This document shows positions 1 through 64,000 of a stretch of DNA of 64,000 nt, in pieces. The position numbers and the translations under genes are program-made. The notes under the pieces are model-generated. The model saw only the letters and a program-made list of their open reading frames with translations. It had not been told where the DNA came from and made no database searches. Numbering within the stretch: the first letter of the stretch is position 1; every line of letters begins with the position of its first letter. This DNA comes from Undaria pinnatifida (lineage: Eukaryota > Sar > Phaeophyceae > Laminariales > Alariaceae), in the NCBI GenBank assembly GCA_012845835.1, contig JABAKD010000023.1:11564427-11628426 (forward strand), read 5' to 3'.

Positions 1-1355
1 ATTCAACAAAGAAGTAAAAAAATACTTTCTCGGTCGAATTTAGTCGAAAATCGAAATTGAATTTAGGGAGTTTGTCCACCTAGACATGGCTTGTTCTGTG
101 TAACCGAAGCCGGCCACGCGAATTGGTGCCATGTCGTCGGCTGATTGAGAGGCGAGAAGCCAACATTGCGAGAGGTAGGACCACCGGAGCAGCCGCAGCG
201 CGGCCTCCGAAGGTCCTTAGCACAGCGTAGACCGCCTGCGACGCTTCGAAAACAACCGAGACCGGCGCAAACCCAGTTTTTCGTCGCCCTACACCTCGAA
301 AGTTACACGACCAACTACCACATGATGACTTCGCTCAGAAGTTCGACCGCTATATCCCCGTCGCTGCTGCCCGTGTCGGGCGGCGGGGTGGCGCCAGCCC
401 ATCCAAGAGACACCTAGAGCCATAGCCTCCAAGCCGCTGCCGGCCAAAAGAATCTGCGGCTAGCCGCGGCGCTCCGGGGAGGACGCGAGCCATCGCTCGC
501 CTCGGTCGTTGCCCACGGGTGTTCGTTGACCCTTTAGCGTTTTTTGAATTTTTTTATTTCCTAGAACGCACTGCGCCGTTCCTTGATAAGAACCAAAGTT
601 GAATTTTTCGTGTATTTTTCCAAGGGTGCACGAAGATCCCAATCCAGCACACTTATGTACCCCCTCCCCCTCCCCCCCGGAGGGGCGAAAATTTTATTTA
701 TTTTTTTTCTATTTTTTTTTAAGCGACAACCCGATTGACCTGTACTCTTGCTGTACTCGTAGTAGTTGATCTCGTTATCTGTCCTAGTTTCAGACGTCTG
801 CATGCTTCGCAGAATTGGTTAACAAGTGCTCCATCAAGGCTCCCCGCTATATTTAGGCCACACAATTTGAACGAAGAGTCAACATCACAACATGGTGCAT
901 TGCGCGTGAAGCACTAGGGATGTACCACGAAGTGAGGGTTCACACCAAAGAAAACAAAACAGTCAATCAGTAGATATATGCTTGCCATGATGAACGAAGT
1001 ATTGTTGCACGCTGAGACTTGTTCAAGAAGAGGTAAAGCTTGAGTGAAGGAGCTCGCCTGAAGCAGACACATCGAAGTTGTTGCCGTCGACACGATTTAT
1101 GGTGCTTGTCGATAAGGACAACTCCCATCCATCATCCCCGCGGCAGCGGATGCACTGCAAAACACGGCAGCACGTTGCTTGCCGTACCTCGGCTGTACCA
1201 ACAACATTTTGGAGCCCCTGGGTGAAAGAGTGTAACAGCAACGAACACATTATGTTTGCCTTCTAACGCATACCCCCTTCATCACGGGCGATATCTTGTT
1301 GACACCCAGTCAATGCGACACCCTACAAGTGTACCGCTGCATGACTCTCATTGCA

Positions 1356-1667
1356 TCAAATGAGAGCGAAGTGTCTCTTCTTGATACGCGTGCGCCCCCT
1401 CGAGCTTGCGCTCGGCTGCAGTGTACCCTCCTCCTCCTCCTCGTCCTCCTCCTTCTCCTCCTTCTCCTCTTCGTCCTCCTCCTTCTCCTCCTCGTCCTCG
1501 TCCTCCTCCTCGTCCTCGTCCTCGTCCTCCTCCTCTTCTTCCTCCTCCTCCTCCTCCTCCTCCTCCTCCTCCTCCTCCTCCTCAAAGTCGACAATCTCCT
1601 GTTCGTCCAAGACTCCGCCGTTCTGTGGCGATGGTGCACGCTGCTTGCCCTTCCCCCGTTCAGCCAT
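1356..1667 (-). CDS. acidic poly-glutamate exon candidate
   Basis: The minus strand reads as about 103 residues: a basic start (MAERGKGKQRAP), a stretch of some 60 Glu/Asp residues, then a short basic tail. A possible acceptor (CCTCAG) lies just upstream of the first ATG. The acidic run is the translation of a CTC/CTT microsatellite, so the length of the frame is weak evidence of coding. It may be a downstream exon of the zinc-finger gene that starts at 2520 on the same strand, within the same transposon. That link is an inference from order and strand only. Confidence 0.3.
   Translation of the reverse strand: MAERGKGKQRAPSPQNGGVLDEQEIVDFEEEEEEEEEEEEEEEEEEEDEDEDEEEDEDEEEKEEDEEEKEEKEEDEEEEEGTLQPSASSRGRTRIKKRHFALI
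1427..1583. repeat. imperfect CTC/CTT trinucleotide microsatellite
   Basis: About 157 bp of CTC repeats with interspersed CTT and GTC variants; the last 35-40 bp are pure CTC. It lies within the 621-2765 transposon and gives spurious Leu, Ser, Pro, Glu or Arg runs in every frame. Confidence 0.95.
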
Positions 1668-2317
1668 TACGACTGAGGCTCTGACTCTTGCTTCTCTTGC
1701 CCCTTCTCAACATGTTTACCACCTTCGACCTCTCTGTCTCGCCTACATCAAAGCTGGCCTTGAATCTCACCGTGTCGGGATCTGCTTGCCCAATGGCTGT
1801 ACCAGGCACTCCTCTCTCCCAAACACTACCACCTAACTGGTACAGCAGTACCTGCCAACCTGCTGCTGTAAGGTTGTTTTATTTTTATCTTTGTTTTTTT
1901 TTGTTTTCTTATTATTATTTTGTTTTGTTTTTGTTTTTGTTTTTGTTTATTTCGTATTTCTCTCTTCCAATGTATTTCTGTTGCTGACGTATGTATGTTG
2001 TGCCTGTCGTACCCAGTACTAGGGCATGACATTGCGTTGTCGAATGCATTACGATGCATTATCTCTGTGTCGTAGCTTGTGACCACAGAGCTGATCTTTC
2101 TAGGGTGAAGAATCAGTACGGACACTGGGTGTGCTGGATGTCGACGAGTAGAAGAACGATTTAATGTGAAGAACACACACACACACAAGGATGCTGTTCA
2201 TGTTTGCGTGTCCTCGTTACAAGACGGATTTTTCCGGCGAGTCAGGTGTACGGGACAAAACACACAAGCCTTGGACAAGCTTAAGTTAGAAGCTCACTTG
2301 CAGTCCTCGTCACTCAC

Positions 2318-2520
2318 TCTCTGTGCCTTTCTGAAGCCTCGTGCTGTCGTGCCTTCTCCGCGTCCACGCTTGAACCGTCGCCGAAGTTGTACCCGCACGC
2401 GCAAACGTACGCGGAGCCGTCGAACTTCTTCGGACAAACACCCTCCAGCCATGCCTTCTTGTCAAAGGGATCCGCCAATGGCTCTGGCCGGTCTCCCCTG
2501 GAGCTAGCACTCGTACTCAT
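2318..2520 (-). CDS. first exon of a C2H2-like zinc-finger protein
   Basis: The minus strand opens with ATG at 2520 and encodes about 67 residues starting MSTSASSRGDRPEP. A zinc-binding pattern follows: a CAC pair near residues 41-43 (VCACGYNF) and, some 20 residues later, a His pair in QHEASERH. The spacing resembles single C2H2/BED-like fingers, which bind nucleic acid in transposases and regulators. A GTGAGT donor at 2317-2312 would end the exon just before the frame closes. A TATAAAAG box lies about 90 bp upstream on the same strand. Codon choice favours C/G in third positions. The rest of the protein is not certain; the acidic frame at 1356-1667 is one candidate. It could be the element's own DNA-binding protein or a captured host exon. 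Confidence 0.5.
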
Positions 2521-2605
2521 GAACTACGAGCCTCCTCTCTTGATCCTCTCTATCGCTCTCCGTGTATCTACGGTACGCAGCAGCTCATGCTGCAGCACAC
2601 GGTGT

Positions 2606-2613
2606 CTTTTATA
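2606..2613 (-). promoter_or_regulatory. TATA box of the zinc-finger gene
   Basis: TATAAAAG on the minus strand, about 86 bp before the ATG at 2520. Position and sequence suit a Pol II core promoter. Support is sequence match and spacing only. Confidence 0.4.
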
Positions 2614-2822
2614 TGAGAATTAGTGTGGGAAGGTTTTATATAGAAGTTTGTATGGCGTCGACAGGGGGGGGGATGGGTGCCTGGTACCCTCCCCCCCTGT
2701 CTGGGAGGGTCAAAATGAGAAAATAGGACATAGGTGTCGAAGAAAATTTTTTCCGTGCACCCTTGATTTTTCATGAAATAAATTAAAAAAAATCGATATT
2801 CGATTTGGCAAGTTCCTCGTTA

Positions 2823-3613
2823 GGGCCCGAATTAACGAGGAACTTGCAAAATCGAATTTCGATTTTTTTTTATAGAATTTAATTTAATTTGCATCTGATT
2901 GGTCAAGAAATGAATCACCAAGCAGGCATTCTCAGAATTATTACGAAAAATCAAATTCAACAAAGAAGTAGAAAAATACTTTCTCGGTCGAATTTAGTCG
3001 AAAATCGAAATTGAATTTAGGGAGTTTGTCCACCTACGTAGACATGGCTTGTTCTGTGTAACCGAAGCCGGCCACGCGAATTGGTGCCATGTCGTCGGCT
3101 GATTGAGAGGCGAGAAGCCAACATTGCGAGAGGTAGGACCACCGGAGCAGCCGCAGCGCGGCCTCCGAAGGTCCTTAGCACAGCGTAGACCGCCTGCGAC
3201 GCTTCGAAAACAACCGAGACCGGCGCAAACCCAGTTTTTCGTCGCCCTACACCTCGAAAGTTACACGACCAACTACCACATGATGACTTCGCTCAGAAGT
3301 TCGACCGCTATATCCCCGTCGCTGCTGCCCGTGTCGGGCGGCGGGGTGGCGCCAGCCCATCCAAGAGACACCTAGAGCCATAGCCTCCAAGCCGCTGCCG
3401 GCCAAAAGAATCTGCGGCTAGCCGCGGCGCTCCGGGGAGGACGCGAGCCATCGCTCGCCTCGGTCGTTGCCCACGGGTGTTCGTTGACCCTTTAGCGTTT
3501 TTTGAATTTTTTTATTTCCTAGAACGCACTGCGCCGTTCCTTGATAAGAACCAAAGTTGAATTTTTCGTGTATTTTTCATGAAATCAAAAAAAAAAATCG
3601 AAATTCGATTGAA
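2823..3613 (+). mobile_element. TIR element family A, copy 2
   Basis: Begins GGGCCCGAATTAACGAGG and continues into an AT-rich subterminal region; the right end carries the inverse of the subterminal sequence, though its outermost bases are worn. Length is about 790 bp. The interior is nearly identical to copy 1, including the 90-residue open frame (3103-3375). It abuts copy 1 on the left and copy 3 on the right with no spacer. Confidence 0.8.
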
Positions 3614-4432
3614 GGGCCCGAATTAAAGAGGAACTTGCAAAATCGAATTTCGATTTTTTTTTATAGAATTTAATTTAATTTGCATCTGATTGGTCAATAA
3701 ATGAATCACCAAGCAGGCATTCTCAGAATTATTACGAAAAATCATATTCAACAAAGAAGTAAAAAAAGACTTTCTCGGTCGAATTTTGTCGAAAATCGAA
3801 ATTGAATTTAGGGAGTTTGTCCACCTAGACATGGCTTGTTCTGTGTAACCGAAGCCGGCCACGCGAATTGGTGCCATGTCGTCGGCTGATTGAGAGGCGA
3901 GCAGCCAACATTGCGAGAGGTAGGACCACCGGAGCAGCCGCAGCGCGGCCTCCGAATGTCCTTAGCACAGCCTAGACCGCCTGCGACGCTTCGAAAACAA
4001 CCGAGACCGCCGCAAACCCAGTTTTTCGTCGCCCTGCACCTCGAAAGTTACACGACCAACTACCACATATGTCATGATGACTTCGCTCAGAAGTTCGACA
4101 GCTATATCCCCGTCGCTGCTGCCCGTGTCGGGCGGCGGGGTGGCGCCAGCCCATCCAAGAGACACCTAGAGCCATAGCCTCCAAGCCGCTGCCGGCCAGA
4201 AGAATCTGCGGCTAGCCGCGGCGCTCCGGGGAGGACGCGAGCCATCGCTCGCCTCGGTCGTTGCCCACGGGTGTTCGTTGACCCTTTTGCGTTTTTAGAA
4301 TTTTTTTATTTCGTAGAACGCACTGCGCCGTTCCTTGATAAGAACCGAAGTTGAATTTTTCGTGGATTTTTCATGAAATTAAAAAAAAAAAATCGAAATT
4401 CGATTTTGCAAGTTCCTCGTTAATTCGGGCCC
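3614..4432 (+). mobile_element. TIR element family A, copy 3 (both ends intact)
   Basis: An 819-bp copy with both TIRs. The left end starts GGGCCCGAATTAAAGAGG and the right end finishes with the inverse, CCTCGTTAATTCGGGCCC; the inverted match runs for about 43 bp. It has an insertion of a few bases relative to copies 1 and 2 (CATATGTCATGATG near 4065), which extends the internal open frame to 95 residues. No transposase domain is visible, so it looks like a non-autonomous element. Confidence 0.85.
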
Positions 4433-4581
4433 TTACTTCTTTGTTGAATTTGATTTTTCGTAATAATTCTGAGAATGCCTGCTTGGTGATTCATTTCTTG
4501 ACCAATCAGATGCAAATTAAATTAAATTCTATAAAAAAAAATCGAAATTCGATTTTGCACGTTCCTCGTTAATTCGGGCCC
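4433..4581 (-). mobile_element. TIR element family A, inverted end fragment
   Basis: The first ~150 bp of family A in inverse orientation, finishing in CGTTAATTCGGGCCC. With the end of copy 3 it forms a tail-to-tail pair of TIRs. It suggests a nested or abortive insertion. Confidence 0.8.
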
Positions 4582-4960
4582 TGATAGATTGTAGTAATAT
4601 GGTAGGGTGGACCGTAACTGGACCAAGTCCGGCGGAAGGCTATCTCCCATGGCCAGGGGTTTTGTTAGTGGGTGAGCTTGCCCAAGTCCCACACTACCCG
4701 GAAAGATGACATTCGGGGTGGCTATCTCCACCGAAACTGACCCTCAGGGGACAGGCCGGGTCGACATACACACGCACCCGTATACAACGGCAGCTTGCGC
4801 TGCCGGGGTTGTAACGAAGACCACTGATAGGGACAGCTTACGCTATACCTACAATGGGACCCGACTGCCGAAGGGTGCGCCAGCTAGCGTTGGGCTGCGA
4901 AAGCAACTGAGTTAAATCGACACACTACGCGTATGAAAATACGTGGAAGTGTGGTGAGCT
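4582..4960. other. unassigned, structured non-coding-like sequence
   Basis: No convincing frame. It contains a perfect 7-bp stem with a TTGC loop (4788-4805) and several other GC-rich inverted segments. The general look recalls the 5' untranslated part of a non-LTR element, but I see no diagnostic motif. Confidence 0.3.
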
Positions 4961-5019
4961 AAAGCTTTATTTTTCCCCATCCGCCGGAGGATAAAAAAAA
5001 AAAGAAAAAAAATAATATG

Positions 5020-5297
5020 GTACATGGTAGTCTTCCTTGGGTGGCAATCGGAATATTTGGTTTCTCCAGGTGTGAGTAGTGAGACGTATGCACCGGCCTG
5101 GACCTGGCACATCGTGGACTGACTCCCGATTTCACTTCTATATGTGTCTGGTGGAGGCATGAATTGCGTCGGATGTGATATATGCGTGTACCACCTTGGG
5201 TTGTGTGTGTTTTTTCCTGGAGTATTCCTCAGCTCCAGAGTGACTGGAGCCTGTCCTGTGACCACGGACTTGATTACAGTATGCGAGTTAATGTGAG
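5020..5297 (-). repeat. dispersed repeat B, copy 1
   Basis: About 280 bp that match 34985-35270 in inverse orientation, with roughly 85-90% identity by eye. Shared landmarks include a GGAGCCTGTCCTGTGACCAC block and a CTCCCGATTTCACTT block. It ends at the AAC microsatellite. Family unknown. Confidence 0.75.
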
Positions 5298-5350
<53 letters not shown>

Positions 5351-5352
5351 CG
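5298..5352. repeat. (AAC)n microsatellite
   Basis: About 18 perfect AAC units directly beside repeat B. A shorter AAC run at 36359-36381 likewise follows GTGAG. Confidence 0.95.
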
Positions 5353-5444
5353 GTAGCATTTGGGTCCGGCACATGCCGTTGCTATAGCAATGGGCACTAC
5401 GACAGTTCGACTACAACTACTACTGGTGTAATAGTATCGGTATT

Positions 5445-5887
5445 GGGATATATAAGATAATACACGTCGCGCAACAGATTGGTCGGGTGAGACTGCACGG
5501 GGACATCACCCGATGGTAGGATCGATCGAAATCAACACTGCTTGCAGCCCTTTTTCGTGCGTCGCAACGGGCAAGCGCAACGTTGTGTGCATCTTGTTTT
5601 ACGGATAGCCGTAGCTGTATTCGAGTCTCTTTTGTCGGCGTCGAAAGCTCGACATAGCCAGTTGGGATGGGATATATAAGATAATACACGTAGCGCAACA
5701 GATTGGTCGGGTGAGACTGCACGGGGACATCTCCCGATGGCAGGATCGATCGAAAGCAACACTGCTTGCAGCCCTTTTTCGTGCGTCGCAACGGGCAAGC
5801 GCAACGTTGTGTGCATCTTGTTTTACGGATAGCTGTATTCGAGTCTCTTTTGTCGGCGTCGAAAGCTCGACATAGCCAGTTGGGATG
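5445..5887. repeat. tandem duplication of a ~222-bp unit
   Basis: Two direct copies, 5445-5668 and 5669-5887, each starting GGGATATATAAGATAATACA. They differ by a few substitutions and one small indel, so the duplication is recent. No gene is evident in the unit. Confidence 0.9.
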
Positions 5888-6035
5888 GAAGTCGACTCAG
5901 GTTTACGGAAATTAGCGTGGGGCTGCTGTTTGAGCAGCTTCGGAGGCGTACCCCTCTCTCAACCCCCCTTGCTGCGGCGGGAGGTGCTAGCAAGAGGGTG
6001 CTATGTACAACCAACTTCGAAAGCACAACGCAACA
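5888..6035. repeat. dispersed repeat F, copy 1
   Basis: Shares a diverged ~140-bp sequence with 15049-15186: a GTCGACTC start, TTAGCGTGGGG in the middle and CAACTTCGAAAGCA near the end. In both places it lies close to repeat C, so F and C may be parts of one element. Confidence 0.55.
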
Positions 6036-6446
6036 CACGAAGAGTTAACAGCATTCTGAATGAGACAGAAAACGAAGCAAAAATACGATCGTACTCACAG
6101 CCAGTGGTATCTCTATCTGCTGCTTGAACGTCGAGGTCTCCTCTGCGCCTCCTCCATCAGCGCCGCCATGGTCTCCCCCATGAGTGGTGAGGCTTCTCGC
6201 AATTTCCCACATGTCTCCAAAAGCGGAGCCGGAACCTAACAAAAAGAGAAAAGTGACTGCTGTTGCGGCTGCCAAGCTGTAGTTGTGGTTGAATGGAACC
6301 TAGGGCGGACTAGAAGTCGACGTTCCGAATTCCTGCCAAAAGGCTTCTGCGTTATAGGGGCACGTTTTGGGCCGAAAACCTCCATCCATCTAAAATGTAG
6401 CTTTACTAGGCTCAGACCCATACGAATGCTTTTTTTTTATGCTTTT
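6036..6446. other. no gene seen
   Basis: A purine/pyrimidine mixed stretch with short unsupported frames only. Confidence 0.4.
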
Positions 6447-6570
6447 TTTCCCCCATAAAACTTGGCTAAAAAGCGTATTATTATCGAGGCACGAGAAAAT
6501 AAGGGTTTTGTATGTACGGAAGAAGTTTGGGGTTACTGCACGTTGACCAATGAGATCAACGCGGGTGGTT
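6447..6570 (+). repeat. dispersed repeat C, partial copy
   Basis: Begins with the CCCCATAAAACTTGGCTAAAA block seen again at 6888, then the ATTATCGA.GCACGAGAAAAT block. It is more diverged than the other copies. Between here and 6886 lie only short CTG-rich repeats such as GTGTGATAGACTGGCT twice. Confidence 0.55.
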
Positions 6571-6885
6571 ACTTGTACTTGCCCTGGTATAGCAAAGGGA
6601 ACCTTGGATCAGTTTGTCTTGTTGCTGACTAGCAAGCGAAGCACGCAGAGAAGAGAGGAGCATCGTCAGCAAGACAAGGTCAAGGTGTGATAGACTGGCT
6701 GATTTCGAAGTTGGGTGTGATAGACTGGCTAATTGCTTGCTGCGACTGCTGCTGCTGTGAGACTTCGCTGGGACTGCCGTGGTGACTGCCGTGGTAATAA
6801 TTCGTTGTGACTACTGCTGTGGCGAGTGCTGCGGGCTGTCTCTGTGACGATGGGTGATTCGCCGGGTGCCGTGGCCCCTGCTTTT

Positions 6886-7130
6886 TCCCCCATAAAACTT
6901 GGCTAAAAAAGGGGCAAATATGAATATTATCGAAGTATGAGAACATATGGGTTTTATACGTACATAAGAAGTTTGACCAATCAGAACAATGCGGTAATTC
7001 ACAGTCGTATGAGCGATGGCATTGGACACACCTGGCCCAGCTGTGTACGCGACGACCTGCACGCGGAGCGCTTAGGGGAGCAGAGTCAGAGCTTACATGT
7101 CCAAGGTGTGATACAGACTAGTTTAAGTTT
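6886..7130 (+). repeat. dispersed repeat C, copy next to a recombinase fossil
   Basis: About 245 bp that match 15195-15410, 15549-15740 and 45350-45560. The core contains GAATATTATCGAAGTATGAG, a CCAATCAGA box, ACACCTGGCCCAGCTGTGTA and a GATACAGACTA end. Two of the copies stand directly before DIRS-type coding sequence (7150 and 45562), which suggests C is a terminal or leader repeat of that element family. That is an inference. Confidence 0.75.
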
Positions 7131-7149
7131 TTTTTTTTTTCGTTCTGTC

Positions 7150-7660
7150 TCTTGACTCGCGCGTCAGAAATGTTTGCGGAAACCCGGTTACTTTACGAGT
7201 TCACGAGGCGGCGTGCTGATGTTGCCTTCTTTCGCGGAAATATTCAGCTTACTGTTGCGCAGTGGTCAACCGCGGATCATGTTGAGGTTCAGTTTCGCGG
7301 GTCGAAGGGTGACCAACTGCGGAAAGGGGCGGTTGTCACGCATGTGCGAAAGGGTCCGTCGATGCGCGTGGGGGAAGGTGGCGGCGCCGTCGACCTAATG
7401 ATCGAATTGATGTCTTGCTACTTGTTTCTTCCCTCTTCGGCCCCCTTGGTCGCGTGTGTCGTTGGTAATGGCAGATGGTCCATGTGGACACAACATCAAG
7501 CGACGGTAGCTTGCGAAAAGTGGTTGCGTTGGCGGGTATGCGTGCGGTGGAGTACGCCTTGCACTCCCTGAGGATTGGAGGCGCAACGCACTTGTCGGCA
7601 GGGGGTGCAACACCGGCGGTGTTGCAGCGTGAGGGCCGATGGGCTTTGACTTATTAGGCA
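7150..7660 (+). pseudogene. fossil of a DIRS-type tyrosine recombinase (C-terminal part)
   Basis: Reads recognisably as the catalytic half of a DIRS/Ngaro-type tyrosine recombinase: a RGSKGDQLRKG segment like the middle of the domain and, near 7560, HSLRIGGATHLSAGG, the family's H-x-x-R box and its following helix. The same segments exist in the better preserved recombinase at 43902-44945. It is a broken, old remnant with several breaks, preceded by repeat C. Confidence 0.7.
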
Positions 7661-8357
7661 AACGCGGAATTACAAAGAGGTGTGTTATCCCGTGTGCACT
7701 CTACGACTCGAGGGTAGGGGGGGGGGGCGGGGGGGGGTGGTAATACGGGTCAACTACCAGTTTGTGCTGGAGGCTGGCGTCGAGAGTTCGATGTCGCCAG
7801 CAAACTTTTTGTAGGGTGGGACATAATTTTTGGGAGTTTACATAGCCGCCGGAGGCGGTAAAAAATGGGCAAAAAGGGGGGGGACGAAAAAAAAGAACGA
7901 AGAAAGAGAGAGGAGCACGAGGCTTGAGCAAAGCACAGCTAAGCGAGCCTTGCTTACTTACGCGATTGGCGACGGCCGTGATGGAGAAACGAGATGCACG
8001 AGGTCAGACCTCGAATGTAATTGGAATGCATACATCCTGCCGGATGTTTGGGTGCTTGGCGGGCGCTCATGACCAAGAGAAGCTGCGGTACTTGGATGCT
8101 TTTTTTTGGCGGGCGCCCACTTTTAAACCAAGATAATAAGGAGAAGGTACGTACCAGGTACCATGTACGGGTACCAACTGTAATTTAGAGGGGGCGTAGG
8201 CAGGCAGGTACATGCCCTCCTTCCGCGGAGAAGGAAACGTATATAGCAACAAAGGTCCAACAAGGCTGTCTCCACTTCTCCTGAAGCCGTCATAGCATCG
8301 AACCTGCTTCTTTGGCTTCCTCTGTTGGGACGAAGCCAGTATGAAATTCGCAAGGCC
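7661..8357. other. no gene seen; G tracts and a small palindromic patch
   Basis: Contains a G-rich run at about 7715-7740 and, near 8137-8180, overlapping GGTAC palindromes (GGTACGTACC, GGTACC repeated). No coding sequence is supported. Confidence 0.4.
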
Positions 8358-8531
8358 TAGGGTAAGAGGGTGTTGTTTTAAATTTCAGTACTCTGTAGTG
8401 TGGTTGAACTGGACTACTTGTCGTAGTTGCAAACGCAAGGCTGTTCGCGGTACGAAGCAAACGGGAACGCGTGCCATCATATGTAGGACCGACCCGTGGT
8501 GGCGTGGTGTGGTTGTTCTATTTGCAGGAGC

Positions 8532-8611
8532 GTGCGGTGCGGTGCGGTGCGGTGCGGTGCGGTGCGGTGCGGTGCGGTGCGGTGCGGTGCGGTGCGGTGC
8601 GGTGCGGTGCG
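8532..8611. repeat. (GGTGC)n minisatellite, short allele
   Basis: About 16 units of the pentamer. The equivalent array in the second duplicate has about 45 units, so the locus expands or contracts. Confidence 0.95.
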
Positions 8612-8916
8612 ATGATGCAGCTACGGTGCGGTTCGGTGGTACTGCGCTGCACCTCGTTGCAACTGGAAGCTGCCGCACGCCCGCACCGTAAGAGCGACGC
8701 GCACCCTTATTAAAAACACTGAGAAATAAAAGCAAGCGTACAGCAAATATAACTTGAAGTCAGATGCGTGCACAGCAGATACCCGCCATCCTTGTATCGT
8801 ACAAGTACAACAGTACGTATGTACTTCGGCGTGCCTTCCGACTTGTGAGCTGGCTTTGCTTGTGCTGCCGGCTAAGTCTCCAGCCACCCCCCCGCCCAAC
8901 TTAACGCTCCTGCCAG

Positions 8917-9039
8917 ATGATGAACCGGGACGCTGCGGAGGCGCACCCGAAATTCCAGGCGTTGGGTACGAGTGCAGGCGTCGTGAAAGGAATCGAAATG
9001 GCCTCGAGTCAAGATGACCTCCCGATCCTGCCCGAGTAA
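8917..9039 (+). CDS. terminal exon, hypothetical protein (duplicate 1)
   Basis: A 40-residue frame that starts MMNRDAAEAHPKFQ and finishes DDLPILPE before TAA. It follows a good acceptor: a long pyrimidine-rich run ending GCTCCTGCCAG directly before the ATG, with a branch-like CTTAAC some 15 bp upstream. The second duplicate (11893-12015) differs by one conservative residue (Asn3 to Asp) and one silent change, which is compatible with a protein-coding sequence. I take it as the last exon of a host gene whose earlier exons I cannot place; it could also be a complete short protein. I do not recognise the family. Confidence 0.4.
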   Translation: MMNRDAAEAHPKFQALGTSAGVVKGIEMASSQDDLPILPE

Positions 9040-10270
9040 CGAACACACTCCGTTGTAAGCGTGGCGTAAGAAGGTTGGCTACATTGGTACACATCACAGC
9101 AGACGGCAGCAAGCTGTTATAAACAAACTCCTTGCGAAACTACTCTGACGTCATGTCGGAGGGTCATGTCGGAGGGTCATGTCGGAGGTACCCAATTCGT
9201 AATGTCGTTCATGTGGCCGACCTTTTTCTTCTAACCTGCTGTTGCAGCTGCTGCTGCTGTTGCTGCTGTTTGGTGTTTATGTGCAGTTTGAGTACAGCGC
9301 ATACGCTAGGGTTCGCGTACCGCTCCGGTTGCTTGCTTCTGTTAATTTTGTGTTCCGCTTGATAGGAGTCTCACCGACGGTCACCCCAACACTGTAATAG
9401 GAACATGCGGTGATAATAGTTTTGACTTGGTATAATCATCACCGTGGACGGCGTGGTTCTGTGGAGTAGTGTTGAGGGGACCCCCGGAGACAAGAGGAAA
9501 GGTGCGCGAGGCCTGAATTTCAAGGGAATGCGCCAAAATCCACGGGCAACTTTCACGGGGTTGATATCGAGGAGATCTGGAACCAATATTATATGGGCGG
9601 TTGAGGCGCGACATCAGTTGGTCTCGCGGCCGCGGACGCGTTAGGTCCACTTCGATGGGCCACTCATAGGGGAAAACTTTGCACCTCCTCCGTCTTGGTA
9701 GCCTCGTGCTCTTGCTTAGTGCGGTTGCAGTTGATTTATTTGCGTCAGTGTCGATTGCACCTCATTCAACCTGCTCTCTTCTCCTGTTGCTTCGTTGCGT
9801 GCTCCGTCTTTCCCTTCTCGTTGCTGCTGTGTTTTGTTGTTTACTGCTGCTGCTGCTTCCTTCCATGCGTACTGCTGTACCTTATTTTCTTTTTTTCGCA
9901 GGGCGGGGACCTTGAAGATGGAGAACCCGCTACTAGCGTTGTGACGATTACTGGCTAGCGTGTCTAGTGTGATCCCTGTGCGCGTTTGCACTATTTTTAA
10001 ATAGTGGACGGAGAGGTGTTGATTGTGCATCTTGCGTACCATTTAGTTGCAGAACGACACACCCCTGCGTGTTTTTGGTGCTGCTCCATTTCGAGCCCTT
10101 TGGTTTACCTCCCCCTTGCAGATCGTCGTACACCCTCTCGGCTGGGAGTTGGATGGTGGATGGTGCCTGATGGCTCTGCTCAGAAACTTCGAGAGTCAGT
10201 CCTTTGAATTTTGTATTTGGGCACGGTACACGTTAAGAAGTACGCATGACTGCGAATACCGATGTCAGAT

Positions 10271-10450
10271 ATATTATAAAATATGAAAATACACTCCAGC
10301 TGTGAGATCGACGATTTTGTCGAAACTCATCTTTGCAAGCTGTGTGTGATACTCCGATCGCGCGTATTACGGGTTGTGTGTCCTCATTAAGGATATAGGT
10401 CGGCGACTCCCCTTACAACTACAGTGTAGCTATCAGGGTCGACAGGGTGA
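10271..10450. mobile_element. short dispersed element D, copy 1
   Basis: A ~180-bp sequence starting ATATTATAAAA and containing ACTCCAGCTGTGAGATCG and GTGTGTCCTCATTAAGG. Copies also lie at 13235 and 29620. The 29620 copy interrupts one of two otherwise matching duplicates, which shows that D is mobile. No TIR and no coding capacity is seen. A short non-autonomous element, perhaps a SINE, though I found no clear Pol III A box. Confidence 0.65.
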
Positions 10451-10627
10451 TGTCAGTCAGTCTGTGCGCGGAAACTATAAAATCCGTTTCTGAGGGGTAC
10501 AAAATCTGACAGCTGTGGAAGGAAATGTATCCGTTTGTCAAGTGAATCCTGTAAGTCGAATAACCGGTGCGGGGAGGGCGGAGTTTTGAAGGACGCGGGG
10601 CCCTGGTTTTGATCAAAAGCGAGCCGG

Positions 10628-11058
10628 GTTGGAGGGGGGGGGGAAGGGGGGGGGGGGGGGGGACTGGGGGGGGGGCGGACGGGCGGGCAATTTGTGCGTG
10701 GAAGCTATAAATCCTTCAAGGGGATAAATCTGACGGTTTTGGGAAAAAACAAATGAAAAATGCACCAGTTTATCATAGGGTTTATCATAGGGGGGGGGGG
10801 GGTTGAGGCGGGGGTGGGGCGGGTGGGGCAGCAATCTGTGCGTGGAAACTATACATTATTTCAAGGGGGTAAATGTGACGGTTTGGGAAATAATGCATCA
10901 TTTTATCATGTATATCCTGGCGTAAGTCGTACAATCAGTGAGTAGAGAGAGGGCGGAGTGTTCGAGGGGGTGGGGGTGGGATGGGGTGGGGGGCTGGGGA
11001 GGTGGGGGGCGGGGGCGGGGGCGGGGGGGGGGGGGAGGGGGGGGGGGGGGGGGGGGGA
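10628..11058. repeat. G-tract array with 140-190-bp degenerate subunits, copy 1
   Basis: Several runs of 10-20 G on the plus strand separate degenerate subunits that share TGTGCGTGGAAACTATA and GACGGTTT.GGAAA blocks (starting near 10450, 10690 and 10830). The last 130 bp are almost purely G-rich. Such runs can form quadruplexes on the plus strand. Confidence 0.85.
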
Positions 11059-11361
11059 GAAGCAGCGGAATGGATGGCTCTAAAAAGATAATGAGGTGAT
11101 ATCCAGTGCGTGAAGTGTTTATTATATATAAGTTGCTGTTGAATCACACCCAGAACGAGGGCGGTTCATTGACGGCAACCTCTAGGCGTAGGGTAAGAGG
11201 GTGTTGTTTTAAATTTCAGTACTCTGTAGTGTGGTTGAACTGGACTACTTGTCGTAGTTGCAAACGCAAGGCTGTTCGCGGTACGAAGCAAACGCGAACG
11301 CGTGCTATCTTATGTAGGACCGACCCGTGGTGGCGTGGTGTGGTTGTTCTATTTGCAGGAG

Positions 11362-11587
11362 CGTGCGGTGCGGTGCGGTGCGGTGCGGTGCGGTGCGGTG
11401 CGGTGCGGTGCGGTGCGGTGCGGTGCGGTGCGGTGCGGTGCGGTGCGGTGCGGTGCGGTGCGGTGCGGTGCGGTGCGGTGCGGTGCGGTGCGGTGCGGTG
11501 CGGTGCGGTGCGGTGCGGTGCGGTGCGGTGCGGTGCGGTGCGGTGCGGTGCGGTGCGGTGCGGTGCGGTGCGATGCGGTGCGGTGCG
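11362..11587. repeat. (GGTGC)n minisatellite, long allele
   Basis: About 45 pentamer units with one GCGAT variant near the right end. Because 5 is not a multiple of 3, all three frames stay open on both strands; the resulting frames are artefacts. Confidence 0.95.
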
Positions 11588-11892
11588 ATGATGCAGCTAC
11601 GGTGCGGTTCGGTGGTACCGCGCTGCACCTCGTTGCAACTGGAAGCTGCCGCACGCCCGCACCGTAAGAGCGACGCGCACCCTTATTAAAAACGCTGACA
11701 AATAAAAGCAAGCGTACAGCAAATATAACTTAAAGTCAGATGCGTGCACAGCAGATACCCGCCATCCTTGCATCGTACAAGTACAACAGTACGTATGTAC
11801 TTCGGCGTGCCTTCCGACTTGTGAGCTGGCTTTGCTTGTGCTGCCGGCTAAGTCTCCAGCCACCCCCCCGCCCAACTTAACGCTCCTGCCAG

Positions 11893-12015
11893 ATGATGGA
11901 CCGGGACGCTGCGGAGGCACACCCGAAATTCCAGGCGTTGGGTACGAGTGCAGGCGTCGTGAAAGGAATCGAAATGGCCTCGAGTCAAGATGACCTCCCG
12001 ATCCTGCCCGAGTAA
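11893..12015 (+). CDS. terminal exon, hypothetical protein (duplicate 2)
   Basis: Counterpart of 8917-9039: 40 residues, MMDRDAAEAHPKFQ to DDLPILPE, with the same acceptor context. See the first copy for the reasoning; family not recognised. Confidence 0.4.
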   Translation: MMDRDAAEAHPKFQALGTSAGVVKGIEMASSQDDLPILPE

Positions 12016-13234
12016 CGAACACACTCCGTTGTAAGCGTGGCGTAAGAAGGTGGGCTACATTGGTACACATCACAGCAGACGGCAGCAAGCTGTTATAAAC
12101 AAACTCCTTGCGAAACTACTCTGACGTCATGTCGGAGGGTCATGTCGGAGGTACCCAATTCGTAATGTCGTTCATGTGGCCGACCTTTTTCTTCTAACCT
12201 GCTGTTGCAGCTGCTGCTGCTGCTGTTGCTGCTGTTTGGTGTTTATGTGCAGTTTGAGTACAGCGCACACGCTAGTGCTCGCGTACCGCTCCGGTTGCTT
12301 GCTTCTGTTAATTTTGTGTTCCGCTTGATAGGAGTCTCACCGACGGTGACCCCAACACTGTAACAGGAACGTGCGGTGATAATAGTTTTTACTTGGTATA
12401 ATCATCACCGGGGACGGCGTGGTTCTGTGGAGTAGTGTTGAGGGGACCCCCGGCGACAAGAGGAAAGCTGCGCGAGGCCTGAATTTCAAGGGAATGCGCC
12501 AAAATCCACGGGCAACTTTCACGGGGTTGATATCGAGGAGATCTGGAACCAATATTATATGGGCGCTTGAGGCGCGACATCAGTTGGTCTAGGCCGCGGA
12601 CGCGTTAGCTCCACTTCGATGGGCCACTCATAGGGGAAAACTTTGCACCTCCTCCGTCTTGGTAGCCTCGTGCTCTTGCTTAGTGCGGTTGCAGTTGATT
12701 TATTTTCGTCAGTGTCGATTGCACCTCATTCAACCTGCTCTCTTCTCCTGTTGCTTCGTTGCGTGCTCCGTCTTTCCCTTCTCGTTGCTGCTGTGTTTTG
12801 TTGTTTACTGCTGCTGCTGCTTCCTTCCATGCGTACTGCTGTACCTTATTTTCTTTTTTTCGTAGGGCGGGGAACTTGAAGATGGAGAACCCGCTACTAG
12901 CGTTGTGACGATTACTGGCTAGCGTGTCTAGTGTGATCCCTGTGCGCGTTTGCACTATTTTTAAATAGTGGACGGAGAGGTGTTGATTGTGCATCTTGCG
13001 TACCATTTAGTTGCAGAACGACACACCCCTGCGTGGTTTTGGTGCTGCTCCATTTCGAACCCTTTGGTTTACCTCCCCCTTGCAGATCGTCGTACACCCT
13101 CTCGGCTGGGAGTTGGATGGTGGATGGTGCCTGATGGCTCTGCTCAGAAACTTCGAGAGTCAGTCCTTTGAATTTTGTATTTGGGCACAGTACACGTTAA
13201 GAAGTACGCATGACTGCGAATACCGATGTCAGAT

Positions 13235-13414
13235 ATATTATAAAAAATGAAAATACACTCCAGCTGTGAGATGGAAGATTTTGTCGAAACTCATCTTTGC
13301 AAGCTGTGTGTGATACTCCGATCGCGCGTATTACGGGTTGTGTGTCCTCATTAAGGATATAGGTCGGCGACTCCCCTTACAACTACAGTGTAGCTGTCAG
13401 GGTCGACAGGGTGA
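13235..13414. mobile_element. short dispersed element D, copy 2
   Basis: Carried along inside the second large duplicate; nearly identical to 10271-10450. Confidence 0.65.
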
Positions 13415-13591
13415 TGTCAGTCAGTCTGTGCGCGGAAACTATAAAACCCGTTTCTGAGGGGTACAAAATCTGACAGCTGTGGAAGGAAATGTATCCGTTT
13501 GTCAAGTGAATCCTGTAAGTCGAATAACCGGTGAGGGGAGGGCGGGGTTTTGAAGGACGCGGGGGGCTGGTTTTGATCAAAAGCGAGCCGG

Positions 13592-13979
13592 GTTGGAGGG
13601 GGGGGGAAAGGGGGGGGGGGGGGGACTAGGGGGGAGCGGACGGGCGGGCAATTTGTGCGTGGAAGCTATAAATCCTTCAAGGGGATAAATCTGACGGTTT
13701 CGGAAAACAACAAATGAAAAATGCACCAGTTTATCATAGGGGGGGGGGGTGGGGCAGCAATCTGTGCGTGGAAACTATACATTATTTCAAGGGGGTAAAT
13801 GTGACGGTTTGGGAAATAATGCATCATTTTATCATGTATATCCTGGGGTAAGTCGTACAATCAGTGAGTAGAGAGAGGGCGGAGTGTTCGAGGGGGTGGG
13901 GGTGGGATGGGGTGGGGGGCTGTGGGGAGGTGGGGGGCGGGGGCGGGGGCGGGGCAGGGGGTAGGGGGGGGGGGGGGGG
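13592..13979. repeat. G-tract array, copy 2
   Basis: Shorter counterpart of 10628-11058, with one subunit fewer and shorter G runs. Confidence 0.85.
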
Positions 13980-14112
13980 AGAAGCAACGGAATGGATGGC
14001 TCTAAAAAGATGATGAGGTGATATCCAGTGCGTGAAGGGTTTATTATATATAAGTTGCTGTTGAATCACACCCAGAACGAGGGCGGTTCATTGACGGCAA
14101 CCTCTAGGCGTA

Positions 14113-14660
14113 CATTTGGCTCGTGTGCTCGCCTGACGAAAGAGACCGCATCATTCGTTCGCGTGCCTGCATTATTTAAAATTTCCCATTTATGTCCCCC
14201 TTTACCTGCTCTCCCCTTCTATCTTTACTAGCCCCCCCCCTACTCGGCTGCTCGTGTGAAAAAAATAGACGCAATCAGTCACATCGCAGGTCATCAGGAG
14301 ACCAAAAAAAGTGGGCGGCCAAAAAAACAAAAAAAAACACAAGAAAGTGCAAGCGATTAGTAGTATCGTACATTTTATGCTTTGTTGTACCGTGCATTGC
14401 CGTGTATTATGCCTGGCATATCACCGTACATTATGCCTGGTGTTAAAGCCATTAAATGAGAGCCTCGGCGTAAGAAAGAGCAAACACATTCCGTAAATAT
14501 TTAAGCTCGTAATAATAGAAAAAAGACTTGGGCCAAAACAAAACAAATCTGCACATATTATACCAGGACAGGTACAAAAAAAAGACGAAAAAAAGACAAA
14601 TTTGCATACTATATCTGGTATAAAAAATGAAAGAAACAGCGGCAAAAAAAAAAGGAACGA
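14113..14660. other. no gene seen; A-rich stretch
   Basis: AT-rich, with many short A runs and a small repeat of CATTATGCCTGG. No frame is supported. Confidence 0.4.
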
Positions 14661-14724
14661 GGGTCGCCGGGGCTCGAACCAGAGATGTTGGTGCTTACTG
14701 GGCCCAAGTTGAGGTGGTGATCCC
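14661..14724 (-). other. tRNA-like remnant
   Basis: The minus strand reads GGGATCACCACCTCAACTTGG, a worn A-box-like start, then GGTTCGAGCCC, a good B box, then CGGCGACCC and, a few bases on, a T run like a Pol III terminator. At 64 nt it is too short for a cloverleaf and lacks a clear anticodon arm. A tRNA pseudogene or a SINE head. Confidence 0.35.
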
Positions 14725-14905
14725 ACAGTTTGGGGATGCAGCAGGACGCGAGCTGTCGAAGGGACTTACACCTTGCGCTTTGCCGTGATCCGTGAACCTG
14801 TATGTCCCTCGAGGGACTCCAGTGCTTCTCGAGCCGTCAGGGTGCTTTGTACCCTCTGGGCAACCCCCGGCTCCTCACAGAACCGAGCGTGAGCCCCAAA
14901 CATAG
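14725..14905. other. unassigned, hairpin-rich non-coding segment
   Basis: Contains GTCCCTCGAGGGAC (a perfect 14-bp palindrome) and several short complementary blocks. It reads like a structured RNA or leader; I cannot assign it. Confidence 0.3.
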
Positions 14906-15048
14906 AGGGAAAAGACTGGGATATACTGAAAACAAGTTTAATTCTTTGTCGTTCTTCGTCGATTCTTTGTCGTGAATGCGCAATCTGATTGGTTATTCTT
15001 TGTCGGAGTCTGTCCCACCCTCAAAACTTTTCGCCTTTTTCGCCCATT

Positions 15049-15186
15049 GGGTTGGGAGTTGACTCGTGTATACGGATGTTAGCGTGGGGTTGCCGGCGGG
15101 GCAGCCCCGGTGTATTCCCATGTCCAACCCCCCTCTCCGGGCGGGGCGTTGCGCATTAATATAGTACAACTTCGAAAGCAAAGCGC
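15049..15186. repeat. dispersed repeat F, copy 2
   Basis: Diverged match to 5888-6035, again directly followed by repeat C. Confidence 0.55.
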
Positions 15187-15194
15187 AAAGCAGA

Positions 15195-15872
15195 ATATTA
15201 TCGAAGTACAATTGTGTGAGAAAATATGGGTTCTGTACGTACGTAAGAAGTTTGATCAATCAGATCAATACGGTAATTCATAGTCGTATGAGCGATAGCA
15301 TTGGACACACCTGACCCAGCTGTGTAGGCAACGACCTGCACGCGGAGCGCTTAGGGGAGCAGAGTCAGAGCTTACAGGTCCAAGGTGTGATACAGACTAG
15401 TTTAAGTTCCCACCCACCCGCCCGTGCTTTTGAGGGAGTCAGTGGAGGGGGAGCTAATCGGTCGCAGTAACGTTGCGCGTTTGTTACTGTTTTGGTAAAC
15501 GTACTCGTTTTCGCTGAAGATGCGACGGGGTTTCGTAGATTGCGCATAGGTTTTGTACGTACGTAAGAAGTTTGACCCATCAGATCAATGCGGTAATTCA
15601 TAGTCGTATGAGCGATAGCATTGGACACACCTGGCCCAGCTGTGTAGGCGACGACCTGCAGCACGCGGAGCGCTTAGGGGAGCAGAGTCAGAGCTTACAG
15701 GTCCAAAGTGTGATACAGACTAGTTTAAGTTCCCACCCACCCGCACGTGCTTTTGAGGGAGTCAGTGGAGGGGGAGTTAATCGGTCGCAGTAACGTTGCG
15801 CGTGTTTGTTACTGTTTTGGTAAACGTACTCGTTTTCGCCGAAGATGCGACGGGGTTTCGTAGATTGCGCAG
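15195..15872 (+). repeat. repeat C in a ~320-bp tandem pair
   Basis: From 15229 to 15548 and from 15549 to about 15872 the same ~320-bp unit occurs twice, about 95% identical. Each has the repeat C core followed by a unique block (GTTCCCACCCACCCGC to GATTGCGCA). A tandem terminal-repeat arrangement would fit the split direct repeats of DIRS-order elements, but no coding sequence follows, so this is only an inference. Confidence 0.7.
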
Positions 15873-16175
15873 GTTTGCGGTGGGTGCTAGCCGCATCAGT
15901 GCTATAGCGTGGTGCAAGGGGTGTTCGTTGTTGTGTTTTTTTTTTTCAGCATGTGTAATAATATCTGAGTATCCCTGCGTGCGGTGGGGTTGCGTATGAC
16001 TGTTTTACGCAGATATTGTGTTGGTAGTTAACAGCGAACGTTGTGGCAGTGCACCGGCTCGCATTTAGCGCGCAATCTGAAAGTGTGGACGAGGGGAATT
16101 ATGAATTATCCGTATATTGGCAAGTAAGTGCATTTATTTGTATGGTGCGTGCAGGCGTGCATATATTATAGCATA
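15873..16175. other. no gene seen
   Basis: T/G-rich, with no supported frame. Confidence 0.4.
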
Positions 16176-16368
16176 CAAGGGCTCCGCAAGGGCGCCGGCA
16201 TTCGTCGGCGCCCATGCTTCGGGTAGGTCAGGGCAGCACTTCGACAACTTAAGGTGTAGCTGTCCGATTTGGCATGCATTGAACTTTAAAGTAATGCCAA
16301 GAGTTTAATACGAACATGGGATTATGAAAGTTATGCTTTGACAAAAGAAAAAACGTAATAAATCTTTA
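16176..16368 (-). mobile_element. Helitron-like 3' end, diverged subfamily
   Basis: On the minus strand the sequence finishes with a hairpin (GGGCGCCG, 8-nt loop, CGGCGCCC), a 14-nt spacer and CCCTTG, followed in the flank by TAT. The plan is that of the four full copies nearby, but the stem has a different sequence. A coding-like start ATGCCAAGAG lies 117 bp inside the end (16293), also as in those copies. A related piece lies at 58343. The inner boundary is unclear because full copy 1 starts at 16369. Confidence 0.6.
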
Positions 16369-17451
16369 CAAGGAGCTACGCCGGCGGCCTGGACGGCCGC
16401 CGGTCGCAGCGCAGGATAGTAAATATTAAGAGGGTAAGAAGTAATGCCAAGAGTTAGACGAAGTTGTTAATTCATATATGGGAGATACTGGAAAGGGAAA
16501 ATGCCGACAATTTTTTCCCGATTTCCCGTGTGCGGCGGAACAATGCGAGAAGGCAGCCTGGAAATTATGGGAGAGCATGGCGGTTCACCCCAGCTGGGTG
16601 ACGCTCTGCGTTGCTACGCAGAAAGGCGCGGCCACAGCTGCTGCTGTGCATATACCTGCTGTGCATATACCATTTGTAGCTTCGTGATGCTGCTGTGCAT
16701 ATACCATTCGTAGCTTCGTCATGCTGCAGGCTCATCATAGCTTCAGCTACTGCTGTACATCATGTACATGTACGTGCTGCTGATTTATACGTGCTGCTGT
16801 AGACTACCGGGGGTTCAAAAATATTGAGAGTTCGCTGTTCTCCACGACGCCTAGCTGCTGCTGTGCATATACCATTTGTAGCTTCGTGATTCTGCTGTGC
16901 ATATACCATTTGTAGCTTCGTGATGCTGCTGTGCATATACCATTTGTAGCTTCGTGATGCTGCAGGCTCATCATAGCTTCAGCTACTGCTGTACATCATG
17001 TACACGTGTATACGTGCTGCTGTAGACTTCGCAGTTCTCCACTACGCCTGGGTGGCATGTGTTCTCGGGGATTACGAACTTTTCTTCCCCAGATCCTAGC
17101 ACAAACCTCGCTTAGTGGCCTTTACAATGGCGACGCCGGCCAGGTAATCGACCCCCCCCGTGTGTCGGAGGTCAGAGAACACGTACCGAAGAAATAACGC
17201 GAAGACATTAGCCCTGTGTGCAGACTACGCACCAAACGTCTCACAGGGCACGATTTTTCGGAGATCTCGTCGTAGATTTCGACGTCAAGGCCTCGCGCGC
17301 GCGCTACGGCGCCGAGCGGGCGGATCAGCTGAGCCGTTGGTTGCAGGCGAGGCGGGGGCACGCCTCAGCGAAGAAACCGCGCGGAAAGGCGGTCAGAGGC
17401 GGGAGATATCCGCAGACGTAAGGATGTGCATATGTGATAAGCGAACTAAGA
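16369..17451 (-). mobile_element. Helitron-like element HLE, copy 1
   Basis: Read on the minus strand, the element starts TCTTAGTTCGCTTATCAC after an A and ends with a GC hairpin (CCGGCGGC, 7-nt loop, GCCGCCGG), 12 nt and CTCCTTG before a T. No TIR and no longer target duplication is seen, which is the Helitron plan, except that the end is CTTG rather than the usual CTRR. The plus strand carries a two-part coding region in which this copy has a worn first exon. The central part is a 34-bp minisatellite (GCTGCTGTGCATATACCATT and so on). Confidence 0.7.
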
Positions 17452-17536
17452 TATATAGATACAAGGGGCTACGCCGGCGTCCTGGACGGCCGCCGGTCGC
17501 AGCGCAGGATAGTAAATATTTAGAGGGTAAGAAGTA

Positions 17537-17767
17537 ATGCCAAGAGTTAGACGAAGTGTGTTAATTCATATATGGGAGATACTGGAAAGGGAAAATGCCG
17601 ACAAATTTTTCCCCGGTTTCCCGTGTGCGGCGGAACAATGCGAGAAGGCAGCCTGGAAATTATGGGAGAGCATGGCGGTTCACCCCAGCTGGGTGACGCT
17701 CTGCGTTGCTACGCAGAAAGGCCTGGCCACAGCTGCTGCTGTGCATATACCATTTGTAGCTTCGTGA
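17537..17767 (+). CDS. HLE-encoded protein, first exon (copy 2)
   Basis: A 76-residue frame starting MPRVRRSVLIHIWEI. The first ~60 residues are conserved in copies 3 and 4 (19595-19365 and 27869-27633, minus) and contain two Cys-based motifs (FPCAAEQCEKAAWKLW and VTLCVATQKG) with conserved Trp residues. After QKG the frame runs into the 34-bp minisatellite, so the exon probably ends there. A last exon (about 18315-18512) is also conserved. I do not recognise the fold; it is not a Rep/helicase. It may be a captured host gene or a family-specific protein. Coding lies antisense to the direction in which the element's 5' and 3' ends are defined. Confidence 0.45.
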   Translation: MPRVRRSVLIHIWEILERENADKFFPGFPCAAEQCEKAAWKLWESMAVHPSWVTLCVATQKGLATAAAVHIPFVAS

Positions 17768-18314
17768 TGCTGCTGTGCATATACCATTTGTAGCTTCGTG
17801 ATGCTGCTGTGCATATACCATTTGTAGCTTCGTCATGCTGCAGGCTCATCATAGCTTCAGCTACTGCTGTACATCATGTACATGTACGTGCTGCTGTAGA
17901 CTACCGGGGGTTCAAAAATATTGAGAGTTCGCAGTTCTCCACGACGCCTAGCTGCTGCTGTGCATATACCATTTGTAGCTTCGTGATGCTGCTGTGCATA
18001 TACCATTATTTGTAGCTTCGTGATGCTGCAGGCTCATCATAGCTTCAGCTACTGCTGTACATCATGTACATGTATACGTGCTGCTGTAGACTACCGGGGG
18101 TTCAAAAATATTGAGAGTTCGCAGTTCTCCACTACGCCTGGGTGGCATGTGTTCTCGGGGATTACGAACTTTTCTTCCCCAGATCCTAGCACAAACCTCG
18201 CTTAGTGGCCTTTACAATGGCGACGCCGGCCAGGTAATCGACCCCCCCCCGTGTGTCGGAGGTCGGAGAACACGTATCGAAGAAATAACGCGAAGACATT
18301 AGCCCTGTGTGCAG

Positions 18315-18512
18315 ACTACGCACCAAACGTCTCACAGGGCACGATTTTTCGGAGATCTCGTCGTAGATCTCGACGTCGAGGCCTCGCGCGCGCGCTACGG
18401 CGCCGAGCGGGCGGATCAGCTGAGCCGTTGGTTGCAGGCGAGGCGGGGGCACGCCTCAGCGAAGAAACCGCGCGGAAAGGCGGTCAGAGGCGGGAGATAT
18501 CCGCAGACGTAA
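18315..18512 (+). CDS. HLE-encoded protein, probable last exon (copy 2)
   Basis: After a CTGTGTGCAG acceptor, an open frame encodes about 65 residues with FFGDLVVDLDVEASRARYG in the middle and a basic tail (SAKKPRGKAVRGGRY) ending in TAA at 18512. The same frame is open in copies 1, 3 and 4. Third positions are C/G-rich, unlike the first exon. The join to the first exon and the number of exons between are not determined. Confidence 0.4.
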   Translation, partial: TTHQTSHRARFFGDLVVDLDVEASRARYGAERADQLSRWLQARRGHASAKKPRGKAVRGGRYPQT

Positions 18513-18558
18513 GGATGTGCATATGTGATAAGCGAACTAAGATATATAGATTTATTTA

Positions 18559-19670
18559 TCTTAGTCCGCTTATCACATATGCACATCCTTACGTCTGCGG
18601 ATGTCTCCCGTCTCTGACCGCCTTTCCGCGCGGTTTCTTCGCTGAGGCGTGCCCCCGCCTCGCCTGCAACCACCGGCTCAGCTGATCCGCCCGCTCGGCG
18701 CCGTAGCGCGCGCGCGAGGCCTCGACGTCGAAATCTACGACGAGATCTCCGAAAAATCGTGCCCTGTGAGACGTTTGGTGCGTAGTCTGCACACAGGGCT
18801 AATGTCTTCGCGTTATTTCTTCGGTACGTGTTCTCTGACCTCCGACACACGGGGGGGGGTCGATTACCTGGCCGGCGTCGCCATTGTAAAGGCCACTAAG
18901 CGAGGTTTGTGCTAGGATCTGGGGAAGAAAAGTTCGTAATCACCGAGAACACATGCCACCCAGGCGTAGTGGAGAACTGCGAACTCTCAATATTTTTGAA
19001 TCCCCGGTAGTCTACAGCAGCACGTATACATGTACATGATGTACAGCAGTAGCTGAAGCTATGATGAGCCTGCAGCATCACGAAGCTACAAATGGTATAT
19101 GCACAGCAGCATCACGAAGCTACAAATGGTATATGCACAGCAGAATCACGAAGCTACAAATGGTATATGCACAGCAGCAGCTAGGCGTCGTGGAGAACTG
19201 CGAACTCTCAATATTTTTGAACCCCCGGTAGTCTACAGCAGCACGTACATGCACATGATGTACAGCAGTAGCTGAAGCTATGATGAGCCTGCAGCATGAC
19301 GAAGCTACAAATGGTATATGTACAGCGGCATCACGAAGCTACAAATGGTATATGCACAGCAGCATCACGAAGCTACAAATGGTATATGCACAGCAGCAGC
19401 TGTGGCCACGCCTTTCTGCGTAGCAACGCAGAGCGTCACCCAGCTGGGGTGAACCGCCATGCTCTCCCATAATTTCCAGGCTGCCTTCTCGCATTGTTCC
19501 GCCGCACACGGGAAATCGGGGAAAAATTTGTCGGCATTTTCCCTTTCCAGTATCTCCCATATATGAATTAACAAACTTCGTCTAACTCTTGGCATTACTT
19601 CTTACCCTCTTAATATTTACTATCCTGCGCTGCGACCGGCGGCCGTCCAGGCCGCCGGCATAGCCCCTTG
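18559..19670 (+). mobile_element. Helitron-like element HLE, copy 3 (inverted)
   Basis: Starts TCTTAGTCCGCTTATCAC at 18559 and ends hairpin-CCCCTTG at 19670, followed by TATT. It lies head to head with copy 2, with 16 bp (TATATAGATTTATTTA) between the two 5' ends, so 17462-19670 is a ~2.2-kb palindrome with arms >90% identical. Such a palindrome is expected to be unstable in cloning and to snap back when single-stranded. Confidence 0.8.
19365..19595 (-). CDS. HLE-encoded protein, first exon (copy 3)
   Basis: MPRVRRSLLIHIWEI start, 76 residues, intact; matches the copy 2 exon with few substitutions. The last exon equivalent is at about 18589-18786 on the minus strand. Function unknown. Confidence 0.45.
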   Translation of the reverse strand: MPRVRRSLLIHIWEILERENADKFFPDFPCAAEQCEKAAWKLWESMAVHPSWVTLCVATQKGVATAAAVHIPFVAS

Positions 19671-20315
19671 TATTATAATACAACAAAGAAGGCAAGGATA
19701 GGCGAAACAAACTATGTTAAATGCGCCGCCAAGTAAAAGGTGGCGTTTATCAAACAAAAATACCGAAAAAAGTATTATAATTGAGAACCTGCGTCGCCTC
19801 TAGGCGAAACAAAAGAGGCCTTGGCATTAATGAAGAGACTGCACTGCTGTCCCCGTGGCAATGGAGGTTCGAAGTCGACAGGATGCAAAGTCGGTTTGCA
19901 TCAAACGTCGACATGGGGACATGACAGCCGGCGAGGTTTTGGAAGAAGATTGCTTTGTTTGTTACGTGAAGGCTGTCGCATTGATTGGTCTGCGTGGTCG
20001 CGGGCGAGGAGGAAAACGTAGAAGAGGAGGGCGATCTCTCGTTGAGGCGGCGTTGTCTAAGATTGGTGCGGGGATGGCTTTGCTCGTACGGGAGGTTGGC
20101 GTAGCGCTTCTTCTCTGTTTTTTCTCGAGAAGGCGGGATATGTGTGTCTGCTGTCTTTTCTTCGTGGGGGCTTTCACGTTGTCGAAATCGGACGCGTCCC
20201 CTCAATGCATAATATCCGGAGTGTCTCTACCATGACGACTGCTGATAGTGCCGTGCGTATTTCCTAGAGACTGACATATTATTTACTGGTAGCAATAATA
20301 ATATACCTTTGCAAC
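19671..20315. other. no gene assigned
   Basis: Contains a 14-bp palindrome (TCGCCTCTAGGCGA) near 19795 and overlapping short frames of 126-151 residues on both strands that I do not believe are genes. Near 19827 the minus strand has ATGCCAAG, the same start as the HLE frames, possibly a remnant. Confidence 0.35.
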
Positions 20316-20676
20316 ATTTTTTTTTTTCATCCCATGCATTATCCCCGCACCACTCTCGCGCTCCCTCCCAGTAGTATCTCAGATCCGGGGTCACATAGCG
20401 GGCCCTCCTCCTCCCTCCCCACTTCGGCACGTGCTTTCATTTTTACCGCGAGGAGAATCCAGCATTTTCTTCCCTCGTCGACTCGCGTCGAATTGTACCT
20501 ACCCACGCTGCTAGGCGCTCTCAGCAGTTGGTTGATCCCTGTTTTTTTTTTTGCATTTTTGCAAATAAAGTCAAATCTCATCGTGGTGGGTGTCGAACTC
20601 AAGGACAACCAAACGTTGGTAGTGTTCGAGTGTAAAACCACTATTATTAATAGACCACCGGGGCGGCCGGCTGACA
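20316..20676 (-). mobile_element. tRNA-derived SINE, copy 1
   Basis: On the minus strand the 5' head reads CCCCGGTGGTCTA, then AGTGGTTTTACAC, like a tRNA A-box region (an extra ~8 bp lies in between), followed ~60 bp on by GAGTTCGACACCC, a clear B box. A unique body follows and the 3' end is A-rich (GGGATG then A runs). A diverged second copy lies at 60415-60770. This is the classic layout of a Pol III SINE whose movement depends on a LINE. Confidence 0.7.
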
Positions 20677-21145
20677 AATGATTAAAACAAAACGGGATCT
20701 TTGCATAGAGATTACATTCCCTCCCCCATATTGTATGATATTACGATGGTTGACGCAATATCCTTATTACTCAGTATATAATACGCTAAGGTGGTCGTGA
20801 CGTTTTTTTTGGATCTTTGAAATATCTTGGTTAAAACACCCCCCCCACAAAAGCGGTGACTCCCGAGCTCCACTCGGCCTCAGGCGGCCTCGCGGTGCCG
20901 CCACGTCCCATCCGCACAGCAGCACTACGACATGCCGGCGAAAGAACGGGCGTCGGTGCCCCACCTCGGCGAGGGGGAAGCGTGGAAATCGCCCTCCCGG
21001 GGACGGCTCGCTTGGCCCCCGGCGTGGCGGGGAATAGTAAACAATTGCAAATCCCGCCCAGCCCGAGAGCATTGTAACCAACGAATCGGCTGCTGCTCGC
21101 CTGTCAGGTGTATTGCTCTACGAACTGCTGCATTGCTGTACTGTA
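20677..21145. other. no gene seen; flank of the Copia insertion
   Basis: The last ~90 bp (GCTGCTGCTCGCCTGTCAGG and CTGCTGCATTGCTGTACTG) resemble the repeat array on the far side of the Copia element at 26030-26230. This suggests that the element landed inside one array. Confidence 0.45.
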
Positions 21146-21672
21146 TGTTGGTAAACTCGTAGCATATAGGGAAAATATGTTGTATTATTGAGCAATTGCC
21201 CTTCTGAGACAGGTAGGCAAGGTGGAGTTGCCGAAAGAACTAGTGCAGGACGTAGAGTCTGAGCCTGATAGCTATCAAGAAGCCCGGCAATCGAAGTACG
21301 CCACGATTTGGGATGGAGCTATGTCTGCAGAAGTTGAAGGCTTGATAAGGGCAGGAACGTTCACGTTAGCGGAAAAGATTCCAATAGGCTGTAACGTGAT
21401 AGATGCTAGATGGGTTTTCAAATGGAAAGCAGACGAAACAGGAAAGATAGTGAAGGCCAAGGCTAGGCTTGTCGCGAAGGGCTTCAGGCAGAAGTATGGT
21501 GTAGACTATCTTGAGACTTTCTCGCCTACTGCAAATCCTGCATCAATTCGATTGTTGGTAGCATTGGCGTGCAAGTATGATTTGGAATTACTCCACCTTG
21601 CCTACCTGTCTCAGAAGGGCAATTGCTCAATAATACAACATCTTTTCCCCAGAAGCCACGAGTTTACCAACA
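21146..21672 (+). repeat. left terminal block of the Copia-type element
   Basis: 527 bp: an ~80-bp arm, about 370 bp of RT-derived sequence, and the same arm inverted. It starts TGTTGG and ends CCAACA, like an LTR. The right end of the element shares only the last 451 bp, so the two ends are not a standard LTR pair. Confidence 0.75.
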
Positions 21673-21828
21673 CGCTATAGCGACAAAGGTGTCTATTGCT
21701 CCGTCGTCCCCTTGGACTACACTAGACTGCTGTACGAGAGAGGCCTGATCAACCTGTCTCATCATGGCTGAACGGGGACACCTGCGTGTGGCCGAGTTCA
21801 GAGTAATCCGCAGGATGTTGGCGAGAGG

Positions 21829-24807
21829 ATGGTTTCCCTAGAGACGCAGTTGTCCCAACTTACGACTCTAGTCACGTCGCTTGTTGATCAACAGAAGGAG
21901 CAAGTGGAGTCCTCTGTGTCTGCTGTCGCGCCGGGAGGCGGCGGAACAGAGTATGCTGGTGGTACGCATTCTACCGATGATGCTACTGGCAGGACCGCGG
22001 GAGGTACGGGCGGCGATGCCCAAGGCCTTGGCGTGTCCAGCATAGGAGTTGGGAGTAGTAGCCTTGCTGGCTCAGGCTTGAACCCTAATGTATTCGCTGT
22101 TAATCGTTCATCTGCTGGTGCTGCAAGCTTTGGTTCGATTGGGATTGGAAGTGGGGCTGTAGGTAGCCAGTCTTTCGTTCCCGGGACTGTAGGTAGGGCT
22201 CTCGGAAGCCAGTCCTCTGTTCCTCCCGAACCTACTCCGTCGAGCAGGTGGTGGGAAAGTGTCGCCAGTGGAAACAATCTGATTTCTGGGGCCGGCATTA
22301 CTGATACAGGAGAGAAGTTGGGTGGGGGTCCTTTCAAAGTTCCCAAGGCTCCTGTTTTCGATGGGACAGACGTATCTTACCCCTCATGGTCGCAGAATTT
22401 TCTGCTAAGTGCCCGGCACAACAATCTGTATCAGGCGTTTGTTTCCGAGACTGAGATTCCGATTGCTGACATTGGTTTCGACTTGACCCCCTGGGTAGAG
22501 AAAGGATTCAGTGTGGGTGTGCTGCGTCAGGCTGAGATGGCATGGTGGTTTCTGTTCGACTGCTTGAAGAAGGATAGTCTGAAAACTATGGTTCGCCACG
22601 CTGGTTCTTCCAGCAAGGGTTTTCGAGTGCTGAAAGATCATTTTCTGCCGTTGAGCCAGAGTCAGATTCGTGTGCAGGAGGAGAAACTCAAATCACTGCG
22701 CATGCGTTCGAATGAGAATCCCTCGATCTTCTTTGCATCTGTGAGAGAGACCCTTGGTGTGCTTCAACTGCTGGAAGTCAAGAAAGATGACAGAGAGGTG
22801 TGCAACCTGATGCTCGAGGGGCTGTCGCATGAATATAAGACTCTGCGTGAAACTCTGGTAGTGTTCTGCCCGAATGACCCGTCGTTCATAGAGACTAAAG
22901 TGCGTGAACGGTACCTCGACTTGCAGACTCAAGGTGGTCCGAAGAAACACAGTGTTGCTCTGATGTCTAGGCCTGAGAAGAAGAGTGCGAAGAAGCAGAA
23001 GTACAAGTCAAGGTCTAAATCCGAGTCTGATTCATCTAAGAAAACGGCGTTTCAAGGGAAGTGTTTCAAGTGTGGGGAGGTCGGTCACGTGAAGAAGGAT
23101 TGTTTGGCTCGTGTGATCGCTCATCCCTCCCAGACCGGATCATCCAAGGACGCCAAGAATGAAAACGGTGAGATATCTGAGTTGTTAGTGCTTCTGTCCC
23201 AAACTGACTCGGACCTGAGGGATACCTGGAATGATACCATGGTGTTTCTGTCCCAAAATCTCTCAAACGATTGGAGTGATGACACGTATCTTGCATCGTG
23301 GTATGACTTTGTACTGGTGAATTGGGTGAATTCTTATGGTGCTGATATTCCAACGCTGTATAGTGAAGTGGCGGACAGGATAAGGAACTATGTCGGTAGT
23401 GATCGTGTTATTCGTGATTATATTCGTGAATATGCCACTCTCACCAAGAGGTGTTTCGAAGATTGGTATGCAGACACAGGTACCGCTTTCCACATGACAG
23501 ATTCTCTCTCGCGTATGAAGGATGTGAAGCCTTGCCACAAGAATGTAAAGGGAATTGGTGGCGTGACTTGTGAGGTAGCTCTTTCAGGAACTCTGGAATT
23601 GGTGTTCGTGTCTGCTGACAACGAGTTTTTGGTAGAGTTGAAGAATGTGCTGTACTGTCCCAAATTGGGGTACAACCTTTTTTCCCCCAGCGCAGAATTT
23701 CATGGCGAGTCATGGAATGGTCTTGGTGGTCCTCGTGGTGTGATGACTGCTTTCCACGGACATGTGACTTTTGAGAATTTCGATGGCATGTTTGTTGCGA
23801 CTGCGTATCGTGTGGGTGATGACTCTATTGGATCCGTGTTGGCTGCCCTCACTCCTTCAAACCCCAAGCACGAAACGATTATGGATGTGAATGACTTTCA
23901 TAACATTTATGCTCACTCACATGAAGGATTGCTTCGTACTACTGCAAAGCGACTGGGTATCAAGTTGACTGGTAGCCTAGATGCTTGTACGGGATGTTCG
24001 ATGTCGAAGGCAATTAGAAAAGGGATTGCTCGTGAAACTAAATGTAGATCAGATAAAAAGTTAGGGAGAGTTTATGTTGACCTGGGAGGGAAGAAGGCCG
24101 TTGTATCCATAGGGGGAAAGTATTACCCCATGATTGTGAAAGATGATTTCACAAGGCGTGCATGGATCTATTACCTGAGAAGTAAATCAGACGCTGCGAG
24201 TGCTTTCCAGAGTTTTCTTGCTAGTGTGCGTGCTGATGGAATCCCATCATTGGTTGAGATTGTTAGATCTGACAATGGAGGGGAGTTTTTCGGTGGAGAA
24301 TTTGTATCTGTGTGCAATGAGCTCTTGATTAAGCAAGAGTTCACCCCAGCTTACAGTCCTCAATACAACGGTGTTGCAGAGCGTGGCTTGGGATTGATAG
24401 AGGAGGCCGCAATGGCGGCTCGTGTTCAGGCGAAAGTTCTTTTTGGGCATGTACAGTTACCTAAGACTGACAGACTCTGGGCTGAGGCAATGCACTGGGC
24501 TTGCGAGGCACTTAATCACACGGCTTGTTCTGCTAACCCCGATTCCAAGTCGCCGTATGAAATGTGGTATGGGGAAGCTCGTCCTGCTAAACCTTATCAA
24601 TTTTTGAAACCGGCGTACTGCAAGTGGCAGCGACCGTCGAAGCTTTTTCCGAAGGGTGAGAGTTGCTTTTATGTCGGTCCTTCGAGAGACCACCCGCGTG
24701 ATTGTCATAGAGTACTTACGAGGGCTGGGACTATTCAGGAAACGAGGGGTGTAACGTGGGAGGCGTTGCCGTCACAACTCCCTCCACCGCAACCTCCATT
24801 CCGATAA
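21829..24807 (+). CDS. Copia-type gag-protease-integrase polyprotein region
   Basis: One long frame of 992 codons. A Gly/Ser-rich N-terminus is followed by a UBN2-type gag (about residues 165-380), a basic linker, a CCHC zinc knuckle CFKCGEVGHVKKDC (about 412-425), an aspartic protease with the DTG active site (WYADTGTAFHMT, about 546), a GAG-pre-integrase segment with an H/C cluster (CTGCSMSK, about 722), and an integrase core with the expected acidic triad (VYVDLGG, RSDNGGEF, NGVAERG, between about 747 and 852). The domain order integrase before RT is the hallmark of Copia/Pseudoviridae. In life the products assemble virus-like particles in the cytoplasm and insert cDNA in the nucleus. This part looks whole. 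Confidence 0.9.
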   Translation: MVSLETQLSQLTTLVTSLVDQQKEQVESSVSAVAPGGGGTEYAGGTHSTDDATGRTAGGTGGDAQGLGVSSIGVGSSSLAGSGLNPNVFAVNRSSAGAASFGSIGIGSGAVGSQSFVPGTVGRALGSQSSVPPEPTPSSRWWESVASGNNLISGAGITDTGEKLGGGPFKVPKAPVFDGTDVSYPSWSQNFLLSARHNNLYQAFVSETEIPIADIGFDLTPWVEKGFSVGVLRQAEMAWWFLFDCLKKDSLKTMVRHAGSSSKGFRVLKDHFLPLSQSQIRVQEEKLKSLRMRSNENPSIFFASVRETLGVLQLLEVKKDDREVCNLMLEGLSHEYKTLRETLVVFCPNDPSFIETKVRERYLDLQTQGGPKKHSVALMSRPEKKSAKKQKYKSRSKSESDSSKKTAFQGKCFKCGEVGHVKKDCLARVIAHPSQTGSSKDAKNENGEISELLVLLSQTDSDLRDTWNDTMVFLSQNLSNDWSDDTYLASWYDFVLVNWVNSYGADIPTLYSEVADRIRNYVGSDRVIRDYIREYATLTKRCFEDWYADTGTAFHMTDSLSRMKDVKPCHKNVKGIGGVTCEVALSGTLELVFVSADNEFLVELKNVLYCPKLGYNLFSPSAEFHGESWNGLGGPRGVMTAFHGHVTFENFDGMFVATAYRVGDDSIGSVLAALTPSNPKHETIMDVNDFHNIYAHSHEGLLRTTAKRLGIKLTGSLDACTGCSMSKAIRKGIARETKCRSDKKLGRVYVDLGGKKAVVSIGGKYYPMIVKDDFTRRAWIYYLRSKSDAASAFQSFLASVRADGIPSLVEIVRSDNGGEFFGGEFVSVCNELLIKQEFTPAYSPQYNGVAERGLGLIEEAAMAARVQAKVLFGHVQLPKTDRLWAEAMHWACEALNHTACSANPDSKSPYEMWYGEARPAKPYQFLKPAYCKWQRPSKLFPKGESCFYVGPSRDHPRDCHRVLTRAGTIQETRGVTWEALPSQLPPPQPPFR

Positions 24808-25427
24808 AGATCGCGGAGGAGGGAGGGGAGGAAAGTGACAACGATGTAGAAGCCAAGGTATGGCCGCTTGTAGGGAGGGGAGTTGCCCACACACTGTTGC
24901 GAAATAACGCGGCAGTGGTCCCCTTTGGTGCAGCAACGAACGAGGTAGTGGTCCCCCCTGGTGAAACAGTCAATGTGGTTGAAAGTGTTGACGCAGAGAG
25001 TGTAGGTCGATCGCTGTTTGCCCCCTCTGTGCCATCTTCGCCCGTTCCCTCTGTGTCGTCTCCAGCACCTGAGTTCACCGATGGTGAGGGGCAGGGAGGG
25101 CAAGATGTGGGGGAACTAGGGTCGGTGGGTCCTGAAGAGCAGGATACAGAGTCTATAGGGCCGGGAGGGCAGGAGGCAGAGGCAGAGGCATCTCCTCCAG
25201 TTGCTCGTCGTCCGCGGCATGTAGCTGAGCTAGCTGATTTCAACAACCCTGCGCGTGAGAATGATGAAGTAGGAGAAGGTAGAACTCGCGCGCAAACCCG
25301 TGCAGACAACCAGCAGAATGTATCTGGCCTTGTGGCCACTCTAGGGCCCGTCTGCGCAACAGAGATAATATATGCGCTGTTGGCGGAGCAGAGAGCAGGT
25401 GACACAGTGGAATTGCCGAAATAACTA

Positions 25428-25800
25428 GTGCAGGACGTAGAGTCTGAGCCTGATAGCTATCAAGAAGCCCGGCAATCGAAGTACGCCACGATTTGGGATG
25501 GAGCTATGTCTGCAGAAGTTGAAGGCTTGATAAGGGCAGGAACGTTCACGTTAGCGGAAAAGATTCCAATAGGCTGTAACGTGATAGATGCTAGATGGGT
25601 CTTCAAATGGAAAGCAGACGAAACAGGAAAGATAGTGAAGGCCAAGGCTAGGCTTGTCGCGAAGGGCTTCAGGCAGAAGTATGGTGTAGACTATCTTGAG
25701 ACTTTCTCGCCTACTGCAAATCCTGCATCAATTCGATTGTTGGTAGCATTAGCGTGCAAGTATGATTTGGAATTATTCCACCTTGCCTACCTGTCTCAGA
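25428..25800 (+). pseudogene. Copia-type RT, N-terminal part
   Basis: Recognised by WVFKWKADETGKIVKAKARL and AKGFRQKYGVDYLETFSPTA, the conserved fingers region of Copia reverse transcriptases. Preceded by a Ser/Pro/Glu-rich linker from about 24810. The same segment is repeated at 21222-21590 in the left terminal block. Fossil. Confidence 0.85.
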
Positions 25801-25857
25801 AGGGCAATTGCTCAATAATACAACATCTTTTCCCCAGAAGCCACGAGTTTACCAACA

Positions 25858-26894
25858 CTGCAGTACTGGGTAGGTCCGTGGGTGCGTGGTGGGTGGGTGG
25901 GTGGTGGGTAGTGGGTGGTGGGTGGGTGGTGGATGGCGGCTCGCTCGCTCCCCGACATGGCCGAGTATCGTCAAAAAATGAAACTCCCCCCGTTTGTTTC
26001 CTGCTTCATACCTGGTACAATGTGCTCAAGAACTAACCAACTAACTGCTCCTCGCGTACCAGGTGTACTGCTGTACGTACTGCTGCACTTTTTGTTTCCT
26101 GTTTCATACAAGGTCTGCCGTATAAAAGGAGTACAGCAGTAAGAAGGGTACCATCGGTTCCATGAACCAACCAACTAACTGCTCCCCGCGTACCAGGTGT
26201 GCTGCTGTACGTACTGCTGCACTGCTGTTCTGCTGTATGTAGTAAAGGTTTGGTCAGTGGGTGGGTGGAGGATGCACTGACTGCGTCGTCCGTGGTGGGT
26301 GGGTGGCCTATTATTTTTTGTTTTCTTAGTACTTAGACTTAAAAGAGAGCTCTGAGGGTGATACAGCACCTTTTTTTTTTCTTTTTGGGTGTAGGTGCAC
26401 TGCTGTACGTACTGCTGCACTGCCGTACGTACTGCTGCACTGCTGTACGTACTGCTGCACTGCTGTACGTACTGCTGCACTGCTGTACTGCTGTATGAGG
26501 TGAAGGTTTGGTCGGTGGGTGGGTGGAGGGTGCACTGTGTCGTCCGTGGTGGGTTCGTGGGCCGTTCCGTACGTTGGAGTCTTTTTTCGTCCTGTGGGAG
26601 ATGCACCTTTTTTTTGTTTAAAGAATATCGGCCTCCCACTGGTACCACCGTCGCCACTGCTGCACTCCTCTGTCCTTTACTACCGTACGTACTGCTGCAC
26701 TGCCGTACTGCTGCCTTGTTATTATTATATTTTTTTTTTTAGTATTGCACTCAGAGGATACAGCACCAATTTGTTTTTTTGCGCCATACCGGCCGGCAAC
26801 TGGCAAACTTCGGGAGTACCACTAGTGTATAGAATAAAGCGCCAAATACCTAAATATCAGCGTACGCGGAGTTTGAGATATATAAATCTATATA
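25858..26894. repeat. tandem array of GTAC/TGCTG minisatellite units
   Basis: CTGCTGTACGTACTGCTGCA units of about 19-24 bp, clustered at 26065-26095, 26200-26240, 26395-26490 and 26680-26715, within larger ~290-bp repeats that also share GGTTTGGTC(A/G)GTGGGTGGG and CGTCGTCCGTGGTGGG. No gene seen. Confidence 0.8.
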
Positions 26895-27944
26895 TCTTAG
26901 TTCGCTTATCACATATGCACATCCTTACGTCTGCGGATATCTCCCGCCTCTGACCGCCTTTCCGCGCGGTTTCTTCGCTGAGGCGTGCCCCCGTCTCGCC
27001 TGCAACCACCGGCTCAGCTGATCCGCCCGCTCGGCGCCGTAGCGCGCGCGCGAGGCCTCGACGTCGAGATCTACGACGAGATCTCCGAAAAATCGTGCCC
27101 TGTGAGACGTTTGGTGCGTAGTCTGCACACAGGGCTAATGTCTTCGCGTTATTTCTTCGGTACGTGTTCTCTGACCTCCGACACACGGGGGGGGGTCGAT
27201 TACCTGGCCGGCGTCGCCATTGTAAAGGCCACTAAGCGAGGTTTGTGCTAGGATCTGGGGAAGAAAAGTTCGTAATCCCCGAGAACACATGCCACCCAGG
27301 CGTAGTGGAGAACTGCGAACTCTCAATATTTTTGAACCCCCGGTAGTCTACAGCAGCACGTATACGTGTACATGATGTACAGCAGTAGCTGAAGCTATGA
27401 TGAGCCTGCAGCATCACGAAGCTACAAATGGTATATGCACAGCAGCAGCTAGGCGTCGTGGAGAACTGCGAACTCTCAATATTTTTGAACCCCCGGTAGT
27501 CTACAGCAGCACGTACATGTACATGATGTACAGCAGTAGCTGAAGCTATGATGAGCCTGCAGCATGACGAAGCTACAAATGGTATATGCACAGCAGCATC
27601 ACGAAGCTACAAATGGTATATGCACAGCAGCTTCACGAAGCTACAAATGGTATATGCACAGCAGCAGCTGTGGCCGCGCCTTTCTGCGTAGCAACGCAGA
27701 GCGTCACCCAGCTGGGGTGAACCGCCATGCTCTCCCATAATTTCCAGGCTGCCTTCTCGCATTGTTCCGCCGCACACGGGAAATCGGGGAAAAATTTGTC
27801 GGCATTTTCCCTTTCCAGTATCTCCCATATACTCGCATGAATTAACAAACTTCGTCTAACTCTTGGCATTACTTCTTACCCTCTTAATATTTACTATCCT
27901 GCGCTGCGACCGGCGGCTGTCCAGGCCGCCGGCGTAGCCCCTTG
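26895..27944 (+). mobile_element. Helitron-like element HLE, copy 4
   Basis: A solitary copy: TCTTAGTTCGCTTATCAC at 26895 after ATATA, and hairpin (CCGGCGGC, TGTCCAG, GCCGCCGG) plus CGTAGCCCCTTG at 27944 before TATA. It gives clean boundaries for the family, independent of the palindromic cluster. The minisatellite between the exons has fewer units here. Confidence 0.8.
27633..27869 (-). CDS. HLE-encoded protein, first exon (copy 4)
   Basis: MPRVRRSLLIHASIWEIL start; two extra residues (Ala-Ser) relative to copies 2 and 3, otherwise the same ~60-residue conserved block. An in-frame 6-bp change is what one expects if the frame is, or recently was, under selection. The last-exon equivalent is at about 26925-27122, minus. 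Confidence 0.45.
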   Translation of the reverse strand: MPRVRRSLLIHASIWEILERENADKFFPDFPCAAEQCEKAAWKLWESMAVHPSWVTLCVATQKGAATAAAVHIPFVAS

Positions 27945-28208
27945 TATATAAAATTATATACCTAGACCTCGCCCCCCTCGGACGTCTCGCTCGGCATATC
28001 CTCCCCCCTCTCAGCCCTTCTCAGCCCGTAATTGCCGAAAAGAAAATTAGTTGCTGGGGAAAAGAACCGTCCCGAAGTTCCTTGGCCTTCCTCCCTTTCC
28101 CTAGTCTCATTCTTACTTAGCTCTCATTCTCTGATCTTTACTGCTTGCTCTCTGATATTTTTATTTTGCTTTTTCAGCAACTTCTTTTTTGTACTTTTAC
28201 TTTTGAAG
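27945..28208. other. upstream flank of the 28-kb gene
   Basis: Pyrimidine-rich, with possible acceptors (TTTGCTTTTTCAG at about 28162-28174). It may be an intron before the first recognised exon; the start codon has not been found. Confidence 0.35.
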
Positions 28209-31200
28209 TTGGTCAATTGCTGGCTGTTGGGAGGGAATTGCCGTTGACGGCTGCAAACAATTTGAATTTGAAATTTGCCGGATCGGCAATAACAATTTGA
28301 AGTTGAAATTCGCGAATCGAGTCAAGGCTAGTGCGGGAGGAGGCTCCGCCAACAGTGGGGGTGGTGGAGGTTCAGGATCAGGCGTGTGGAAGCTGGTCGG
28401 GCAAGAACGAGATTCAGCTTCTTCTGGCAATCCTGATTGGCCGTGCCCGAGCAAGGGTTGTGACGGCTTCCTCATCGCACGAAATAGGAAAAACAGGAGT
28501 TCCCAGTACGCTGTCTGCGACACCTGCAGGAGTGACGAGCCTTCCACGTGCCAAGCTTTTCATAACCTTAACAAGAAGCACTGGGGAAGCGGTGACAACC
28601 CTCGTGTGTGTGACTGGTGTGACGCGGACACCTGTGATTCACCTTCGATCGGCGTCCCTAACGAAGGAGCTGAGAGCTTGACGAAACGTGAGTTTCATTT
28701 CTTCGTGTTGTTGGAATTTGATGTTTGCTGTCAGCTACTATACTACTACTGATGATGTTGAGAGTTTTGTTTCCGTGGTCAGTGTGTTCAGCGCCGTGCG
28801 ACATAGGTAAGACACCAGATGTCAACACCCTGTATTTTCGGTAGTGCTGCGTTGAGTGTTGGCTGAGTATGCTGCAAGTTGTGCGCAATAGACTACCAGT
28901 ATGTGGTTTTGGGTGTTGGTGAACTCAAGCGAATCCTGTTTCCAATAATGATGCACATTGAAATTTACATTGTTTGACCTTGTGTGCCTTTCTGCAACGT
29001 CTGCTGTAGCATGTGTGTGCTACACCAGCGTGGTCGAACTACCACACGGTGTGGAAGCTGTGCTTGGGGACGCGTAGCCTGAACAAACTCAAGTTCGCCT
29101 TGGTGGTCACGGAGGGCAGTCCCGTCGTCGGGGTAAGCATGTTGTACTAGTTGTCTACGCAGTTGTGTGCTGTGATTTCTTTTTCATGCGTACAAACACA
29201 CTTTTGCATGTACGAGTACGTGTACGGGGCAGTCCCGTCATCGGGGTATAAGCGGGAATTGTACAAGTACTCAGGTCTACGAGTAGACCTATGCAGTGAC
29301 GCTGTGTGATGCGATTTCTTTTTCATACGTACAGCCAAACACACTTCATGTATGTACGACTACGAGTACGGGGCAGTCCCGTCATCGGGGTAAGCGGGGG
29401 TTGGACAAGTGGTCCATGCAGTGACGCTTTGTGCTGTGATATAAACACACGTTTTGGATGTACGACTACGACTACGTGGTATCTATACATGTAAGACGGA
29501 ATGAAAACGGGCAAGTCTCATCACGGGGGTCAGCCAGGGTTGTAAAAATGGTCCATGCAGTGATAAATAACACAGCAGCATGATACCTCAGCACCAGTCG
29601 CAGTACACACTGGAGGTTGATATTATAAAAAATGAAAATACACTCCAGCTGTGAGATCGAAGATTTCGTCGAAACTCATCTTTGCAAGCTGTGTGTGATA
29701 CTCCGATCGCGCGCATTACGAGTTGTGTGTCCTCATTAAGGATATAGGTCGGCGACTCCCCTTACAACTACAGTGTAGCTATCAGGGTCAACAGGATGAT
29801 TTTATATATATAGCAGTAAGCAGAAGCTGAAGTTAACCTGGGTGGTGCTGGAGAGCAGTCCCGTGATTGGGGTTAGCGAGTTGTTCATGTAGTGACGCGG
29901 TGTACTACTACTGTTACTCATTTTTCATACAACCACATGAACTCTTTGTATTAACGAGTACAAGAAGGGTGCGCAACCTCTTCAGGAATCGCAGTACACG
30001 TCGGTCGTAATAGTGTTGATAGCAGCAGTAATAGAGTAGTACCGAACAATATATACAGCAGGTACTGTCTCTTACCCTTCGTTGTCGGTATTCCGAGTTT
30101 CATTTCTTCGTGTTGTTGGAATTTGATGTTTGCTGTCAGCTACTATACTACTACTGATGATGTTGAGAGTTTTGTTCCCGTGGTCAGTGTGTTCAGCGCC
30201 GTGCGACATAGGTAAGACACCAGATGTCAACACCCTGTATTTTCGGTAGTGCTGCGTTGAGTGTTGGCTGAGTGTGCTGCAAGTTGTGCGCAATAGACTA
30301 CCAGTATGTGGTTTTGGGTGTTGGTGAACTCAAGCGAATCCTGTTTCCAATAATGATGCACATTGAAATTTACATTGTTTGACCTTGTGTGCCTTTCTGC
30401 AACGTCTGCTGTAGCATGTGTGTGCTACACCAGCGTGGTCGAACTACCACACGGTGTGGAAGCTGTGCTTGGGGACGCGTAGCCTGAACAAACTCAAGTT
30501 CGCCTTGGTGGTCACGGAGGGCAGTCCCGTCATCGGGGTAAGCATGTTGTACTAGTTGTCTACGCAGTTGTGTGCTGTGATTTCTTTTTCATGCGTACAA
30601 ACACACTTTTGCATGTACGAGTACGTGTACGGGGCAGTCCCGTCATCGGGGTATAAGCGGGAATTGTACAAGTACTCAGGTCTACGAGTAGACCTATGCA
30701 GTGACGCTGTGTGATGCGATTTCTTTTTCATACGTACAGCCAAACACACTTCATGTATGTACGACTACGAGTACGGGGCAGTCCCGTCATCGGGGTAAGC
30801 GGGGGTTGGACAAGTGGTCCATGCAGTGACGCTTTGTGCTGTGATATAAACACACGTTTTGGATGTACGACTACGACTACGTGGTATCTATACATGTAAG
30901 ACGGAATGAAAACGGGCAAGTCTCATCACGGGGGTCAGCCAGGGTTGTAAAAATGATCCATGCAGTGTTAAATAACACAGAAGCATGATACCTCAGCACC
31001 AGTCGCAGTACACACTGGAGGTTGAAATATAGCAGTAAGCAGAAGCTGAAGTTAACCTGGGTGGTGCTGGAGAGCAGTCCCGTGATTGGGGTTAGCGAGT
31101 TGTTCATGTAGTGACGCGGTGTACTACTACTGTTACTCATTTTTCATACAACCACATGAACTCTTTGTATTAACGAGTACAAGTAGGGTGCGCAACCTCT

Positions 31201-32134
31201 TCAGGAATCGCAGTACACGTCGGTCGTAATAGTGTTGATAGCAGCAGTAATAGAGTAGTACCGAACAATATTTGCAGCAGGTACTGTCTCTTACCCTTCG
31301 TTGTCGGTATTACGCCGGTAGGCCTTATATAGCAGTATACCGGGGCTTACGCTTACCAGTTGCGACTGTGAATCCCGTCCGTTCCTGTCCCAGTGGTGGT
31401 TTCATAGGTGTTAGCAACGTTGTGGTACCAGGCAGGGCTTTGCCCATAAACGACCGCTTTCATTACAACAGCAGTGTTAAATTGTACGACTTCCTTTCAA
31501 ACTTTGGAAAACGACGACAGCTACGTGGCCTTACTATTTTGAACATTCACTGAACGCAAGGTATTCCCATCCGTTGTTGTCGTTTGCAGAAGCCCTGCGA
31601 AGCAGCCGCCGAGGGCCGCCAAGTCTGCGAGGACATAAACACGAAGTGCACCGGCGACATCAAGGTCGGTGACCTCCTGAAGAAGGCAGGCGACCACTTG
31701 CTCGATATACATCCCGCATTCCATTCCCACGGTGCCACGAGGGCGTTCGACATCGAGGTACGTTCTACTCTTATCTTGCGTCCTGTGTCACGAGTCGAGA
31801 CATCCATGTCTCTTGCTCAAGACTAGGGGATGGCGTGCGGATATAGTCTATGAAGTGCGGCTCCTTTTCCGAGTACCAAGAGCAAGTACAACAATACCAC
31901 AACAATTACTAACAACGAAATGAGCTCCAATGATTTGGATGGTTACGACGTCTGCTGGAGAGAAGTACGAATACTTTTTTACACATACTTATCGACGTCC
32001 TCCCGCCTTGCTTCAACGTTTGTGGACAGATCCACAAGATCATCGACAAAAAACAAGAGTGCAAGGTGCTGGGTACCTCCGCTGAGGAGGAAGAGTCCAA
32101 GCAAGCCTGCATGCTCCTTCGGAAGCAATGTTGA
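28209..32134 (+). CDS. cysteine-rich protein, multi-exon host gene
   Basis: Exons: E1, within about 28209-28687 (5' boundary unknown); E2, 29029-29132 or its duplicate 30434-30537; E3, 31590-31757; E4, 32030-32134 ending TGA. All junctions are GT-AG and phases match: E1 leaves one base, E2 supplies two and ends in phase 0, and E3 and E4 are phase 0. E1 has a Gly/Ser linker then Cys pairs (PCPSKGC, VCDTC, VCDWC, DTC), like zinc ribbons. E2 has WSNYHTVWKLCLG. E3 has KPCEAAAEGRQVCEDINTKC and E4 EESKQACMLLRKQC, so Cys residues continue throughout. The start lies in an upstream exon that I cannot see, as E1 has no ATG. Family not recognised; zinc binding or disulfide bonding are both possible. Confidence is high that this is a gene, low on role. 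Confidence 0.7.
29029..29132 (+). CDS. alternative exon 2a of the cysteine-rich gene
   Basis: 104 nt, acceptor CTACACCAG, donor GTAAGC. Encodes a shared Pro codon end plus 34 residues from WSNYHTVWKL to GSPVVG. Length is not a multiple of three, so joining both copies would shift the frame. Confidence 0.65.
29620..29806. mobile_element. short dispersed element D, copy 3 (polymorphic between duplicates)
   Basis: Present in duplicate 1 between GGAGGTTGA and TATAGCAGTAAG, absent from duplicate 2 at the same site. It therefore inserted after the 1.4-kb duplication and gives a clean empty site. Confidence 0.75.
30095..31310. repeat. 1.4-kb tandem duplication inside the gene, copy 2
   Basis: Near-identical to copy 1 (about 99%) except for the family D insertion. 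Holds exon 2b. It lacks the GT of the exon 1 donor because the duplication begins two bases into the intron. Confidence 0.9.
30434..30537 (+). CDS. alternative exon 2b of the cysteine-rich gene
   Basis: Duplicate of exon 2a in the second 1.4-kb repeat; the only difference is Val to Ile near the end (GSPVIG). Same splice sites. Confidence 0.65.
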
Positions 32135-32479
32135 CAGCACGTTCTTTATAGAACGTTAAGTAGTGGTTTATTATACCAGCATCGTTTTTTGATAACTATG
32201 CCTAAATGCGTGCTCTTCGTCTTTCAGGAATACAAATGTACTTCACATGTTTGCGGTGTGTGCGTTCAAGTTCCTGCTTCCAGCATGTTTTTTTTGGCAC
32301 TGCGCTCCTTTACATCTTAAGTTGTAGTTTTCCTGTCTCTATCCTTGACAAGCGCGTGCCTGGTGTTTATGCACTGCGATAATTTATTATTGATGATCGA
32401 CTTAGAGAGAGCTATTAATAAGTGTACAGGTGCTACCTGAGAGGTGGAAGGATATGCCAAGCAAGTCCTCCGACGTGCC
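32135..32479. other. 3' flank of the cysteine-rich gene
   Basis: AT-rich, likely 3' untranslated sequence and spacer. No canonical AATAAA is seen close to the stop; TAATTTATTATTG near 32380 is a weak candidate region. Confidence 0.35.
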
Positions 32480-32688
32480 CATCATGGACTGGGTGAATGG
32501 ATGATAATAACAAACTCATAATCATAATCGTCTCTATCCTGTACCGTTGTACTATATATGTACCTCTTGGCATTTTCAAGTCGCCAGTTGCGCCATTTGT
32601 GCTTCTTTTCCGCCTTCCTACTGAATGTCCATTCCTCCTTCCGCAAGCGTAGCGGGCGGCGCCCAGCCGCCCGCGAGCGAAGCCCTTG
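32480..32688 (+). mobile_element. Helitron-like 3' end, second diverged subfamily
   Basis: Hairpin GCGGGCGGC, 5-nt loop, GCCGCCCGC at about 32652-32674, then a 14-nt spacer ending AGCCCTTG and an external (TA)n run. On the minus strand a frame starts MPRGTYIVQRY at about 32576, matching the ATGCCAAG start of the other members. The left boundary is not resolved. The stem differs from the main family but keeps full pairing. Confidence 0.6.
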
Positions 32689-32705
32689 TATATATATATA
32701 TATAT

Positions 32706-33039
32706 CATGAATAACGAACGACCGCGACGGCAGAGCACGGCAAAGCATAGCGCTTCGCTCTGCTGAGCTAGCGCCGCGCTGCGGTGCGCTGCTGAGCTAA
32801 GCCGCAGGGCATCGCAGGGCACTGCACGGCGCTTTGTTGCTGTAAGCTATAGCGTTGCGATGGGGTGCTGGGCGGTGTCGAGCTGATGAGCCAAGCCCAG
32901 ATCTCAGCCGATGAAGCTTCGCCAAGTACAAAACAAATGGTGCGAATCAAAGAAAAGCTAAAGCTGGACCGTTCCGCAACTAATGCACAGGCGGCAAATT
33001 AGCGGCAAATGGTAGGAAGTTCAACTTGATAGGGGGTAA
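32706..33039. other. no gene seen
   Basis: GC-rich short repeats around GCTGAGCTA and GCAGGGCA between 32740 and 32840. No supported frame. Confidence 0.4.
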
Positions 33040-33780
33040 GGTATTGGCCGCGTTAGTAGTGTAAACGTATGTGGCTCACGCACCTCCACATACTCTGCCA
33101 CCGCCAACCTATCACACCATGGTAATGGAGGCCGTGGCAGTAACACCACCAAACAGTACCGGTTTGTCCGGTAAACCGGAAAACTAACGAGTAAACATCT
33201 ACGAACAAGAGCGAAATAAAATAGTTGAATTGACAAAACAGAGGAAACGAACGGCGTAAAACGCGAATAACGCTTTTAACGATGTATGCCCCTGACGTCG
33301 CACTAACGTATGCGACTCACACATCTCATTCCTAGTCGCCGACGTCAACAACCGTTTGGTACGGGGGAACACACCCCGTTGAGGTGAGACCATTAAACAG
33401 TACCGGTTTGCCCTGTCAACCGAATGGATGCCAAGTAAATACCTACGAACTACGACTAAAACGTACAAGAACAGAAATAGCAGAACACAGAAAACACCCG
33501 ACGTCGAAGGCGAATAACGCGTACGATGTATGCTCCTGGCGTTAAACTAAACGTATGCGACTCACACAACTCATAAATTGTTGCTGACAACAACTGAATT
33601 TTACTCGGTATCCGACGCCGTGGCGGCGACATCACAGGTATAACATTTACTGTGTGGTACGCAATTTACCCGCTACCCATCTCACTTGTCCCCACGCGTT
33701 TTTATACATGACAAGTAATGTATTGCAAACCTTTGTGGATGTATTAAAATAATGCTAAAACATGAGTGACATCGCAGGCA
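33040..33780. repeat. degenerate tandem repeat, ~242-bp unit
   Basis: About three units, marked by AACGTATG(C/T)G(A/G)CTCAC at 33063, 33305 and 33549 and by CAGTACCGGTTTG(T/C)CC. Identity is about 70-75%. No coding sense. Confidence 0.75.
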
Positions 33781-34451
33781 AAACATAACACTCGTCGTAT
33801 AGGGGGGGCCAAGTTATCGTAAGAACGGGCGTGATTACGAAATCGCTTCCACCAGTAATAATAATAATAACCCAGAAAAAGACGAATTCAACGTGCACCC
33901 TGGTAAAAAAAAGCATCTTACGGCAACTGCAACACCTCGCCGCAAAGACACCGAAAAAATAACATGGCGTTCGTACGTTTGGGAAGCCGTTGAGCACACG
34001 AGACGAACACGAACTACAATCGCCGTACTCGACTCCAATAATATCTCTAGTCAAGACTGTGCCTCTATCGTCGAGGCATAACAGACACGACATAATCCTA
34101 TAAACTCAAATAGCGGGCCAAGACGAAATACGTACACCCAGTAATATAATACAGGGCCCGCAAGAACATGAAAAAAACAGTAACAATGTTAGAATTCGTC
34201 GGGAGCCCTACCAAGTATCAATCGAACATCGCCCAAAACATGAACCGTATGCAACTACAACAAGTCATGGCAACCCCCCCATCACAACCAACCCGGTACC
34301 ACAACAGAGATGCAAACCGCACTCAACTCAATCCCTTCCAGGTGGATATCACGGGGGTGTCACGGCTTTCATCGCTGGCGTTGCATTAAAGCATACTCTA
34401 TAACTTCGGCACGACAAAAATTAAACCGAAAAGCCAGAAACATACCGACAT

Positions 34452-34490
<39 letters not shown>

Positions 34491-34984
34491 ATGGGGGGCA
34501 CTTTGACGAGGGCCAGCGCCAGCGTAGGTAACAACCCTTGCTCCAAAACATGAACAAAAAGTAGAACCGCCAAAAATGGAGACGCAATCGGGACCGTAAC
34601 AACGGTCTTCAATGGGACGGCAACATGGCTCGTAGTTTTTAAAACGCCGTGAACTGCCAACATCAGAGACACGTCTACTCGAAATATGTAATTCAAGCAG
34701 CATTCATCCACTTGTTCCATAGTTCCTGCACCTTCTCTTTGGTGCAATACCCGTCCGCGTAGGCAAGCCTAGCTCCGTCGTACACAGATTATGCGTGGGA
34801 TCTGTTCATCTGAACTATGTCCGCCTTTTGCTTTTCCTCTTGCAGTTAAAGTTTCCGCTTCGTTTACTAGACAAAAAGGAAAAAAAAAATCGCGAAAAAG
34901 TTCAAAATCTTGTTGGCAGAAAAACCAAACTTGCAGGAAGCAGCTGAAAGATCAAGAAACAGGCAATGTTTCATTTGTTTTTGT
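33781..34984. other. A/C-rich region with a 37-bp poly-G tract
   Basis: Plus strand rich in A and C except for an uninterrupted G run of about 37 at 34453-34489. Small frames on both strands are not credible. The run may vary in length between reads. Confidence 0.5.
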
Positions 34985-35270
34985 TGTCGTTCTCACATTA
35001 ACTCGCATAATCAAGTCCGTGGTCACAGGACAGGCTCCAGTCACTCTGGAGCTGAGGAATACCCTAGGGGAAAAGCACAAACCAAAGGTGGTACACGCAT
35101 AAATCACAGCTGATGCAATTCATGCCTCCACCAGAAACATATAAAAGTGAAATCGGGAGTCAGTCTACGATGTGCTAGGTCCATACCGGTGCATACGTCT
35201 CATTACTCGCGCCTGGAAAAACCGCTTGCCACCCAAGAAAGACTACCACGTATATATTACACGTGATATC
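34985..35270 (+). repeat. dispersed repeat B, copy 2
   Basis: Inverse-oriented match to 5020-5297. In this copy the AAC microsatellite is absent and the sequence continues from a TTTTTGTTGTCGTTCTCACA junction. Confidence 0.75.
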
Positions 35271-35385
35271 TATCACTACGCATACGCGCAACAGACGCAA
35301 GTCAATTGGAAAAAAGAAACAAACAAAGAACAGAAAGGAAAGGAAATGGGTGCATGGGACCAAGAAAAAGAAAAGGTTATAAATT

Positions 35386-35548
35386 TTGGGGGGTCTACTG
35401 GCGAGCCTGCCACCAGAACTGGATGCCACGTGGTTTTTCGACGATCTACAGCAGTACTACGAACGACTTCCGATACACCCACCGAAGCACGGACCACCGG
35501 ACAATTACGCGATCGACATCTGGCCGTGGTTGTCACGTGTCTCTGTGT
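35386..35548 (+). CDS. coding-like segment, hypothetical
   Basis: A frame reading LASLPPELDATWFFDD, then LPIHPPKHGPPDNY and IDIWPWLSR, has composition and C/G third-position bias typical of real coding sequence and unlike its AT-rich flanks. A GTGTCT donor could follow at about 35540. It may be an exon or a captured gene fragment. Not recognised. Confidence 0.35.
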
Positions 35549-35719
35549 TTGGGGCCCCTGTGCGCTGCCTCTTGTTGGCTCTTGTTTGGGTAAAACATGT
35601 GGTGTGCTCGATGGTCTCACGGCAGCAGCACACCAGAATCAGAACGTCCGCTCGTACGACGTATCATTCTTACAGGAAATGTAATATTTTTTTCTCCATC
35701 AATATGAACATAACACGGT

Positions 35720-35888
35720 TGTTATATATTAGACAGAGTGATGCGTGTACGACTAAACTTGCCAACGGCACTCGTACTGCATTTTGAGCTATCTGCTGTG
35801 GTTCTGGTTGCTACTAGTTGCTGCAGTATGTGCTAGAAGTTTCGCCCTTCGGCTACTGCTGCTGCACCTGATGTTGTGTGTTTGCCAA
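35720..35888 (+). repeat. 169-bp direct repeat, left copy
   Basis: Starts TGTTATATATTAGACAGAG and ends GTGTTTGCCA; recurs at 36183-36351 about 97% identical. TG...CA ends and a ~295-bp interior recall a very small LTR-type (TRIM-like) unit, but no target duplication is evident. Confidence 0.7.
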
Positions 35889-36182
35889 TGTCGTCAGTTG
35901 GCGTTCATGCTCGTCGTACATACTGGTGTTCTCACCCAGTACGTACGGGTTTCCTCGTACCTCGACGGCACGACGACGAGCTCAAAACAGAAGGGAGGTG
36001 ACATGAAATGGCATGGACAATGGCCACATAAAAGCGAGCACAGCGGGATAGTTCGCTGCGAATCAACCGCACTCGTTCATGCCTACAGCAGAGGCTGCCT
36101 GGAGTGTCAGCGGCCGTGCTAAAGCCAGGGCCAAAAGCCGAAGAAACGGCTCTTCTACCTGCTCGGTTTTGTCTCGAGATTC

Positions 36183-36351
36183 TGTTATATATTGGACAGA
36201 GTGATGCGTGTACGACTAAACTTGCCAACTGCACTCGTACTGCACTTTGAGCTATCTGCTGTGGTTCTGGTTGCTACTAGTTGCTGCGGTATGTGCTAGA
36301 AGTTTCGCCCTTCGGCTACTGCTGCTGCACCTGATGTTGTGTGTTTGCCAA
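36183..36351 (+). repeat. 169-bp direct repeat, right copy
   Basis: See the left copy. Directly followed by an AAC microsatellite. Confidence 0.7.
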
Positions 36352-37904
36352 AAAGTGAGAACAACAACAACAACAACAACACATGCTTCGTTTAAGGCAT
36401 ACTATGCTTAAACAATGCTCCCCGCCACTTATGCTTTTACTTATGCGAAAAAAGGCCAAATATGCTATAAGCTATGCTAGCATGATGGGCCTGAGCCTAA
36501 GCTTTACGCAGGAATGCGGAGTTTGTGGAGGCGTGGTTGGGATTCGAATAACGGTAGTAGGGTAACGGCCAAACTAGAATACAGGCCGACGTCGTTGTGT
36601 CTGCCCCAGACTCGCCCAAGTGGCAGACGAGATCGGGACTCCCACACGAGCGGCGGAGCAGGAACACACAGAGAGAGGAAGAGTTGACCCTCCAGTGGCT
36701 GCGAGGCTGGGGACGGAGTATATTGGTTACAGCAGCGCAGCAGATCAGGACAGCGCGTCAACTTGATTTTATCGACTTGATTTGATCGACTTGATTTGAT
36801 CGACTTAAAAACCAGAAGAAGGAGCTGAACGCAGTATTGGAGAGGTTGCAGAGCTACCTGCAATACCACTTCCTGGCCCTTGCCCCGTACCCGGCCCAAG
36901 TTCATTACCCGGCCCAAGTTCGTACCCGGCTCAAGTTCGCGCGACGCTCCTGACCGCCATAAACGTGGGGCTCGACGACCACATGCACGAGCTCGCTGGA
37001 AAAGCGGGTGCCCTATGGAGGGAACACCCCAACGCGCCTTCACCCCCCGGCTCCGGGCCACCCCCGGCGGTCCCGGAGTTCACGAGGCTAAAAGCGTTGC
37101 TGATGGAGGGTTCCTCGGACAGCCTCGCGGAGCGCCCTCGTCAGTGGAAAACATCCCCGGCGAAAGCAGCAGACGCCGGAGCCGGAAAGCGCAAGCCAGC
37201 CGCTGGGGCCGGGGGATCGAAGGCGACCGTCGGGCGCGGGAGGTCGGACCTCGGGGAGGGTGCACGGGCCTCCAAGGCCCGCGTGCTGGAATAGGAGACA
37301 CCGCCGAGCGTCTGTGAGTACACGTGGCGCAGCGATACTTGCCCCCGTACCGCCCGCAGATACGATCACGACCGGGTCGCCCCACCATCCCGCCTGGCGG
37401 CCTCAGCGCAGCAGTGGCCCACGCCCCCACCCCCCCCGCCCACGCAGCCCTCCCAGCGCCCTCAGCAGGCGGCCACCACCGGGGGCGGCGGCGCTCCCTC
37501 GGGCGGGGGTAGCCGGCCCCCGCTCGTTGCCCGCTACAGCAGAACCTAGGGGGCCGACGGCCGGGCCGCCCCCCCCCCCGGCCCCGGCCCAGGTCGGAGC
37601 AGCGGCGCTTCCACCAACTGACAATACGGGCTCTGCCGCCAGGCAGGGCCGACCACGGGGGGGGCGGGAGCAGGCGTGGCAAGCGCGGTGTTTGCTGACG
37701 CCACGAGGTCCGCCGGGCTTCACAGGGCACCCACTCCCGGGTCGGTTTCGCCGGCTCTGTTCCACGGTGAGTCAGGCAGCGCAGCAGAATAGTTACCCTC
37801 AGACACACCGATCTACGGGTAGACCAGCAGAGGCACGGACAGGAAACTGACCATCAGACCCACACAGCCAGGCCGGCAGACCGATGCAGACGCACTTACA
37901 CACA

Positions 37905-38690
37905 GTCAGCCAGACAGACAGACAGACAAGCTCACCAGCAGATCCTCAGACAGACAGACAGTCAGACAGACAGACAGGCAGTCAGACAGGCAGACAGGCT
38001 TGCAGGCAGACAGACATAGTTCGGCACGTACCGCCCACGCTGGTAAACCCGCGCGGGCGGCGTGGAGCAGCGCAGCGTTATCAAAACAGGGGACCACGGA
38101 AGAGTTCGAACCACACGTCTAGCGACAGCTCGACTTTCCAGCTGAACAGGTGGTCAGGCACCCCACTTCTTGCCAACCGGACAGTGCCGCGGTTGCAGAA
38201 GGTTTCAAGACAGCAGGCGGGGTTGAGTAGAGGTTCAGCGTACCCCGTGTTGGCTGCACACCTCCAGACGCACAGACAAACAGACAGACAGACAGACTGA
38301 AGACAGACAGACATACAGGCGGACAGACAGGCAGGCAAACAGACAGACAGGCAGACAGGCAGGCAGAAAGACAGGCAGGCAGACAGGCAGGCAGACAGAC
38401 AGACAGGCAGACAGACAGGCTGGCAGGCAGACAGACAAACAGGCAGGCAGACAGACAGGCACACAGGCAGGCAGACAGACAGGCCGACAGACAGACAGGC
38501 AGGCAGACAGACAGACAGGCAGACTGACCGACAGACAGACAGACAGGCAGGCAGGCAGGCATGCAGGCAGGCAGGCAGACAGACAGACACGTAGGCAGAC
38601 AGACTCGCAGGCAGACAGACAGACAGAAACGCAGCCAGACAGACCGGCAGACAGGCAGACAAACATACAGACATGCTGGCAGTCAGGCAC
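37905..38690. repeat. CAGACAGG/CAGG minisatellite in two blocks
   Basis: Imperfect CAGA/CAGG tetramers at 37905-38020 and 38262-38690. A ~235-bp unique segment between them (38027-38260) is repeated after the second block (38690-38930) at about 85% identity, so the larger unit, minisatellite plus unique segment, has been duplicated with a ~660-bp period. Confidence 0.9.
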
Positions 38691-39984
38691 AGTCAGGCAC
38701 GTCCCGCCCACGCTGGCAAACCCGCGCGGGCGCCGTGCAGCAGAACAGAGTTGTCGAGAAACAAAAGGGACCTACGGACGAGCTCGAACTACACGTCTAG
38801 CGACAGCTCGACCGTCCAGCTGAACAGCGGGCCAGATACCCCACTTCTTGCCAACCCGGGCAGTGCCGCGGTGGCAGAAGGTTCAGGACAGCAGGCGGGC
38901 ATGAGTAGAGGTTCAGCGTACCCCTTTCGGTTGTATACTCCGCGGTCAGTTCCGCATATACGCCAAAAGCTCACACCCTATCGCACCCACAGGAGTCAAG
39001 GGCCAGGAACCCGCGTCCGCGCGCTTCGGCAGAACCGACGCCGCAGAAGGCTCGTACAGCAGCAGGAGCAGAGGGCCAGACAGTCAGATACCCCACTTCC
39101 CGCGTGCGTCGTCAGTCGCGTCCACGCAGAAGGCTCAATCCGGAAGGGCCGTCCACCCTGTTTTTCTCGACTCATCAGACAGTGCAACAGCGAGCAGTAG
39201 ACTAGTTGACGCGTCATCCCACCCATCGGTAAGCGGGGGCACTAGTTATCCCTACGGCACTCTTTCCGATCACATGCACTTCGCAGGACCGCATACGTGG
39301 CCGTCGGAGCAGTCCGTTCGCGCCGATACGCAGAGGGGTTACGGGTCAGCACGCGCGCGGCTTCCTGATGGGGAATGGCGCAGTCGACCTCCGAACGTAC
39401 GTACAGCAGTACAGCAGTGGCACGCAGAAAGGGCTTACCTGAGTAAGGAAAACCTTGACGCCAGGACCCGAGCGGATATCCTGTACCGGCTAGCCGATAT
39501 CTGCACGACCATGATGAGACAAACAGCGACGCGACAACACCGTAGTGTTGTGGGGGGCGTCGCCCGTTCGGTGAGAGGCGGGTGGGAAAGTCGATCAACC
39601 CGGGTGCAAGAACCTCACCGAGAATTGACCCGGGTGCCCGACAGACCCAGGTCAGATTCAGAAGTATTTCCGAGACATAAAAGGTTTCAACGGCGTTGAC
39701 GAACTTATCACGATCGTCACAGGGGGGGTCCCCGTGTGCGCAGCAGTAACCAGTACAGAGTTAAACCACGCCTTGCAATACGCTAACCACCGCAGTGCCC
39801 TCGAACATCTCCCAGCCATATGGGAGAAGGTCAGCGAAGATGTTCGACGCGATAAGTGCCTGGTCATACGTGAGTCGTTTCGCAAGACAAATCCCTAACC
39901 TGAGGGTGTCGCCCTTCGGGGCTGTAGTCACCCACAAGGTCAGAATTATTAAAAATACATACTATAGTTTTTCCAGGTACTTTT

Positions 39985-41205
39985 TCGAACGCACACTGGT
40001 GAGGGTCCTTCCAACGCACACTGTGTCGGGCCCGGGGGGGGGCCCCCCCCCGACACTGCTACTAGCATCCAAGCACCGTTCGGCTGCCCTGCCAACCCAG
40101 TGCTGGTGGTGCATTTTGGGACACACACACGAACACCAACACACCCTACACTGCTAGTAGTAGCATACAAGCACCCTTCGGCTGCTGGTGAGGGTCCTTC
40201 CAACGCACACTGTGTCGGGCCCGGGGGGGGGGGTTCGGGGGGGGGCGCGTCGCCCCCCCCCGACACTGCTACTAGCATCCAAGCACCGTTCGGCTGCCCT
40301 GCCAACCCAGTGCTGGTGGTGCATTTTGGGACACACACACCAACACCAACACACTCTACACTGCTAGTAGTAGCATACAAGCACCCTTCGGCTGGCCTGC
40401 CAACCCAGCGCTGGTGGTGCATTTTGGGGCACACACACGAACACCAACACACTCTACACTGCTAGTAGTAGCATACAAGCACCCTTCGGCTGGCCTGCCA
40501 ACCCAGCGCTGGTGGTGCATGCGCTTGAACGTTTGCGCCTCTGCTGTTCGATCCTACTACATCACGATGCGGGACAACAAAAAAAAAACCAACACAACGC
40601 ACAAACATTTCACTTCGTTGTGCCCTGGGCTGCGGACAAAAAAATCCCTTCCCAAAAAACCCTCCTCGTCCTTGCAAAACCATAAAATTCAAACGGCTGC
40701 GATTCAAATCAAACGGCGTGACGAACTACACCCTCGCACGCAAACAACCACCTCGTGGGTGCATTTTGGGACACACACGCGAACACCAACACACTCTACA
40801 CTGCTAGTAGTAGCATACAAGCACCCTTCGGCTGGCCTGCCAACCCAGCGCTGGTGGTGCATGCGCTGGAACGTTTGCGCCTCTGCTGTTCGATCCTGCT
40901 ACATCACGATGCGGGACAACAAAAAAAAAAAAAACACAACACACAAACATTTCACTTCGTTGTGCCCTGGGCTGCGGACAAAAAAATCCCTTCCCAAAAA
41001 ACCCTCCTCGTCCTTACAAAACCATAACATTCAAACGGCTGCGATTCAAATCAAACGGCGTGACGAACTACACCCTCGCACGCAAACAACCACCTCGTGG
41101 GTGCATTTTGGGACACACACACGAACACCAACACACTCTACACTGCTAGTAGTAGCATACAAGCACCCTTCGGCTGGCCTGCCAACCCAGCGCTGGTGGT
41201 CTCCG
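39985..41205. repeat. ~96-bp and ~340-bp tandem repeats with C/G palindromes
   Basis: Units share TAGCATACAAGCACCCTTCG, CCAACCCAGCGCTGGTGG and ACACACACGAACACCAACAC. Copies start near 40060, 40155, 40270, 40365, 40460, 40800 and 41140; the last three are in a ~340-bp higher-order unit. Two units carry CGGGCCC-G(n)-C(n)-CCGACA hairpins (about 40026-40056 and 40216-40265). Confidence 0.85.
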
Positions 41206-41357
41206 GAGCGTGCTGTGGGTGTCTGCTATGAGCCCCTTCGCTCGTTCTACGCTCCTCCTCCTCTGCGGCTGCGTGTTCTTCGCCCTCTTCAAACGTCACG
41301 GCGTACCACCACCTGGTGCTGCGTTTGAATCTCTGCACAACATGCAGCGGAACGTCC

Positions 41358-42032
41358 TTACAGCAGAGCGGTATCTTGACGACTGGGGAGACCAACTGTT
41401 CCAATACACATTTGCAGGGCTCTCTCTGCCTCATCGCTTGGAGTTCGTCCTACATCCTTGCGCCTTGCGAGGGCAACAATACATGTTTCGTCAAGTGCTT
41501 TATCGTCGTCGCCGAACACCCCCTCGAGGTGGCACTGTCGCTCGTATGTACCCTCGTCGTTTTCGTCAGAGACGAATTCAAGTAGACTGCGGAAAGGCCT
41601 GGAGAGTATGAGATGGTGGTAGTAAAATTGCTCACACGGCTCCCGGTCAGGCCGGTAGCACCCGCAGCCGAGGATCCTTGTCGAATTTCTTCTCCTCCAG
41701 TACGCGGCGCCGTCCTCGTTGAAGTAGTGCGGCAAGTGGACGGGGGGGGCCCTGCTGCTGCTGCTAGGTATCATCTCCCAATCAGTCCAGAACTCGTTGT
41801 AGATGATGCTGTCGAAGTCGACCTCAGCGCCTTCAAAGTCGGGCATGTTGGCCGCCCTCTGCACACCTTGGGGGCGCTTGCAGTACTTCTCTATCATGCC
41901 ATCAACGACTGCTCCCTGCCCTCTTCCCGGAGGTCCTTGTTGTGTGCGAGACAGAGCTCCATCCTCACACAAACGCGACAGCAGCAGCAGCACCACCATA
42001 AAAACCACCACAGGCACACCACACCAGCACAA
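41358..42032 (-). pseudogene. Helitron-type protein fragment
   Basis: A 224-codon minus-strand frame. Its middle, LPHYFNEDGAAYWRRR, then a GCGCYRPDREPCEQFYYHHL segment and a SLLEFVSDENDEGTYERQC segment, follows the pattern found just upstream of the PIF1-type helicase in Helitron RepHel proteins (a GERFYLRLLL-like motif, then the region that ends in a GLL.DD-type motif, here LEGVFGDDDKALDE). The helicase itself is not in the frame. The N-terminal hydrophobic stretch is probably not part of the domain. A fragment of an autonomous Helitron, or an exon of one. Confidence 0.45.
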
Positions 42033-42213
42033 CAGCAGCAGCGCAGCAGAAGAGACCGCAGCAGAGGCGGTGGTGACCTAACGTCGCCGGCGACAGTGTA
42101 CGTGCCAGATTTCAAAAATAAAGGCATACGGCAAAACAAGACCTACCAATTCAAAATAAAACCACTTTCCAAAAATCAGAAGCCATAATGGACGCCCCTT
42201 ATTTCTGATGCAG

Positions 42214-43790
42214 TTATTAACGACCTTTCCTTCGAGGTGCGGCCCCGGAACAAAAAGGGGGGCCTGAACAGAGACACGGATCCAGACTCCGTTCCCCCGT
42301 GTCTGTGCGCGACAGCCCTTCCAAAGTTCCTCACAGAAATTGTGAGCCTACGCCAAAAATACCCTGTAGAGCGCATACTGACGGGCAAGGCAGACGTATC
42401 AGATGCGTTTCGGAATGTTAGAGTCGACCCGGACCAAGCCGACAATGTCTGCTACACGATCGGAACCTGGTCGTGATCGATTTTCGGCTGACGTTCGGGT
42501 GGTCCGGGTCCCCGGGTTTCTGGCGGGTCATGGCCTCGGCAGCCGAGCACTCGCATTGTCACACGTCGGTACAGTCAGCTCAGCTACTTAGCAAAGGACG
42601 TGAGATGATGTCGCACGTCAAGATCGTAGACCGTTGGGAAGAAGGAGAGTCAACCCGGGTGCCGACGGACGACAAATCAGAGCGCACCCGGGGGGGGGGA
42701 GGTTAGACCCGTTTTTCGTCACGGTGTACGTAGACGATTACCTCTTAGTTAGGGTACAGCATTCAGCCGACGACACGACTGCCCTTACAGCGTCCGCCTC
42801 ATTAGCGTCCGACCACGTCCGCCTGTTCGGACGAGGCGAAGACGGAGCAACCCCGATCCTCGCGCCAAAAAAGAGCACGGACTGGGACACCAAGATGGAC
42901 GCACTAGGTTTTTCTGTAAACTCACATACCCTACGTATTTCCTACCCGCGCGAGAGAACCGAGGCGATTAGGAGACTGTTTCTCGACCAGTGGCCCTCGA
43001 GCAGGAGGTGCGCGACAGTCAAAGAAGTCCTTAGCATCGCGGGAAAGTTATGGAACCTCACGTAGGTAGTCAAAGCAGGCAGATATTTCGTATGGAGTCT
43101 CTTACGCCTGACGGGCCTCCATGACTCGCAGGACCAAAGGCGTCAGAACGGTATTGTGACCCTGGGTAGAGAGTTGCTCGCAGACCTTCACTTCTGGAGG
43201 TGGGCGATCGAGCACGAGCTCCAACAAGTCGGAGAAGCTCTCAGCGCGCCTTGTTACTCGACCATGAAACGCCCCCCTAAAAGGCACTACTTATCGGACG
43301 CCAGTTTTGAAGCGGTCGGGGGGTACTGCGTGGAGAAAAAGGTGTACTGGCGTTATGATTTACCCACAGAACTGACAGCCGAACTTAAACAAAAAGCCGA
43401 GCTCAACGAAACCTGTACGATCACGATCAACCTCCTCGAATTGCTCGGGATGGTCGTGACGGCCTGGGTGATGCTCGAATTAGTAGGGGACACGCCCGAG
43501 CGCGACGGGGACCCGGTTCTGATGCGCGGCGACAACACGGCGGCAGTGTCGTGGGTCTCTCGGTGCGGCGGGGCCAGGGAAAAGCGCGCGGGCCTACTCA
43601 TGCGAATGCTCGGCCGCCTTGAAATCAAGGGGCGGGGGTGCCACATCGCTAGGCATATCCCCGGCGTCCAAAACACTCTAGCAGATGGGATATCGCGGTG
43701 GCCCCGCAACATGGTAGGCAGAAAAAAGAACAGGAACTCACAAACTGGGACGATTGGTTGGAGCGAGCGATTGGAAAGCACGGGGTAGAG
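42214..43790 (+). pseudogene. DIRS-type RT core and RNase H
   Basis: RT motifs in order: KADVSDAFRNVRVDP (motif A), FGWSGSPGFW (motif B), FFVTVYVDDYLLV (the Y-x-DD motif). RNase H follows with LSDASFEAVGGYC, MRGDNTAAVSWVSR and ARHIPGVQNTLADGISRW. All these match DIRS/Ngaro RT-RH. Fossil with several breaks. Confidence 0.85.
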
Positions 43791-43901
43791 ATTTTCAATG
43801 TCGTGCTTGGATCAGAATGCGTCGATACTAGTCACGAACTGTTATGGAACCTCATGCAAACGGCACGGACGGCGCGTGACCCACCTCCGCGGTGACACGC
43901 C

Positions 43902-44945
43902 TTGGGACCCCCTCCCCCGAAAAATCCCACCCGCTCGTTTCCCTTTCGTGCTGCACGAGCAGAAGCAGGGAACAAGCAAGAGGTAGTACAGTTGGTGGAG
44001 ACCCTGACGCGGGGATCCGTGTCGGAAAGTACCCAGAAAAACTATTGGGGGAAGTGGAAGATCTGGGTGGAGAAAAGGAGGTTGCAGGGGAAGGGGCCCT
44101 GGCTGCACGAACTCGGGGACACCGATCAGGTTCTAGAAAAAGTGTTGGAATTCATGGCGTCCCGGTGTTTCGTGCATAAAAATCAGCAGTCGACTGTCAG
44201 GGGGCATTTGGCCGCGATCAAATACTACCACAAGATGTGTACAGGATGGGAACTGTCCACCTCGCACTGTATGATCGTAGCCGTAGGAAAAGGGATTGAC
44301 AGGGCGCACGGCATGACACCGAAGAAATCGCCCGTCCGGTTACCTTTGACTTGGTCGATTTTGTCGCAAGGGCGGCGAGTAGTGACAACTACCGTTGACG
44401 AAGGGGTTGTCATGTTGGCTGGGTCTGACGTTGTCCTATTTCTTGCTGTGTAAAGCGTCGGAGCTGTGGGCGTACGCGGACAGAAAAGTTCACCCCGAGT
44501 TCTGTCTGACACGAAATTCCCTAACCTTTTTCTCCGGAGAAGAGCGACTCTCGTTTGAGAATCGCGCGCGCGCGAATGCAGTGCAGGTGCGGTTTCGGGC
44601 GTCGAAAAGCGACCAGAAGCGCGAGGGGTGCACGATCACCCGAACAAGGGTCGCGGGGGCGGCGTTGGACGCAGGAAGCCTGGCAGGAGCCTTCGAAGCC
44701 CTGCTGGAACTTCTAAACGTACACCCCCAACTCCCAGGGGAGGCCCCGCTCACCGTCAGGCGCACGCCTTCGGGTTGGAATGTTTTTACTCGTACGGAAG
44801 CGGTAGCAGCGTTGAGGCTGATGGTTGGAAGTAGCGGTCGAGATCCAGCCCAGTATGCGTTGCACTCAGGAAGGATCCGGGGGGCAACCCAGTTGGCCGC
44901 GCAAGGGATCTCGAAGCTGCAGATACAACGCGCAGGCAGATGAAA
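43902..44945 (+). pseudogene. DIRS-type tyrosine recombinase
   Basis: The first part (VSESTQKNYWGKWKIWVEKR, then HKNQQSTVRGHLAAIKYYH) is the core-binding helical domain. The second has LLCKASELWAYADRK and, near the end, YALHSGRIRGATQLAAQG and IQRAGR, the catalytic H-x-x-R box region. The family uses such an enzyme instead of a DDE integrase to insert circular DNA without target duplication. Fossil. Confidence 0.85.
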
Positions 44946-44960
44946 GTCCCTTGCGTTCAT

Positions 44961-45349
44961 GACTTACGTACGGGCGGCTGGGGAAGGCGCCGATTCGGTA
45001 TCTGCGGCCCTAGCGAAGTAGGGGTCGTCGTTTTCAGGCTGCCCGTATGGTGTGAGAGTTTTGTTATAGCCCCGCAAGGGAAGGAGCGGGGCATGGGTTT
45101 TTTCGGGTCAGCCTGATAACGTATTAAGTTTTCGCTTGGGGGGGGGTTTCGTAGTTATTATTTGGGTTAAACTCAAGGCGCGCCCCCTGGCGGGTTTTGT
45201 ATTGCGTTGCGCGGCGTGCCTCTGCTTTCGCAGGTTTTTCCTTGGGCACCGCCGTAAAACGCGCCGGCATTCGGAAACTAACAATCCAGAATCTCTTGAG
45301 CTGCAACAAAATATGTTTTCAGGTTTTTTTACGGCCTTTTTACCAATAA
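44961..45349. other. spacer between two DIRS fossils
   Basis: GC-rich non-coding sequence, probably the 3' terminal region of element 1. CCCCGC..GGAGCGGGG near 45070-45092 forms a hairpin. Confidence 0.4.
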
Positions 45350-45561
45350 GCAGAATATTATCGAAGTATGAGAAAATATGGGTTTTGTAGGTACGTAGAA
45401 AGTTTGATTAATCAGATCAATGCGGTAATTTCTTATTCGTATGAGCGATAGCCTTGGGTACACCTGGCCCAGCTGTGTAGGCGACGACCTGCACGCGGAG
45501 CGAGTAGGGGAGCAGAGTCAGAGCTACAGGTCCAAGGTGTGATACAGACTATTTTAAGTTT

Positions 45562-47169
45562 GTGCACTCCCCGACGGTGGAAGAGTGCAAATCACCGGAG
45601 GCCGAAGCTCTCGTGGCTGCTGCTGTACGCGCTCCTAATGTGGCTGCCTCGGATGCGCGAGTCGAGGCAGAGGCTTATGCTGCTGTCGCTGCTGTGCAAG
45701 CTGGGGTCGACGCTCGCCGTGCCGAATCTCTGGCTGCTGTGCAAGCTGAGTCCGAAGGTCGCCGTGCCGCAGCCGCTTCGGTTGCTGCTACTGCTGCGCC
45801 TGCCACCGCGGCATCATCTTTGTTCAGCCCCAGTCCCACTGGGTCCGAGGCTGCGGGGGTCACATCGGCTGAAGTGCTGCTCTGGCAAGGGCAGGTGTCT
45901 GGCGAGTTTGCTCGGATAGACGGAGACGTGATTCGCCTCAAGTCGACGATGGATCGGCTGCTCGCATCCGTCGAAACCTTGCAGGATGCGGTGGCTGGTG
46001 GCGCATCAAGAGTCGAGAACGTCGAGGCCATGTTACAGCAGTTCATGGACAACGTTGGCGATCGGCAGCAGGCCCCACGGGACAGTGGGGACATGAGGGA
46101 GCACCAACTCCAAAAGTCGCAATTAACCGACGATACGGCGCTCTGGAAAAAGATGGCGTCAAGAAAACATTGGGTGTTCCGCGGGCGCATACCTCCCAAC
46201 ATTGGCGACTCGACGGCGGATATCCAGTCCTTCGTAGGCGAGGCCATCAACGTCACGACGTCAGTGGCTACCCAGCTCCGCGCGATCAGTGACTTTGACG
46301 TTCGTGCGTACGGGCCGCGGGCGGAAGGGATGGTCGACCACCTGCTGATGGTCGCTGACCGCCTTGATTTCTTGCGCTAGGATCTTGTGGCGATCCTGTC
46401 TGTTGGATTTTCCCTCGATAGCGACGGCGACCGTCACTGCCGGGAGAGGGTGGCAACGATCGATGCCGCCTTCACGTCAGCGTCGGCCGACCTACGCCGG
46501 CATACCCTGAGCAATATTATCCTACTCTCTGGCCCCGCGGCGCGGGCTGTCATGAGCGAGATGGTAAACGACGATCTTCGCCTGTGGGTCAACGACCTCA
46601 TGCGATTTGCACAGCAAGTCCGTCCGCCGATGGTGCCCCCTCCGTCCGACTTCACGTTCTCGATGCCGCCCGTGCCTTCGTTCAAGCGCACGAGCGCCTT
46701 TTGCTCTAGCGGGGGAGACGTGCTCAAGCTCGTCGAAGGATTGCATGTCCCCTGCGACAGCCAGGACGGGCCGTCCAAGAGAAAAAGCAACCCGGCCAGC
46801 CCCGGTACACCAAAGAAAAAAAACGCTGCCCAGTGCCGGCAGTTTGCTTCTCTTGGCCGATGCCGGTTCTACAACTGCAAATTCTTGCATTCGGCTCCCC
46901 CGGCCGACGCCACTTCACCCGATGCCCTTCGCGACAGTGGCAGTTCGGCGGCGCCGGCTGTTGGGTCGCGGGCGTTGGCGCTGCGCTCAGAGCCCCGCGG
47001 TGGGTCCGGAGGTGGTAGTGGCGGCGCGGGTCTGGATGAGGACACGGGCCCTTCCTGTCGGTTGGGCCAACACCTAGGGGGGCAGCTGCTGAGCGTGCCT
47101 TTGGTAGAGCGGCGACGGCCCCGGGGGCCAGCGGGGGAGCGGGGGACCGGCCGGCCACCCAAGGCGTAG
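45562..47169 (+). pseudogene. DIRS-type gag
   Basis: An Ala-rich N-terminus, a coiled-coil-like stretch (EFARIDGDVIRLKSTMDRLL), a globular part (KKMASRKHWVFRGRIPPN), and a C-terminal CCCH finger CRQFASLGRCRFYNCKFLH preceded by a KRKSNPASPGTPKKKN basic segment. A single CCCH or CCHC finger is usual in DIRS gags for RNA binding. Fossil. Confidence 0.65.
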
Positions 47170-47519
47170 GGGGGGGGCTGCGTGGGCGTGCGTTGGTAGC
47201 TCTGGCTGGCGATGGGTGTGTGGGGCGTGCTCGCGTGGCGGTGGCTCCGGGCTCGGTCCCCTTCGAAGAGAAAGGTACGGTTTTTTGTGTGCGTGTGCGT
47301 GATTTGCCGGCTGACTTGCTCCGTGTACAAGGGGCGGTTGATGGCGTACGTTCGGGTGCCTTGCGACTCGTTGCGGTCGACGCTTGGTTGGATGCTTGGG
47401 CGGTTGTGGTGCAGTTGATGGCCGACCAAGGCTCCGCGAAGCTCGGGCATCTCGCATCGGTAATCTCCTCTCTCTTGAGACAGTGTCAGGGCAGCGTTGC
47501 CCGACTTACATCCACCATC

Positions 47520-47975
47520 GGCCCCTCACTGTTTTCGCCGCATATTAACGTGGCTACCGTATGGCACTGGTTTGGATCCGTCAAGAAGTTTCCCTCTACC
47601 TCCTTACTACTTCGCGTGTTGGCGCCGGGCGCACCAGTGGGGGTATCAGGAGGGGGGGATCTGACCGCTGAACTTGCTTATGGTAATCACCCGGGAATCG
47701 CACAACACGACGTCGCAATCCACAAAAGATTTGCGAGGACGCCGTGTACGGCCGCGCATTGGTATTTGATCTGCGCTTCGCTGGCGAAATCTTGGGGCTT
47801 CGTATTTCACCGCTTAGCGTCGTTCTAGAACCCAAATTTCGGATTATTCACGATCTCACGTTTGCGCGCGCGGGGGGTCGGACCAGTGTTAACGGTGATA
47901 CGGATTTTGATTCCGCGCCACCGTCCGAGCTCGGCCACGTGCTTCGTGAGGTTTTACTACGGGTAATGTTTTCGA
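47520..47975 (+). pseudogene. DIRS-type RT, N-terminal part (element 2)
   Basis: Contains FSPHINVATVWHWFGSVKK, the preceding linker, then GLRISPLSVVLEPKFRIIHD and NGDTDFDSAPPSELGHVL. Fossil; adjoins repeat DNA at about 47980. Confidence 0.65.
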
Positions 47976-50900
47976 AACAAACGAACATGAGGCTATAGAT
48001 TCCCCTACACCTCGTAATAAGGAGGCTTAAATGCCTCATTGCAAGATATACAACCCTATGATGGAGCTCACAACCGTGAGAGCTCGAGAAAGGGTATGTA
48101 CCTACGGTATACCAGTAGCAATCGGCCTACGAAAACACGAAGGGCGCGGCCACTGAGCGCAAGGATGCGAAGGGGGCCAAAGAAGAAGGTATAGACGCGG
48201 AAACCAAGTCAGAAGAGAAGAAGGGAATACGTGTCACGCTGTGAAGGCCAGACGAGTTTACGGCCTGAAGCGTAGTGCCGAAGGGGCGGGCGGTCCATTT
48301 GCCGGAAGGTAATAGAGAAATCAAGAAACACTGCCTAAAAGAACATCAGAGTCCGCTACGTTGGACATGGACAGCTGACGTGGGGCCATCGGTTGGACGG
48401 TGAAAGAGAATCAACCAAGACGCGAAGAAGTACGCAAGCGTCGGGCTATTGATCGAAAGGCAGAAGCGAAAGAGCCTGAAACAAGAGAAAACAAAGAACA
48501 GTGCCAAAACAATGTCAGGGTCCGCAAGGTTGGACCTGGAAGGCTGACGTGGGACCATTGGTCGAAAGGCAAAACTATAAAGAACCACTAGGCTGAGGTG
48601 TCACGGAAGCACAGGGGCCGTAATGTGGGACCTAGGAGGCTAGCATAAGGCCCATGGTCGAACTGTAGAACGGGAAACCGAGGCAACCAAAACAAATCGC
48701 GAAAACGCAGTGAAATACAACATCTAGACAGTGACACAGACAGCGCCAAAATGGTGGTACTGGAGGCGTGTGTGATACGCCGGAAAGCTTAACCGGGGGG
48801 CAAAAGTGGAGTACCCTTGAAAGCTACCTGGGTACAGTACCATGAAAACAGGAAGAAATATGTGGTGAGGTCACCTAGCCAAAGCTACACGCAAACAAGG
48901 ACGAAGCTGAAACGTAGACACCAGAAAGACGGAGGGTACTATCGGAAGCCGGAAAGAGAGTCGACATATGACACCTTGAGAGGCTAACTAATAACGGGAA
49001 CAATGCAAACGTAGCGAGGCTATTCAACCATAGCAAAGCAAGCCAAAAATGGGGTCAAAAAGAAGATACTCGTTCAGCTTAAAGCAGCGCTGGAAGTGTC
49101 TAGCTCCAGAAAGAATTCAGGGAACAAAGACAAATATGAAGAAAGCCGCAGCTAGGTACTATACGTCCGGAACACGAGGTCGCTAACGCAGAGCAACCCT
49201 AGAAAGGTAACCTCGAAAGTTGCACGGAAAAACGGGAAGAGGGCAAATCTTGTTATAGCAACGTACTGCAGCCTGACAAAAAGAAAGATCCATAGCAAAG
49301 GACCTTGAAAGGCTACTTTCAGAAAATGAGCAACACTAGGTACGTAGCGAAGGCATACCTCCGAAAGCGATTTCGCCGAGAAAAACAACACGAAAGGGGT
49401 CAACAGGGAACGACCTATATGGGCTGCCAAGCCAAACAGGGGTCAAAACATGGGACCGATACGACAAGTACGCCAACAAGCCAAGAGCAAAACGGGGGCC
49501 AAGAGGGGACGGCCTGTGGACTGCACAGTCAGGACGGGCTGTAAACCCATGATTAAGGCCGGTGTAGTTAAACCCTTTGGACAGGTATGCCGAAACGAAA
49601 CAAGAAAAAGTGGAGACCTGTTGGCTGCAAAGCCAAGACGGGGATCAGCGTCATTGGACCGTAGAGGCATGGGTGCCCAGAACAAAAGGTAAGAAATAGT
49701 GGTCCAGGGGAATAGATCCACTGGCTACAAAGCTAGAACGGAGCCCGATAGCAAGGGGCTCTTGGGGGCAGGTACAACCAAACAAGAATGTAGAGGCCAG
49801 AAGAACCGACAGATGGGCTGGACAGTCAGCACGGGACCGCTAACGTGAAACCTAAGGGGGGCTCTCAATGTGAAGCCAGTGGTCGACAATATGGGACCAT
49901 AGACAGTAGCAATAGTTGGAATGCCGTAACACCAAGTGGCTGGGGCTAGAGTGTAGCGATGTCAGTCGTGGGAAGAAGTACGCCAAGAAGAAAGAAAGGT
50001 CCAACAACGAAAGGGACGTATGCCAAGGGGCAAGGAGAAGTTCAACAGCAGCAACAAGAAAGGAGGTAATGCCTCGCAAAAAACGAAGAGAATAACGCGG
50101 GAAGCATCCATGTTGTCACCAATCGCATTAGGCGAGGTGGGAACGACACGATAGAAAAGCTCGACATGGTTCGGAAGCGCCATGGTTCGTCGGTATGCAC
50201 GAAACGTGGGCAGGCTACATCGGCGGTAGAAGGCGGAAGCAAAACCACAAAGGCAAACACTCGTCGTACTTGCTGTAGAAAAGTAGAACAACTTGGGTAA
50301 AAGTTCAAGATCAAGGCGCTCATGAAGATCACTGAAAAAAACGAACAAATGCCATGCTTTGAACGCGACAAATAAGACAGAAGGCATACTACTACGGTAA
50401 GACGTTTTTAGAGCCTCAACGATAGTCAGGCTTGAAGGGGGTACTTCGGGGATACGCGAGGCGATATCACTGACTGGAGCCCACCAGGTAGAATTGTACT
50501 GAGACAGTAGGGTCCAAAGCTAATACGCGAACGAATTCTCCCAGAAGAAAGGAGAGAGGCTACTACGGTCGGTCGCAAGCTGCGCACAGCGATAACCACT
50601 AAGGGGCAAGCGTGCCCAGAAATAACAAGAAAAAATATCAAATAATACCCGCGTTGCATGGACGCGAAAGCGGAAGGTATCGGTTCCGAAAATTCATGAA
50701 CGCCAGAGTCGGGAGGAAATACGTTCCGAAAACGCACACGCTGCAGAGGAGAAGGGGTGTACGTTGCCATCCCGCACATAGTGCAGGGGGGAGGAAAAAC
50801 CAAGATAGAAAAACCAAGCTAACACAATATTAATTTCAACTCATACCGTGAGAACGGTAAAAACGGGGTCTTAACACAACGGAGGGCTCAGAAACTCTGC

Positions 50901-51340
50901 GAAAGAGCATGCACATGGTGCAGACGATATTCCGGCTGGGAAGGAATCAGACAAAACTGTTACGATGTCGTGGGCTGATACCGTAAGCCGGACAGAGGGA
51001 GGGGGCAAGTCACGTACAACTCTAATAATGCTAGCGGCGCGCATGCACAGCGTGCAAGCGAAGTTCAGGCTAATAAGGACCAAGCGAAACTACCATGGTT
51101 TCGGGGGTTGATACTATAAAGAAGCCTAGAGAGGGGGGGGGTCGTCAACAAATGACGGACCCGGAAATACTAGCAGTTGATGTCGTGAAACTCTGAAAAT
51201 GTGGCCTACTATAGAGCCATTCCTACTCGAAGCTAAGCGACGAAAAATCGGGGAAAACATACGCGAAAGCACTTGGATCTCCAATCGAGAAGAGGGGACT
51301 TGTGCAGGGCGATATGACGCAAACAAGGGGGACAACACGC
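47976..51340. repeat. purine-rich field of degenerate ~100-bp repeats
   Basis: The plus strand is dominated by A and G. Units recur at 90-110 bp with heavy divergence; the best preserved run (49420-49830) has five units, each with a 4-bp hairpin (see findings) followed by AAGACGGG-like sequence. Another pair at 48350-48600 shares GGTTGGACCTGGAAGGCTGACGTGGG-like text in parts. No coding sequence recognised. Confidence 0.6.
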
Positions 51341-51660
51341 CTCAATAAGCACCTACGGCGTGCGTAGTGCAAAAAATAGAGGAAGGGCCTGAGTACATAC
51401 CACGTATACCACAGTGGTAACAGAACAAATACGACGCCTCAAGGATGACGTACGTAGTGCAAAAGGGTTGGGGAAGGGCTAAGACATATATGCCATAGCG
51501 GTAAGAATCCAAATATGACGCCTCAATAAGTACCAATGACGTACGTAGTGCAAAAAGCAGAAGAAGAGCCAAGATGGGCTACCACAGCAGGTTTTGAGAC
51601 ATATACGATGCCCAAATATGCACCTATTTCGTACGTAGTGCAGAGAGGAAGAGAAAGGCC
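51341..51660. repeat. degenerate ~85-bp tandem repeats
   Basis: Four units, marked by GCGTAGTGCAAAAA or TACGTAGTGCAAAAG plus a CGCCTCAATAAGCACC-like block and CCACAGTGGTAA. Direct, abutting and degenerate; not a CRISPR pattern. Confidence 0.75.
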
Positions 51661-52140
51661 AACAAAAAAAACACAGCGGATTCGCGGACAGCGAAACAAG
51701 GGTACGCTAAACCGACAGGCGGAAACGAAAACACGGCAGGTTTGTACCAAGTTACGAAAACGGGGCAGTCTAAACCGGCGCACACAGGAAGACGGAACCA
51801 CCACAAATTTTCGGCCTGGTTACAAAAATGGAGCCAGCTAAATCAGTGGCTGGAAGGCCAAGGTAGCACACCGACGCAAGTACGCAAACATATGTCCTGG
51901 TTAAAAGTGGGACAACCCGAAAAGTTAGGGTAGCACACCGACGCAAGCACGCAAACATACGTACTGGTCAAAAGTGTGACAACCCAAAGGTCAAGGCAAA
52001 GAAGAGGCACCTTGAAACTAACTGAACAAAAAAAATCAAACCCAAAAGAGAAAATCAAAAAGCTAATGCGCACAAAACAAATCCCATGAAAGAAAACTCA
52101 AGAAGGAACTCAAGAAACATGGTTAGGGGGAGGGACAACA
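51661..52140. repeat. short tandem units including a 79-bp pair
   Basis: GGTAGCACACCGACGCAAG(T/C)ACGCAAACAT occurs at about 51863 and 51930, each followed by CTGGT(T/C)AAAAGTG. The rest is purine-rich. Confidence 0.7.
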
Positions 52141-53590
52141 AGACAAAAGGGTAAGTGCGACTCAACGCGATAATACCCCGGCTGCAGATAGCCCTGTCGC
52201 ATGGCGTTGTAGGCACGCCGGTCCGTAGATGGTGCTCCGCGAAGATATGCAGTAGAGACGCCGTAGGTTGATCCTGGAACCGGGTGGTGTAGAGTTTGAA
52301 GAAAGATCCGATGAAACGCGGCTGGTGGTCATACTAAGCTGTGCTGCAGCGCTCCAATCGCGAGACAGTGACGTCGTGGTGTTCGCGGAAGATGTAGTAG
52401 GAGCGCTGGAGACGGATGATGGTCCAGTAGGACGCGTTGAGAAGCTCCAAGCACGAACCGGTGAGGACGGGTTGTTTGCGGACGATGCGGTTGGAGCTCT
52501 TTGACGGAAGAAGACGAGGCTGCAGTTGCTCAATATGGTAGGTTGAAGAAGCTGACGGATCGCGTACGCGGCGGTGAAATGTGCGTGTTCCACAGCGTGC
52601 ATGTAGACGCAAGCGTTGACGCTGTAGTAGTCCTTTAAAGTGGGCCATTGGAGATGCCTGCGGTGCTCGTGGTGTTGGAGTTAGCATTTTCCGCAGCGAG
52701 GATGACGGCGTGGTTGCTGGAATAGGCTGTAGAGAAGGCGCGAAGTTGCCGACGATGACGATGACGCCGGGGCGGTTAATAGCGGACTGAAGGAGCAGAC
52801 CTACCGGCGCGGTGGCTGCAGGAGTCGGCGAAATATGTTCCAGCTGGTCGGCGCTGACTGTGCGATGACCCCGGAGTCGGTGGTAGTGGCCAGGAAGAGG
52901 GCGCCTTCCCGCTGGTAGCGGTTTGAAGCGGCAGGCCCCTCGGTGCATGGCTGCAGAAGTCGGTGAAATAATTCCCAGATTGTCGGAGTAGATGGTGGCG
53001 ACGACGCCGGGGCCGGCGGTAGTGGCAAAAAAAGAAAAGTTGCCTTGACGTTGGTAGTGGCTTGAAGTAGAAAGACATCGAATGATGAAGTCGCGGAAGA
53101 CGGAGGTGGAGCTCAGGCAAAAGGTGGAGCTCTGACGAAGGTGGAGCTCTGGTCGCGAAGCTCAGATGACGACAGGCGACGACGAACCTTCGTGCAGGAG
53201 GAGCTGCGGTCGCGAAGCGCAGGTGACGACGAAGCTCTGTCGAAGATGGAGCTCTGAAAAAGGTGGATCTCTGGGCTTGAAGCTCGGGTGACGACGAAGC
53301 TCTGGTGAAAGGTGGAACTTTGGTGAACGTGGAGCTCTGGTCGCGAAGCTCAGGTGACGATGGAGCTCTGGTGGCAAAGCTCAGGTGACGACGAAGCTCA
53401 GGTGACGATGGAGCTCTGGTCGCGGTGTTCGCGCGGCAGTGGGGGGGGGTCGATGATCTTGGAAGTGTAGCCACAGGTACTGGCGAGAAAAACCGTAGTC
53501 GGAAGGGCAGTCACCAGTTTTCAGCGGCGGCTGTGGAGCGATGACGGCTCCGGGAAAATAATGCTCCGACGAAGGATGAGGAGGGTCAAA
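52141..53590. repeat. degenerate repeats of ~30 and ~150 bp
   Basis: From 53090 to 53430, ~30-bp units around GAGCTCTGGTCGCGAAGCTCAGGTGACGA recur about ten times. From 52650 to 53060, ~150-bp units share GCTGCAG(G/A)AGTCGG(C/T)GAAATA. Frames of up to 232 codons on the minus strand are translations of these repeats. Confidence 0.7.
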
Positions 53591-55130
53591 AAGGGATGCG
53601 CCAATGGTGGGAGCCGGGGAGAACGAAGGACGGCCTGAAAGCCGATCCAGGAGGAGCGCCAGCGTCCTCGGCGCCTTTCTCGGAGCTGGCTAGCGAACCG
53701 GAGGCGACGTCATGGGCCGAAATAGACCCGACGGAGGCGTTGGGGCGGAGAAGGGGTCGATGGATTGTTTTGGTATGGTCCGCAACGGTGAGTTGCCGAA
53801 AGTATTTCCAGCGAATCGCGGTGCATGGGGCAGGAGGGAGGGGGTTTGAGCCCACCCAAGTCAATGCCTAACAGGAAGGGTGCACGGTTTGCGCGTCGCC
53901 GGTGGATGGGGGCGGATAGTGATGGTGGGTCGAAATGGAGGGGGAACTAGCCCACCCAAAACGATACCCGGGATGGGATGCTGACATCGTTCGACGTGGG
54001 CAGCGAAGAGACCGTGGAAGGGCCCGGTTTCTGGCTAAAAAGGTCCCGTACGTACCAGGCTCGGGAGGTTCATGAGCCCGGGCAAAACAAATATAACAAA
54101 CTCGGAAAAAGAGGGCGGTGGAATGGTAGAGGTGGGTCGTAGAGGAGAGGTAGCGAGCCTACCCAAACCGATAGTCGGTTCGAAACGCTCATACCCGGAA
54201 AAAAAATCAACTCAAACTCAGAAAATGGGAGCGGCAGGATGTGGTGGTGGGTTGGGAGGGATGGGAGAACGAGCCCACCCAAGCCGATGCTCGGCTCGGA
54301 GAGGTCATAGCCGGAAAGAAACAAAACCACAGGTTCTGATGGTAAACCTATGGGAATGATAGGGTAGGGGGGGGGTGGCGACAGGGGCAACACGGAGATG
54401 CCTTCAGGGACAGGGAGGGGTTGCCTAGGTTCAGGTGGTGAACCCACAGGGTTGTTGGGGCAAAAGGGGGGTGGCGGTATTGGTGTCAGATGGGGATTCG
54501 CGACCGTTGGGTTGGAGGGGAACTGTTCGGTGTTCACTGGCAACGGAAACAGAATCAGTCGATAGTCGTCCGTGGTTGTGTCGTGGAGGAAAGCTGAAGG
54601 GACGCTGGTGTCAAGGATCCGGTGAATGGGGGGGTAGCTAAATAGCTGGGTTGGGAGCGATAAACCGCGGGTTTGTTGTGGTTGGGGAAACCAGGGCACG
54701 CTGGTGGGTTAACGGAAAAGCTGGCCGGGAGGTACCGTTGTAGGTCTGGTATAGGTGAGATGGTTTGGGCCAGGGTAGATGTGAAAAGGGGGGCGGTAGG
54801 GGGCCCAGCGTTTGTCGAAATGAGAACTGACCAGACCATGAGGAAAAGGGCGGTTGCTTCCTCCAGATGGTTGGCGGAGACCGGAGCAAGGCGGCTCTGT
54901 GGTAACACGTCGGGGTGCAGAACGGCTTGGGGGATTCGGCAGGTGCGCCTCGGTGGCAATGGAGGGGGCCGGGACAGAGGTGCTCTGTCGAAACCGGTCG
55001 CGTTGAAGGGGGGGCGCGGCAGAGTTGTTTTGTCGCGATGGAAAGGGTCGGAACGAGGTCGGTAGTAGGAGGGTTCGGGGAGAAATGCCGAGACCGAAAG
55101 GGGATGACTCGTTTGCAACGCGGCGTGTTA
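53591..55130. repeat. G-rich degenerate ~120-bp repeats
   Basis: Units marked by GAGCCCACCCAAG or similar at about 53850, 53948, 54155 and 54270, each followed by CGAT..(C)GG..CG and GGTCATACCCGGAAA-like text. Plus strand G-rich. Frames on both strands are not credible. Confidence 0.6.
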
Positions 55131-56290
55131 GGGAGAAAAGGCGGCTGCCAACCGAATAAAGCGGTTATTGCTTCTGCCTATGGATGGGATTGCCAGTCTC
55201 GGGAGTACCGTTGCCGAAGCTAGAGATACGAACTGGGAGGGCGGTGGTTGATGTCAAGGGTCGTTGGGTGGTGGTAAGGGGGGAGGGGGGCGGGGGGGTA
55301 GGAGAGAAAATACAGCTTACTCGAGGGTGACATGTGAAAGTGAGAGGTGGTGGCCGTAAACAGACGCCCAACAAGCGACGGCAATGTGCGTAGCAGTTGT
55401 GGGCGAGTATTTAGGAGTGCTGAACCCTATGCGCGATAAAAAAGAAGGCACATACCGGGGGGGGAATGGAAGACACGTGTGGCCATGGATTGCCCAGAAA
55501 TTCGCTAAGGATATACCTGGTACCCTCATACGAGTCAAGTTGGAAAGTAAAAGTGAAGACAAACAGCATACATATAATGTATATACGGTAGTAGCCTGTA
55601 CAAACAACGAAGACTTGCATTTACCTGAGCAAGAATGGAGGAATTCTTCAAGAGGGGAGGGGGAGCGTCAATCCCAGGGCCCAGCGAACAGTCCCTTGCC
55701 TCTCCCATCACGTTGAGGAACAGGAGTTGAAGCTCGCGCACCAGGCAAGCCCTCTTTAATGCCCGCTGCCGCTGTTACGAACGCAGTGGAATATACAGCA
55801 TAATTCAGAAATGGTTATGCGTAAGCATGATGTACAGAGATGCGGTGTGCCAAGGGGGTAGGGAGAGGGGGGGGGCGGTGTGCGGAGCGGGTAGGGAGTA
55901 GGGGGGAGGGGCGTGCGCGGAGGGGGGAGGGAGAGGCGGGGGGCGGTTATTGGTGGGGGAAAGAGGGGGGGGGGCAGGTAGCAAGCCCTCATGAGTGCTC
56001 GGTGCTGTTGGCCAAATGGTGTGGGGAATAATAGGCGGCATGTTCGTAGCGGTGTCACGCACGAGCATCATATATCGTAAGGTATGGAGACTATTAATAG
56101 GCGACAGGCGCTCAAAAATGCTCGGTGGCGCTAGTAGGAAGGCAAGGAGAGGGATAGCGTGTTCGGGGAAGACACGCGTTAGTGACCAAAAGCGTCATAC
56201 CAGGTAAGCGCTAGTGATCAAACGTGTCATATGACGGCAGTGACACCGACACTCGTTGGTACCGTATCATACTGTTCAAAGCGGCGGGCT
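55131..56290. other. no gene seen; G-rich patches
   Basis: G-rich blocks at 55270-55300 and 55858-55980. Small frames only. Confidence 0.4.
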
Positions 56291-56384
56291 TCCTGATTGT
56301 GCCGGCATACACCAGCACAATATAATGGCACTATCCGGGGCACCCGCACTATTGGGAAGAGGGTTACTATAGATAGTTCCTGTC

Positions 56385-56665
56385 GTGCTAGGCGATCTCA
56401 CAGGCACTATAGAGAGCAGCCGCACTATTCAACCAGTAATATACAGAGTGCAGCGGCACTGTTCAGCCGTTACTATAGAAAGCAGTGGCACTACTCCACC
56501 GGCACCATACAGAGCGATGGCACTATTCAACCGACACAATACAGAGCAGTGGCGCTATTCAACTGGCACTATACGGAACAGTGGCATTATTCAGTCGGTA
56601 CTGTACAGACCAGTGGCACTACTCAACCGGCACTATATAGACCAGTGGCACCATTAAACCGGCAA
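56385..56665. repeat. 32-bp tandem repeat, about nine units
   Basis: Unit like CAGTGGCACTATTCAACCGGCACTATACAGA, 32 bp. The six units from 56480 keep exact length while sequence drifts by 15-25%. It keeps a 154-codon frame open (56297-56761), which is probably incidental. Confidence 0.85.
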
Positions 56666-56761
56666 CATCGGGAGACCCTCACTATAACACGCACGACAAC
56701 ACACCCCCTGAGACAAATTTCCGAGCCGGTTTTCTTCACAACCAGGGCGGACACTCAATGA

Positions 56762-57039
56762 AATTCGTGGAGTTGGCAACATCTGGTCGAGGACGTGCGC
56801 TACGATAGAGTTATCAATTGTCAGGATACTTGTAGTGCAAGAACGACTCAATAGGATATTTGGCTTTGTACTATATGGAAAGGTGGTTTACGAGGATACG
56901 AAACCGTCAGTACAGGCGGCTTCGACGCCTGTGCTGTGAGAGACTAATTCACTCTGTTTTTGTTCTACCCCCAACCTCTGGTCAGCGCTAGCTACTGCAT
57001 GATCTATCGCTGAAACGCTGCCAAGTTTCCCGACAGGTC
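56762..57039. other. no gene seen; upstream of a Copia gag
   Basis: Possible leader of the following Copia element; no LTR recognised. Confidence 0.35.
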
Positions 57040-58342
57040 ATGAGCCAACGTGGTAGTGTGGATTCAGAGTTAAACATGGCCTCCCCCTTCCGAAAAAGGT
57101 ATTCTCCGTTCAAGGTGGATCCCAACCAGGACCATGGTTTGATGGCATTACAACGATCGTTGATGTACGAGGACGGCCTTGGCAAAGTTATTTCATGCCT
57201 AGAGACCGCCCCAGCAGCACCAGAGGAGGATGCCACTGAGGTGCAGAGGGCGCAATATGCGAAGGAGAGTCGCCGCTTTGAATAACGGCAAGCTTTTTAC
57301 GAGACTGCTTCTAGCTACGGCTGATTGCCGAGAAGGATATGCTAGGGTTCCCGCTCAAATCGTACAAGCGTACGCACCGGTAGGAACAGCGGAATTCGGC
57401 GACGGTCGCCGTCATATGGCAGGCACTTGAAGCCACATTCCGGCCCGATATCGAATCTCGAATGCAAGAAATGCAAAATCAGGTGGTAAACTTGCAGGTC
57501 ACCGAGGCCGAGCAATTTGACCCTACCCAAGTAATCCAGGAGTTGCGCCGCATTAGCGTAGAGCTGGGAGCTCTTCGCTCTTCATGACAGCAGTTTCAGC
57601 ACGGAAAACTCATGCATTTTTCAGGGCACTCCCAGATACAACGTAATAAACATGAATCGCTAAAGACAGTGCTTCTTTGTGATAGGCAGCGTGATGGCAC
57701 TGCCTCCACGTTTGAAGACATGGCAGCTCGTGCAACCCCTTACCATGCTATGCAAATCCGAGAAAAAGCTACCATTACTGGAGGCACGGAACGCGGCGAA
57801 AACAGTGCAGGCAGTCACGAGCGTGCGCTGACGACGGCCACAAGCGAGGGATGCCGTAAGTTTCGAAGAAAATATGGTAGAGGTCAAGGAAGAGGACGTC
57901 GTGGGGACGGTAACACGCATGTCTCCTTAAGGGGAAATAACGAATAACAACAACGGCGGATATGTATGTCGATGAGCCCGAACAGGAACTCTAATAACGA
58001 TAATAGCTACGCAGGTGGAGCAAACGGTGGGCGCGGAAGAGGCCACGGTAACCAAAATTATGGTCGAGGAGGACGAGCACGTGGTCGCAACGACGGTAGG
58101 AACCACCACAGCAGATGCCATTACTGTCGGAACTCCACGGAGCACGGCTGGAATGACTTCACCCTCCGGCTCTCGCATCAGCATCAAGATGAAACGCAGC
58201 ATGCTAATGCTATACAGGCTAGTTCTTCAGATGAATCTATCTCACACGAATGGTGCACGACCACCGAGAACGCTGATTCGGAGAAATTTCAGGTCGTTAT
58301 TGGTGACGGTGCGGAACGTCCCCCGAGTAATGATGAAATATG
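57040..58342 (+). pseudogene. Copia-type gag
   Basis: Contains MALQRSLMYEDGLGKVISCL and downstream VWQALEATFRPDIESRMQEM, as in UBN2-type Copia gags, then a Gly/Arg-rich basic stretch (GRGQGRGRRGDG, GRGRGHGNQNYGRGG) and a CHYCRNSTEHGW knuckle. Fossil. Confidence 0.6.
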
Positions 58343-58480
58343 CAAGGGCCCCGCATGGGTAGGGCAGGGCAGCACTTCGAATTGTTCGATCCAATACTTG
58401 GTGAAGAAAACAAAAGCCACTACACACAATCATAGTCTGCGCGTTCGGTATGTAAGGTAATGCCAAGAGTTCGACATAGA
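58343..58480 (-). mobile_element. Helitron-like end fragment related to 16176
   Basis: CAAGGGCCCCGCATGGGTAG and GGGCAGCACTTCGA match the outer part of the 16176 end, and ATGCCAAGAGTTCGACA lies 118 bp inside (117 bp in the other). The hairpin is not preserved. It may mark the left edge of the insert in the Copia element. Confidence 0.5.
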
Positions 58481-59109
58481 CTAACAATCACAAAAATGTA
58501 CAAAAATGTACTACAATTAATAGCTACCGTTTTTTTTAATGAATCCGATATCGAGCTTTGTTCATCAGATTTCGATCGGATTAATCCGACCACACGCCGA
58601 CCGACCCTTTAGTCTGGCGACGAAACGTGTCGAGTGCGTTTCTCATGATATTTTACCTCAATCAAGCATTCGGGGCCAGTAAGGTGACTGATCATGTCCG
58701 CTGCGTGTTCTCTTCGTAGCCGCTGAGAGGCGCGCACTGAGCCAGCTTCTGAAACATACAATGCATGATATAATAGTATAATCTTGATCCGAGCCTCCCA
58801 GATCGACTGTCTGTGTGTTGTCTGATCGTGGAGAGACGTGCTGACGTTCCACGCGCGAAACACGGTGGTATGGCTGCCTTCGTCATTCGACTCCTCGAAT
58901 GCTATCGCAATGCTGCTGCTTGTTGCTAGCTGTGTAGATCGCTCACTCGTTGTAGATACAGCACGCGACTACAGCGCTTACGATTCTGACAGCTAATAAT
59001 TTCAAAACTCGAGTTTTTATAGACAAAAAAAACATGTCATTTTTGTCTGATCGCTCATTGGCCAGGATTCATACACAAAATAGACGTCACAAGGGCACAA
59101 TAGGGTCAC
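58481..59109. other. no gene seen
   Basis: AT-rich; a TCAGATTTCGATCGGATTAATCCGA inverted patch near 58566. Unsupported frames only. Confidence 0.4.
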
Positions 59110-60245
59110 ATGCCGGGATCGGAATCCTTCTACACATATAAAACTCCGACAACCCGAGGACGAACCCGGATGTCGTCCGGGTTGATACTTCTCCGCACGG
59201 TGTGGAAATCCCAATCCCACCGGCCGATTTTCTGGTTGGCCATAGTGCGCATGTTGAGCCAGCTCCACCTCGGAAGGATATAGGATCCCATCCCCGGTCC
59301 AGAGGTCGTTCCACATCTCTAAAACTTCTACGACCGGGGAAGCACACCGTGCTTTCTCGGGTCGACACCACGCTGCACGGGGAGGAAACCCCAACCCCGT
59401 TGGCTAGTCGCTGATTGGTTCGAGCTCAACCGCGCCGTCCTAGGCGGATAGAGGCCCATCAATGGGGGGTATTTCCGTCGCACACGGGGAAGATAGGGTC
59501 CCATCCCCGATTCATGAATCACCCGAATCTCTACAGCTTCAAAAACGCGGGAACAATAACGATGACCTCCCGTGTCGACACCACTCCGCACGACGTGGAA
59601 CCCCAACCATATTCGCTTACCGCTGATTGGCTGGGGCTCGGACAAAGCGGCAACGCCACCATGGGAGGATATAGAGTCCTGTGCTTGTTTCAGAAATCCT
59701 GACAAACCGGGGATGATAACCGATTTCTCCCGCGGGTCGACACAGCCCCGCACGATGGTGCTACAATCTTCTATTATTCACCTTGGCTTAACGTTGAGTG
59801 GCTGTGCAATTCGTAGAGCCAGGGACACCCGGGGAGGAGATATACTAGCAAACGGGCGGGGGGCGTTTCGACGAACCCGGTGAGGATAGGGCTCCACCGC
59901 CGTTCATAAAATCCTTCTATACCCCACCAACTCTAACCAATCGGCGGCGAAAACCGACTTCTCCCGCGTCGACATCACACCGCATGGTGTGGAAGCCTTA
60001 GCTAGCTGAGGTTCGTATACAACGCCAGCACCACAGAACAGGGTCAAATCCCGGTTCAGAAACCCTTCAACGTATTTTCAACTAGAAAAAAGGGGCAACT
60101 CGCGCTACTGCTGAATTTGATTCGTACACCCCAACCCCGCGGTACGCGGACATTTCATTTCACCCCTTGCCTCGATACCACTCCGCACAGTGTAACCCAA
60201 CCTTCGATTAATCGGCTAGGCCGGGGTTCGATAGAGGAAACCACC
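59110..60245. repeat. degenerate ~200-bp tandem repeats, six units
   Basis: Marked by GTCGACACCACTCCGCACG-like text at about 59181, 59361, 59575, 59738, 59967 and 60172, with GGTGTGGAA.CCCCAACC and GCTGATTGGCTGGGGCTCG parts between. Identity is about 65-75%. Confidence 0.75.
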
Positions 60246-60414
60246 ACTCACTAAGAAGTTCAGTGGGTTTAATGACTATCATCTCACACTGGCCTGTGAT
60301 TAGAGAAGTTTATACATGGACCAATTGCACAGTATACAGCAGTCGGTCCAGATCGAGTCGATCGGTGCAACTTTCTTGGGTATCGTATTGTTACAGCAGC
60401 AGTAATAAACTTCA

Positions 60415-60770
60415 CTTCTTTTCTTTTTCCCATCCCATGCATTGTGATGCTCGCACTACTCTCGCCCTCCCAGTGGTATATTTCAGACCCGGGGTCATGT
60501 AGCGGACTCCCCTCCCCCGTCCCTACTACGGTACATGCTTTACTTATCATCGCGAGAAGAATTCAGCTTTTTCTTCCCTCGACGATTCGAGTCGAACTGT
60601 ACCTACCCACGCTGCGAGGCGATTTCAGCAGTTAGTTGATCCTTTTTTTCTCATTTATTTCTGCAAATAAATAAAGCCAACAAAGCTCACAACGCGGTGG
60701 TTATTTAACTCAAGGACCAACGCTAGTATTAATAGTGTAACCCCACTAGACCACAGGGGCGACCGACCCT
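60415..60770 (-). mobile_element. tRNA-derived SINE, copy 2
   Basis: Minus-strand head CGCCCCTGTGGTCTAGTGGGG followed by TTACAC, a better preserved A box than copy 1, but a worn B box (TTGAGTTAAATAA). The body shares GTACCTACCCACGCTGC and CATCCCATGCATT (plus-strand forms) with 20316-20676 at about 75% identity. Together the two copies preserve the tRNA-like promoter. Confidence 0.7.
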
Positions 60771-60774
60771 ATAT

Positions 60775-60854
60775 CACTCACTGCCCCGGTCGCGTATCAG
60801 GTTATCCTCGACCCTGGTATAGGTCGATTTCGTGAGTTCGAATCCCCCCGAGTG
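60775..60854 (+). other. tRNA-like segment with B box
   Basis: GAGTTCGAATCCCCCCGAGTG near the end is a good B box plus acceptor-like end, and CACTC 80 nt upstream pairs with GAGTG. The D and anticodon arms do not fold convincingly. A tRNA relic or SINE head, not a working tRNA. Confidence 0.3.
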
Positions 60855-63059
60855 CGTACTCGCATAACATTTAGTGGGACTTTTCCTTGTGCACTACTTG
60901 ACTTGCGGAAAGCGCGAGAGCGTGAGTTAGCAACAATCGATGACAAATCGACGATACGTGGGTGCCGAACCCCACACGCCAAAAAAATGAAGGCAACGAC
61001 CGGGAGGGGGGGGGAAAGGACGACACCTGTGATCACGGCTGATATATCCAGAAGCTGGAAAGTAGAAGTGTGCCAAAAGAAAAACTGACTAGAAGAGATG
61101 ATCAATCAGCAAACAGCAGAAAGGAGCACGTCAAGTACAAAGCAACACCAACTTATTTGTCAGTTACGTACCAACACGACCGCTTGCACTTGGCCGGCAA
61201 ATGACCACAGCAACGGAGTCAGCGACCACAGCAACAACAAAGCACACCGCCTATATTTATCCAAAGAGTCTTCTCGGGGAAGAAACACCAAACGAATCAA
61301 CACCGCGACGAATGCATGCCACTCACTGGTTTCTTCCGTGGATACTGTCTACTTACTACGACCTTCGCGTGGCGCAGCTTGACAACACGAGGAACGATTA
61401 TTTTTCTCCTTGTTTTTTACGTCGAAAATGTATTCCCTGTTGTTCGGTACACCCTCCCCCCATGCCATAAAATATGTCACAGACAAAAAGCATGTTGTGT
61501 GTAATAGAGCATCGCTGGGTGCGGTCTTACTCGCACGTACCTATAATACTTGCACGAGAGTACAAACCATGTCGATTTGCTCGAACCTGTATAATACCAC
61601 CCTCGAGGTCCCGGGGACGCAGCCACTCGCAATGCTGCTGTGTGGCTTTTTCTGGGGCAGTAATCGTAATCACTACCACCCCCCCCGCGTTTTAGTCATG
61701 CGTTTGCTTGCCACGTCTATATCATATTTACGCGTACCTACCGAAATTCAATAAATGAATACACAATGATACATACCGCAGTACCATGCGGATTTTTTTT
61801 CTGTAAATATTATTGATTTTGGGACAAAATATGACGCCAATTTGGAAATAATGTCTTGCCAAGTTTCATTTTATTTACCTCTCCATACATAAAGATCCGA
61901 AGAATAACTGGAGAGTACCGTTCGAAATACAAAATTTTGCGCGTTTCTCGCTTGTATTGCTCAGCATCCATCCGCGTTAACGTCGTCAAGGTACTGAACA
62001 GATTTACCAGCAACAACAACAGTCAGTAGCCAGCGCAATTCTTGCAAACACACAACAAAGCGTTCGAAACATCATTACTACCTTGATAATCACACCTACC
62101 TTTATAAGAGCATCCACGTTTTGATTGTGGGGATAAATATACATGGAAGTAGTGTGGGATATTTATTATGCGGTCCTGAAAGATGGATCGTCGATCGTGG
62201 ACCAACATATACGGAACGACTCTTTGGAGCGGCGACGAAAAAAACTGACAAGACATTGTTTCTCGTACTGCGATTTTTGAAAGCGATCACTCGTTCGTTG
62301 TGTATATTTTCAAAAAATATATATGGTCTGGTCTGTTTTGTTGTGTTCTCGTACCCGGTGCGCTAGCATTTCACTTGCTTTATACCTTGATTAATGGTGA
62401 TTGTTTGGTTTACTTTGTCTCACAGTCTGTGACCACATAATAATAAGTTGTATCTCTCTAGGATGAAGAATCACCACGGACACTAGGTGTAATGATGCCG
62501 TTGGGTACGGAACGACCCCCCTCGAAGACAACGAACGCTCGAACAAAGGTATTTAACCGTGAAATCCTATATCGAACAGCAACGACACAGCAGTCGTACG
62601 ACAATAGGCCAAATGCTTCGAGGCGTAACCATGGAAAAAGTGTGGTGGGGACGAAATAAGAAGCCAATTAATTTGGAAATGATGCCAACTTGGAAATAAA
62701 TGTTTTCTCATATGTTTTTCCGTTCAAGCTCTGCATAATTATGCCAAGATCCAAGAATAGCTCGGGCGTATACCCGCCCGAAATACAAAAATGTATGCAC
62801 TTTTCGCTTGTCTTGCTCAGCCCACGTACCCGATCCCGGCCAGGTGCGAAACGGATTCGGCAGGGCGAGGGGCGTTTGAGCCGCCTCCCGAAGACGGCGC
62901 TCAAACGAAGCTATTTGCCGAGAATTCCAGTTCCGAGAATCGCATACTGAGGCCGAGACGGAAAAAAAGTCCTCACCGAATCCCCCCCAAAAAGAATGAT
63001 CATACATACATTTATGAACATGCAACGAATACGAAGGTGTAGGAAGATATCGCATTTCC
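60855..63059. other. repeat-derived, no gene seen
   Basis: Holds a degenerate ~135-bp duplication (about 61838-61966 and 62668-62822, both ending in CGCTTGTNTTGCTCAGC) and, at 62415-62490, a stretch shared with 2087-2140 (GTGACCACA..., TCTAGGATGAAGAATCA, CGGACACTAGGTGT). Confidence 0.45.
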
Positions 63060-64000
63060 GGGAATGATGGAAATTGGAACCGGCACGACCGCTGGTTATA
63101 CAGCAGGGCTCATTAATACAGCAGCGTCAAACCACATGGTGACCGCCAAATCCCGGCTTTCTATTCATACTGTGAATAAAGTAAACTGCAGTGTCCGTAT
63201 AAAATGGCCATGCGGCCTGTCGAGCGCAGCATCGAAAGGTACGCTCTTGTTTCGTATTCGAAATGATAGAGATGAGGTGGTACCGATCAACCTGGCAGAG
63301 CTTGTTCCCAATCTAGGCGCGGGTGTATTTTCGATCGGAGTGCGCCACGGAAAGGGGATGAAGCTCGATTTATTGTCCGTCCCTCCTGTTCTACGCCACG
63401 GCAACCACGCGTTTCCGATCTCGGCGGAACTCCCACGGATGTATGTCCTCCACATAGTGCCGGATGCGCAACAAACGCAACAAAACATATTCCACACAAC
63501 AGTGGACGCAGATGTTTCGCACCGAAGGATAGGTCACTGTCACCCGCGCGCATTGAAACAGCTAGCTGAGAAGCCGACAACAGGGGTGAAGTTTAGACGC
63601 AGTATCGAAGAAAGTGAACGCAAAGTCTGCGCAGTTTCCAAAAGCAAGAAGAGCGGACACACTCCCTCTGATCGCCCCCGCTCAAGTACACGGCCTGAGC
63701 TCGTCCATCTTGACCTATGGGGGAAGCATCCCGTCGTTTCGTACGGGGGCTGTCAATTAATTGCCGTGTTCACGGATGACATGTCGCGTATGAGATGGGT
63801 GGTGCTGCTAAGCACGGAAGACGAAGCGTCTGATGCCCCTAAAGCAAGTGATTCAAGATGCTCCTGGATGTCGCTGATGAAGGGATCTGCACTGAAAATA
63901 TTACGTGCGATGGGGGCGGTGAATTTAAGGGAAGATTTCAAGCGCTTGCAGCCACTTGGAATCCCGATCGACACCAACGCACCGTACATCCCTCAAGGAA
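63060..64000 (+). pseudogene. Copia-type protease, GAG-pre-integrase and integrase start
   Basis: Recognised by INTAASNHMVTAKSRLSIHT (protease region), HRRIGHCHPRALKQLAEK (GAG-pre-integrase) and ELVHLDLWGKHPVVSYGG with IAVFTDDMSRMRWVV (start of the integrase core). Continues past the window. Fossil. Confidence 0.75.

Follow-up and report, generated by a model that had tools for sequence, protein, structure and literature searches.

The 64,000-nt stretch of Undaria pinnatifida DNA analysed here (the window) contains a family of four similar elements, c1 to c4, together with other 3' ends of related structure. The following features can be distinguished:

16369..17459, minus strand: copy c1, full length, 1091 nt
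17462..18550, minus strand: copy c2, full length, 1089 nt, with one mismatch in the 3' stem
18551..19670, plus strand: copy c3, 1120 nt, with the 5' end TTTATTTATCTTAG, not TCTATATATCTTAG
26887..27944, plus strand: copy c4, full length, 1058 nt, with TATATAAA on either side
16176..16303, minus strand: 3' end from a second family of Helitron-like elements, with an 11-nt motif, an 8-bp hairpin, an 8-nt loop and AGCCCTTG|TA
32564..32688, plus strand: 3' end of a third family, with the motif, a 9-bp hairpin and AGCCCTTG|TA
58343..58469, minus strand: a seventh 3' end, located via the motif and ending CCCTTG|CATAT

The four full copies claimed by the first-pass annotation are indeed present, and they are young copies, with 98.1-99.0% mutual identity over gap-free columns. 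The same is true of the two further ends that it had placed at 16176 (minus strand) and 32688 (plus strand): their stems differ yet pair, and both tails are AGCCCTTG|TA.

Arrangement and borders of the four copies

Copies are located beside and inside elements of their own group: (i) c1 is situated 193 nt inward from the 16176 end and is read as nested within that element; (ii) c1 and c2 stand head-to-tail, separated by TA only; and (iii) c2 and c3 stand head-to-head and directly adjoin each other once their borders are extended. The closest pair is formed by c1 and c4 (99.0%), though they are 9.4 kb apart and, in consequence, local duplication alone does not account for the cluster. An origin of c1-c3 by recent tandem duplication was rejected for the same reason, c1 being nearest to the distant c4.

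The 5' border is A|TCTATATATCTTAG in c1, c2 and c4 (3/4 copies), while c3 has TTTATTTATCTTAG and therefore starts with TT; an A precedes the 5' end in all four copies. The start initially proposed, TCTTAG, is 8 nt too short, since homology extends upstream of it to A|TCTATATATCTTAG (c1, c2 and c4) or TTTATTTATCTTAG (c3). The nine nt immediately upstream of TCTTAG, ATCTATATA, are common to c1, c2 and c4, and c3 matches them at 7/9 positions.

These upstream nucleotides bear on the reading of TCTTAG...CCTTG as a cut-and-paste or other DNA transposon, devoid of terminal inverted repeats (TIRs), with a 2-bp TA duplication. Borders drawn as TA|TCTTAG...CTTG|TA do give a TA repeat at 4/4 copies, but they leave the upstream homology unexplained. 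Besides, TA-inserting elements of the Tc1/mariner type have TIRs, unlike the four copies, where 1-2 of the 12 terminal positions match, in agreement with the earlier claim that no TIR is present. Because homology runs 8-9 nt upstream of TCTTAG, a TA-duplicating transposon was rejected as the main reading and is considered very unlikely.

No asymmetric terminal inverted repeat (8-15 bp) was detected between the first 40 and the last 90 nt of the copies either, the longest match being of 4-5 nt and not above shuffles. Nor is there a notable 5' hairpin in any of the four copies: folding energies are -1.2 to -1.5 kcal/mol for the 5' 50 nt, as against -14.5 to -19.3 kcal/mol for the 3' 50 nt. Both features matter for the possibility that these are non-autonomous elements of the Helitron2/Helentron type. 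Helitron2, Helentron and FoHeli elements are likewise described with ends other than CTRR, and they also move by rolling-circle transposition (PMC5148889, PMC3627910). However, the description of Helitron2 includes asymmetric terminal inverted repeats as well as a hairpin at the 5' end, and the four copies show neither; such an assignment is thus extremely improbable.

The 3' hairpin, the terminus and the flanking DNA

In all four copies (4/4), a GC hairpin is followed by 7 nt and then by CCTTG|TA. The hairpin core of the family, with 9 pairs and a 5-nt loop, is found at these positions:

16381-16403, minus strand: c1
17474-17496, minus strand: c2
19636-19658, plus strand: c3
27910..27932, plus strand: c4

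From the previous description (a hairpin, 12 nt and CCTTG), the hairpin and CCTTG stand and the spacing does not, as CCTTG had been counted twice (7 nt plus CCTTG make 12 nt). Actually, the distance from core to terminus is 12 nt in c1-c4 and 14 nt at the 16176 and 32688 ends, which agrees with the hairpin placement of Helitron1 elements. The hairpin had also been called covarying. This applies between families, where 4/9 pairs are compensated in the comparison of the four-copy family with the 32688 end (4 distinct rows, the 16176 stem not being counted); it does not apply within the four-copy family, where the stem contains a wobble pair in c4 and a mismatch in c2.

CTTG, as opposed to CTRR, is present at 7/7 ends. 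The 64-kb window was scanned for a GC-rich hairpin located 4-16 nt before CTTGT, and the result was compared with 100 dinucleotide shuffles. The scan returned six sites, which are exactly the six known hairpin ends (shuffles: mean 0.49, maximum 3, per 64 kb); with CCTTGTA in place of CTTGT, there were again six sites, versus 0 in the 100 shuffles. A T follows the 3' end in 6/7 cases. The first-pass statement that TA follows all six ends is correct and, since A occupies the second flanking position at 6/6 hairpin ends, the true end could be CTTGTA, not CTTG.

Regarding the flanking DNA, 15-18 of the 20 nt after the 3' ends are A/T, and a run of TA follows the 32688 end. The 5' flank of c1, which corresponds to the 3' end of c2, is not AT-rich (6/20). 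TA-rich tails and a stem-loop close to the 3' end are both compatible with a retroelement of the SINE/LINE type, in which a stem-loop at the RNA end is recognised by the reverse transcriptase; so is the 8-nt flanking repeat of c4, TATATAAA, which is set in AT-rich sequence and is absent at the other three copies. But direct repeats around the A|TC and CTTG|T borders are only 2 nt long in c1 and do not exist in c2 and c3, so no direct repeat is common to the four copies. Moreover, the 3' flanks do not form a common repeat unit, and all four copies are complete, with a common 5' end. A retroelement of this kind is, hence, highly improbable.

The shared motif, further 3' ends and coding content

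A sequence of 11 nt, CTCTTGGCATT, is common to the six hairpin ends (6/6), 74-117 nt before the terminus. Its exact occurrences are as follows:

27860..27870, plus strand: c4, 74 nt before the terminus
19586-19596, plus strand: c3
17536-17546, minus strand: c2
16443-16453, minus strand: c1
16293-16303, minus strand: 16176 end
32564-32574, plus strand: 32688 end
58459-58469, minus strand: 58343 end

The sharing of 11 nt by chance was observed in 0/4000 random triples and 0/4000 random quadruples, but in 1.5% of random pairs. What is new here is that CTCTTGGCATT is common to ends with different stems.

The sole other exact occurrence of the motif led to the 58343 end, which had been overlooked earlier and where the next base is C, not T. 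This end and that at 16176 have a 24-nt stretch in common, with 23 identical positions. The 58343 end lacks the GC stem and has instead a weak stem of 7 pairs (one of them G-T), with a 9-nt loop, 5 nt from the end; this weak stem is unexceptional (z -1.23; 23/200 shuffles fold equally well). The motif is retained there in spite of the missing GC stem.

When the four copies were masked and the first 251 nt of c4 were aligned locally to the window, no match reached the score applied, and no 5' end was obtained for the 16176, 32688 and 58343 elements. A repeated block (20317-20669 and 60420-60765) was considered as a candidate 5' part for the elements at 16176 and 58343 and dropped: inspected by eye, it resembles a tRNA-derived SINE on the minus strand. 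ARAGORN, run with the bacterial code, reported no tRNA gene.

In relation to coding content, 40 of the 236 open reading frames of at least 90 aa in the window were given to Pfam: only Copia-type domains scored above the cut-offs, and there was no Rep or helicase domain among these 40. Rfam gave nothing at the gathering threshold. Relatives were searched for in viral contigs (two patterns, 0 matches) and in the bacterial and archaeal genome contigs of the collection (one pattern, 0 matches). Two gapped patterns matched six loci (L001-L006), of which L001 and L004 are the same stretch, as are L002 and L005. These six loci are taken as chance matches because (i) L001, L003, L004 and L006 have no compact stem directly preceding the end; and (ii) L002 does fold a 9-pair stem there, but its opposite strand belongs to a Cpn10 chaperonin gene (Pfam E 7.4e-06). 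L005, which shows the same stretch and also folds the 9-pair stem, was rejected along with L002, the locus on which Pfam was run.

Probable non-autonomous Helitrons with a CTTG end

The Helitron-like nature proposed in the first-pass annotation is the best fit to these data, given the 5'-TC after A (3/4 copies), the subterminal hairpin, CTTG before T, the lack of TIRs and of a direct repeat common to the copies, the AT-rich 3' flanks and the clustering; the 5' border then given had to be corrected, and the novelty read into the third base of the terminus finds no support. Very probably, then, the elements are non-autonomous Helitrons with ends of the Helitron1 type: 5'-TC after A, one subterminal GC hairpin, and CTTG-3' before T. 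Some observations run counter to this reading: the lack of Rep and helicase domains among the 40 reading frames given to Pfam, the TT start of c3, the 8-nt repeat of c4, the A in second flanking position at the hairpin ends, the C after the 58343 end and its weak stem, the 5' flank of c1 and the TA repeat at the alternative borders.

Canonical Helitron1 elements (maize helA and helB, Helraiser/Helibat) are described with the same 5'-TC after A, a 3' hairpin some 10-12 nt before the end, a T next to it, an AT-rich target and nesting; unlike the Undaria copies, they end in CTRR, represented by CTAG in these maize and bat families. The break at the third CTRR base had implied a novelty. Nevertheless, CTTG has already been published: Pleurotus ostreatus HELPO2 ends in it (PMC4289320), as did some Helraiser insertions (PMC4778049), and the latter source also mentions it, second-hand, for maize Helitrons. 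Being a published Helitron variant, CTTG restricts the subgroup to which the elements may belong but is not in itself a reason to remove them from the Helitrons. HELPO2 shares this end with the Undaria elements by its published description, not by sequence comparison. Pleurotus Helitrons are described as having a subterminal hairpin and as inserting specifically at AT, with no target duplication, and the HELPO families are reported to have Rep and helicase domains (PMC4289320), whereas the Undaria copies have no recognised coding domain. The present family adds a young member to the few recorded CTTG-ending Helitrons, which CTRR-based searches would overlook.

As regards movement, the established Helitron model would imply the following steps: (i) a RepHel protein, supplied by another locus of the genome, would nick at the 5'-TC; (ii) it would then peel off one strand; (iii) peeling would pause at the 3' hairpin, and a cut would follow CTTG; and (iv) the strand, or a circle, would be placed into an A|T site with no duplication. 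One RepHel lineage, encoded elsewhere, probably serves at least three kinds of element, because their stems differ while the terminus and the 11-nt motif are unchanged. More tentatively, they might represent a Helitron lineage in which CTTG is fixed across several families and accompanied by another conserved 3' signal, (A)CTCTTGGCATT(AC), situated 74-117 nt ahead of the terminus, although this is rather doubtful. The CTCTTGGCATT box could be a candidate site for RepHel recognition or termination, beyond the terminal 40 bp sufficient for precise cleavage of the Helraiser end, and it raises the question of whether RepHel recognition extends past the hairpin. In any case, the hairpin and CTTG|T plus CTCTTGGCATT provide a handle for tracing the autonomous element in the genome.

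Finally, the choice of site is also reminiscent of known Helitrons. Helraiser sites are described as AT-rich, chiefly on the 3' side (PMC4778049), which the AT-rich 3' flanks of the Undaria copies resemble. Similarly, the clustering and nesting of the copies resemble the preference reported for maize helA elements, which favour sites beside or inside related elements (PMC3288121). At the 5' end, ATCTATAT, the first eight letters of TCTATATATCTTAG, fits the helA 5' search pattern given in the same source, and the sequence departs from it afterwards.

Copies of the family and their 5' borders

Self-comparison and global alignment within the 64-kb window confirmed the four full copies of a Helitron-like family reported in the first-pass annotation. 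These copies range in length from 1058 to 1120 nt and are 98.1-99.0% identical in gap-free alignment columns; the larger alignment gaps fall within an internal tandem-repeat region with a 34-bp unit.

Full copies of the Helitron-like family (window coordinates; self-comparison and global alignment)
16369-17459, minus strand, copy c1
17462-18550, minus strand, copy c2
18551-19670, plus strand, copy c3
26887-27944, plus strand, copy c4

Copies c1, c2 and c3 are neighbours, placed side by side 193 nt inside a further 3' end at 16176(-); c4 is located elsewhere in the window. Since, despite this adjacency, the closest pair is c1 and c4 (10 differences in 1004 columns), the c1-c3 cluster is best read as the result of separate insertions. 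For maize helA, a preference for insertion near or inside other Helitrons has been reported (PMC3288121), and the c1-c3 arrangement fits it. At 18537-18564, c2 and c3 stand head-to-head, with zero spacer at their extended 5' borders, and the junction forms an inverted repeat with 541-nt arms that are 98% complementary.

The element had been taken to begin at TCTTAG, but alignment of the copies extends further upstream, up to TCTATATATCTTAG after an A in c1, c2 and c4; at the same position, c3 reads TTTATTTATCTTAG, again after an A. Above this border the flanks are unlike one another, AT-richness excepted. Because the homology of c1, c2 and c4 runs to that point and the flanks then differ, the true start is, judging from the alignment, most likely a 5'-TC after A, i.e., the classical Helitron start. 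The 5' search pattern of maize helA, ATC[TC]NTA[TC]TA, matches the first eight letters, ATCTATAT, and then diverges (PMC3288121). The main counter-reading is an element with TA on both sides, bounded by TCTTAG and CCTTG: TA does flank both sides in all four copies, but the homology upstream of TCTTAG is then left unexplained. At the borders of the 5'-TC reading (TC after A, CTTG before T), direct repeats of 2 nt (c1) and 8 nt (c4; TATATAAA, in AT-rich sequence) are found, and none in c2 and c3. As previously claimed, no TIR is present: 1-2 of 12 terminal positions match in c1-c4, which have neither an inverted repeat longer than 5 nt between their ends nor a notable 5' hairpin.

The 3' hairpin and the CTTG terminus

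In the four-copy family, the 3' end has a GC core of 9 pairs that closes a 5-nt loop; then come 7 nt, CCTTG and TA. The two further ends described earlier do carry different stems that pair: (i) 16176(-), with an 8-bp core and an 8-nt loop; and (ii) 32688(+), with a 9-bp core and a 5-nt loop. Both terminate in AGCCCTTG followed by TA. A scan blind to stem sequence, which required a GC-rich stem (7-12 pairs, one mismatch allowed, 3-9 nt in the loop) 4-16 nt before CTTGT, returned 6 sites in the window, exactly the six known ends, versus a mean of 0.49 (maximum 3) in 100 dinucleotide shuffles; hairpin plus CCTTGTA occurred in none of 100 such shuffles. The canonical CTRR before T with a hairpin was not notable (3 sites in the window versus 1.56 in shuffles). 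When the terminal 50 nt were folded as single-stranded DNA, the z-scores against shuffles were -4.35 (c4, the one copy representing its family), -3.49 (16176) and -2.34 (32688). The terminus may be CTTG, CTTGT or CTTGTA.

The covariation claimed for the hairpin holds between families, but not inside the four-copy family, where one stem pair wobbles and one is broken. When this family is compared with the 32688 end, both bases differ in 4 of the 9 pairs with pairing kept, and the observed score was reached by 3 of 500 column shuffles (5 rows, 4 distinct; the 16176 stem was left out due to its different loop length). Because pairing holds despite changes on both sides, the hairpin structure, as read from three independent stems, is kept between families.

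Regarding the supposed breach of the CTRR rule, the ends are indeed CTTG, but this is no novelty: HELPO2 of Pleurotus has been published with a CTTG 3' end (PMC4289320), and so have some insertions of Helraiser constructs from which either the hairpin or the right end as a whole was missing (PMC4778049). The latter paper states that CTTG was "also seen with maize Helitrons" and gives its reference 21 as the source; this appears to be PMC3288121, which speaks of CTAG, so that maize CTTG is second-hand. Helitrons are also known from Ectocarpus (13 families; PMC12477816) and Chlamydomonas (PMC3627910). The present elements add to a known kind, and their terminus is not new.

A shared subterminal motif and the source of mobilisation

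The one point worth pursuing is CTCTTGGCATT, found by eye in each of the three kinds of 3' end. It has 7 exact occurrences in the whole window, and the count stays at 7 with one mismatch allowed, versus 1.16 in shuffles. Six of these belong to the hairpin ends. The remaining one, 58459-58469(-), precedes by 116 nt a CCCTTG at 58343(-), a terminus that the first-pass annotation does not list. As the motif was spotted by eye, this seventh end is its fair test. The 58343 and 16176 ends have a 24-nt stretch in common (23/24 identical). The 58343 end is without the GC stem of 16176; the stem that can be folded in its place has 7 pairs, one of them G-T, and is not exceptional (z -1.23; equalled or bettered by 23 of 200 shuffles). 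The distance from motif to terminus is 74 nt in c1-c4 (for c1, whose TCCTTG end the search pattern skipped, taken from coordinates) and 117, 114 and 116 nt in the other three ends. Among random 170-nt stretches of this window, 11 nt in common occurred in 0 of 4000 triples, 0 of 4000 quadruples and 1.5% of pairs, some of these from duplicated stretches. The motif may be a RepHel-recognition or termination site; inheritance of the 3' region from one ancestor would by itself account for the sharing as well.

In the Helitron model, (i) RepHel nicks at 5'-TC and then unwinds; (ii) it pauses at the 3' hairpin, with cleavage at the 3' tetranucleotide; and (iii) a circle forms, able to insert at AT (PMC4778049). 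Since no Pfam family exceeded the cut-off in five tested frames overlapping c1-c4, and Pfam searches of 40 of the window's 236 ORFs of at least 90 aa gave no Rep or helicase domain, a RepHel supplied from elsewhere would mobilise these copies.

Other repeats of the window

The window is rich in interspersed repeats and segmental duplications and, with its Copia-type pol, is probably eukaryotic. The Copia-type pol at 21772-24804 has rve, Pol_BBD and zinc-knuckle domains, with RVT_2 at 25425-26033; over 21206-26033, a 468-bp RVT_2-holding segment occurs twice (21206-21673 and 25391-25858), flanking the frame with the integrase. A tandem duplication at 28690-31314 (units 98.6-99.3% identical) holds a ~180-bp repeat in its first unit (about 29620-29807) and not in its second, so that the window itself offers a filled and an empty site of another short element; this repeat is also found at 10271-10451 and 13235-13415 (96%). 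Blocks at 20317-20669 and 60420-60765 (74% identical) resemble, by eye and on the minus strand, a tRNA-derived SINE; ARAGORN, run with the bacterial code, reported no tRNA gene. A ~220-bp interspersed repeat lies at 6914-7129, 15185-15408, 15546-15731 and 45348-45560 (about 88-93% identical between sites). Finally, a segment of about 2.7 kb is duplicated in tandem (8532-14112; 95.6%), with arrays of a GTGCG satellite at 8532-8611 and at 11363-11587.
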